From Thermoflexales bacterium (GTDB lineage: Bacteria; Chloroflexota; Anaerolineae; Fen-1058): 42,418 nt of DNA. Position 1 is the first letter of the stretch; each line of letters opens with the position of its first letter. Below, piece by piece: positions 1-42,418 of the stretch. The notes below the pieces were generated by a model that ran no database searches, had not been told where the DNA came from, and was given only the letters and a program-made list of their open reading frames with translations. The translations under genes were made by a program, and so were the position numbers. Where the stretch lies: contig JAUQXC010000259.1 in assembly GCA_030834825.1 (NCBI GenBank), forward strand, positions 1 to 42,418. The letters run 5' to 3'.

Positions 1-1122
1 GTTGCGCAGAGTGGCAGTAAGGTTCTGGACCAGGTAGAGGCCGCCGTATCTCGCTGCCGCGTTATCCGAGAGGGTGTTGTTGGTCATCGTCAGAACACCT
101 TGCCAGGCTACCAGCATCTCATACCCGGGGTTGGTATTGCCCGAGAAGGTGTTATTGGTCACAGCCATATTGCCAGAGATGAGCACAACGCCCTGATCTC
201 GTGCTGTATTTTCAGCGAAGAGATTGCCCTCGAGCGTCAGATCGGTTCCATACGTGTACAGAGCTCCGCCCATAAAGGCCGAGTTATGCGTGAAGAGGCT
301 GTTCCGCACCAGCATGGTAAGTTTATTCGGGAGGTCAGCATAGGCAAAGATGGCCCCACCGGCACCATTATTCTCTAGCCGAGTAGAATTGTTCTGGAAG
401 GCGCTGTTTTCAACGGTCAGGCGGCCCGGCCCGATCAAAATGGCCCCGCCTCCAGATGCATCTAAGGAGCTGGCTCTATTGTTGGAGAAGGTGCTGTCGC
501 GCACCACGAGCGTGGTGGACAGAGTCACTTCCTCACCATCGCCACTCAAGATGCCACCGGCGCAGTAGCCGACGTTATCGGCGATGGTGCTATTCAACAC
601 CCAGAGGGTTCCCTGGTTGTTGATGCCACCCCCGCAGTAAGCGGCTGTATTACTCACCACGCTGCTGTCCGTCAGCGTGACTACCGCGCCGGTGTTCACC
701 AGCAGACCGCCGCCACAGCGGTATCCCAGCAAACACCCTGTGATTCCGGCCGGAGTCGCGCCGTGGGTCAGGGTCAAGCCCGCCAGGGTGACCTGACCGG
801 TGATGACTTTGACGACGCGCACCGCCCGGTTGCCGCTGAGCACCAGCGGGGCGCTGAGTCCGCGGCCGTCAATGGTCATGGAGCGGCTAATCTCCAGCTG
901 GCTGGTCAGGGTGATGGTCTGCCCGGCGAGACTGGCGGCGAAGTCAATCGTGTCGCAGGTCACATCGGCCAGCTTCTCACGCAGTGAGCCTGCGCCGCTA
1001 TCGGCCGGGGTAGTGACGGTACAGGTGGCCGCCTGCGCCACGGAGGCTGCGACAAAATATCGCACACCGGCCAGCAATAAAGCGACTATGACAAAGGGAA
1101 CGAGACAACGAAGCGATTTCAT
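1..1122 (-). CDS. Secreted right-handed parallel beta-helix (polymorphic repeat) protein, partial
   Basis: Reading the minus strand from ATG at 1122 gives 374 uninterrupted codons to the left window edge, so the 3' end is missing. AGGAG lies just upstream on the minus strand (about 1129-1134). The N-terminus (MKSLRCLVPFVIVALLLAG) is a signal peptide with likely cleavage after AQA near residue 39. Next comes the pattern TVTTPADSGAGSLREKL, close to the CSLREAI-type start of bacterial extracellular beta-helix proteins. About ten repeats follow, with GGG(I/L) or GGAI turns and N-S/T-x-F/I-x-x-N strands (for example NNTFSGN). Such repeats build a right-handed parallel beta-helix on the cell surface or outside the cell. 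No catalytic residues are recognisable, so the role (adhesin, polysaccharide binding or lyase-like) is open. The missing C-terminus would show the anchor. Confidence 0.85.
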   Translation of the reverse strand, partial: MKSLRCLVPFVIVALLLAGVRYFVAASVAQAATCTVTTPADSGAGSLREKLADVTCDTIDFAASLAGQTITLTSQLEISRSMTIDGRGLSAPLVLSGNRAVRVVKVITGQVTLAGLTLTHGATPAGITGCLLGYRCGGGLLVNTGAVVTLTDSSVVSNTAAYCGGGINNQGTLWVLNSTIADNVGYCAGGILSGDGEEVTLSTTLVVRDSTFSNNRASSLDASGGGAILIGPGRLTVENSAFQNNSTRLENNGAGGAIFAYADLPNKLTMLVRNSLFTHNSAFMGGALYTYGTDLTLEGNLFAENTARDQGVVLISGNMAVTNNTFSGNTNPGYEMLVAWQGVLTMTNNTLSDNAAARYGGLYLVQNLTATLRN

Positions 1123-1232
1123 GTTTTTTCTCCTGAAGAATTTGAGGCAGAAGTAAGCCGAATGCAATTGGTCACCCCGTTACAAGTAGTCTCACGACTA
1201 CAACCAACTCTCAACCTGTAACTGTTCAACCT

Positions 1233-1308
1233 CCGTCATTGCGAGCGTTATTTGCGAAGCAATCTCAGGGCCGATCGGGGGAGATTGCTTCGTTCCTCGC
1301 AATGACGG
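1233..1308. repeat. REP-like palindromic intergenic element
   Basis: Two nested inverted repeats form one long hairpin. CCGTCATTGCGAG at 1233-1245 pairs with its complement at 1296-1308. GCGAAGCAATCTC at 1254-1266 pairs with 1281-1292. The CGTCATTGCGAG...GCAATCTC word is familiar from dispersed palindromic elements in many bacterial genomes. The element lies between two minus-strand genes, 3' of the small gene at 1355 and upstream of the beta-helix gene, so it could act as a terminator or mRNA-stabilising structure. Only this one copy was seen in the window. Confidence 0.8.
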
Positions 1309-1354
1309 CTGAGTAACCTCGACCTGCCCTTTCGGCGTCAAGCAAAATTTGAAC

Positions 1355-1579
1355 TCACCCAGTAGCGCTCAGCATAAAATCGGCGTCGTCTGCCGATTGC
1401 TCCTGGGCCGTATGGGTCTGTTCTTCCACAAACGCAAAGAACGTTTCCAGATCGGCAAAGATATGCCGCTCACCGGTACCGGGGGCCTGGACCGAAGCAT
1501 GCCACGCCGGTTGTTCCGCCGGGCCGGTTGGCCATAAACGCACCACATAGACTAACTGTGGTAAGGACGCCGTGATCAT
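1355..1579 (-). CDS. Small conserved hypothetical protein (74 aa)
   Basis: ATG at 1579 is preceded on the minus strand by AGGAGG (1589-1594) at about ten bases, an excellent ribosome site for so short a frame. The protein starts MITASLPQLVYVVRLWPTG and contains WHASVQAPGTGERHIFADLE followed by TFFAFVEEQ. The order RLW, W-x-A-S-x-x-x-P-x-T-G-E-R and F-A-D/S-L-E-x-x-F-A-F-L/V-E-E-Q matches a short protein family that I recall as common in Chloroflexota and cyanobacteria, often encoded beside large regulators. No function is known to me. It has no signal peptide or membrane span and is probably a small cytoplasmic protein. It seems to be expressed alone, with the REP-like hairpin about 50 bases after its stop. 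Confidence 0.75.
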   Translation of the reverse strand: MITASLPQLVYVVRLWPTGPAEQPAWHASVQAPGTGERHIFADLETFFAFVEEQTHTAQEQSADDADFMLSATG

Positions 1580-1764
1580 GGCGAGTGACCTCCTCTTTCA
1601 GATTGGCTTTACTGTACCGCCCGATCGTCCAACGAACGTCCAATTGAGGTGCCCGTTGTTTGGTTTATCGGCGCCACTCTGCCGCGAGGTGTGCACGGCA
1701 AGGATGTCAATGGGACGCATTGCCGAATACACAGGCAGGCTGTTTGCCGAAGGTTTTGTAGATT

Positions 1765-1785
1765 CCCCGCAGTTCAACTGCGGGG
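1765..1785. other. Perfect 21-base palindrome in the leader region
   Basis: Ten-base arms (CCCCGCAGTT and its exact complement) flank a single central C. It lies about 70 bases upstream of the -35 box of the activator gene at 1913 and about 185 bases upstream of the small minus-strand gene. It could be an operator, a terminator for an unseen transcript, or a remnant terminal repeat. There is no T-run on either side, which argues against an intrinsic terminator. Confidence 0.5.
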
Positions 1786-1853
1786 CGAACGAATTTACAC
1801 ACAATCCGGCATACCACCACAGACATGGGAGCCCGCTCTGCGGCCTATCTGAC

Positions 1854-1882
1854 TTGCCTTTGCCCGTGCCCCTCTTTATAAT
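1854..1882 (+). promoter_or_regulatory. Sigma-70 type promoter for the 1913 activator gene
   Basis: TTGCCT at 1854-1859 and a perfect TATAAT at 1877-1882 are separated by exactly 17 bases. The expected transcript start is near 1889, leaving a leader of about 24 bases before ATG 1913. Confidence 0.8.
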
Positions 1883-1912
1883 GCTTTCACTTTTACGGTT
1901 AGGCTCGCTAGC

Positions 1913-4900
1913 ATGTCACACCTTGCTCTCTCGTTTTTGGGTATCTTTCAGGTCACGCGCGACGGCCAACCCGTGCGCGACTTTCGCGTGAATGCGGCGC
2001 GTGCTTTGTTGGTCTATCTGGCGCTGGAGTCCGATCGACCGCATCGTCGCGAGTCGCTGGCCGGCTTATTGTGGCCGGATCTGCCCGATGGGGTGGCGCT
2101 CCGCAATCTGCGCCATACCTTAACGGATCTGCGTCACGCCCTGGGTGAGCCTGAGGCGGTTTCCGCGCTGCACGTCACGCGCCGTACGCTTCAATTCAAT
2201 CTCGATCGATCCACGTGGCTCGACGTGGCGGCTTTTCAGCGGGGAATTCGCGCGGCTGATTTGAGCGAGATTGAGCAAGCCGTGGCGTTGTATCACGGTC
2301 CGTTATTAGCCGGCCTGGCGTTGACGAACAGCCCGCTCTTTGAAGAGTGGCTGCTGGTGCGCCAACAACACTTGGCACAATTAGCTGTAGCTGCTCAACA
2401 GCGGCTGGCCGAGTGGTACGCTGCCTCCGGCGACTATCGCCGCGCGCGCGACTATGCCGCGCAGATGTTGGAGATCGATCCGTGGCACGAGGTGGCGCAG
2501 CACTTGCTGATGCAGGCCCTCGCCCTCGACGGGCAGCGCGGGGCGGCGCTGGCGCAGTACGAAGCCTATCGTGATCAACTGGCTCGCGAGCTCAACGCTC
2601 AACCCTCTGGCGAACTAACCGCCGCCTATGAACGTCTGCGGCTGGGGCAGCGTGCCATCTCCCCCTTGCGCGCCTCGCTTGGCGCGACGCCCCCGACAAG
2701 TGATGTTGTCGCGCCGACGGAGTTTGCCACGCCGACGCAGTGTGTTGCCCGTGATCAGGAACTGGCGCGGCTTCAGCAATTACTTTCTCGCGCACGGCGC
2801 GGATACACCCTATCCAACGCTCCACTGGAGCGTTGGGGGTGCCCTGGGGGTGGACATCTCGTCTTCATCAGCGGTGAAGCGGGCAGCGGGAAGACTGTCC
2901 TCTTGGCCGAGTTCACCCGGCGTGCCTTGCTGCTGAACAGTGATGTGATCATCGCGGGCGGCGCGTGCAGTGCGCAGACCGGGCAGGGCGATCCGTATTT
3001 ACCATTCCGTGAAATCCTGAAGCTCTTAACGGGCGACATCGAGGCCCACCGGGCCAGTGGCGCACTGGCCCCCGCTTACGCGCGCCGTCTCTGGGACGCC
3101 GTGCCGGAGGCTCTGGCCGCGCTCATCGAGCATGGCCCCGACTTAATCGGTCCGTTGCTGGATGGGCACACGCTGGCCTTGCGCGCAGAAGCCTTTACGC
3201 CGCTGCCAGCCCGGTGGCGCACCCGCTTGACTGAGCTGACCCAACGGCCCAGCCCGGCGCGCCCACTGGCCGATCTGCACCATCAAATCGCCACGGTGCT
3301 GGCCGCCATCGCGCACACACGTCCCCTCATCCTCATCATCGACGATGCGCAATGGGCCGACGCCGAAACGATCGGATTGTTGTTTCACCTGAGCCGCTTC
3401 TCGTCGGCGCGCTGGTTGATCTTGTGCGCCTATCGATCGGGTGACGTGATCGCCGATCGGGCCGGTCAACGGCACCCCTTGTCCTCCGTCATCAACGAAG
3501 TGCAACGTCTCACCGGCCAGCTACCGATCAATCTGGATGAGATTGAAGGGCGCGCTTTCATCGATGCACTCCTGGATGCCGAGCCGAATGAGTTGTCGGT
3601 CGAGTTTCGTGAGGCGCTCTATCAACACACCAATGGACACGCGCTCTTCACGGTCGAGATGATTAGCGGCCTGAAATCGCGCGGCCAATTAGTACGCAAC
3701 GAACGCGGCGCTTGGGTAGCGGGTGAGCAGCTGGAGTGGCAGCACTTGCCCGCCCGGGTCGAGGCCGTCATCGCCGAGCATGTCGAGCGTGTGCCCGCGC
3801 GCTGGCAAGCGCTCTTGCAAGCCGCGTGCGTGGCCGGCGGCGAGTTCATCGCCGGAGTTGTGGCCGGTGCCAGTGGGTTGGCCGAAGACGAGGTGGTGCG
3901 CGCTTTGAGCGGTGAGTTGAGCCAACGCTATCAACTGGTCACAGCCACGCGCGTCGAGCGCAGCGGCGCCCAGCGTTGGCTGCGTTATCGCTTTCGGCAT
4001 ACTTTGTTCGAGACTTACTTGTATCAGCGGCTGGATGCCGTGACGCGGACCCGGCTGCATGAAACGATCGGCACGGGGCTGGAACAGTGCTATGCCGATC
4101 GGCCCGACGCCATCGCCGAAAGCGCGTTGCAGTTGGCATGGCACTTCGAAGCGGCCGGTTTGAATTTGAAAGCGGCCGGTTACGAGCTGATCGCTGGACA
4201 GCGCGCCCAGCAGCTGTCAGCCTATCACGAGGCCAGCCAGTTGTTCATGCACGGTTTGACGCTGTTGGCCGCTGTGCCCGATTCGAGAGAACGCGCGCAG
4301 CTGGAAATGAACCTGCAATTGACGCTGGCCGCGGTCTTGTTAGAGCAAGGCTGGGGCACGCCCGATCAGGCGCGGGTGTTCGATCGGGCCTTGGAGTTGG
4401 CGCAGCAATCCGAGGCCACGATCGAATTGGCGTATGCGCTCCACCTGGCAGTCGATCTGGCTCAGGGTCGGGGGGAATCAGCCAAAGCCGTAACGGTGAG
4501 TCAGGATCTATTACGCCTGGCCGAGCAAATTGGGCGACCGCCGTTGCTGGCCTTAGCGCACTACTCACTGGGTTCGAGCCTGCTCTTGAGCGGCGACCTT
4601 GGATCGGCGCGCGCTCAGCTGGCCCAGGCTGTGCTGCTCAATGACCAGTCCTCCCAGCAAACGAATGCCCCGCTCACCGGCGCTGATGTAGGCCTCGGCG
4701 CATTGTCCTGGTCGATCCTGGCAGCCTGGCTAACGGGCGATCACGCGGCGGCCGAAGCGCACATTGAGCAGGTGATGGCGCGCGCTCACCAGATCGATCA
4801 TGCGTTTTCACTGGGCATCGCACTGATGGTTGGAGTCTGCCCCTATTGGTTATGGCAGGGCCGCTCCACCGAAGATCAAGGGCGGCACTACATCGATCAG

Positions 4901-5344
4901 TTAAGCCGCCTAGCAGAGGGCGACGTGCCGATGTTTCGCGCGTGGGTGAAGGTGTTTGACGGTTACTGGCGCGCGCGGCGCGGTGAGGTGACCGGCCTCG
5001 CCGAACTGCGGCAGGGCATGGCAGAGTGGGCGGTGACCGGCTCGCGCAGTGGCTATGCGTATCAACGCCTGCTGCTGATCGAGGCGTATTTGATCGCAGG
5101 CGAAATCGCGGCGGCGCAGCAAGCTGCTGACGAAGCCTGCGCCTTTATCGAGCAGTCGGGCAATCAGGTGTATGAGGCCGAACTGTATCGCTTAAGCGGC
5201 GAGATCGCTGCGGCACGGGGCGACAACGCTGAGGCCGAAGCGTGTTTCCGAGCCGCGATCGAAGTGGCGCAGGCACAGGGGGCGATCACCTGGGCGCAAC
5301 GGGCAATGCATAGTCTGGAGAGGGGCAGTCAATCCGTCATCTGA
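1913..5344 (+). CDS. BTAD-domain transcriptional activator with AAA ATPase and TPR region
   Basis: This is a 1143-aa cytoplasmic regulator of the AfsR/SARP-like large type. Residues 1-100 are the winged-helix DNA-binding part (starting MSHLALSFLGIFQVTRDGQP, with LLWPDLPD before the recognition region). Residues about 100-245 are the BTAD helical repeats (FEEWLLVRQQHL, YAAQMLEIDPWHE). Residues about 275-560 are a STAND-type ATPase with Walker A GEAGSGKT at 321-328 and Walker B LILIIDDAQWAD near 472-483. The C-terminal half is TPR/helical and rich in YHEASQLF- and RLSGEIAAARGD-like repeats. The family couples ATP-dependent oligomerisation to ligand or partner sensing and activates nearby promoters. 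The gene has its own promoter and stands alone, so its target is unknown. Length and domain order are normal for Chloroflexota. Confidence 0.9.
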   Translation: MSHLALSFLGIFQVTRDGQPVRDFRVNAARALLVYLALESDRPHRRESLAGLLWPDLPDGVALRNLRHTLTDLRHALGEPEAVSALHVTRRTLQFNLDRSTWLDVAAFQRGIRAADLSEIEQAVALYHGPLLAGLALTNSPLFEEWLLVRQQHLAQLAVAAQQRLAEWYAASGDYRRARDYAAQMLEIDPWHEVAQHLLMQALALDGQRGAALAQYEAYRDQLARELNAQPSGELTAAYERLRLGQRAISPLRASLGATPPTSDVVAPTEFATPTQCVARDQELARLQQLLSRARRGYTLSNAPLERWGCPGGGHLVFISGEAGSGKTVLLAEFTRRALLLNSDVIIAGGACSAQTGQGDPYLPFREILKLLTGDIEAHRASGALAPAYARRLWDAVPEALAALIEHGPDLIGPLLDGHTLALRAEAFTPLPARWRTRLTELTQRPSPARPLADLHHQIATVLAAIAHTRPLILIIDDAQWADAETIGLLFHLSRFSSARWLILCAYRSGDVIADRAGQRHPLSSVINEVQRLTGQLPINLDEIEGRAFIDALLDAEPNELSVEFREALYQHTNGHALFTVEMISGLKSRGQLVRNERGAWVAGEQLEWQHLPARVEAVIAEHVERVPARWQALLQAACVAGGEFIAGVVAGASGLAEDEVVRALSGELSQRYQLVTATRVERSGAQRWLRYRFRHTLFETYLYQRLDAVTRTRLHETIGTGLEQCYADRPDAIAESALQLAWHFEAAGLNLKAAGYELIAGQRAQQLSAYHEASQLFMHGLTLLAAVPDSRERAQLEMNLQLTLAAVLLEQGWGTPDQARVFDRALELAQQSEATIELAYALHLAVDLAQGRGESAKAVTVSQDLLRLAEQIGRPPLLALAHYSLGSSLLLSGDLGSARAQLAQAVLLNDQSSQQTNAPLTGADVGLGALSWSILAAWLTGDHAAAEAHIEQVMARAHQIDHAFSLGIALMVGVCPYWLWQGRSTEDQGRHYIDQLSRLAEGDVPMFRAWVKVFDGYWRARRGEVTGLAELRQGMAEWAVTGSRSGYAYQRLLLIEAYLIAGEIAAAQQAADEACAFIEQSGNQVYEAELYRLSGEIAAARGDNAEAEACFRAAIEVAQAQGAITWAQRAMHSLERGSQSVI

Positions 5345-5946
5345 AATGGCGCGGTCGATCTCGATCCCGTGTTTACGCTGGACTTGCCAAGAGCAAGCGC
5401 TGTCCGTCACACCAGGGCGAATTCAGCGAGTTGCTTTCTCTGCACAGAGGATTGTGGGGGGTGTTGGTGTGTAGGTGTTCTGATAGCTCGAAGCATTCTT
5501 TATCCAGGTCAATCAGGGTAGTTTTCGGATAGAACACTCGTGAATTGGCATAGTGTTACAATTAACGCTTGTACCTTGAGAAATCCTACTGCTCGCCTTG
5601 AATCTTCGGCGCGATCTTCTTCAATCGTTCTTCCTGCCGCTCATAGTCGCCGAGGTGGACGCGCAATGAGCACACTTACTATCCTCAGAGCCCATTGCTA
5701 CATCGCGCGTGTCTGTAACATCGCCATGGGCGTGCTCAACTCACCTTGTCCGAACCCTTCCGCAACTCGCTTGCTCGCTACTGAGGCCTACGCCCAGGCA
5801 CGATGGTTAGATTCTGTCTGAAGGTGCGCTCGACGAGGTCACCTCGCGGCAGAGGCTCCGCCGTTCGCCTCGCGCACCCGCAGGCCTGGCCCAAGTGGGG
5901 TGTCCCGCCCATATGCTCGTCGCGAGTGAACCAGCCCAAACCACGA
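5345..5946. other. Intergenic region, no supported gene; repeat fragments
   Basis: About 600 bases separate the convergent activator gene and VWA gene. Short frames here lack ribosome sites and recognisable protein patterns. Around 5404-5435 a CCAGGGCGAATTCAGCGAG stretch resembles the first part of the dispersed repeat described at 13514 and 30332. Around 5843-5885 a CTCCGCC...CTCGCGCACC stretch resembles 30208-30250. This suggests decayed mobile or repeated DNA. No clear terminator with a T-run was seen. Confidence 0.5.
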
Positions 5947-7128
5947 TCACCTATCGCGCGCGGTCACAATGCCTTGCGCCGCGGCCCACTGGTTCACATC
6001 GCGCCGGCCGATGGCGGCTGCCATGAGATCAGGAAATTGATCGGGAGTGCAGGCAAACGCAGGGATGCCCAACGCGCTCAGCGTCGCTGCGGTGGCGTGA
6101 TCGAAACTCGGGGCACCGTCGTCACTCAAAGCCAGCAGGGCGATCATGTTTACGCCGCTGCCGACAAGCGCCGCCGCGCGCTTCAGCATCTCTTCGCGAT
6201 TGCCGCCTTCGTAGAGATCGCTAATCAGGATGAGGATGGTGTCGTGCGGCTGACGGATCAAGTTCTGGCAATAGCCCAACGCCTGGTTGATGTCCGTGCC
6301 GCCGCCCAACTGCACGCCAAAAAGAATGTCAACCGGATCGCTCAGTTCTTCGGTGAGATCGACCACCGAAGTATCGAACACGACGAAGCGCGTCTGAATC
6401 GATGACAGCGAAGCCAGCACCGAGCCAAAGATGCCGGAGTAGACCACCGAGGACGCCATCGAACCGCTTTGATCGATGCATAGAATGATCTCGCGCAAGG
6501 CCGATCGTTTGTGCCCGTAACCGATACGTGTTTCAGGAATGATCGTGCGATATTCCGGCTGGTAGTGCTTGAGGTTGGCGCGAATGGTGCGGTGCCAGTC
6601 GATCTCGTTGTGGCGCGGACGGCGGTTGCGCGCAGCTCGATTGAGACTGCCGGTCACGGCTTGCCGCAATTGGTTGGCCAGTCTCCGTTCCACTTCTTCC
6701 ACCACTCGCCGCACGACCAGCCGCGCCGTATCCTTGGTTTTGTTGGGAATGACGCTGCGCAACGCCAACAGGTTGGCGACCAGCTGCACATCCGGTTCGA
6801 CGGCCTGTAGCATTTCGGGTTGCAGCAGCATCTCGCGCAGATTCAGGCGATCCAGCGCATCCTGCTGCATGACCTTCACCACCGAGGAGGGGAAGTAGGT
6901 GCGAATGTCGCCCAGCCAGCGCGCAACGTTGGGGGCAGAACTGCCCAGCCCGCCGCGTCGATTCGTGCCGCGATCCTCGCCAGCGCCGTCCGCATCATAC
7001 AATGCGCTCAAAGCGCGATCGATGCCCTCGTCACTGCCTATCAACGATAGGCCGATCCCGTCGGCTTCATCACCACCGAGGATTAAGCGCCATCTCCGCA
7101 ATCGTTCGCTTTCAGCGATTGGCGTCAT
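5947..7128 (-). CDS. VWA (von Willebrand factor A) domain protein of the MoxR-VWA operon
   Basis: This is a 393-aa cytoplasmic protein and the last gene of the five-gene minus-strand operon. Its start overlaps the end of the DUF5682 gene by 17 bases, which indicates translational coupling. The N-terminal 200 residues are helical and basic. A VWA domain follows with an intact metal-ion adhesion site: DQSGS at 219-223, the threonine of GGGTDI at 275-280 (T278), and ISDLYEGG near 302-309. MoxR AAA ATPases usually work with VWA partners, in which the metal site binds a client carboxylate and the ATPase remodels or inserts metal into it (as in CobS/CobT and BchI/BchD chelatases, or CoxD/CoxE). The partner ATPase here is the gene at 9492. 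The client is unknown. Domain identification is strong and the role is inferred. Confidence 0.88.
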   Translation of the reverse strand: MTPIAESERLRRWRLILGGDEADGIGLSLIGSDEGIDRALSALYDADGAGEDRGTNRRGGLGSSAPNVARWLGDIRTYFPSSVVKVMQQDALDRLNLREMLLQPEMLQAVEPDVQLVANLLALRSVIPNKTKDTARLVVRRVVEEVERRLANQLRQAVTGSLNRAARNRRPRHNEIDWHRTIRANLKHYQPEYRTIIPETRIGYGHKRSALREIILCIDQSGSMASSVVYSGIFGSVLASLSSIQTRFVVFDTSVVDLTEELSDPVDILFGVQLGGGTDINQALGYCQNLIRQPHDTILILISDLYEGGNREEMLKRAAALVGSGVNMIALLALSDDGAPSFDHATAATLSALGIPAFACTPDQFPDLMAAAIGRRDVNQWAAAQGIVTARDR

Positions 7129-9445
7129 GTTCCAGTCCCAATAGTTTCATCACTAACGGCAGCGCTTTCTCAGCTCGTTCCACATCAAAGTCCGATCTCT
7201 GCGTATCGCTTCCTGCCTCCCGCGAAGCGCCCCCGTGGGGTTGCATGCTGTTTCCTGCACCCTGCTTTACCTTCTCGCCCATCTGCGTGCGCTCGGGTCG
7301 CGAGAACGTACTGAACGTGCGGCGCAGCAACGGCAGCAACTGCGTGAAAGCGTCTGCCGAAAGCGTAACTAACCACTCGTCGATGACGCGCCACAGCGCT
7401 TCATCGTGCAGCAGCAGCAAGCCGCTGCCACGCAGGAAACCTTCGATCCAGGCCGCCGCCTGTGTCGGTTCGTTCGCTGTCGATAACGCCAGGCTCATGT
7501 GCTGCGCGGCATCACTGGCGGTGAGCTGTCCCTGATTGAGCAACAAGCGACAACACCGTCCAGCGATGAGTCCATGCAACCCTTGTTGATCGCTGAGTTG
7601 TTTTAGCACGCCATGCCACGCGCTGGTGTAAGCGTCGTTCTGCAATATGCCGATCGCGTGGTGGACGTCAGTCAAGTGCTTGAGCATCGTCGCGGCCGCC
7701 TCGTCGTTGAGCGAGGCACACGCCCCTGGCAAGCCAATCACCATGCGTGCGATCAAGCCGGCAACGATATGATTCACGGCGCTTAGATCGGTCTGGCGTA
7801 CGTTGCCGTAGCGCAGCACGTTCACCAGCGGCGGCAGTGCCGCCATGAGATGCTGCACGTCACTGGCGACGGCGGCCTCGGCCTGCACGCGGTCCATCAC
7901 AGCCGGTACCGCTTCAGACAGATCGGCCAGCAAGACCCGATCGACCAGTTGGGTCAGCGTCGGCAGATCGGTGGCCTTGGTCGCCTTGTCGCTGGCGAAG
8001 GTCGTGGCCGCTTTCAGCACGGTATTGCCCCAGACACCGGCTTCGATCACGCCCACCACGAATTCGGGCTGCCACTGAATTTGCCACAATTCATGGAAGG
8101 TGCCCTTCACTTTGCCCGTGCGCTGCACCGCCCCCCACGGAATGTTGAGCAACCGCAGACGATGCAGCAAGCGGCTGCGATCGAGCTCGAGCGGCTGGCG
8201 CAGATCCAGATCGAGGGTGCGCTGTGTCACGTCCGCAGGCAAACGCAGGCGTTTCTGTTCGCGTTCCAGATCGCGTTGTAGCGGCGGCATCGGTGTGGCA
8301 GCGGGCACACGGCCCAACGTTTCGCCGACGATCAATTTGGTGTGGATCAACTGCAAGGGCAGATCGTTGCCAAAGCAGAACACGGTCTGCGCGGCGTCGT
8401 TCATCTCCGGCAAGCCCGGTATCGGTCGCTGGCGCAACGCGGCCAGTGTTTCCGCTAAACGTACGGCTTCGATGATGTGCGCCGACGATGCGTCGAGATC
8501 TTCTTTGCGCAGCAGCCGCGCCACCTTCGTCAACCACCGGATTGTCACGTGATCGCGCGTTGTCCACAAATGATCGTACCAACCGGGTGATTCGATGCCT
8601 GCGCCGTAGCCGCTGTGATATGAGAGGCGGCTGTACGTCCATGGCGTCCACGTCGCTTCGATTTTGATCTTGGGCAAGCCCTTTAACAACGCCGCATCTT
8701 CTTTCGCGGGCGGCAGCTTTGCCACTGCCGGAGCGTGCCACGCGCCACACACGACAGCGATGCGCTCGTAGCCTTCACGCTGCGCCGCGCGGATCGTCTG
8801 GCGCATGTACGCTTCGCGTTCGCGCTGCGGGCCGATCGGGTTGGGCGCATCCGGTAGTTCTTCACGAAGTGCCTCGCGTAGCGCCGTCATCGCTTCGAGG
8901 ATCGCGGCAAAAAGTTCGCGGGCATCGCGACGCTGCTCTACCATGTGTTCCCACCAGCGTTCGCCGTCTTGATAGCCGGCAGCTTCAGCCAGATATTGCA
9001 GAGGATCAAGATAAATCGCTGCTTGCGGCTCGCTATTGGCTGATGGCTGATGGCTACTTGCTTCCTGCTGCTCACGCTGCGCCGTCAGAGCAGCGATCAG
9101 TTTCAACTCGATCGCCAGTTGGTGCGTTTGCGGCAGATCCATGAAGCGCACCGGGATGTCGTGTTTCACGCCATACAATAGCGCCTGCCATTCCGGTGAG
9201 AACACGGCGAAGGGATAAAACACCGCGTGCTGCGGCTGATCGGGCACGTAGAGCAGCAAAGCCACGGGGGGCCGCATCTCGGCGTGCGCGATCAGCGGGA
9301 GGAGATCATCGGCTTCAGGCGGACCTTCCACCAGGATCGCATCGGGGCGCAGCTGCTCCAACGCGCGACGCAGACTGCGCGCCGAGCCCGGCCCGTGATG
9401 ACGAATGCCGAAGATGGTGGGTGATGAGGCAGTTGACTTAGCCAC
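7112..9445 (-). CDS. DUF5682 family protein
   Basis: This is a 777-aa protein starting at GTG 9445 with AAGG upstream. The opening FGIRHHGPGSARSL and the following ILVEGPPEADDLLPLI are the hallmark of the family I know as DUF5682. Three spaced motifs, GIRHH (13-17), VEGPPE (39-44) and GAWHAP (234-239), plus REAYM (210-214), follow the G-x-x-H / E / R-x-x-x-M / G-x-x-H order of the TraB/TIKI/EreA/ChaN superfamily, some of whose members are metal-dependent hydrolases. I infer a divergent member of that fold at the N-terminus, about residues 1-260. The remainder is helical and has no recognised fold. It sits between the MoxR ATPase (46-base gap) and the VWA gene (17-base overlap), so it probably belongs to their complex. 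Family call is firm; enzymatic activity is inference. Confidence 0.85.
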   Translation of the reverse strand: MAKSTASSPTIFGIRHHGPGSARSLRRALEQLRPDAILVEGPPEADDLLPLIAHAEMRPPVALLLYVPDQPQHAVFYPFAVFSPEWQALLYGVKHDIPVRFMDLPQTHQLAIELKLIAALTAQREQQEASSHQPSANSEPQAAIYLDPLQYLAEAAGYQDGERWWEHMVEQRRDARELFAAILEAMTALREALREELPDAPNPIGPQREREAYMRQTIRAAQREGYERIAVVCGAWHAPAVAKLPPAKEDAALLKGLPKIKIEATWTPWTYSRLSYHSGYGAGIESPGWYDHLWTTRDHVTIRWLTKVARLLRKEDLDASSAHIIEAVRLAETLAALRQRPIPGLPEMNDAAQTVFCFGNDLPLQLIHTKLIVGETLGRVPAATPMPPLQRDLEREQKRLRLPADVTQRTLDLDLRQPLELDRSRLLHRLRLLNIPWGAVQRTGKVKGTFHELWQIQWQPEFVVGVIEAGVWGNTVLKAATTFASDKATKATDLPTLTQLVDRVLLADLSEAVPAVMDRVQAEAAVASDVQHLMAALPPLVNVLRYGNVRQTDLSAVNHIVAGLIARMVIGLPGACASLNDEAAATMLKHLTDVHHAIGILQNDAYTSAWHGVLKQLSDQQGLHGLIAGRCCRLLLNQGQLTASDAAQHMSLALSTANEPTQAAAWIEGFLRGSGLLLLHDEALWRVIDEWLVTLSADAFTQLLPLLRRTFSTFSRPERTQMGEKVKQGAGNSMQPHGGASREAGSDTQRSDFDVERAEKALPLVMKLLGLEHDANR

Positions 9446-9491
9446 GATACCTTACAAGCACAGGATCTTTTTACACATTACGTTGTACGTA

Positions 9492-10574
9492 TTACTCACT
9501 CACTTCTCGACAAGCGCGATACAAATCTTTCCAACCATTGCGCTCTTTCACGACCGTCTCTAAATATTCCAGCCAGACCACGCGGTCCTGTACCGGATCT
9601 TTGACCACTGCGCCAACCAACCCTGCCGCAACATCGTTGGCGCGCATGCGACCGTCGCCAAAATGCGCGGCCAGCGACAAGCCATTAGTCACCACCGAGA
9701 TCGCTTCGGCGGTGCTCATGGTGCCGGTAGGCTGCTTGAGTTTGGTTTTGCCGTCGCTGGTCTTGCCATCGCGCAGTTCGCGGAACACTGTCACGATGCG
9801 ACGAATCTCTTCCAGCGCCGGTGCTTCAGCGGGCAGTTCCAGTGCGCGCCCCAGACTCTCCACGCGGCGCTGCACGATGTCAACCTCTTCGTCGATCGAA
9901 CTGGGCGTAGGCAGCACCACGGTATTAAGGCGGCGCTTCAATGCGCTCGAGAGTTCGTTCACACCCCGATCACGATTGTTCGCCGTGGCGATCACATTGA
10001 AGCCTTTCGTCGCCTGCACCTCTGAGTTGAGCTCGGGGATGGGCAGCGTCTTCTCCGACAGGATCGTGATCAGCGAATCCTGCACGTCCGACGGGATGCG
10101 CGTCAATTCTTCCACGCGCGCCAGTTGGCCGTGCTGCATCGCGCGCATGATGGGGCTGGGCACCAGCGCTTGCTGTGAAGGACCATCGGCCAGCAAACGA
10201 GCATAGTTCCACCCGTAGCGGATCGCTTCTTCACCCGTGCCCGCTGTGCCCTGCACCAACAACGTCGAGTCGCCTGCGATTGCCGCCGAGAGATGCTCGG
10301 ACACCCACGACTTGGCCGTGCCCGGCACGCCGATCAGCAGCAGCGCGCGATCGGTCGCCAGTGTCGCGATCGCAATTTCGATCAAGCGCGTACTGCCGAT
10401 GTACTTGGGCGACACCACAAACTTATTGGGCAGCGTGCCACCCAGCAGATATAGCGCCACCGCCCACGGCGACAGTTTCCAACTGGGCGGACGTGTCCGC
10501 GTATCGGCCTGGCTGAGTTCGTGCAGTTCCTCGGCGAATTGTTGCTCGGCGTGTTGGCGCAAAATATCAGTCAT
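9492..10574 (-). CDS. MoxR-type AAA ATPase
   Basis: This is a 360-aa cytoplasmic ATPase. ATG at 10574 has a strong AAGGAGAT ribosome site and overlaps the end of the DUF5691 gene by eight bases. Walker A is GVPGTAKS (82-89). The Walker B region reads LARVEELTR (151-159), followed by the helix [18 protein letters not shown] that is typical of MoxR and chelatase ATPases. Sensor 1 is VIATANNRD (194-202) and the arginine-finger region is SALKRRLN (210-217). The usual hydrophobic Asp-Glu of Walker B is replaced here by Val-Glu-Glu, so the glutamates must do this job. MoxR proteins form hexamers that act as chaperones or metal-insertion motors with a VWA partner, here the gene at 5947. Confidence 0.9.
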
Positions 10575-12087
10575 GGGTGATCTCCTTCAATATATCGTGA
10601 CGGAATTGTAAGAGCCGCAGGAATTTCTCCAACGCGGGCAGGGCCTTGGCGGTTTCGAGTGTGATCGGCGTCAAGCGCGTCGCAGCCTCACTCGCCAGAT
10701 CAGGATCGCAGCGGCAGGCGAGTTCTTCCAAAAACGACGACCATGTCCACGGCGAAACAAAAGCGTTCTGGGCCAGATGCTGTTGCAGCAGATCGAGCAC
10801 TGCCCGGCTGAGTTCGCGGCTCCACGGATGTGTGCACGCGCTCAACAACCAGCGCGCCGGTTGATCGGGATTGAGCGACGGATGCAGGCGCAGCACGTTG
10901 AGCGCGAAAGCCTCGCGCCGTTCGATCGGCAAGGCAGCCATCATTTGCGCCCGATCGATCTCCACCGCCGCGCGCAGATCGTCGCGCAAGATCGCTTCGA
11001 TCCAGTCGGCGTCGCGGCTGCGTTCGGCGGCCAGCGCCCAGCCGATTAGCAGATCGGTACGCCACTCGCTGCGGCTAGCGGCACCGATCAATGCTGTAGG
11101 CGTCACATTCCATTGTTGCGTCCACATGCCCGGCGATACTGCCCCGATGATTTGCCTGAGCCACCATGCTTTTTCACCGACGCCCTGTGGCGGTTTGAGT
11201 TCGACACCGTCGCGCTGCAGGGTTTTATCACACTCAGCAGGTAAGGTCACTTCGATCTGCACTTTGAGTAGTTGCTTTTTGTAGTTCAACAGCGGACGGG
11301 CGCGTTCGATCATGCGCTGGCAGAGTTGCGACTGCGGCAAGCGCGCGAGCAGATCGGCGGCGGCGTGGCGCACTTCCTTGCGGCGATCGTCGAGCGCTTG
11401 TTCGAGGAAGGATTCGTCGGCCAGGCCCAAACCGATCGCGAGTGCGGGCAAAAACGCCGCGCGATCGCCGCCCGCTTCGTTAGCCCAGGTAACGGCTAAC
11501 ATCTCGCGCGCGCGATCGGAATCGTGCCGCCGTAGTTGACGCAAGAGCGTCAGGCGCGCGCCGCGCATTCCAGTCTCCCAGAGTGCTTCATCCAATCCGC
11601 CGAGGGCGTATTCCCAATCGGGATTGAGCGAGGCCAGCCAACGGCCTCGTTGGCCCAACACCGCGCAGATCGCCTCGTGCAACTCGCGGCGCGCCTGGCC
11701 AAAATCCAGCAGGTCAGGCAATGTCTCATCGGGCACACGATGCTGCGCAACCGCGACTGCCCGCAGCCATTCTGGCAGCACTGACGTGTATTCTCCCGCC
11801 AGCATTTGCGACAGATGCCGACCGGCACGCGTGGAACAACGCGACATCTCGTCAAGCGGACAAACATCCGGCAGGGGCAGGGAATCGATCGGAGGTTGTA
11901 AGCCGCAGCGTTGATACAGGTTCGTGATGGCCGCTGCATTCAATAAAGCCTGTTCGCGATTGTTCACATCGAGCTGCGCCAGCGCAGTCTGCAACGCGCC
12001 CAACTGAGGCGCGAAGACCGGCGGCTGCCGCTCGGTGCCGAGCAACGCCGTTGCGACTAGATCCTGCCAGAGAGTCGTGTCACTCAT
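10567..12087 (-). CDS. DUF5691 family protein with HEAT-like repeats
   Basis: This is a 506-aa protein. Its ATG at 12087 shares one base with the stop of the SWIM gene (TGATG), so translation is coupled. The opening [20 protein letters not shown] fits the family I recall as DUF5691, which occurs almost only in this operon type. The middle shows HEAT-like helical repeats, for example [19 protein letters not shown] around residues 225-250, with the hydrophobic spacing of an alpha-solenoid. No catalytic motif, signal peptide or membrane segment is visible. A scaffold or client-binding role for the ATPase/VWA pair is an inference from position and solenoid character. Confidence 0.82.
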
Positions 12088-13415
12088 CAGTCACTCAAGC
12101 GCACAAAATGATCTGCGGCCCAGACGCTTAATGGCAGCAGATCATCGCCGTTCCATTCGCCAAAGATGGTGATCGGTCGTCCACCGCTCAGCGCCAAGAG
12201 ATGCCAGCCTTTGCTGAACGACGCCGTCAGCGGCAAAACGCGATCCTCGCGATCGCGCAGGAACCAGCGTTGATCGCGCTGCACCGGCACGACATCGACC
12301 AACGACAACGGGAATTGTTCCAGCCACGGTTGTTGGGTCAACGCAGCGGCGTAGGCGGCATACGCCTCTTTCAGGGAAGTGCAACCGGGGATGACGTTGA
12401 TCGCTTGAGCGTTCCCCGATCGATCTTTGAGCAGCGCCCGCAGTGGATACGCGCCAGGGAAATAGACAAGTGTTGCTTCAACCGATGTCGACGGCAGCAG
12501 GCTGATGTCCGAAAAAGGCTGTGTGCCATAGGCGAAGTTCAAGATCAATGCGGGACGCTGCGTGCGCGTACCCCACAACCAGATGCGCTGTGTGCGCAGG
12601 CGATCTTCCTCGGTGGTGCGTTGGCCCAAGACAAGCCAGCGATCGCTCACGCCGGCCTGTGCTAACACTTCGTCTTGATTCTGCGTCCAGCCAATTTGTG
12701 TCCGAACGTCGAGCTGGACATCGTCCGGGAGTGTGTCCAGCTGGCGATAACCTTCAATCAACAAATGCAGACGGCTGAGGCGATCGAGGAGACGTTCCTG
12801 CCAACCCGGACCATTGGCTGGAATCGTCGCCAACTCATGCACCCGGCGGGCGAGACCGGGGGCCTGGGCATCCACCAAGCGGGCGGCCGGCGTGCCCCAG
12901 AAGCTGTTCGACTGCGTCTGCGCCTTTGCCAGTCCACCGCGAATCAGATCGCGGAGCCAGACATCCAACTCGTCGATCCCGGCATCGATCTTCGCTTCGC
13001 GTTTAGCGGCACGTTTGCTCTGGGCCTCAGTATCGACGGGTTTGGGCAGGCGCTCTTTTTTCTCGGCCTGCTTCTGTGCGCGTTCATCACGAGTGTGTAG
13101 CCAGTCGGTGACCCAGGCGGGCGGCATGCTCGACTTGATCGTGGCAGGTTGATCGGCTAGTAAGAGGAATAGACCCAACGCATGCTTGCAGGGGAACTTG
13201 CGGCTGGGGCATGAGCACTTGAAAGCAGGCTCGCTCAGATCGATCTGGGCTTGATAGGGTTTAGCGCCGCTGCCGCGGCATTCACCCCAAACCGATCGAT
13301 TATCACGGCCTAACGACAACCACTTGTGTGGTGTCGCCAGCGTTTTGCCCGCTTGCGCAGAACTCGCATCAGATGCGAGAGCCAGAATTTGTTCGTAGGT
13401 ATAGGTCACATTCAT
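12087..13415 (-). CDS. SWIM zinc-finger family protein
   Basis: This is a 442-aa protein and the first gene of the five-gene operon, 26 bases after the -10 box at 13441. The SWIM motif C-x-C-x6-C-x-H is complete: C67, C69, C76 and H78 within [24 protein letters not shown] fingers bind zinc and are used for nucleic-acid or protein contacts. A basic linker with [14 protein letters not shown] and [14 protein letters not shown] follows at about 112-145, then a long region without known motifs. It probably supplies the recognition part of the system. What it recognises (nucleic acid, or a client of the ATPase) cannot be told from sequence. No strong ribosome site precedes the ATG, but the leader would be only about 20 bases. 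Confidence 0.87.
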
Positions 13416-13440
13416 GAGGGGACACTCTACAGGATGCCAT

Positions 13441-13469
13441 ATTATCGGACTTCCCTCACGCGCTGTCGA
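13441..13469 (-). promoter_or_regulatory. Promoter of the SWIM/DUF5691/MoxR/DUF5682/VWA operon
   Basis: Read on the minus strand, TCGACA (13469-13464) and GATAAT (13446-13441) are separated by 17 bases, each with one mismatch to the sigma-70 consensus. The start would be near 13434, about 20 bases before ATG 13415. No other promoter was noticed inside the operon, where genes overlap or nearly touch. Confidence 0.7.
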
Positions 13470-13513
13470 GGGCAGTATATCACGGGTCAGCGGAGTAGAC
13501 CAGATGTTCTGCC

Positions 13514-13772
13514 TTCGAAATTCAGCGCGGTCGGGAGGGCCAGGCTAGATTCAGCGAGTCGCATCCCCATCAATGTGGCCATGGGAACTCGCCGCATGTT
13601 ACGGAGATTTGTTGGTGTCAATCGACAACAGTGACTGCCGAAGTTAGGCTTGCTGTTTCCGCCCGATCACCAACCGGGCCGTGACGATGATGGGTGTTAC
13701 ATGGTGATTACCTGATCACGGCGATGTTGCTGCAACTGACAGCCGTTGCTCTCCAATTCGACATTTGGCGTG
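13514..13772 (+). repeat. Dispersed intergenic repeat, copy A
   Basis: This copy shares two blocks with the copies at 30332 and 33387. The first, from CGAAATTCAGCGCG (13516) through a GTTACGGAGATTT-like stretch, matches copy B. The second, containing GCCCGATCACCAACCGGGCC and CGTGAC (about 13661-13686), matches B and C, and similarity with C continues to TTGCTCTCCAATTCGACATT (near 13764). The core can fold as CCCG-loop-CGGG. It has no long intact reading frame and appears to be a decayed repeat between the divergent operon and the histidine kinase gene. Confidence 0.7.
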
Positions 13773-13871
13773 AACGACCTTTTCAGCATTTTCAACTGCA
13801 AGTTTAGCACGTCCATCCTCACCGCAAGGGCGTTCTGTGGTAGGATTTCCGTAGTGCAGACTGGCAAACAC

Positions 13872-16604
13872 ATGGATCGATCGACCCTGTTCCGTTGGGT
13901 TTTCTGGCGGCGCGACTTAGGGCTGCAACTGCTGGCTCTATATTTGTTGTTCGTGTTGCCTGTGGTCGCGGCGGCCTTGATCTTCGATCGCGCTGCCGGC
14001 GCACAGCTGGAACGCGATGTGCAGGCCGCCGATCTGGCGCTGGGTCAATCAGTGGCGCTGGAGACTGACGCCTTCTTGCAGCAGGCTATGGACGCGGTCG
14101 AATCATTCGCGCAGCTGCCCGAAGTTCGGTCCGGCGATCCTGCGCAGTTCGCCGACTTATTTGCGGCGGCGACTGCCGCGCGCAGCGACATTAACCTCTT
14201 TTACTTCCTCGATGCGCAGGGCGTGATGCTCTATCACTATCCCACCGGGCCGGGCAGTACGGTGGGACAAGATTTCTCCTTTCGCCAATATTTCATCGAC
14301 GCGCGTGCAGCCGAGGGTCCGGTGATCTCCATCGGGCGAGTGTCGCCGACCACGGGTGAGCCGGTGGCGACGGTGGCACAGCGTGTGTTGAATGCGCGCG
14401 GCGAATTCAGCGGCGTCGTCGCGACGAATCTGGCGCTGGCCCGCTTGAGTGATACCTTGCAGGCGATCAGCGCGCAGGAATCGGCCGATCGTCTCGAGCT
14501 CAAACTCAGCATCATCGACGCCGTCGGCCAGATCGTGGCTCAGCCCCATCGAACCCGGCTGCTCGGCGATGCTTACGCGCAAATTCCCGAGATGCGATCG
14601 TGGCGCAGCGATCTGCCGGTCAGCCGCGTCGTGACCGATCCCGATCGGCGCGAGTGGTTGTTGTCGCTGGTGTCCATCCCCAGCGCCAACTGGATCGTCG
14701 CCGTCCAACGTCCGACCGAGGTCGCCTTCGCTTCGCCGCGCGCCTTTCACACCGGCCTGTTGATCGCCATGAGCATCTTCGTGATCGGCGGCCTGTTTTT
14801 CTGGATGATGTTGTCGCGCCGGGTGATCGAGCCGTTGGAGCGCCTGGCGTCGTTCAGCCGATCGATCGGGCGGCGCGACGACCGCTCACTGCACACCCAG
14901 CGTGCGCCTGATCTGGCCAACGTGATCACGCGCCCCGATCAAATGGGCCACCTCACGCGCGAGCTCAAACGCATGGAAGAATCGATCGAGCAGCGGTTTG
15001 CCGAGCTCGCCACGCTGTTGGAGACCAGCAGCGCCACCTCGTCCAGCTTGGACGCCGATCAGGTGATCAGCATCATCCTGGAGCAAGTGCAGCGCTTGAT
15101 GAAGGTGGACACCTGCGCGCTGGTGGCGCTGGATCGGCGTGAGAATGTGCTGCGCATCCGCGCCAGCCGCGGGTTGAGCGCCGACTACGCGCGTGAGCTG
15201 CGCATCGATCCGCACGAACCGCGCTCGCCGTCCATGCGCGCCATCACCACGGGCCATCCGGTGCAGGTGCCCGACACCGACACCGACATTGCCTTTGAGC
15301 CGTTTCGCGCGCGCGCGCAGCGAGAAGGTTATCGTTCACTGCTGGCGGTGCCGCTCAACGCGCCGCACATCGGGCCGGCAGCGCTGCTGGTCTATCGGCG
15401 CGAGCCGCACGTATGGGGCCACGACGAGATCGAATTGATCGGCAGCTTCGCCAATCACGCGGCGATGGCGCTGGAAAACGCCGCGTTGTATCGGTTGACC
15501 GACGAGCAGTTGCAAGAGCAACAGCGCGTCCTGGAATCGGTGATTCAGAGCCTGGACAATGGCTTGATCCTGCACGATTCAACGGGTCGCGTCTTGTTCG
15601 CGAACCGGCGGTTGGCCGAATCCATTCAGTCGACGCCCGCCGAGCTCGAAGGCCAAGCCAGTGCGTGGGTCTTGCAGCGGATGCGCCCGGCAGCGGTTAA
15701 GCCAGACGAATTTGAGCAGCTGCATGCGGCGGCCATTGCCGGTTCCGGTTCACGCACCTTTGAGTTTCAGATCTGGCAGAGCGGCCAGAAGCGCGACATG
15801 CGCGGGCGCATCTTCGACGTGAGCGACGACGACGGGCGGCTCATCGGCAAGGGGGAACTGTATCAGGACATCACACGCTATCGCGAACTGGACCGCATGA
15901 AATCGTCGCTGATCAGCACCGTCTCGCACGAGCTCCGCACGCCGCTGGGTGCCATCAAAGGTTATGCCACGACTCTGCTGCAGGACGATGTCGAATGGGA
16001 CAACCTATCGGTGCGCCAGTTCGCGCAGGTCATCAGCGATGAGTCTGATCGGCTGGCGCTCCTGGTGAACGATCTGCTTGACATGAGCCGCATCGAAGCC
16101 GGCACGCTGCATTTGCACAAGACCGAAGCGTCCCTGGCCGACGTCGTCGCACGTGCGGTTGACGAAGTGAACGATGCCGGCGCGCATCCGCTGACGATCG
16201 ACGTGCCCGCGCAGCTGCCCCAGCTGGACATCGATCCGCGCCGCGTGCAGGCGGTGGTGCGCAATCTGCTGGAAAATGCGGTCCAATATTCGCCGGCAGG
16301 ATCGCCGATCGAGATTCAAGCGGAAGCCCGCAACGGATCGATCCTGCTGCGCGTGCGCGATCACGGATCGGGCATTGCGCCGGAACATCGTGATCGCATC
16401 TTCGAGCGTTTTTATCGCGCCGACGAGGGTTACACGCAGACCGGCGGCGGCGCGGGCTTGGGCCTGGCCATCTGCAGAGGCTTCGTCGAAGCACACGGCG
16501 GCTCGATCTGGTTGGAGGACACAGACGGCGGCGCGTCGTTCGCTTTTACGCTGCCGCTGGGTCTGCCAGAAGCTAGGCCGCTCATCATAGAAGAAGAGTC
16601 GTGA
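13872..16604 (+). CDS. Membrane sensor histidine kinase (Cache-HAMP-GAF-PAS-HisKA-HATPase)
   Basis: The chosen ATG 13872 gives 910 aa. A GTG at 13854 behind AGGA is the main alternative, and the frame further upstream runs into repeat A. Order: TM1 (about 17-37); extracytoplasmic Cache/PDC-like sensor (about 40-285, with DFSFRQYFIDA and GEFSGVVATNLAL); TM2 (about 293-314); HAMP (about 315-375); GAF (about 390-535); PAS (about 550-670); HisKA with phospho-accepting H686 in STVSHELRTPLGAIKGY; and the ATP-binding domain with N box NLLENA (798-803), DHGSGI (830-835) and GGGAGLGL (858-865). All catalytic boxes are intact. It overlaps its response regulator by four bases and lies directly before an amino-acid importer, so it may sense the imported ligand or a related one. 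That link is inferred. Confidence 0.93.
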   Translation: MDRSTLFRWVFWRRDLGLQLLALYLLFVLPVVAAALIFDRAAGAQLERDVQAADLALGQSVALETDAFLQQAMDAVESFAQLPEVRSGDPAQFADLFAAATAARSDINLFYFLDAQGVMLYHYPTGPGSTVGQDFSFRQYFIDARAAEGPVISIGRVSPTTGEPVATVAQRVLNARGEFSGVVATNLALARLSDTLQAISAQESADRLELKLSIIDAVGQIVAQPHRTRLLGDAYAQIPEMRSWRSDLPVSRVVTDPDRREWLLSLVSIPSANWIVAVQRPTEVAFASPRAFHTGLLIAMSIFVIGGLFFWMMLSRRVIEPLERLASFSRSIGRRDDRSLHTQRAPDLANVITRPDQMGHLTRELKRMEESIEQRFAELATLLETSSATSSSLDADQVISIILEQVQRLMKVDTCALVALDRRENVLRIRASRGLSADYARELRIDPHEPRSPSMRAITTGHPVQVPDTDTDIAFEPFRARAQREGYRSLLAVPLNAPHIGPAALLVYRREPHVWGHDEIELIGSFANHAAMALENAALYRLTDEQLQEQQRVLESVIQSLDNGLILHDSTGRVLFANRRLAESIQSTPAELEGQASAWVLQRMRPAAVKPDEFEQLHAAAIAGSGSRTFEFQIWQSGQKRDMRGRIFDVSDDDGRLIGKGELYQDITRYRELDRMKSSLISTVSHELRTPLGAIKGYATTLLQDDVEWDNLSVRQFAQVISDESDRLALLVNDLLDMSRIEAGTLHLHKTEASLADVVARAVDEVNDAGAHPLTIDVPAQLPQLDIDPRRVQAVVRNLLENAVQYSPAGSPIEIQAEARNGSILLRVRDHGSGIAPEHRDRIFERFYRADEGYTQTGGGAGLGLAICRGFVEAHGGSIWLEDTDGGASFAFTLPLGLPEARPLIIEEES

Positions 16605-17296
16605 GCATGCCCCAGACCACCATCCTCATCGTCGATGACGAAGCACCGTTGCGCGATTTTGTCCGTCGCAATCTGGAGAAACGCGGCTATCGCACGTTCA
16701 GTGCTGTTGACGGTCTGGAGGCGCTGGCGGCGTTCGAGCGCGAACCGATCGATCTGATCATCCTCGACGTGATGATGCCCAACCTCAACGGCTTTGAAGT
16801 GTGCCGCCGCATCCGGCAGACGTCGATCGTGCCCATCATCGTGTTGACGGCACTGGGCGAAGAGCAGGACAAGATCACCGCCTTCGATCTAGGCGCGGAT
16901 GATTACCTGACCAAACCCTTTGGGGTGGGCGAGCTGCTCGCGCGGCTCAAAGCCGTGCTGCGCCGATCGCACTGGGAAAGCGCGCCGCCGTCGAGTGAAA
17001 CCCTGCGGCACGGCAATCTCGAGATCGATGTTGAGCAGCGGCGCGTGCGGCGTGCTGGAAGCGACGTGCGCCTGACGCCGACTGAGTTCACGCTGCTGAC
17101 CGAGCTGGCAACCCACGCCGGCAAAGTGCTGACGCATCGCGCACTGCTGCAAAAAGTGTGGGGGCCGGAATATGGCGGCGAGAACGAATATTTGCGCGTG
17201 TACATCAATCGGCTGCGGCAAAAACTCGAAGCCGATCCTTCTCAGCCCAAACACCTGCTGACCGAACAGAGCGTAGGTTATCGTTTTCAACCGTGA
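16601..17296 (+). CDS. OmpR/PhoB-family response regulator
   Basis: This 231-aa protein starts at GTG 16601, overlapping the kinase stop (GTGA); ATG 16607 is an alternative. The receiver domain has the acidic pair D12/D13, phospho-acceptor D56 in IILDVMMPNLNG, T83 in VLTALG and K106 in DDYLTKPFG. The C-terminal winged helix (about 135-231) has LTPTEFTLLTELATHAGKVL, VWGPEYGGENEYLRVYI and the final SVGYRF, all typical of PhoB-like DNA-binding domains. It is almost certainly the partner of the kinase upstream. The binding-protein gene starts about 106 bases downstream and is a likely target, but no clear direct-repeat operator could be picked out by eye. Confidence 0.95.
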   Translation: MSMPQTTILIVDDEAPLRDFVRRNLEKRGYRTFSAVDGLEALAAFEREPIDLIILDVMMPNLNGFEVCRRIRQTSIVPIIVLTALGEEQDKITAFDLGADDYLTKPFGVGELLARLKAVLRRSHWESAPPSSETLRHGNLEIDVEQRRVRRAGSDVRLTPTEFTLLTELATHAGKVLTHRALLQKVWGPEYGGENEYLRVYINRLRQKLEADPSQPKHLLTEQSVGYRFQP

Positions 17297-17402
17297 TCCG
17301 GGTGTTTATATTTCTTTTACATCTAGCAAGTGTCTTTTATGCCTCTTTAACGCCCCGGCGGGTACACTGATCCTCATCCCACATCAGTCAGGAGGATCAG
17401 GC

Positions 17403-18668
17403 ATGTCTCGCCATTTGCTTCGCAGTGTTTCGATTGGCGTCATTCTCGCACTCTTGATCGTCGCCTGCCAGCCGGCAGCCGCGCCCAGCGGCAATCAGCC
17501 GAGTGGGCAGGCCAGCGACTGCAAGATCACCTTTGGCGCGGCGGTCTCGCTGACCGGCAAGACGGCCAAAGAGGGCGGCTACGTCAAAGACGGTTACGAG
17601 CTGTACAAGGACGAGATCAACAAAGCCGGAGGTTTCAAGGTCGGCGACAAGCAGTGCTTGATCGACATCAAGTACTACGACGATGCCAGCGATCCCGATA
17701 CCAGCGCGCAGTTGACCGAGAAATTGGTCACGGAAGACAAGGTCGATCTACTGCTGGGGCCTTACGGCACCAATCCCACGTTCTCGGCTTCGGCGGTCGC
17801 CGAGAAGTACGAGATCCCCATGATTGAAGGCGGCGGCGCGGGGGTGAAGATCTTCGATCGGGGTTACAAGTACATCTTCGGCACGCTGCCGGCCGCGCCC
17901 TTCTATCTGCGTAGCGTGATCGATGCCGTGCTGGCAAAGGACTCCTCGGTCAAGACCGTGGCGATCCTCGTCGAGAACGATGGCTTCTCGCAAGAAGTCG
18001 CCACCGGCGCTGAAGAGTATGCCAAAGAAAAAGGCCTGGAAGTTGTCTACAAGGAGCAGTATCCTTCCAATACACAAGACGTATCCTCGTTGATTACGGC
18101 CGTCAAGGCCAAGAACCCCGACATGATCCTGGGCGCGGGCCACGCGGCTGATGCGATCTTGATCATGAAGGGCCTGAAGGATCAGAAGGTCAACGCCAAA
18201 GCTTACGCCTTCTCGGTGGGGCCGACCTCGCCCGACTTTCGCAAGACGCTGGAGAAGGACGCGGACTTCGTGCTGGGCATTGGCCCGTGGACGGAAGCGA
18301 TGAAGTTCCAGGGCACCGACGTCTTTGGCACACCCCAGAAATTCGCCGATATGATGCGGGCCAAGTACGGCGAAGAGAATTACAAGACCGTGCCCTATCA
18401 GGCTGCCTCGGCTGCTGCCGCATTGCTGGCGTATCAGAAAGCGATCGAGGCGGCAGGCAGCACCGATCCAAAGGCTGTGCGCGAGCAGCTGGCCCAGCTC
18501 GATCTGCAAAGCTTCTACGGCACGATCAAGTTCTCACCCGAAGGCATCATCGTCAAACCGATGGGTGTGGTGCAGCTCAATCCCGATGGCAAGCTCTACA
18601 CCGTCTATCCCGCCGACGCTGCCAACGGTGAGTTCCTGTACCCGGCCAAGGCGTGGGATCAGCGCTAG
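17403..18668 (+). CDS. Branched-chain amino-acid type ABC transporter substrate-binding lipoprotein
   Basis: This is a 421-aa lipoprotein. ATG 17403 follows CAGGAGGATCAGGC, a strong ribosome site. The signal peptide ends in the lipobox LIVAC, so C22 would be acylated. A low-complexity Pro/Ala/Ser linker then leads to a Leu/Ile/Val-binding-like domain (Peripla_BP_6 type): ITFGAAVSLTGKTAKEGGY, LLLGPYGTNPTFSASAVAEK, PMIEGGGAG and GIGPWTEAMKF. It captures a small solute outside the membrane and delivers it to LivHM. The true ligand could be branched-chain amino acids, other amino acids, amides or aromatic acids, because this fold is promiscuous. It heads the transport operon and is followed by a strong hairpin. 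Confidence 0.93.
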   Translation: MSRHLLRSVSIGVILALLIVACQPAAAPSGNQPSGQASDCKITFGAAVSLTGKTAKEGGYVKDGYELYKDEINKAGGFKVGDKQCLIDIKYYDDASDPDTSAQLTEKLVTEDKVDLLLGPYGTNPTFSASAVAEKYEIPMIEGGGAGVKIFDRGYKYIFGTLPAAPFYLRSVIDAVLAKDSSVKTVAILVENDGFSQEVATGAEEYAKEKGLEVVYKEQYPSNTQDVSSLITAVKAKNPDMILGAGHAADAILIMKGLKDQKVNAKAYAFSVGPTSPDFRKTLEKDADFVLGIGPWTEAMKFQGTDVFGTPQKFADMMRAKYGEENYKTVPYQAASAAAALLAYQKAIEAAGSTDPKAVREQLAQLDLQSFYGTIKFSPEGIIVKPMGVVQLNPDGKLYTVYPADAANGEFLYPAKAWDQR

Positions 18669-18680
18669 CCTCACCCCTTT

Positions 18681-18743
18681 GTCCCCCTCTCCTGGCGGCC
18701 AGCCGTCCCGCCGCTATGCGGACACGGGACGGAGAGGGGGAAC
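18681..18743 (+). terminator. Strong stem-loop between binding-protein and permease genes
   Basis: GTCCCCCTCTCC (18681-18692) pairs with GGAGAGGGGGAAC (18731-18743). GTCCCG (18705-18710) pairs with CGGGAC (18725-18730). No T-run follows, so it is more likely an attenuator or a 3'-end stabiliser than a full terminator. Such hairpins commonly allow the binding protein to be made in excess over the permease. Confidence 0.65.
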
Positions 18744-18760
18744 CTGGCAGGAGGATAGTT

Positions 18761-19654
18761 GTGTCTGGAATTCTCATCGGCCAAAGCGCCATCAACGTGC
18801 TGCTGCTGTCAGGTGTCTTGACGATTGCCGCGCTGGGTTTCTCCATCGTGTGGGGGGTGATGAACATCATCAACCTGGTGCACGGTGCGGCCATCATGCT
18901 GGGCGCCTACGTCACCTTCATCGCCTTCACATTCGCCGGCATCGATCCCTTCTTGACCATCCCAATCTCGATGGTGCTGCTCTTCGGACTGGGCTACCTG
19001 ATTCAGCGCAACATCATCAACTACGTCATGCGTGCGCCGATGCTGACCACGTTTTTGCTGACGTTCGGGCTGGAGATCATCATCATCAACCTGGCGCAGT
19101 TTTTCTTCAAGAGCGATCTGCGCGCTATCACGACCGGCTACAGCGGATCCAGCCTGACGCTGTATGCTGATCCGGCGGCGAACTCCAGCATTGAAGTCCC
19201 TTACATTAAATTGGGTGCGCTCATCGTCGCGCTGCTGCTGACTTTGCTCACACACCTGCTGATGAGCCGGACGCGGTTGGGCCGCGCGATCCGATCGACC
19301 GGCATGGACAAGGACGCGGCGCAGCTTACCGGCGCACGCATCAGCACGATCTATGCCCTGACCTTTGCCATTAGCGCGGGCCTCGCGGGCGCGGCAGGAT
19401 CGTTGATCGCGATGACGCAATCGTTTCAACCGGGCTTCGGTGGAACTTACACGCTGTATGCCTTCGTGATCGTCGTGCTGGGCGGGCTGGGCAGCGTACC
19501 GGCGGTGTTTCTCGGTGCATTGGCCTTTTCATTGATCACGGTGCTGACCGGCTTATGGCAGCCGGGCTTGACGCAGGCGGCGGCCTTTGCACTGCTGGTG
19601 ATCATGCTCGTCGTACGGCCCTCGGGGATCGCGGGTAAAGCATTCTATCAATAA
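18761..19654 (+). CDS. livH: LivH-type ABC transporter permease
   Basis: GTG 18761 follows CAGGAGGATAGTT and gives a 297-aa inner-membrane protein starting MSGILIGQSAINVLLLSGVL. An upstream in-frame ATG at 18653 would lie inside the previous gene and the hairpin and is rejected. About eight to nine hydrophobic spans are visible, with the family signatures GFSIVWGVMNIINLVHGAAIMLGAY near the N-terminus and AVFLGALAFSLITVLTGLW near the C-terminus. The cytoplasmic loop RTRLGRAIRSTGMDKDAAQLTGA (the EAA-like contact for the ATPases) is present. It forms the translocation path with LivM. Confidence 0.94.
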   Translation: MSGILIGQSAINVLLLSGVLTIAALGFSIVWGVMNIINLVHGAAIMLGAYVTFIAFTFAGIDPFLTIPISMVLLFGLGYLIQRNIINYVMRAPMLTTFLLTFGLEIIIINLAQFFFKSDLRAITTGYSGSSLTLYADPAANSSIEVPYIKLGALIVALLLTLLTHLLMSRTRLGRAIRSTGMDKDAAQLTGARISTIYALTFAISAGLAGAAGSLIAMTQSFQPGFGGTYTLYAFVIVVLGGLGSVPAVFLGALAFSLITVLTGLWQPGLTQAAAFALLVIMLVVRPSGIAGKAFYQ

Positions 19655-19664
19655 GGTGCGACTC

Positions 19665-20741
19665 ATGCGCGAAGCGTTACGGCAGAATCGAAACGTCGTC
19701 ATCGTTGGGCTAATCGGCCTGGGAATTTTTGCGCTGTTGCCGTTGTTCGGCCTGTCCGGCTTTGCCTATCGCACGCTGACCAGCATGTTCCTGCTGATCG
19801 TGACCGCACAGGGCTGGAATCTCATCGGCGGTTACACGGGCTATGCGGCGTTCGGCAACGTCGCCTTCTTTGGCCTGGGCGCTTACGCCACCGGCATCTT
19901 GATGTATCGTCATGGCTGGTCGTTCTTGCCGACTATCCTGGTCGGTGGTCTGGTCGCCGCCGGGTACGCGGCGCTGATCGGCTTGCCGGTGCTGCGCTTG
20001 CGCGGCCACTATTTCGCCATCGCCACGCTAGGGGTAGCCGAAGCCACACGCGAGATCGTCGCATGGTGGACGCCGGTCACGGACGGCGCGGCGGGCATCT
20101 CCTTGCCATTCCTCAAACCGATCACTCTGGCACAGAACTTCTTCTATTACCTGGCGCTGGGCATGGTCATCTTCGGAGCGTTCCTCACCTGGTTCATCAT
20201 CCGGCGCAAGCTGGGCTACAGCTGGATCGCCATTCGCGCCGACGAGGACGCCGCCAAAATGCTGGGCATCAACACGACGGTGAGCAAAGTGATAGCGTAT
20301 GCCTTGACGGCCTTTCTCGTCGGCATCGCGGGCAGCGTCTATGCCTATTACAACTCCTTCATCGCGCCGGAGGAAGTTTTCAAAATCGATCGGACGCTGC
20401 AAGCGATTCTGGCGGTTGTGCTGGGCGGCGCGGGCACCATCGCCGGCCCGATCGCGGGCGGCGTGCTCTTTCAGCTGGTTTCGACGTTCTTGATCTTCAG
20501 CAAACCCTTCGGCATCGATCTGGGCCAGTTCCATGTGACGATCATGGGCATCTTCATCGTGCTGGTGATTATCTTCACACCGCGCGGCGTGATCGATCTA
20601 GTCACCCGATCGGCGCGCGAAGCTCGCCGGGTGCATGCCGATCAAGCGGGTGGCAGACGGAGCACCTGGACCTTCCTCAAGGATGGTGCACGCGCGACGC
20701 GGCTCATTCTGGCGCAGAACCGACAGCAGTTCAAGATCTGA
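19665..20741 (+). CDS. livM: LivM-type ABC transporter permease
   Basis: ATG 19665 is preferred (AAGG at 19653-19656, suitable spacing). GTG 19656 is possible and adds three residues. The 358-aa protein has multiple membrane spans, the LivM signature NLIGGYTGYAAFGNVAFFGLGAYATG, the coupling-helix stretch IRADEDAAKMLGINT and a C-terminal GVIDLVTRSAREARR. A basic tail of about 35 residues after the last span extends beyond typical LivM. It pairs with LivH to form the importer channel. The gap to livH is ten bases and to livG fourteen, so the genes are co-transcribed. Confidence 0.93.
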   Translation: MREALRQNRNVVIVGLIGLGIFALLPLFGLSGFAYRTLTSMFLLIVTAQGWNLIGGYTGYAAFGNVAFFGLGAYATGILMYRHGWSFLPTILVGGLVAAGYAALIGLPVLRLRGHYFAIATLGVAEATREIVAWWTPVTDGAAGISLPFLKPITLAQNFFYYLALGMVIFGAFLTWFIIRRKLGYSWIAIRADEDAAKMLGINTTVSKVIAYALTAFLVGIAGSVYAYYNSFIAPEEVFKIDRTLQAILAVVLGGAGTIAGPIAGGVLFQLVSTFLIFSKPFGIDLGQFHVTIMGIFIVLVIIFTPRGVIDLVTRSAREARRVHADQAGGRRSTWTFLKDGARATRLILAQNRQQFKI

Positions 20742-20755
20742 TCGCGGACAAAGCC

Positions 20756-21529
20756 ATGTCACACAACGAAATCATCCTGACCACAGAACGGGCCGGTAAG
20801 ACTTTCGGCGGATTGGCGGCCGTCAGCAAGGTTGATCTGACGCTGCGGCGCGGCGATGTGATCGGATTGATCGGCCCGAACGGCGCGGGCAAGACGACGT
20901 TCGTCAACATCATCACGGGCATGCTGCCGATCTCTGCGGGCAAGGTTACCTATCGGGGCCAGGACATTACCGGCTGGCCGGCGTATCGCGTGGCCCGCCT
21001 GGGCATCGCGCGCACCTTTCAAGTCGTGAAGCCGTTCCGCAACATGACCGTGCGCGAAAACGTGGCGGTCGGCGCGATGTATGGCGCGGGCGGCGCGCGC
21101 CGTTCCACGCGCGAAGCGCTGCGCCGCGCCGACGAGGTGCTGGAGTTTGTCGGATTGCTCGATCAACGCGAGCGCCACGCCGAGCAGCTGACACTAGCCT
21201 GGCTCAAGCGGCTGGAGCTGGCCAAAGCGCTGGCCATGGAGCCGGAGGTGTTGTTCCTCGACGAAGTCATGGCCGGCTTGAACCCCAAGGAGATCGAAGC
21301 GGCGATGGATCTGGTGCGGCAGATCAATCAGCGCGGTATCACGCTGCTGATCATCGAGCACGTCATGAAAGCCATCATCGGCGTCTGCCAGAATGTGTTC
21401 GTGCTGCACTATGGGCAGAAATTGGCCGAAGGACGTCCTGAGGAAGTCCTGCGCGATCCGAAAGTGATCGAAGCTTATCTGGGCAAGAAATACGCCGAGC
21501 AGCTGGAGGCGCGCGATGCTGAAAATTGA
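20756..21529 (+). CDS. livG: LivG-type ABC transporter ATP-binding protein
   Basis: ATG 20756 gives 257 aa starting MSHNEIILTTERAGKTFGGL; the longer in-frame extension upstream only shadows livM. Walker A is GPNGAGKT. The ABC signature is degenerate: the expected LSGGQ place reads LTLAWLKRLELAKALA, the L(S/T)(L/Y)xxxRxLE(L/I)A(R/K)ALA form common in LivG-like subunits. Walker B is EVLFLDEVMAGLNPKE and the H-loop is LLIIEHVMKAI. The protein ends with a LivG-type C-terminal helix that includes EEVLRDPKVIEAYLGKKY. It hydrolyses ATP with LivF to drive uptake. Confidence 0.94.
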   Translation: MSHNEIILTTERAGKTFGGLAAVSKVDLTLRRGDVIGLIGPNGAGKTTFVNIITGMLPISAGKVTYRGQDITGWPAYRVARLGIARTFQVVKPFRNMTVRENVAVGAMYGAGGARRSTREALRRADEVLEFVGLLDQRERHAEQLTLAWLKRLELAKALAMEPEVLFLDEVMAGLNPKEIEAAMDLVRQINQRGITLLIIEHVMKAIIGVCQNVFVLHYGQKLAEGRPEEVLRDPKVIEAYLGKKYAEQLEARDAEN

Positions 21530-22220
21530 GCATCTCAATGCCGGCTATGGCGACCTCCAGGTATTGTGGGACATTAACTTGGAGATTCGATCGGGCGAGG
21601 TGGTGGCGCTGATCGGATCGAACGGCGCGGGCAAATCGACGCTGCTGTGGACGCTATCGGGCTTGCTCAAGCCGATGTCGGGATCGATCATCTTCGCAGG
21701 CCAGTCCATCGGCGGCGTGTCGCCGGATCGGATCGTCAGTCTGGGCTTGACCCAGGTGCCGCAGGGCCGCCGCTTGTTTGCCGGATTAACGGTCAAGGAA
21801 AATTTGCTACAAGGCGCATACAGCCGATCGGATAAAGCGGACGTTGCCCAGGACCTTGACTTCGTGCTCGAGCTATTTCCGCGCCTGCGCGAACGGCTCA
21901 ATCAACCGGCGGGCAGCCTGAGCGGCGGTGAGCAGCAAATGTGCGCGGTGGGCCGCGGGTTCATGGCGCGGCCCAAGCTGTTGATGCTGGATGAAGTCTC
22001 GCTGGGTCTCGCGCCCATCGTCGTCGATGCGATTTACGAGGCGATTGGCAAAGTGCGCGCGCGCGGCATGACGGTGTTAATTGTCGAGCAAGATGTGCAG
22101 ATCGCGCTGGAACAGGCCGATCGGGGTTACGTGTTGGACGTGGGTTCTTTGATCATGAGCGGCGCCGCCACCGATATGCTGGCCAATCCCAAGATTCGTG
22201 CCGCTTATCTGGGTATCTGA
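21516..22220 (+). CDS. livF: LivF-type ABC transporter ATP-binding protein
   Basis: This is a 234-aa ATPase. ATG 21516 lies inside livG (14-base overlap) and is preceded by GGAGG, so translation is coupled. It begins MLKIEHLNAGYGDLQVLWD, with Walker A GSNGAGKST, an intact LSGGEQQM signature, Walker B LLMLDEVSLGLAP and the H/Q-loop VLIVEQDVQIAL. Position 12 of the Walker B stretch is VSLGLAP, normal for LivF. The second ATPase of the LivFG pair has the canonical signature, in contrast to the degenerate one in LivG. It is followed 29 bases later by the CBS-ACT gene. Confidence 0.95.
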   Translation: MLKIEHLNAGYGDLQVLWDINLEIRSGEVVALIGSNGAGKSTLLWTLSGLLKPMSGSIIFAGQSIGGVSPDRIVSLGLTQVPQGRRLFAGLTVKENLLQGAYSRSDKADVAQDLDFVLELFPRLRERLNQPAGSLSGGEQQMCAVGRGFMARPKLLMLDEVSLGLAPIVVDAIYEAIGKVRARGMTVLIVEQDVQIALEQADRGYVLDVGSLIMSGAATDMLANPKIRAAYLGI

Positions 22221-22249
22221 TCGCGATCGAATAGGGGAGGTTACCGATC

Positions 22250-22897
22250 ATGCTGGTCCGCGAACGAATGTCTACCCGCCTGATCTTGTGTGCGCCGGAG
22301 CTGCCCGTGGCCGAGGCGCTGGAGCAGATGAAAAAAGAACGCATCCGGCGCATGCCCGTCGCCGATAAAAACGGCAAGCTGATCGGGATTGTGTCCGACA
22401 AGGATTTGCTGGAGGCCTCACCCTCACCGGTCAGCAGTTTGAGCGTATGGGAAATGACTTATCTGCTGTCGAAGATCAAGGTCGGCGAAGTGATGACTAA
22501 GAAGGTCATCACCGTGACCGCAGACACGACATTGGAAGACGCTGCCCGCATTCTGGTCGACAACAAGATCGGCGGCCTGCCCGTGGTCAATGAAGCAGGC
22601 GCCATCGTCGGCATCATCACCGAGACGGATATCTTCAAATCGTTCATCGATGTGCTGGGCGCGCGCAAAAAGGGTGTACGGGTGACCACCCTGGTGGCCG
22701 ATCGCAAGGGGCAGCTGGCCAAGATCACAGCGGCGATCGCCGCGGCCGACGGCAATATCGTCGCGGTGGTCGAGATGCCTGCCACAGATTCGACGACCTA
22801 CGAGATCATGTTCAAAGTGATCGACGTGCCGCTGGAGAAGTTGATCGAAGTGGTGAAGCCGCACGTCATCCGCATTACCGACGTACGCGAGGCGTAG
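22250..22897 (+). CDS. CBS-CBS-ACT domain protein (AcuB-like)
   Basis: This 215-aa cytoplasmic protein starts at ATG 22250 behind AGGGGAGG. The first CBS motif (about 8-55: IRRMPVADKNGKLIGIVSDKDLL) and second (about 78-130: KKVITVTADTTLEDAARILV, KIGGLPVVNEAGAIVGIITETDI) form a Bateman module that binds adenine nucleotides. The C-terminal ACT-like domain (about 143-215: VRVTTLVADRKGQLAKITAA, IVAVVEMP) is of the type that binds amino acids. The architecture is that of AcuB. Next to an amino-acid importer it could report cell energy charge and amino-acid level. It lacks a catalytic domain and probably acts on a partner. Confidence 0.9.
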   Translation: MLVRERMSTRLILCAPELPVAEALEQMKKERIRRMPVADKNGKLIGIVSDKDLLEASPSPVSSLSVWEMTYLLSKIKVGEVMTKKVITVTADTTLEDAARILVDNKIGGLPVVNEAGAIVGIITETDIFKSFIDVLGARKKGVRVTTLVADRKGQLAKITAAIAAADGNIVAVVEMPATDSTTYEIMFKVIDVPLEKLIEVVKPHVIRITDVREA

Positions 22898-23073
22898 CTC
22901 GCGGGGCAGCTCGGCTTCTCAGTGCAGTTCGACAACGCACACTGCCCGGGCTCAACCTGCATGAGTGTTTTGGTCACAGCCGGACGTGGTTGTCCTCGCC
23001 ACGCTCGATCGGTTGGTTTTCCAACAACATTTCACTGACTCCCCGCAGAATCCATAACGCCATAGACGTAAAC

Positions 23074-23095
23074 TGCAGATCGTGTGCGATCTGCA
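23074..23095. terminator. Perfect hairpin between convergent genes (possible bidirectional terminator)
   Basis: TGCAGATCG (23074-23082) pairs perfectly with CGATCTGCA (23087-23095) across a TGTG loop. It lies between the stop of the CBS-ACT gene (22897) and the stop of the convergent kinase-hydrolase gene (23133). No T-run is present, so termination strength is uncertain. Confidence 0.45.
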
Positions 23096-23132
23096 ATGTC
23101 TGTCGAAAATGGTGCGCGGCCGCCTTTGTCAT

Positions 23133-26100
23133 TCAAGGCTCGTTAGCGATCGAGACTTTGTCGACACGACGATCGGGCGTTGCCAGAAACTCATGCACTT
23201 CGCTCAAGAATTTCTGCCAGGCCGGTTCGTGCTCCAGCAGGATGTGATTGTTGCTGTCCAGCGTCACCAGGCGCGCACCGGGAATGATCGACGCCAGAAA
23301 GCGGCCTTCTTCAAATGGGATGCGCATATCACCGCGCGCGTGCAGCACCAGTGTGGGGAGGTTGAGCTGCGCGGCGAGCTGGCGCACATCGATCGTGTTG
23401 AAGCCCTCGATGATGCGTGCTGCATTCTCCGGCGAAGCCGAAGCGCGCTGCAGATCGTTGAACCAGCGATACTGCTCCAATGTGCCATCCGGTATGAACA
23501 TCGACGTGAACACCTGTCGAAAGGCCGGGTTCTCGCTTCCCCAGCCGAGCCGGATCAATGTGAGCAGCATTTCCACTTCCGCGATCTGTTCAGCTGTCAG
23601 ATCGCGTTTCAGTTTGCCGCGCGCATATGATCCATACAGAATGAGCTGGCTGACTCGCTCAGGATGACGCGTGGCGTAAGCAATGGCAATCGGCCCGCCC
23701 TGTGAGATGCCGATCAGGGGAAACCGTTCCACGCCCGCTGCGTCGACCACCGCTTCGAGATCGCGCACCCAGGCTTCAAAAGAGAGATCATCCACATTCC
23801 AATCGGACAGGCCACAGCCGCGCTCGTCGTAGCGAATCAAGGTATGCTGCTGCGCCAGCCCGATCAGCCAGTGCCGCCAGATGGGGCTGTGCCAGTCGAA
23901 TTCCAGGTGGCTCAACCAGTTGGCGGCCTTGACCAGGGGCAGCCCAGCGCCGATGGTGGCATAGGCCAGCCGCGCGCCATCGGCCGATTGGCAGAAGCGG
24001 ATGCTCTGTTCCAACTCGCGCTGCGGTGCGGATGCTGTTGGGGACGCTTTCACTTCCACGGCGGGTGAGATCGTTTTTGCTGGTGCCGGCTCGGTCCGGG
24101 TGAACTGCGTCACTTCGTCTAGAAACTGCGGCCAGGCCGGTTCGGTTTCTAGCAGGATGTGATTGTTGCTTTCCAATGGCACAAAGCGCGCGCCGGGGAT
24201 GAGCGATGCCATGAAGCGGCCTTCGTCGAAGGGACACATCGCATCATTGCGCGCGTGCAGCACCAGAGTAGGCACCCGGACTTGCGGCGCCAGGTGCGCG
24301 ACATTGACGTTGAAGCAAGCCATCTCCATCAACGCGGCATTTTCTGCTGAAGTCGAGGCTCGCGCCAGTTCGGCAAACCAGCTAATCTGCTCTGGTGTCC
24401 CATCCGGCATTAAGAGGTTGGCGAAGACCTGGCGAAACGCCGCGGTGTCCTGCCCCCAGCCCACGCGAATGAGATGAATCAAGATGCGCGCTTCTTCCAA
24501 CTGCTCGGGCGTGGGATTGCGGTTGAAGCGGCCGCGCGCGTAACCGCCGAACAAGATCAGGTGACTGACGCGTTCGGGGTGACGCACGGCATACGCGATT
24601 GCCACCGAGGCTCCCTGCGATACGCCCAGCAGGGCAAAGCGCTGCCGGTCGAATTGATCGACCACGGTTTCGAGATCGCCGACCCAGGCGTCCATCGAGA
24701 AATCGGCCACGTTCCAATCGGACAAGCCGCAGCCGCGCTCGTCGTAGCGGACAAACGTATAGTGTTCCGCCAATGCCGTCCACCAGTGCCGCCAGATCGG
24801 ACTCTGCCGATCATATTCGAGGTGATTCAGCGGATTGCCCGCTTTGACCAACAACGCCCCAGTGCCCAACTGGCCGTAGGCAATTCGCACACCGTCGGGC
24901 GCGGTGCAAAAGCGAATCTGTTGATCGTGCTGACTGTTCGAACGGAGAACGGCAGATCTAGCCGGCGTAGCCGGGCGAGCCAGCGTGAATTTAGGCGGAG
25001 TCGCCGCCTGTGTCGGTGTGTTGTGCTCAAGCGGTCGCCCGGCGCGAATCGCTTCCAGTTCGGCGGCGACCTGCCGCATGCTGGCGGGTCGCTGCTCCCG
25101 GTCTTTCGCCAGCATGCGCTGCAGCAGATTGGCGAGCGGCGGTGGCACATCCGATCGGGCTTGCGTGATGTCCGGCGTGGACGAATGCAAGATGCTAGAC
25201 AGCACGGCCATCAGCCGCGATCCGTCAAAGGGAGGTCGCCCGGCGAGCAGCTCGTACAAGAGCACGCCGAATGACCAGATGTCGCTGCGTGGATCAAGTT
25301 CTTCGCCGCGCAACGCCTCGGGGCTTAAGTATACGGGACTGCCCACGATCATGCCCGGTTGGGTCAGACGCACATCGTCGTGCGTCAAGCGTGCCATGCC
25401 AAAGTCCGTCAGGCGCGGCGTGCCGTCGGCGGCTAGCAGCACATTATCGGGTTTGAGGTCGCGGTGGATGATGTTGAGATGGTGGGCGCGGCTGAGCGCA
25501 TCGGCCAGTTCCAGAGCAATGATCAGACTGCGCTCGCAGGACAGCGGTCCTTCTTTCTCCAGTAGATCGCGCAACGTGCCGCCTGGCACATATTCCATGA
25601 CGATGCGCTGTTCGCCAGCCTGCTCGATGGCGGCGAGGATGGTGACAATGTTGGGGTGATTGAGCTGACGCAGCGCCTGAGCTTCGCGCACAAAGCGTGT
25701 GACAAAGGCGGGATCTTGCGCCACCAATTCGGGCTTCAGCCGCTTGATGACGACGGCCCGGCCGGTGACGCTGTCACGACCGAGATACACTTCGCCGTAA
25801 CCGCCCACTCCCAGCAGGCGCTCGGTCTGATAACGCTCGCGCAGTGTAGGTTCTGCCGCAGCTAGCTCAGCCGCTGATTCCGGTGTCAGCGGCGGGAGTT
25901 GTTTGGTTCGAATGGCTTCATACAGCGCGGTGGTTTCTGCGTCGGGCGGCACTCCCAGCTCCCCTTCGAGCAGGCGCGCGCATTCCTGATATTGCCGCAG
26001 CGCCGCCGCATGCTGACCCGCCCACGCATAGAGCTGCATCAAGTGGCGATGTGCCGGCTCGTGCAGGGCGTCAAGCGCCAGCCAGCGCCGCGCGTAGGCA

Positions 26101-26657
26101 ATCGCCGGTTCATACTCCATCCGATCGGTGTGCCACCCGATCAGGCGCTGCAATGCTTCGGCCAGCCGGTGGCGCAGCCGCTCGGTTTCAAAGAATTGCC
26201 ACTCGTCGAATTCGGGACAATCGGGCAGGCTAAAACCCGCCATGAAATCTCCGTTGTAAAGATCCACGGCGGCCTTTAAAGCAGCGGTGCACTCCGCACA
26301 CACGTGCCCGTTCGTATGCGAATGTTGTTGTGCAGCAGCCAGCCCAGCTTCAAATGAACCCACATCCAGCCACAGATCGGCCTCGGGGTTGAGGCCGACG
26401 AGCGATTGATCAACGTGGAGCGTGTGATCGCCCAGGAGCTGCTTGAGCGTTGAGAGATCGCGGCGCAGGTTGGCGCGCGCGCCCGACTGATCTTGATCGG
26501 GCCACAAGAGCGTGGCCAGCTTATCGCGGCTGTGCAGCTGGCGCGTGACAGCCAGATAGGCCAGCGCAGCGATCGCTTTTCGCCGCGAGAGGTTGATGTT
26601 CTGCTGCTGTTGTTCCAGACGGGGCGCGCCCAGCAAGTAGAACTGCAAAGCTGCCAT
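23133..26657 (-). CDS. BTAD regulator fused to Ser/Thr kinase and two alpha/beta-hydrolase domains
   Basis: This is a 1174-aa single chain; ATG 26657 has GGAGG upstream. Residues 1-105 form a winged-helix DNA-binding domain (KLATLLWPDQDQSGARANLR). Residues 105-255 form BTAD/TPR repeats. Residues 275-540 form a Hanks kinase with GVGGYGEV (283-290), K305, HRD (398-400) and DFG (418-420), all intact. Residues 580-855 and 882-1160 are two homologous alpha/beta hydrolases, each with RYDERGCGLSDWNV. The triads are S680/D805/H833 and S985/D1110/H1138. SARP regulators such as AfsR are phosphorylated by a separate kinase (AfsK); here the kinase is in cis. The hydrolases may be sensors of a small ligand (compare RsbQ or KAI2) or true enzymes. 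No membrane span is seen, unlike many bacterial Hanks kinases. Function is inferred. Confidence 0.92.
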   Translation of the reverse strand: MAALQFYLLGAPRLEQQQQNINLSRRKAIAALAYLAVTRQLHSRDKLATLLWPDQDQSGARANLRRDLSTLKQLLGDHTLHVDQSLVGLNPEADLWLDVGSFEAGLAAAQQHSHTNGHVCAECTAALKAAVDLYNGDFMAGFSLPDCPEFDEWQFFETERLRHRLAEALQRLIGWHTDRMEYEPAIAYARRWLALDALHEPAHRHLMQLYAWAGQHAAALRQYQECARLLEGELGVPPDAETTALYEAIRTKQLPPLTPESAAELAAAEPTLRERYQTERLLGVGGYGEVYLGRDSVTGRAVVIKRLKPELVAQDPAFVTRFVREAQALRQLNHPNIVTILAAIEQAGEQRIVMEYVPGGTLRDLLEKEGPLSCERSLIIALELADALSRAHHLNIIHRDLKPDNVLLAADGTPRLTDFGMARLTHDDVRLTQPGMIVGSPVYLSPEALRGEELDPRSDIWSFGVLLYELLAGRPPFDGSRLMAVLSSILHSSTPDITQARSDVPPPLANLLQRMLAKDREQRPASMRQVAAELEAIRAGRPLEHNTPTQAATPPKFTLARPATPARSAVLRSNSQHDQQIRFCTAPDGVRIAYGQLGTGALLVKAGNPLNHLEYDRQSPIWRHWWTALAEHYTFVRYDERGCGLSDWNVADFSMDAWVGDLETVVDQFDRQRFALLGVSQGASVAIAYAVRHPERVSHLILFGGYARGRFNRNPTPEQLEEARILIHLIRVGWGQDTAAFRQVFANLLMPDGTPEQISWFAELARASTSAENAALMEMACFNVNVAHLAPQVRVPTLVLHARNDAMCPFDEGRFMASLIPGARFVPLESNNHILLETEPAWPQFLDEVTQFTRTEPAPAKTISPAVEVKASPTASAPQRELEQSIRFCQSADGARLAYATIGAGLPLVKAANWLSHLEFDWHSPIWRHWLIGLAQQHTLIRYDERGCGLSDWNVDDLSFEAWVRDLEAVVDAAGVERFPLIGISQGGPIAIAYATRHPERVSQLILYGSYARGKLKRDLTAEQIAEVEMLLTLIRLGWGSENPAFRQVFTSMFIPDGTLEQYRWFNDLQRASASPENAARIIEGFNTIDVRQLAAQLNLPTLVLHARGDMRIPFEEGRFLASIIPGARLVTLDSNNHILLEHEPAWQKFLSEVHEFLATPDRRVDKVSIANEP

Positions 26658-26694
26658 GTGCCCCTCCGTTGGCTAGTCCGGCTGGGGCTGGACG

Positions 26695-26721
26695 ATTATG
26701 ACTGATTCAATTGTACATCAA
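26695..26721 (-). promoter_or_regulatory. Weak candidate promoter for the kinase-hydrolase fusion gene
   Basis: On the minus strand TTGATG (26721-26716) and CATAAT (26700-26695) are 15 bases apart, shorter than the ideal 17. The location, about 35 bases upstream of ATG 26657, is right, but the match is modest. Confidence 0.3.
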
Positions 26722-26841
26722 ACGAGCTAATTTCAGAAAAGGCTCCACGTGGATCGCTGTTTGGATCGCCTGGTGGAATGCTGCCGGAACGTCTGCGGAG
26801 TATTCTATAGCCGGTTCAAGAGAATGCTGAAAGAAGAAGAC

Positions 26842-28200
26842 ATGAATCGCATCGCGGTTTATTTCAGGCACAGACATGAACGGCTCGCACAGCTGCGGGG
26901 GCAGGCGATGTTGCGAGAAACAGACGCCGCCTGGCTGGCGCGACCAACACCCCGGCACACGCGCAAAACTTTCGTGTGTCTGCCCAACACGCAATTGCTG
27001 TATCTGTTTGCAGGCAGTTTCATCATCTCGTTCACGGGCCTGGGACTGTTTCCGGTGCTGCCGGTTTACGCCACCGAGTTTGGCGCATCACGCACGGTGA
27101 TCGGCCTGTACTTCGCGTTGATGTACGCGGCCAATGCGGCCGGGGCCGTGTCAACCAACCGGTTGGCCGCCCGGCTGACACACAAGGGGTTGTTCGTGAC
27201 CGTTGGCGTACTTGGCATACCGGCCCTGCTGCTGCTGGGACAGGCGATGGCGCTGTGGCAAGTGGTCGTTCTAACGGCTGCTCTTTGGTTTTGTGGTGGC
27301 GCAGGCCTGGCGCTGATCAGCGAGTTTACCGCACAACAGGCGGGCGGCGCCAGCCGTGGCAAATCGTTCAGCCTGATGTTCCTGGCGTTTCCGTTGGGCG
27401 CAGTATTTGGCGGCACACTGGTCGGGCAGCTGGTCAATTCGGCCGGCTATCACGCAATGTTCGTCGTGTTGGGCGCGGTCTGGGCGGTTTTGCCCGCGAT
27501 CGGAATCTTCAAATTGAAGGTCGCTTCAGATTTCAGTCCCGCCCGCACTTCGTCAGCACAGCCGGGGACGGCCCGTTTGGGAGCGACGTTCTATCGGGTT
27601 CTGGCGATGACGCTACTGGCTTCTATCGCCATCAGTATTGGACGGTTGGGCACCGCGCTGTCGATGCAGACGCAGGACTTTTCGGCCCGTGCAATTTCCA
27701 GCACGAGCACGGTCAGCGGTCTGCTGACCATTCCAATTGTGCTGCTCATTGGCGCGTTATCCGATCGGTTGGGACGCAAGACGTTCTTGATGCTGACCAA
27801 CGTGCTGGCTGGCGGCGGCGCGTTGCTGCTGGCCTTCGCCACCGACTTGTGGATGTTCTGGATAGCGGCGACGCTGGTGCTGGTTGCCTTGTGCACCAAC
27901 GGGGCACTGGCCTCGGCCTTGGTGACGGATACGCTGTCGCCGCAGGCTCGGCAGCGCGGTCTGCCCTGGATCAATGCCATGAATCCAGTTGCGGGCGTGT
28001 TGAGCTTTGCCAGCCTCGGCTTCCTGATGGATGCGTTTGGACAACTGCCGGTCTATCTTGCTGCGCTGACCGTCGCGGTTGGCGCTGCCCTGTTGTTGAA
28101 CTCATTGCAGCGCGAGCGGCCATCTGTCGTGACGAATGCTGAGGTCTGCGAGACACGCAATGCAGCGGGTCAGCCTGTGCCGGCTGGGGAAGCGGCTTAA
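26842..28200 (+). CDS. MFS transporter
   Basis: ATG 26842 (MNRIAVYFRHRHERL) gives 452 aa. The frame stays open to GTG 26749, and ATG 26824 is another choice; none has a strong ribosome site (GAAGAAGA precedes 26842). After about 55 hydrophilic residues come twelve predicted membrane spans. The first is LLYLFAGSFIISFTGLGLFP. The MFS loop 2-3 region has NRLAARLTHKGLF, a variant of the G-x-x-x-D-R-x-x-R-R/K motif. The second half has its own copy, GALSDRLGRKTFLM. The general fold is a proton-coupled export or import carrier; the substrate cannot be told. The closest feel is the drug-efflux and YfcJ-like MFS groups. It stands alone and is divergent from the fusion regulator, which could control it. 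Confidence 0.88.
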   Translation: MNRIAVYFRHRHERLAQLRGQAMLRETDAAWLARPTPRHTRKTFVCLPNTQLLYLFAGSFIISFTGLGLFPVLPVYATEFGASRTVIGLYFALMYAANAAGAVSTNRLAARLTHKGLFVTVGVLGIPALLLLGQAMALWQVVVLTAALWFCGGAGLALISEFTAQQAGGASRGKSFSLMFLAFPLGAVFGGTLVGQLVNSAGYHAMFVVLGAVWAVLPAIGIFKLKVASDFSPARTSSAQPGTARLGATFYRVLAMTLLASIAISIGRLGTALSMQTQDFSARAISSTSTVSGLLTIPIVLLIGALSDRLGRKTFLMLTNVLAGGGALLLAFATDLWMFWIAATLVLVALCTNGALASALVTDTLSPQARQRGLPWINAMNPVAGVLSFASLGFLMDAFGQLPVYLAALTVAVGAALLLNSLQRERPSVVTNAEVCETRNAAGQPVPAGEAA

Positions 28201-28253
28201 GGAACCACAGGAATTGCGCGCCGAAGCACGGCATCGACCAGGCAGGATCGACG

Positions 28254-28285
28254 GAGATTCTCGTCTGCCTGTGAAGCAGAATCTC
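28254..28285. terminator. Stem-loop after the MFS gene
   Basis: GAGATTCT (28254-28261) pairs with AGAATCTC (28278-28285), with TCTGC/GCAGA as an alternative inner stem. It lies 54 bases after the MFS stop and ahead of the DUF1326 gene. A short T-run (GTTTT) follows only after about ten bases, so this is a weak terminator candidate. Confidence 0.4.
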
Positions 28286-28334
28286 AACAGCGTCGTTTTA
28301 ACATAGTCATATCACCAAATTGAGGAGGCTCAGT

Positions 28335-28940
28335 ATGTCGTATCAACTCGAAGGACGATTGCTTGAAGTTTGCAGCTGTAATGTGCTGTGTCCGTGCTGG
28401 GTGGGGCAGGACCCGGACAACGACGGCACGTGCCAGGCCATTGTGGCGTGGCACATCGACAAAGGCACCATCGACGGCGTGGATGTCTCAGATCGCACGT
28501 TGACGCTGCTCGCCAACATCCCCGGCAATGTCTTGAAGGGCAACTGGCGCGTGCTGGCAGTGATCGATGATCGCTCAACGCCACAGCAAGAAGAAGCGAT
28601 CCTCAACGTGTGGACGGGTAAGCGCGGCGGCCCGGTGGCCGATCTGGCTCAGCTCGTCGGCGAAGTGGTGGGCGTCGAGCGGCTGCCTGTCACCTTTACC
28701 GTGGAAGGCGGCAAAGGTCGCGTCAAGATCGGGCAGCTGGCCGAAGCCGAGATGACGCCGTTCATGGGCCCGGGCGGCCAGCCGACAACGCTGAATGAGA
28801 GCGTGTTCTCGACGATCCCAGGCTCGCCTGCGTATGTGAGTCAGGCGGCCGTGTACAAATCCAGGGTTCCAGCGCTGGGCATCAATCTCGATCTGCATGA
28901 TCACAACGCCGTACAGGGCGATTTCCGGTTCGTGGCATGA
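28335..28940 (+). CDS. DUF1326 family protein
   Basis: ATG 28335 follows GAGGAGGCTCAGT, so the upstream in-frame TTG 28320 is rejected. The 201-aa protein opens SYQLEGRLLEVCSCNVLCPC, the cysteine-rich signature (C-x-C-x3-C-x-C) of DUF1326, and continues to a C-terminal HDHNAVQGDFRF, also typical. The cysteines suggest metal binding (perhaps copper or iron), but no function is established to my knowledge. It has no signal peptide. DUF1326 genes are frequently next to DUF2182 membrane proteins, as here (63-base gap), so the two probably form a soluble/membrane pair. Confidence 0.92.
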   Translation: MSYQLEGRLLEVCSCNVLCPCWVGQDPDNDGTCQAIVAWHIDKGTIDGVDVSDRTLTLLANIPGNVLKGNWRVLAVIDDRSTPQQEEAILNVWTGKRGGPVADLAQLVGEVVGVERLPVTFTVEGGKGRVKIGQLAEAEMTPFMGPGGQPTTLNESVFSTIPGSPAYVSQAAVYKSRVPALGINLDLHDHNAVQGDFRFVA

Positions 28941-28946
28941 TAACGA

Positions 28947-28984
28947 CACGACCTGACGCGTCTCAAAAGACTCATCAGGTCGTG
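28947..28984. other. Stem-loop between DUF1326 and DUF2182 genes
   Basis: CACGACCTGA (28947-28956) pairs perfectly with TCAGGTCGTG (28975-28984) around an 18-base loop. It lies just after the DUF1326 stop and about ten bases before the next ribosome site, so it may modulate expression of the membrane partner. Confidence 0.5.
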
Positions 28985-29003
28985 GTGGCCAGGAGTATTA
29001 CCT

Positions 29004-29762
29004 ATGTGGACTAAAGTCGATACACGACGGCCGCTGATGGTGGCACTCAGCATGCTAAGCGCATTGGCCTGGCTGGCGTTGTGGTGGTGGGGCCAATCGC
29101 CGTACAGCCGCTATCTTGATCATCACAACCTGGAGGCCGTCACCGGCAACCTCGGCTTGATGCCACTCTTTGTCGCGGGTTGGGTCGTGATGACGATCGC
29201 GATGATGCTGCCCACCAGTCTGCCGCTCATCGCCCGATTTGATGCGCTCACCCGGCGGCGGCCTGATCACATCCGCTTGGTGGGGCTGCTCGTCAGCGGC
29301 TATCTTGCGGCGTGGACGCTGTTCGGTCTGGTCATCTATGCGGGTGACTACGTCCTGCATCAAACCATCGGGCATATTCACTGGCTGGAAGAAAACGCCT
29401 GGCTGCTGGGCGCAGGCGCGTTGCTACTGGCCGGCCTCTATCAGTTTACGCCGCTAAAGTATCTCTGCCTTGAGAAATGCCGCTCGCCATTGAACTTCAT
29501 CACCGCCCACTGGCAGGGTCAGCATGAAGCGCGTCAGGCCTTCACCCTTGGCGCGCATCATGGCTTATTCTGTGTGGGCTGCTGCTGGTCGCTGATGCTG
29601 CTGATGTTCGCCGTCGGCGCGGGCAGCCTGGGTTGGATGCTGATCCTGGGCACGGTGATGGCCGTCGAGAAAAACGTATCCTGGGGACAACAGCTAAGCA
29701 AGCCACTGGGTATGCTGTTGCTGATCGGTGGATTGATAGTCTTGATCTTCGGTGCGCCATAA
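29004..29762 (+). CDS. DUF2182 family multi-pass membrane protein
   Basis: This 252-aa integral membrane protein has ATG 29004 preceded by CAGGAG. Six or so hydrophobic spans are visible. The family signature MTIAMMLPTSLPL near residues 65-77, the cysteine-bearing TPLKYLCLEKCRSPL, and GAHHGLFCVGCCWSLMLLMF with MAVEKNV match DUF2182, described as a predicted metal-binding integral membrane protein. Conserved Cys, His and Met residues within or near the spans support metal handling. With the DUF1326 gene upstream it may move or sense a transition metal. The substrate is unknown and the statement on function is inference. Confidence 0.92.
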   Translation: MWTKVDTRRPLMVALSMLSALAWLALWWWGQSPYSRYLDHHNLEAVTGNLGLMPLFVAGWVVMTIAMMLPTSLPLIARFDALTRRRPDHIRLVGLLVSGYLAAWTLFGLVIYAGDYVLHQTIGHIHWLEENAWLLGAGALLLAGLYQFTPLKYLCLEKCRSPLNFITAHWQGQHEARQAFTLGAHHGLFCVGCCWSLMLLMFAVGAGSLGWMLILGTVMAVEKNVSWGQQLSKPLGMLLLIGGLIVLIFGAP

Positions 29763-30933
29763 TTAACTCGTGAGCACTATTGCCAATCGTGGTGCCCACC
29801 GCCACTGCCCGGTCTGTAATGAAACCGGCGGCCCGCTGCATTTGAACTGGCGATCGGCTTTCAGATTCTTCATTGCGGGGACCTGGAAATCGACCCCCTC
29901 CTCCGAAAAAGATCAATCCGCAGGGGTAGTTCATCTCGCCCCCGCGGATTGTAGTCAGTGTAGTAGTGCGATTCGAAGATCTTGTAAACACCCAAAAGCG
30001 TACCTGGGCACAGTGCGAAACACGGGAGAGACGGCAGCCGACGTCACGGTGAAGGGGCGCGTAGGGCGGGCACAGCGCCGTGCCCCACTGGCGCAGCACA
30101 CCGATGTGGCTCACCACGCTTGAGAGAGTGCGTGGATATCAACACGACATTCGGTATCTTGGAGCAGTGCGCGCTCGGTGGAGCGATCTCACGACAGTCA
30201 GACACTCCGCCACTCGCCTTGCGCACCTTGAGGACCTTACCCAGAGAAGTAACCTTTCCACGTCAATCACGGCTTGCACTTCGTCTTCGCGTTGCGGTGC
30301 TGGTGCACGGCGCAGGCCTCTTCAACGCCTTTACGAAATTCAGCGCGCCTGGGCTGGCCAGGTAAATTCAGCAAGTTGTTCCCCTCTCAATACAGCACGT
30401 GCCGACACCTGGCGCGCTGCGGGTTACAGAGATTTATCAGCAGAAATTGATAGAAGTGATTTCGAAGATCGGCCGGTTGTGTTCGCCCGATCACCAAGCG
30501 GGCCGTGACACTGATCGGCTAGCTGTTCGTTCGTAAGTATCACACTTTGTCGGTGCAATTGAGGCAATTCATATTCCTGCCAAAATCACTCCGTTGAATG
30601 GCCAGACCACAGTATTCAAGCTATGATGTGCCAAACAAAAACAGTCTGATTTTGGTTATAAACCGGTTTGAGTCAGGCCGTGTAACTGTTTTGTTGCCGT
30701 GCTGTTGCGCTGTTGTGATGCGCCTCGAGTATAGTATCCCGCGGCTCCACTGACCGCCCGCTTTTCGGCTGCTGCGTAGTCGAGCGCAACCCGGCAGCCG
30801 ATGTGTGCCGTTAACCTGAAGAGGTGATGTCTATCGTCGAGAGAGTTAATCGAAAAGCCAACCATATCGTAGTTGTTCGTAAACGAACTCACGCAGAAAC
30901 CGTGAGGCCTAAACCAACCAAGGGAGATCCAAA
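29763..30933. other. Long gene-free region with repeat copy B
   Basis: About 1.17 kb contains no frame with a ribosome site and family-like sequence. An open minus-strand stretch at 29542-30117 overlaps the DUF2182 gene and has coding-shadow composition. Around 30070-30095 a GGGCGGGCAC...GTGCCC hairpin is visible. Around 30208-30250 a CTCCGCCACTCGCC stretch resembles 5843-5885. Repeat B occupies 30332-30516. The last 100 bases form the leader of the hydrolase gene. The region looks like decayed mobile or repeated DNA. Confidence 0.5.
30332..30516 (+). repeat. Dispersed intergenic repeat, copy B
   Basis: It aligns with copy A from CGAAATTCAGCGCG (30334) to the core GCCCGATCACCAAGCGGGCC and CGTGAC (about 30485-30509), including a shared GTTACAGAGATTT-like middle. 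The same orientation is seen in all copies. Similarity is lost after about 30516, where A and C continue. Confidence 0.65.
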
Positions 30934-33159
30934 ATGAAACTAGCTGTAAATGCTTCACCTGCCGAACTCGCTCTTCCCGGTCAACCTTTGTCCGGCTGGC
31001 GAGAGCGGCCCGCTGCTGAAATTGCCAACTACCTGGCAGAACTTGGGCTATCCGCCACTGCCCGGCAAACTGCTGAAAGGCTGGTGGTTCAGCTCTCATC
31101 GGCTGAGTCTTCGCCGACCGAACAGAAGGCTTTGACACAGGACATGCTGTTGGCAAGCCCCATCACTTGGAAGCCGAGCGTGCTCTATCCGGTCTTTGCC
31201 TCCAAAGAGCACTTTGATGAGAGCGACGGAGCGCCCGGGCCGTTGAATGTGTTCTATCCCAGCCTCGGTCCGTTTGCCGACCGATCCAATTCATTGCTCG
31301 AAAATGGCCCGTATCCGCTGGTGATCTTCCTCCACGGTCACTGCCCAAGCGATACGGATCATTACCAACGCTGGACTCAGATTCCCACTGCGCTGGCGCG
31401 CAGCGGCTATGTAGTTGTGGCACCGAAACAACCGCACATCACCAACCCCTGGGGACCCGATGCGTTAAACCTCGCGCTGGCGGTGCTGAAGTGGATGCAG
31501 AACGACTGGGAGCATCGTGAACACCTTGTGCGCGCACCTGGCCCCGCCGTCGTCGGCCATTCCTATGGCGCGCTGCTCGGCGCGCGACTTGCCTCACAGA
31601 TCGGGGCGTCAGCGTACGTGGGACTCAGTGGTGGATGGAGTGAGTTCGTCAATGAATGGTCAGTCCTGCGTGACCTCAACGTCCCCAGCCTCTTCACTTG
31701 GGGAAGTGGTGATGATGTCGAGGCCCAACTCGACCGTCCTCAGTTGTTGTCGTTATGGAACACCATCCGCCTCCCCAAACACAAGCTGGTCTTCAAAGGT
31801 GGGGCGCACTTTGATTACCTCTACTCGACCGAGCTGCCTTGCAACAGTGCAAAGAGCAAGGGACCCTGCAGCCTCGTGCCGAGCCTTGCCGCCGATTACG
31901 CGGCGCTCTTCTTGTCGCGCTACATCCCGCCTGCGGGGGCCGGTATCAAAGGTCTGATCCCACCCACGCTGGTCCCACCGTTCGTGCATCGGACGGCGCT
32001 GCAAGACTTCTTTGCCACGGGACATCTAGAAGGCGTGAACAGTCTGCCGCAGCATGGGACAGATTGCCTCCTTGACCATGTCGTTGAGCCGCAAGCCTGG
32101 GTCGATCGTTTTGAAGAACTGGCGGATGAAGTCCAGCTGCCATCCGCCACCGGAGCACCCACGGCTGCTGTCATCCCAGGACTGGGTGTATACAACATCG
32201 CCTATCGCGACACATCAAATCGGCTGTTTGAACTATGGCGTGATGCGCAAGGGGTTCCCGGCGCGACGGACCTTACCACGAATGCTGGCGCTCCGAAAGC
32301 CGTGGGAAACCCGTTCGCCTACGTCGATACGGCCCGGAATACGGAGATCTTGCTGTTCCGCGACAGTGCTGGAACCGTGCGCAGCCTCTATTGGTCGACA
32401 GGGTCGGTGGGTCATGATAACCTCAGCGGCACTGCTGGCTCGCCTAAAGCGGCTGGCGATCCGGTCGGTTACTACGTACCCGCCACCGATACTCACCACG
32501 TGATCTATCGCACGAGCAATGGTCATCTCCATGAGCTGTGGTGGACCGGCGTTGCCCCGGTGCAGTACGGGGGAGACCTTACCGCGTTGGCTTCCGCGCC
32601 TCCCGCCGTGGGCCAACCCTCGGCGTTCTACGGCAGTGGCAACGGCAACCTTGTCATCTATCGCAGCAGCGACGGTCATATCCGCAGTCTCTTCTGGGAC
32701 ACAGGCGCCGTATCGCATGAAGACCTGTCGGGATTTGCCGGTACACCGCCAGCCCTGGGCGATCCATTTGCCTACTACACACCGCACAATGACGCCCACC
32801 AGATTGTCTATCTCGGCAATGACGGGCACGTCTGGGAACTCTACTGGCATGGTGTCGCTCCGGTTGTGGGCTGGAATCTGACGGGGCAGGTGAATGCTCC
32901 CACGCCAGCCGGTGCGCTTACTGGCTACTACAACGCCGACACTAACATCAAGCATGTCTTCTACTGTTCCACCAACGGTCGGCTGCATGACCTCTGGTGG
33001 GTGCCGGGAGGCGGGATACCGGCGCGCATAGACCTCACCGAGGTCTATCAAGCACCTGCATCCGCTGACTCGCCTGCCGCATTCATGGTCGAGGGAGCTA
33101 ATACGGAACACATTGCCTATCGTGGAACTAACAATCGCATCTATGAGATATTTTTGTAG
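30934..33159 (+). CDS. Alpha/beta-hydrolase with C-terminal seven-bladed lectin-like beta-propeller
   Basis: This is a 741-aa protein; ATG 30934 has AAGGGAGATCC upstream. Residues about 95-335 are an alpha/beta hydrolase of the chlorophyllase/PET-hydrolase-like type: LVIFLHGHCPSD (oxyanion region), nucleophile S210 in VVGHSYGALLG, acid D260 or D261 and H292 in GGAHFDYL. Residues 410-741 are six full repeats of about 50 residues plus two half repeats, with HxxIYRxSxGHxxELWW and DLTxxAxAPxAxGxPxAY patterns. The half repeats at both ends would close a seven-bladed propeller, similar to PLL-type carbohydrate-binding lectins. I infer an esterase brought to a glycan. There is no signal peptide, which is odd for such a role. 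GATCG words, dense in neighbouring operons, occur only twice here, hinting at transfer. Confidence 0.88.
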   Translation: MKLAVNASPAELALPGQPLSGWRERPAAEIANYLAELGLSATARQTAERLVVQLSSAESSPTEQKALTQDMLLASPITWKPSVLYPVFASKEHFDESDGAPGPLNVFYPSLGPFADRSNSLLENGPYPLVIFLHGHCPSDTDHYQRWTQIPTALARSGYVVVAPKQPHITNPWGPDALNLALAVLKWMQNDWEHREHLVRAPGPAVVGHSYGALLGARLASQIGASAYVGLSGGWSEFVNEWSVLRDLNVPSLFTWGSGDDVEAQLDRPQLLSLWNTIRLPKHKLVFKGGAHFDYLYSTELPCNSAKSKGPCSLVPSLAADYAALFLSRYIPPAGAGIKGLIPPTLVPPFVHRTALQDFFATGHLEGVNSLPQHGTDCLLDHVVEPQAWVDRFEELADEVQLPSATGAPTAAVIPGLGVYNIAYRDTSNRLFELWRDAQGVPGATDLTTNAGAPKAVGNPFAYVDTARNTEILLFRDSAGTVRSLYWSTGSVGHDNLSGTAGSPKAAGDPVGYYVPATDTHHVIYRTSNGHLHELWWTGVAPVQYGGDLTALASAPPAVGQPSAFYGSGNGNLVIYRSSDGHIRSLFWDTGAVSHEDLSGFAGTPPALGDPFAYYTPHNDAHQIVYLGNDGHVWELYWHGVAPVVGWNLTGQVNAPTPAGALTGYYNADTNIKHVFYCSTNGRLHDLWWVPGGGIPARIDLTEVYQAPASADSPAAFMVEGANTEHIAYRGTNNRIYEIFL

Positions 33160-33199
33160 GCGCGACGCTTAGATCACTGACGCCGATTTTTGGCTGGGC

Positions 33200-33320
33200 G
33201 ACTAACTGACAATACGAATGTGAATTCGGGTTAACGCGGTTGCACTTGTTAATGAATGCTCACAACGGCTGGAGCATGACTTTGTGGTGTCAACTTGCTT
33301 AACCCGAATCGCCGTTAGTT
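33200..33320. other. Long imperfect hairpin, attC-like in outline
   Basis: Nested arms: GACTAAC (33200-33206) with GTTAGTT (33314-33320), ATTCGGGTTAA (33224-33234) with its exact complement (33299-33309), and ATGCTC (33256-33261) with GAGCAT (33272-33277). The outer GTTAG box, 121-base length and bulged stem recall integron attC sites. However, the left spacer (17 bases) is much longer than the right one (4), and no integrase is present. It lies between the propeller-hydrolase gene and repeat C. Confidence 0.45.
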
Positions 33321-33386
33321 ATATGAAGGAGAGTTCAACTTAAGAACTAAGCTACTTGTTGCCGGCATGCCGCGTTTGGTGGGAAT

Positions 33387-33510
33387 CAGCTTGCGGTGTC
33401 CGCCCAATCACCAAGCGGGCCGTGACAACGATGGGCGTTCCAGCGTGATTACTTGACGAGTGCGATGTTGGGATGAGCCTGCGCGGTTGCTTTCCAATTT
33501 GGCATATTGT
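33387..33510 (+). repeat. Dispersed intergenic repeat, copy C
   Basis: It matches copy A closely from AGCTTGCGGTGTCCGCCC (33388) through the core AATCACCAAGCGGGCC and CGTGAC, GATGGGCGTT, GCGATGTTG and TTGCTTTCCAATTTGGCATA (to about 33506). It ends 30 bases before the stop of the minus-strand regulator gene. Confidence 0.7.
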
Positions 33511-33540
33511 GTGCTCCTGGCTTTGGGAGCTTGAGCACTT

Positions 33541-36156
33541 TCAGTGAGTGAATTCGACGCGCTTCAAAACTTCGTCCACAGCGACCTCGAAGGTTTTGGC
33601 CTGTGCGCGCGCTTGGGCGGCCTCAATTTGCGGCCTCGTCAGTCGCGCTTCCACATCAGTGCGCAGACGGGCAGCACGCTTCTTGGTCTCTTGAATGCTG
33701 GCTGGGTGATTCAAGACGATCAGCAGCACTTCCAGTGCCTTCTCACTAGCGCCTTGCCTCATTTGCAGACTCGCCAGGCCAACGAGTGCTTCCAGCGCTG
33801 TAAAGACTCCTTGAGTTTCGGTGGTGAGGCGCAATGACTCATGCCAGATACGCCCGGCTTCCGCGTCATCTCCCAGGGCGAAGACACTGCGGCCCAGCTC
33901 GGCGAGCTCACGTGCCACATCCTGCCGCGTGCCGAGTTCCGTAAAAATGTTCAGGCTCTCGTAGAACATCTCCAAGGCTTGTACATGCTCGCCTTGCACC
34001 TGCGCGACGATGCCGAGTCCCCGATAGGCATTCCCCAGCACCCACCGATCGCTGATCGAGATACTTAGCGAAATGCTCTCTTCCAGTGCCGCCCGCGCCT
34101 CCGCATAGCGCCCCAGCGCCATTGCGTTCCAACTGAGAAGATTCAGTCCCGCGGCTATTAAACGAAGATCGCCAATGGCCCGCCAGTCGGCCACAGCCGA
34201 TTGCAATTGCTGGTATAGGTTCTCGGGTTTCACGACTCCTTGGACGATACCAACCTGATCCGCCAGACAGATGAAGCACAACGCCGCGAACCAGCGATCG
34301 CCAATCGCGGCGGCGATTTTCTGACCCTCCGAGTACAGTTCCACCGCGCGGGCATAATTGCCGGTTACTTCCATGACGAAGCCTAAAAAGGTTATTGCTT
34401 CCACCAACACGTGCGGCTCATTCAAGGGATGCAAGAGTTCCAAACTGCGTTCAAGCATCACCCGCGCTTCCGTGTGGCGGGCTAGCCGGAACGCCAGTAA
34501 GGCCTGACATACCAAGAGGTGGCCCAGCGCCATTTGCTCTGTTCGGCCAGGCGTAGGTTGTCGATAGAGTGCTTCTAAAGCGACCACCGCGGGTTCAAGC
34601 TCGGCGAGCCCTGCTTGAAACCAACCACGTGTGTCATACAACATCGCGAATGTGCGCAGCGTCTGCTCGATCAAGGCGAACTCGCCTTGCGTGATGGCCC
34701 ACTCCCAGGCAGCCCGGAAGTTCTCCAGCTCGGCGGTCAACTCGGCGAGCGTCTCCCGTTGCGCGGAACTGCGCAGGCGGCCATCGGCCTGACTGAAAAA
34801 CTCCAAGTAATAATGGCCGTGACGGGCTTGAGTGGTGGCTTGTTCTGCTGGACGTTCAGCGAAGTACTCTGCAGCGAACTGTCGGATCAGTTCATGCAGA
34901 TCGTAACGCCCCGCGCCACTTCGGCGAATGAGTGATTTCGTCACCAGGGTGGATAGCACGGTGAGTGTCGCCTCTGCCACAGCCTCGGCTGCCTCGCGTT
35001 GGAACCCACCCTGAAATACCGACAGCCGAAGTAGGATGGCTTGCTCTTGCTCGGCGAGGAGTCTCCACGAGTGGTCGAAAACGGCGCGCATGGAGCGGTG
35101 ACGGGCGGGCAGGTCGCGCGTGGACGCACTTAAGAAACTCAGCCCGTGCTCGATCTCGTGCGCGATCTCGTCACAGGCCAGAGTCCGCACCCAGGCAGCA
35201 GCCAGCTCAATTCCGAGAGGCATCCCCTCCACCAATTGGCAGATGCGGACAATGGCGGAGTAATCCTCCAGTGTCGCAGTGAACCCCACATGCGCCCGCC
35301 GGGCACGTTGGAGGAACAGCTCCACTGACGTATTCTGCGCGCTTTCCTGCGAATATCCGCTAGCGGGAATGGGCAACCCCTGAACTTCAAACACCCATTC
35401 GCCTTGCAGCCCTAAGGACTCACGCGAGGTTGCCAGCAATTTAACTTGTGGTGCATTCGCCAGCAATTCAGCCAGTAACTCGATGCCCGGTTCGGTTAAC
35501 AGGTGCTCAAGATTATCCAGTAGAAGCAGCGCCTGCTTTTCCTTCAGATAACTGAAGAGCTGTGTTTTAGGATCGGCTGGACTGGCGCTCTGAAAGGTAA
35601 ACCCCAGGGCGTCGGCGATTACGGGCACGATAAAGCGCGTGGTATGGACGGAAGCGAGAGGAACGAAATACACGCCGTCAGCGAAGGCCGCTGGCAAGTG
35701 CGATGCAGTCTCAAGCGCCAGGCGTGTCTTGCCGATGCCACCCGGCCCGACCAGCGTCCGCAAGCGGCATTGTGAGTCGCGCAGGAGTTGGCTAAGGTCC
35801 TCGACCTCGTGTTGGCGGCCGATCAAGGGCGTGGGTAAGATGGGCAGGTTGACGCGCAGTGGGGGCATAGCTGCGGTCGAGGCGGGAGAAACACTCGGTC
35901 TCGGTAGAGCGGTGAGGCGATCCACGCTCAGTTCGCCGCGCGCCACTTTTACAAAAGCCGAACGCTCGGCCAGCGGGATGTTCAGGCAGTTCGCCAGCAG
36001 TTCGGCGATTTGAGTTGAGGGGCGGCGCTCTCCGTCCTCGATCTTGCGGAGCAAAGCAACAGAACAGCCCACGCGTCCGGCAAACTGCTCACGTGTCAGC
36101 TTGAGTTGATTGCGTTGTTGACGAAGCCATGCGCCAAACGTATCTGGATTATCCAT
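33541..36156 (-). CDS. Cro/CI-HTH, NB-ARC-like ATPase and TPR regulator
   Basis: ATG 36156 gives 871 aa starting MDNPDTFGAWLRQQRNQLKL; a GTG at 36186 would add ten residues. Neither has a clear ribosome site. Residues 1-70 form an XRE-type helix-turn-helix (LTREQFAGRVGCSVALLRKI). Residues about 105-400 form a STAND ATPase with Walker A GPGGIGKT (137-144), Walker B ALLLLDN (209-215) and an ATSRESLGLQGEW sensor stretch. The C-terminal half is TPR (for example ALGRYAEARAALEESISLS). The architecture is common in Chloroflexota and actinobacteria as a one-component regulator gated by ATP. It is divergent from the cupin operon, with about 90 bases between starts, so those genes are the natural targets. 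Confidence 0.9.
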   Translation of the reverse strand: MDNPDTFGAWLRQQRNQLKLTREQFAGRVGCSVALLRKIEDGERRPSTQIAELLANCLNIPLAERSAFVKVARGELSVDRLTALPRPSVSPASTAAMPPLRVNLPILPTPLIGRQHEVEDLSQLLRDSQCRLRTLVGPGGIGKTRLALETASHLPAAFADGVYFVPLASVHTTRFIVPVIADALGFTFQSASPADPKTQLFSYLKEKQALLLLDNLEHLLTEPGIELLAELLANAPQVKLLATSRESLGLQGEWVFEVQGLPIPASGYSQESAQNTSVELFLQRARRAHVGFTATLEDYSAIVRICQLVEGMPLGIELAAAWVRTLACDEIAHEIEHGLSFLSASTRDLPARHRSMRAVFDHSWRLLAEQEQAILLRLSVFQGGFQREAAEAVAEATLTVLSTLVTKSLIRRSGAGRYDLHELIRQFAAEYFAERPAEQATTQARHGHYYLEFFSQADGRLRSSAQRETLAELTAELENFRAAWEWAITQGEFALIEQTLRTFAMLYDTRGWFQAGLAELEPAVVALEALYRQPTPGRTEQMALGHLLVCQALLAFRLARHTEARVMLERSLELLHPLNEPHVLVEAITFLGFVMEVTGNYARAVELYSEGQKIAAAIGDRWFAALCFICLADQVGIVQGVVKPENLYQQLQSAVADWRAIGDLRLIAAGLNLLSWNAMALGRYAEARAALEESISLSISISDRWVLGNAYRGLGIVAQVQGEHVQALEMFYESLNIFTELGTRQDVARELAELGRSVFALGDDAEAGRIWHESLRLTTETQGVFTALEALVGLASLQMRQGASEKALEVLLIVLNHPASIQETKKRAARLRTDVEARLTRPQIEAAQARAQAKTFEVAVDEVLKRVEFTH

Positions 36157-36169
36157 TGGTTTTCGGATT

Positions 36170-36199
36170 GTAACACTTTTTGTCACACCGAACTGTTAC
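36170..36199. promoter_or_regulatory. Candidate operator in the divergent intergenic region
   Basis: GTAACA (36170-36175) and TGTTAC (36194-36199) form an inverted repeat with an 18-base gap. A TGTCACA (36181-36187) lies between. It is placed between the divergent regulator gene and cupin gene, as expected for an autoregulatory site. The arms are short, so chance is possible. Confidence 0.35.
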
Positions 36200-36248
36200 C
36201 TGCGAAACGCCTTTGCGCTGTTTAATATGGGCCGTGAAAGGTCATGCC

Positions 36249-36704
36249 ATGATGGCTGCGTTACAAACCAAACCTTATGCACTCCAGCGGGGCGAAGGGC
36301 AAAGCCTTCAGTTAGAGGGAACACAGGTCTTTGTCATGGCGAGCTCAGAACAAACCGGCGGGGCGTTCAACTTGTTTGAGGTTTCTTGCCTGCCTGGTTA
36401 TGCGACTGCACTTCAGATCCATTATGCCGAGGATGTGGCGGTCTATGTTCTGGAGGGTGCGCTCACCTTCTTTTGGGGCGATGAGAAAAAGACCGCGGTG
36501 GCCGGCTCTTATTTGTTTCAGCCGCGCGGCACGCCGCATGGTTTTCGTGTGGAAGGCGTAACGCCTGCACGGATTTTATACCTGACCTGCCCCGCGGGGT
36601 TGGATTGGTTCGTTATTGAACAAGGGCTGTTAACACCAAAGTTGGAGTCGGCAACGGCTGCGGCCAGATACAAGATCGAGATCCTGGGACTGTTGCCCGA
36701 ATGA
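36249..36704 (+). CDS. Cupin-domain protein
   Basis: ATG 36249 has AAAGG seven bases upstream; the longer frame to 36180 would start inside the operator region. The 151-aa protein has the two cupin motifs. Motif 1 is GYATALQIHYAEDVAVYVLEG, where the usual G(X)5HXH(X)3,4E becomes a single His (IHYAED) plus Glu. Motif 2 is PRGTPHGFRVEG with its histidine. The metal site may thus be reduced to two His and acidic residues. Small single-domain cupins of this type include quercetinase-like enzymes and binding proteins; substrate unknown. It is the first gene of a run with CPBP, Ddn and cytochrome genes. Confidence 0.86.
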   Translation: MMAALQTKPYALQRGEGQSLQLEGTQVFVMASSEQTGGAFNLFEVSCLPGYATALQIHYAEDVAVYVLEGALTFFWGDEKKTAVAGSYLFQPRGTPHGFRVEGVTPARILYLTCPAGLDWFVIEQGLLTPKLESATAAARYKIEILGLLPE

Positions 36705-36767
36705 CCAGGCGGAGATTAGGGCGCGGATCGCAACTTATTCACTCTAAAAATTTCCGGAGCATCAATC

Positions 36768-37604
36768 ATGAACGAACAGCCGTTGAAGCGTGCACCAGAC
36801 GGCAGATCCCCTTTAACCTTTTTCTCATTGGTGTTCGCCTTGTCCGTTCCGATCTCACTAGCAGGCACCTTGCTTGAGCGCGAGTTATTACCGGGCCTGC
36901 CGGCGAGTGCCCTCATCACGCCTTTTTGTCCGTTGATCGCCGCGTGTTTGCTTGTCTACAGAGAAAATAGGGCGAAGGGCGTGATCGGGCTGCTGAAAAG
37001 ATCCTTCGACTACCAGCGAATTCGAGCAAAGATCTGGTACAGCCCCGTCGTGCTTTTGATGCCTGGCGTGATGGCCTTGGAGTATGGACTCCTGCGTCTA
37101 ATGGGCGTGCCGATCCCGGGTCCACAATTTTCGATCTGGACACCGGTAGGGTTGTTTGTGGCATTCTTCAGCGCCGCTTTGGGCGAAGAATTAGGCTGGA
37201 TGGGATATGCGATCGACCCACTGCAAGCTCGCCTGAACGCCTTGCGAGCGAGCCTTCTGCTGGGATTGATCTGGTCCGTCTGGCACTTTATTCCATTAGT
37301 ACAAGCCGGTCGTTCAGCGGAATGGATTGCCTGGTGGACTCTTGAGACCGTGGCACAAAGAGTGCTCATCGTCTGGCTTTACAACAATACAGGGAGAAGC
37401 GTATTTGCCGCAGCGGCCTACCACGCCATGTTAAACCTCGCCTGGCAACTCTTTCCCGTTAACGGTTCATATTACGATCCGCGTATCACGGCGCTGATCG
37501 TTTCACTCAGCGCTGTCATCGTCACCGTGAGGTGGGGTCCCAAAACATTGGCGCAATTCAACCCAGGAGTAAATCATGCAGACGTCATCGGCCAAGCACA
37601 CTAA
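36768..37604 (+). CDS. CPBP family intramembrane metalloprotease
   Basis: This 278-aa multi-pass membrane protein has ATG 36768 with CCGGAG upstream. The conserved motifs of the CPBP (CAAX protease/bacteriocin-processing, Abi) family are present: EELGWMGYAIDPLQ (motif 1, EExxxR-like, with Met in place of the usual Arg), LIWSVWHFIPL (motif 2, His) and AAAAYHAMLNLAW (motif 3, H-x-x-x-N). Two glutamates and two histidines form the intramembrane active site. The family ranges from prenyl-protein proteases to bacteriocin self-immunity proteins. The last 29 bases overlap the next gene, showing coupling. Which substrate it cleaves is not evident. Confidence 0.9.
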   Translation: MNEQPLKRAPDGRSPLTFFSLVFALSVPISLAGTLLERELLPGLPASALITPFCPLIAACLLVYRENRAKGVIGLLKRSFDYQRIRAKIWYSPVVLLMPGVMALEYGLLRLMGVPIPGPQFSIWTPVGLFVAFFSAALGEELGWMGYAIDPLQARLNALRASLLLGLIWSVWHFIPLVQAGRSAEWIAWWTLETVAQRVLIVWLYNNTGRSVFAAAAYHAMLNLAWQLFPVNGSYYDPRITALIVSLSAVIVTVRWGPKTLAQFNPGVNHADVIGQAH

Positions 37605-38109
37605 AGACACCGCAAAAAACGGCACGCTCTTCAAGCGCTGGTTTTACCAGCATCATCAATGGCTATACCGCGGACAGAAACCCAACTGGCTGGCGAAGGT
37701 TATGAATAGAGCCGGGGCCATGGTCGCGGCGCGGAGTACGCTTTTCAGCGGCTTGGTGGCCTTGGAGGTGATCGGGCGGAAATCAGGGCGAATCATCTCA
37801 TTTCCGTTGGTCCTGGTCACCCTGGATGGACAACGCTACCTGGCTTCCATGCTTGGAGATAATGCGCAGTGGGTGCGCAACGTACGGGCCGCTGACGGAA
37901 AAGCAGTCTTGCGGAGGCGCGGCCGTGAAGCGGTGCAACTTGAAGAAGTGCCTGCCGACCGGCGAGCTCTCATCTTAAGGGCCTATCTACAAGCAGCGCC
38001 GGGAGCGCGACCGCATGTGCCGGTGGATAAAGATGCGCCGCTGGCGGAATTCGAAAAGATTGCCGCCGGGTTTCCCGTCTTTCGCCTGGTTTCCAGCCAG
38101 CCGAAATAA
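37576..38109 (+). CDS. Ddn-like deazaflavin (F420)-dependent oxidoreductase
   Basis: This 177-aa soluble protein has ATG 37576 behind CCCAGGAG, inside the CPBP gene. The core ALEVIGRKSGRIISFPLVLV, RYLASMLGDNAQWVRNVRAA and AVLRRRGREAVQLEEV matches the nitroreductase/deazaflavin family (PF04075) that includes Mycobacterium Ddn. Members form split beta-barrels that bind reduced F420 and reduce quinones or nitro compounds. Residues about 1-40 are an extension with WFYQHHQWLYRGQKPNWLAK that may touch the membrane. It implies the host makes F420, in line with Chloroflexota. The electron acceptor is unknown; the adjacent cytochrome c hints at a redox role. Confidence 0.9.
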   Translation: MQTSSAKHTKDTAKNGTLFKRWFYQHHQWLYRGQKPNWLAKVMNRAGAMVAARSTLFSGLVALEVIGRKSGRIISFPLVLVTLDGQRYLASMLGDNAQWVRNVRAADGKAVLRRRGREAVQLEEVPADRRALILRAYLQAAPGARPHVPVDKDAPLAEFEKIAAGFPVFRLVSSQPK

Positions 38110-38142
38110 CAAATACTCTCTGGGTTTTCACAAGGAGTTCAA

Positions 38143-38976
38143 ATGAGAAAGATCATGAAATGGATCGGGATTGTACTGGGCAGTCTGATCGGTTTGGCCT
38201 TGCTGGCCGGTCTGGTGCTGTATCCGATCGGCCTGGAAAAACTCACCCGGTCTTATTCCGACATCCCGATTGAAACGGTCGACATTCCCACCGGCCCCGC
38301 TGCCGCCGCCCGTGGCCGGCACATCGCCATTGTCTGGGAATGTACCAAATGCCACAGTGAAAACTTGAGTGGCAAACTCTTCAGTGACGATCTGATCATG
38401 GGCACTATCCCAGCCGCCAACCTGACTTCTGGTAAAGGGGGCGTGGCCGCGTCCTACACGGATGTTGATTGGGTCCGCGCTATCCGTCATGGCGTCAAGC
38501 CCAACGGTCAAGTCGAAATCTACATGTATGACTACTACTCGACCATGAGTGATCGGGATTTGGGTGACTTGATTGCTTATCTACAACAAATCCCGCCGGT
38601 CGATTCGAATTATCCGGCGATGCAGTTTGGACCGATCGTCCCCATTGCCACGGCGGTTGGGTTGCTGACGCCGGCGGCAGAATTGATTGATCATAGCGCG
38701 CCGCGGCCTACAGAGCCGGTGCCGGGTGCCACAGTCGAATACGGCAAATATCTTTCTGCCATTTGCTTCCACTGCCACAGCCCGAACCTGGCCAGCAAAC
38801 TGGAGAAATGGAAACAAGACGATTTTGTGAACGCCGTCCGGGCCGGTGTCTTACCGGATGGGAAAAAATTCGGCCATGCGAAATTCTTAAAAACCTTTGG
38901 AGAGATGAATGATACGGAGTTGACAGCACTATGGCTTTACTGGCAGAGTTTGTCGCCGGCGAAACCTCCCAAATAG
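38143..38976 (+). CDS. Membrane-anchored diheme cytochrome c
   Basis: This 277-aa protein has ATG 38143 preceded by CAAGGAG. An N-terminal segment KWIGIVLGSLIGLALLAGLVLY acts as signal anchor, leaving the rest outside. Two heme sites are intact: CTKCH (67-71) and CFHCH (208-212). Candidate axial methionines are in YMYDYYSTMSD (about 128-136) for the first heme and FGEMNDTE (about 252-259) for the second. Both halves have the TDVDWVRAIRHGVKPNG / QDDFVNAVRAGVLPDG pattern of an internal duplication. It transfers single electrons at the membrane surface. It is the last gene of the cupin-CPBP-Ddn run, with a 33-base gap. Confidence 0.92.
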   Translation: MRKIMKWIGIVLGSLIGLALLAGLVLYPIGLEKLTRSYSDIPIETVDIPTGPAAAARGRHIAIVWECTKCHSENLSGKLFSDDLIMGTIPAANLTSGKGGVAASYTDVDWVRAIRHGVKPNGQVEIYMYDYYSTMSDRDLGDLIAYLQQIPPVDSNYPAMQFGPIVPIATAVGLLTPAAELIDHSAPRPTEPVPGATVEYGKYLSAICFHCHSPNLASKLEKWKQDDFVNAVRAGVLPDGKKFGHAKFLKTFGEMNDTELTALWLYWQSLSPAKPPK

Positions 38977-39075
38977 ATGAATTGTGGAATCAGAAATCAG
39001 CCTCGCGCCCGCTGTTGTTTACGGACGCTTCTTGTGATGTGGGCGCTGCCGGTTCGGTAATTGCCTGGATTGACG

Positions 39076-41295
39076 CTATCTCCGAATCAACGGCAGGTAA
39101 ACGTGCACCGCATCGACGAAGACTGTGATGGTCACAGCGTTGCTGGACGAACTCAACCGCCCCATGGCGTCGTAGGCGAACGCGGTCACTTGCCACTGAC
39201 CGGCTGATGGGATAACGAACTGGGTGGCATTGGCCGGTCCAACATCCACCGTCACGGGGAGCGTGTTTGTAAGCGGCGTGTATTGCAAGCGATAACCCCA
39301 CAAATCGGGTTCGCTGTTTTCGTTCCAGCGTAGTTGCACCGTTGGCCCCGCCGGTACATTCGCGCTGAGGCCAGTGGGGGCACTCGGTGGGTTGTAGGCG
39401 AGGCCACCCTGGGCCTGAATGAAGCCGCCATCGGTCGAGGGCGAGGTCATGCAGTCTGCGCCTCCACCAAACAACACGGCGATCACGCCCGCCTCATATA
39501 GATCGCGCGGATGACGAAAGGCATAGGCGGCGCGGTTATCTCGATAGTGATCGCACGTATCGTTGAGGCTCAGGTTGCCAGCCGGAACTTGCCACAAGAT
39601 CAAGCGTTTGCCGCTGGCGTTCGAAAGCGCATTTTCCCAGAGCACCGCACGTGATACGCGCGGCAGGGTGTGATTGGTGTCGTCCCACCAGGGCCGCAAA
39701 CCGCTGCCTGCATCCCGATCGCTCCATTCGACGAAGAATAGATCGGACTGCGCCCCGCCCATCGCATTGATGAAAGCCGCCGTGTGTTGGGCCATCGCGC
39801 TAACCTCAGCCAGCGCCACGTTGTTGGGATCGTTGTTCGTCGCCCACATGCTGGCGTGCGGGGCGACCAGGGCATTCGGCGCAGCGGTGTGGATCACATC
39901 GACCAGTCGTCGACCGAAGCCGGCCAGATTGTTAGGATAGCCGGAGACGTTCAGCGCCACCGGATACGTCGCGGGATCGTCGGGTTGAGGATGGTCGTTG
40001 GCGTAGCGATATTGCTGCATGTAGCCATAGAAGTCCGGTTCAAGTTGAAAGATCACCGCCTTGTTGCCCGTAGCTTGACTGGCCGCTTGCGCCAGGCTCG
40101 CCAGATAGTTGCTCACGGTGGTGGCATTTTGCAGCTTGTTCGCGTAACAGGCGGCACCTTCATCAGTACAGCCGGGTGTCACGCCCAGCATCAGATAAAC
40201 CGAGATGACGGGGATGTAGCCCTTGCTCCAGGCTTGATCGACGAAGCGTCTTACGAAGTTAGTGCCCCACGTCTCCCAGCCATAGGTGATGTATTGATAC
40301 ACGTAGTCCCAGGGTACACCGCTGTTGACTTGCCAATCCTCTCCGGGGGTTTCACTCCATTCATTCGTGCCCCAGGCCGGTCGGGCGGGCAGGGGAGCGG
40401 GAACATTGCCACCGGGCGACGAGAGTGCGACGAAGGATCCTAACGATAGAGTGCTGCTGTGTCCAGCTTGATCGCGGGCAGTGACGATGAGCGTGTATTC
40501 GCCGCGCGGTGTGCCGGGAGCGATGGTAAACACAGTGCCGAACACGCCGTCGTTGGCAGTACCGTCGTTGCTGCGACCATCATCGCGCAAGCCGATCTGT
40601 CCGCGCCCCAGCGCGGTGGCGTTGAGTGTAACGCTGGCGATGTCGCCCAGCCCTTGTGGATCGCTGACTTGCACGCGCACGACCACTCCGGATGAGCCGT
40701 CGACTGGAGCGGCGCTGCGCTTCAAGAGGCCGTTGTTCAACACCGGCCCGTCGGGGCTTTCGTCGTTGCTCAAGGAGAGGTCGTCGAGGTAAAGCGTCGG
40801 CTGCCCTCCACTCTGAGTACCCTGCCACGTGAGACCAACGATGTCCGTATCGGCTGCGCCGAGACTCGTCAACGGGATCTTGATCTCGGTCCAGGTGTTG
40901 GCCGTAGGCAAGGGCACCGCGATCGCGGGACTCTCGCTGCCGTCGGCACGGTTGGCATAGACTTGAAAGTGTTGCCCACCCGACACGCCGCCGTGCACAA
41001 AAAAGCGGAGGTAAGTGTAGCCGACGGTGCTCTGGCCGGGATGATAGAAGTAAAGCCCAGTCCAGCCATTGTAAGTGACAGCAATGCTGCGCGAGCTTCC
41101 GTTGTGGGTCGGTGTCGTTGCTTGCAGATCGACTGTGGCCCATGAATAATTCTCCCAGCCTGCGGCCAGACCATCGTCGTAGATCATGTGGGGTGTGGCT
41201 CGCGCGATGCGCGACAGGGCGAATAAGCTCAGCCCGATGAGCATCACTCCGACAAAGAGGTGGCAACGAAAATGCGCTGATGGACGAGTGAACAC
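39076..41295 (-). CDS. Secreted multidomain protein with CBM-like, Ig-like, TIM-barrel-like and FN3 domains
   Basis: GTG 41295 with AGGA upstream is preferred (739 aa); TTG 41334 would add 13 residues and lacks a good ribosome site. A signal peptide (HLFVGVMLIGLSLFALSRIARA) precedes a beta-sandwich of carbohydrate-binding look (about 35-185, ending PTLYLDDLSLSN) and an Ig-like domain (about 190-305). A glycoside-hydrolase-like barrel then spans about 315-640, with VIFQLEPDFYGYMQ and FFVEWSDRD holding acidic residues that could be catalytic. An FN3 domain follows (about 645-730). The last residues, VYLPLIRR, match a C-terminal tail I often associate with Chloroflexota exported proteins. Polysaccharide degradation is a reasonable inference; no exact GH family is claimed. 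Confidence 0.85.
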   Translation of the reverse strand: MFTRPSAHFRCHLFVGVMLIGLSLFALSRIARATPHMIYDDGLAAGWENYSWATVDLQATTPTHNGSSRSIAVTYNGWTGLYFYHPGQSTVGYTYLRFFVHGGVSGGQHFQVYANRADGSESPAIAVPLPTANTWTEIKIPLTSLGAADTDIVGLTWQGTQSGGQPTLYLDDLSLSNDESPDGPVLNNGLLKRSAAPVDGSSGVVVRVQVSDPQGLGDIASVTLNATALGRGQIGLRDDGRSNDGTANDGVFGTVFTIAPGTPRGEYTLIVTARDQAGHSSTLSLGSFVALSSPGGNVPAPLPARPAWGTNEWSETPGEDWQVNSGVPWDYVYQYITYGWETWGTNFVRRFVDQAWSKGYIPVISVYLMLGVTPGCTDEGAACYANKLQNATTVSNYLASLAQAASQATGNKAVIFQLEPDFYGYMQQYRYANDHPQPDDPATYPVALNVSGYPNNLAGFGRRLVDVIHTAAPNALVAPHASMWATNNDPNNVALAEVSAMAQHTAAFINAMGGAQSDLFFVEWSDRDAGSGLRPWWDDTNHTLPRVSRAVLWENALSNASGKRLILWQVPAGNLSLNDTCDHYRDNRAAYAFRHPRDLYEAGVIAVLFGGGADCMTSPSTDGGFIQAQGGLAYNPPSAPTGLSANVPAGPTVQLRWNENSEPDLWGYRLQYTPLTNTLPVTVDVGPANATQFVIPSAGQWQVTAFAYDAMGRLSSSSNAVTITVFVDAVHVYLPLIRR

Positions 41296-41445
41296 GGCCT
41301 GATTCCTGCGACTGATTTCATTCAAGTGCTTCAACGCATTCTACAACTCTTTCGCCACCTCGGTCGAGAGTCCTTTAGTCTTACTCGTGACGCACGAAAG
41401 TGAGTGCGGCCAGCCCCGCCTCGACTGATCCGTCAATCCGATCGA

Positions 41446-41474
41446 TTGACCTGGGTCACTGGCTGGCGTACACT
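41446..41474 (+). promoter_or_regulatory. Sigma-70 type promoter of topA
   Basis: TTGACC (41446-41451) and TACACT (41469-41474) are separated by exactly 17 bases. The start would be near 41481, giving a leader of about 60 bases that carries the palindrome at 41489-41505. A second TTGACA at 41512 has no -10 box at the right distance. Confidence 0.65.
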
Positions 41475-41488
41475 TAAGGCAGCCCGTA

Positions 41489-41505
41489 TCATCACGACGT
41501 GATGA
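41489..41505. promoter_or_regulatory. Palindrome in the topA leader
   Basis: TCATCAC-GAC-GTGATGA has seven-base perfect arms. It lies just downstream of the predicted start, where a repressor could block transcription of topA or where the RNA could fold. Confidence 0.45.
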
Positions 41506-41539
41506 CGGCATTTGACAAATGGCCGCTGAGTGAGGCGTT

Positions 41540-42418
41540 ATGAAGAGACTGGTTGTCGTGGAATCACCCGCCAAAGCGAAAACGATCAGCAGCGTGCTTG
41601 GTCGCGATTACACCGTCCGCGCCTCACTGGGCCATGTGCGCGATCTGCCCAATGATGAAATGGGTGTGGACCTGACACATAACTTCAAGCCGACGTATCA
41701 CATCCTGCGCGCCAAGTCGAAGACCATCAAGCAATTGCGCGAAGCCCTGGAAGGCGCGAGTGAACTCTATCTCGCCACCGACCCCGATCGAGAGGGTGAA
41801 GCGATCGCGTGGCATCTCTTGCAAGTGCTCAAGCCGAAAGTGCCGGTGCGGCGCGTCATGTTTCATGCCATCACGCCCGCCGATATTCAAGCTGCCTTCA
41901 ATCAACCTCGCGCGCTGGATATGCACCTCGTCGATGCACAACAGGCCCGGCGTGTGCTCGATCGGCTGGTGGGCTATCAAGTCTCGCCGCTCTTGTGGAA
42001 ATCCACCGGTGGCAAGAGTGCCGGGCGCGTGCAGAGCGTGGCGCTGCGGCTGGTGGTTGAACGCGAAGGCGAGATTCGCGATTTCGTGCCGCAGGAATAT
42101 TGGTCGATTCACGCGGACCTGGCGAAGCAGAACGATCACGCCCAACACTTCCTCGCACGCCTGATTCAGATTGGGGCGCAGAAGGTGGGCCTCGATCAAG
42201 CGATTCATCTCAAGACTAAAGAAGAGGCCGAGCGCGTCATCGCCGATCTCGCAGGGGCCGTCTATCGGGTCAAAGACCTGAAGACTGAGCGCAAAGCGCG
42301 CAAGCCGTGGCCGCCGTTCACGACCAGCACCTTGCAGCAGTCGGCTTCAGCGCGGCTGCACATGTCACCGGCCGAGACGATGAAGATCGCGCAGGAGTTG
42401 TACGAAGGGATCGATACC
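41540..42418 (+). CDS. topA: DNA topoisomerase I (type IA), partial at the right edge
   Basis: ATG 41540 opens 293 codons to the window end. MKRLVVVESPAKAKTISSVL, SLGHVRDLP and YLATDPDREGEAIAWHL are the Toprim-domain signatures (Glu and DxDxE-type acidic residues) of bacterial TopA. HAITPADIQAAFNQPRALDM, QARRVLDRLVGYQVSPLLWK and GKSAGRVQSVALRLVVERE match domains II and IV. The frame ends at EGIDT, only a few residues before where the catalytic tyrosine (x-TYMRTDS) is expected, so the active-site Tyr lies outside the window. It relaxes negatively supercoiled DNA. It is a housekeeping gene with its own promoter, divergent from the secreted barrel gene. Confidence 0.97.
   Translation, partial: MKRLVVVESPAKAKTISSVLGRDYTVRASLGHVRDLPNDEMGVDLTHNFKPTYHILRAKSKTIKQLREALEGASELYLATDPDREGEAIAWHLLQVLKPKVPVRRVMFHAITPADIQAAFNQPRALDMHLVDAQQARRVLDRLVGYQVSPLLWKSTGGKSAGRVQSVALRLVVEREGEIRDFVPQEYWSIHADLAKQNDHAQHFLARLIQIGAQKVGLDQAIHLKTKEEAERVIADLAGAVYRVKDLKTERKARKPWPPFTTSTLQQSASARLHMSPAETMKIAQELYEGIDT

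Follow-up and report, generated by a model that had tools for sequence, protein, structure and literature searches.

A conserved five-gene MoxR-VWA operon related to Escherichia coli yehLMPQ, with a predicted TIKI/TraB-type hydrolase

Gene organisation of the locus

Within the window (the whole stretch of 42,418 nucleotides that was analysed), positions 5947-13415 hold five near-touching genes on the minus strand. An earlier note on this DNA had described these genes as an operon, and the corresponding ORFs were found as it placed them, with a Pfam family matched by each of the five proteins:

12087..13415, minus strand: SWIM zinc-finger protein, 442 aa (Pfam SWIM PF04434, E=7.6e-6)
10567..12087, minus strand: DUF5691 protein, 506 aa (PF18944, E=6e-146)
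9492..10574, minus strand: MoxR-type AAA+ ATPase of the YehL type, 360 aa (AAA_5 PF07728, E=3.8e-37)
7112..9445, minus strand: DUF5682 protein, 777 aa, YehM homologue with a GTG start (PF18934, E=3.3e-293)
5947..7128, minus strand: CoxE-like VWA protein, 393 aa (VWA_CoxE PF05762, E=2.6e-52)
13441..13469, minus strand: candidate sigma-70-type promoter of the operon (consensus match, not beyond chance)

Read from the SWIM gene to the VWA gene, the successive junctions are a 1 bp overlap, an 8 bp overlap, a 46 bp gap and a 17 bp overlap. The SWIM, Walker A and VWA MIDAS motifs, which had been reported as intact, were all present in the translations. Specifically, the MoxR protein carries Walker A (GVPGTAKS) at residue 82 and the VWA protein carries its MIDAS (DQSGSM) at residue 219 along with GGGTDI; VEELTR is likewise intact. 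The promoter candidate (TCGACA-17-GATAAT, 13469-13441) agrees with the consensus at 10/12 positions and lies ca. 26 bp ahead of the SWIM start. Its previous description as a good promoter thus holds for its placement but not for its consensus, which by itself is at chance level (3 promoter-like sites in the region versus 2.0 +/- 1.3 in shuffles).

Conservation of the five genes

The case for a functional set had been made to depend on the five genes being conserved together, and a neighbourhood survey found that they are. This survey covered 90 loci, consisting of 80 named genome loci retrieved by a DUF5682 alignment search, loci from E. coli, plasmids and a phage collection, and the window itself. 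All five families occurred in the same order at 65 of these loci, and at another three (one of them, L060, a case of overlapping ORFs) they were all present but rearranged by start coordinate; many of the remaining loci stop at a contig edge. About a dozen phyla carry the ordered set in this DUF5682-seeded survey, whose named phyla include Cyanobacteriota, Chloroflexota, Planctomycetota, Bacteroidota, Pseudomonadota, Acidobacteriota, Verrucomicrobiota, Armatimonadota, Deinococcota, Actinomycetota, Thermodesulfobacteriota and Thermomicrobiota.

Because seeding with DUF5682 favours the close relatives of the seed, 301 genomes from the phylum of the window served as a less biased test. DUF5682 was found in 42 of these genomes and DUF5691 scored above cut-off in 31, while the two occurred together in 29 (p=5e-28) and were neighbours in 25 of those 29. 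The five genes are a real conserved unit. Its most conserved parts are the MoxR and VWA proteins (median identity across phyla of 73% and 65%, respectively), with Walker A detected in 81/83 MoxR relatives and the MIDAS in 79/80 VWA relatives.

Some individual loci were arranged differently. At four of them (L046, L063, L080 and L114) a DUF5682 gene is present but the stretch covered shows none of its four partner families, and in Streptomyces alfalfae (L118) the SWIM and DUF5691 genes are divergent from MoxR-DUF5682-VWA. On a Methylosinus plasmid (L035, 11214-12382) the VWA gene is split across three frames, so that this copy looks broken. Six genomes from one family of the phylum (G034, G043, G078, G102, G110 and G281) encode divergent DUF5682 proteins of ca. 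900 aa, and no DUF5691 was detected there. Genes for an RtcB RNA ligase lie near the set at two loci (L056, 1344-2822, and L066, 3967-5391), which might be due to chance.

Relationship to yehLMPQ of E. coli

E. coli K-12 holds yehL, yehM, yehP and yehQ in one tight gene run. The window MoxR protein is 40% identical to YehL over 349 aa (E=1.2e-74), the VWA protein is 36% identical to YehP, and the DUF5682 protein shares about 25-30% identity with YehM. The Pfam SWIM profile scored above cut-off in both YehQ and the window SWIM protein, and homology between these two was not detected outside the finger. The two sets thus share orthologous MoxR, DUF5682 and VWA proteins with a linked SWIM-finger protein, although the E. 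coli set differs in its order (MoxR-DUF5682-VWA-SWIM), in the absence of DUF5691, and in the presence of a DUF4132 protein (YehI) upstream. With its YehL-orthologous MoxR, linked DUF5682, CoxE-like VWA and SWIM-finger gene, the window operon belongs to the YehL-type MoxR systems.

YehL is a named subfamily of MoxR proteins (PMC3893208). Since yehLMPQ is a system of this same kind, with a MoxR subfamily that already has a name, the set is not new, and the proposal that it forms an undescribed system has to be given up. No published function for yehLMPQ or for the five-gene set was found in the literature searched (where the yeh gene names returned mostly author-name noise), and literature searches for DUF5691 and DUF5682 found no paper. 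Among complete E. coli genomes, 5181/5426 (95%) carry yehLMPQ at a coverage of at least 80%, nearly always as one chromosomal copy.

A DUF4132 gene (ca. 1000-1200 aa) adjoins the set on the same strand in E. coli, in Iodobacter and at seven Bacteroidota loci, with HEAT matches in those of the Bacteroidota copies that were scanned. The DUF4132 protein recurs in this way as a sixth partner, but it was not found in the genome of the window. Elsewhere, the family has been seen in a Deinococcus DNA-damage regulon (PMC8533742).

DUF5682 as a predicted TIKI/TraB-type hydrolase

A relationship of DUF5682 to the TIKI/TraB enzymes was set down from three motifs (GIRHHGPG, LVEGP and REAxMR...VVCGAWH) before any structure was predicted. 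In the window protein, these correspond to:

9386..9412, minus strand: motif 1 region, residues 12-20 (FGIRHHGPG), at the end of strand 1 and ahead of the start of the Pfam match
9323..9337, minus strand: motif 2, residues 37-41 (ILVEG), with the invariant E40 right after strand 2
8732..8818, minus strand: motif 3, residues 210-238 (REAYMR...VVCGAWHA), with the invariant R210 and H237

Residues H16, H17, E40, R210, G234 and H237 were invariant in 59/59 sequences, and the catalytic-type residues (GxxH, E, R, GxxH) are retained in E. coli YehM. An AlphaFold2 model of DUF5682 (pLDDT 90.5) consists of an alpha/beta domain spanning residues ca. 1-290, followed by a C-terminal alpha-solenoid, and R210 falls in the helix preceding the strand that ends in GAWH. 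When this model was compared with viral models using Foldseek, the best match was a TraB family protein (probability 1.00, E=2.5e-3); against the PDB, the whole model yielded solenoids only (E>0.01) among the best 50 matches listed.

In a profile alignment with TraB (PF01963), which ranked first among the families tested, the GxxH, E, R and GxxH residues came into register. This match is not significant on its own (hhalign E=0.013 versus 0.031 for the best control), 2/50 block shuffles scored as high, and the local match weakened to 0.033 when more TraB sequences were added. A direct search of DUF5682 for a PF01963 match found none. However, the profile test has little power, because the published pair TraB and Ere also went undetected by it. 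The TraB sequences had to be taken from other genomes, since 151 genomes from the phylum of the window gave no PF01963 match. The Ere and ChaN families were also considered as relatives of DUF5682 and set aside, as they gave no usable profile match, and a sequence search of solved structures returned no credible relative of DUF5682, SWIM or VWA. The Pfam PF18934 match starts only at residue 25, beyond the conserved GIRHHGPG motif, and this may be one reason that a link to TIKI/TraB has been missed.

The TIKI family depends on essential His/Glu residues, conserves a basic residue close to the active site, and includes enzymes that can be metal-dependent (PMC6254334). What DUF5682 shares with the TIKI/TraB/PrgY/GumN superfamily (PF01963) is the order GxxH, E, R, GxxH on matching strands and helix, whereas it differs in its long C-terminal solenoid, in the double histidine (GIRHH) at motif 1, and in a profile similarity that does not reach significance. 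By its modelled structure and its motifs, DUF5682 appears to have a TIKI/TraB-type hydrolase as its N-terminal domain, probably with the same fold. Invariant motifs of this type, together with the TraB fold match, lend support to the idea in the earlier note that DUF5682 may be the effector, or working enzyme, of the set, with a hydrolase as the predicted activity. A Wnt-pathway protease is another member of the superfamily.

SWIM and DUF5691 proteins

The SWIM finger comprises residues 67-78, and its zinc ligands were invariant in 41/41 sequences. In the AlphaFold2 model of the protein (pLDDT 94.6), the finger is followed by a helical middle part and a beta-rich C-terminal half (256-442). A Foldseek search of the PDB placed OB-fold nucleic-acid binders (CST, LEF-3, HIN, RPA70 and SSB) at 23 of the best 50 matches, each of them individually weak (best E 4.8e-3). 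As modelled, the C-terminal half thus resembles tandem OB-folds, making a nucleic-acid-binding protein probable and agreeing with the recognition role previously assigned to it.

HEAT_2 matches were obtained in 10/35 DUF5691 relatives (best 1.9e-5), which supports the earlier view of DUF5691 as a solenoid and makes a HEAT-type alpha-solenoid adaptor the probable assignment from its sequence. The SWIM and DUF5691 proteins are naturally fused into one protein at three loci (L032, L048 and L065). Predicting the structure of the pair as one such fusion was dropped, as MAFFT spread the DUF5691 rows across the SWIM part.

A possible ATP-driven machine and its alternatives

The YehL-type MoxR and the CoxE-like VWA proteins would, by their family membership, form the usual pair of ATPase and co-chaperone, and such pairs elsewhere mature or remodel dedicated complexes (PMC3893208, PMC7159879). 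As DUF5682 is the sole linked enzyme candidate in the window, we infer that the pair activates or feeds it. Our tentative reading, to which we give a probability of roughly 0.4, is that the five genes specify an ATP-driven machine with a predicted hydrolase at its centre, in which MoxR-VWA acts on the TraB-like DUF5682 and SWIM provides the targeting. The SWIM protein with DUF5691 would find the target, probably nucleic acid or nucleoprotein, and the VWA protein may link the MoxR ring to the SWIM-DUF5691 complex or to its client. Remodelling driven by ATP hydrolysis could then switch DUF5682 on or supply it with substrate, and DUF5682 would in turn cut a bond of the peptide or ester type. That the parts are so constant speaks for a fixed cellular client, as in maintenance or a stress response, rather than for an arms-race effector.

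A rival but doubtful explanation is that the task of MoxR and VWA is metal insertion or the assembly of a complex, in the manner of CoxDE or NorQD, with DUF5682 or an unlinked enzyme as the client, SWIM and DUF5691 as assembly factors, and no involvement of nucleic acid. Characterised MoxR-VWA pairs mostly act as such maturation chaperones (PMC3893208), the window VWA protein is a CoxE family member, some TIKI-type enzymes may depend on a metal (PMC6254334), and the concentration of conservation in MoxR and VWA would fit as well. As in CoxDE, NorQD and RavA-ViaA, the gene for a MoxR-type ATPase lies close to that for a VWA partner, but here the pair is linked to DUF5682, DUF5691 and SWIM instead of to a known cofactor enzyme. 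Moreover, apart from DUF5682 and the DUF4132 protein, no enzyme gene recurs in linkage and the neighbours vary between loci, while SWIM and OB-like domains would be unusual in cofactor insertion.

The ATP-driven machine can also be worded more specifically, as an AAA+ protease-like device in which the nucleic-acid-binding SWIM/OB protein would bring a MoxR-VWA motor to a TIKI/TraB-type peptidase, clearing or processing proteins bound to DNA or RNA, with yehLMPQ as the model; we consider this version unlikely. Another narrower form of the machine, and an improbable one, is nucleoprotein quality control, in which SWIM/OB would bind nucleic acid with trapped protein, MoxR/VWA would unfold that protein and the TraB-like domain would clip it. 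For this, p97 with SPRTN in eukaryotes offers a rough parallel. The predicted SWIM and OB-like parts and the predicted placement of DUF5682 in a protease-type superfamily point in this direction, as does the DNA-damage regulon where the DUF4132 partner family has been seen (PMC8533742), but that link to DNA damage runs via a family that the genome of the window lacks.

The least probable of the alternatives, and one we regard as quite improbable, is an NTP-dependent conflict system akin to the MoxR-VWA ternary systems, in which SWIM would sense invader nucleic acid, MoxR/VWA would set a threshold and DUF5682 would kill: the patchy presence of DUF5682 in the phylum, the intermixing of phyla in its tree, the location of some copies on plasmids or beside a few restriction genes, and the published precedent of other MoxR-VWA sets (PMC7159879, PMC10910872) speak for it, but the set is a nearly always single-copy chromosomal resident of E. 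coli, its flanking genes are mostly ordinary, PADLOC matched none of the five proteins, a search of 2.9 million viral contigs did not find the set at the sensitivity used, and the same five proteins recur throughout the survey with no swapping of effectors. Indeed, the ternary systems (Kaur et al. 2020, PMC7159879) have in common with the window a MoxR and VWA core with further partners, but the bpMoxR profile (PF20030) reached only 22.5 bits on the window MoxR against a cut-off of 27, Pfam showed no beta-propeller family among the five proteins, the variable effector of those systems has no counterpart in the constant families surveyed here, and the paper describing them makes no mention of SWIM or Yeh proteins. 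The conflict role raised in the earlier note, or a role in defence, consequently finds little positive support.

Two further lines were set aside. Running PADLOC on 125 flanking proteins, a qualitative comparison made without a matched control set, returned only a few clear defence genes, and carriage by phage was suggested by a 'phage' record (MT835988, L038, with MoxR-DUF5682-VWA) that is an unverified contig, and no viral contig supported such carriage.

What is new here is that DUF5682/YehM is predicted to have a TraB-like active site and that one half of the SWIM protein of the five-gene set is OB-like. For the near-universal E. coli operon yehLMPQ, these predictions replace 'unknown' with testable claims, concerning the equivalents of H16, E40 and H237 and the binding of nucleic acid. 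If the proposed ATP-driven machine is real, it would add an ATPase-controlled member to the TIKI/TraB enzymes.

Other features of the window

On the plus strand, the operon is adjoined by a BTAD-AAA-TPR regulator of the SARP type (1913-5344). Also on the plus strand, 13746-21529 holds a histidine kinase with dCache, GAF and PAS domains and a response regulator, and after them a cluster for a branched-chain amino acid ABC transporter. Further along, at 23133-26657 on the minus strand, a 1174-aa protein carries an unusual domain combination of BTAD, a protein kinase and two alpha/beta-hydrolase stretches.
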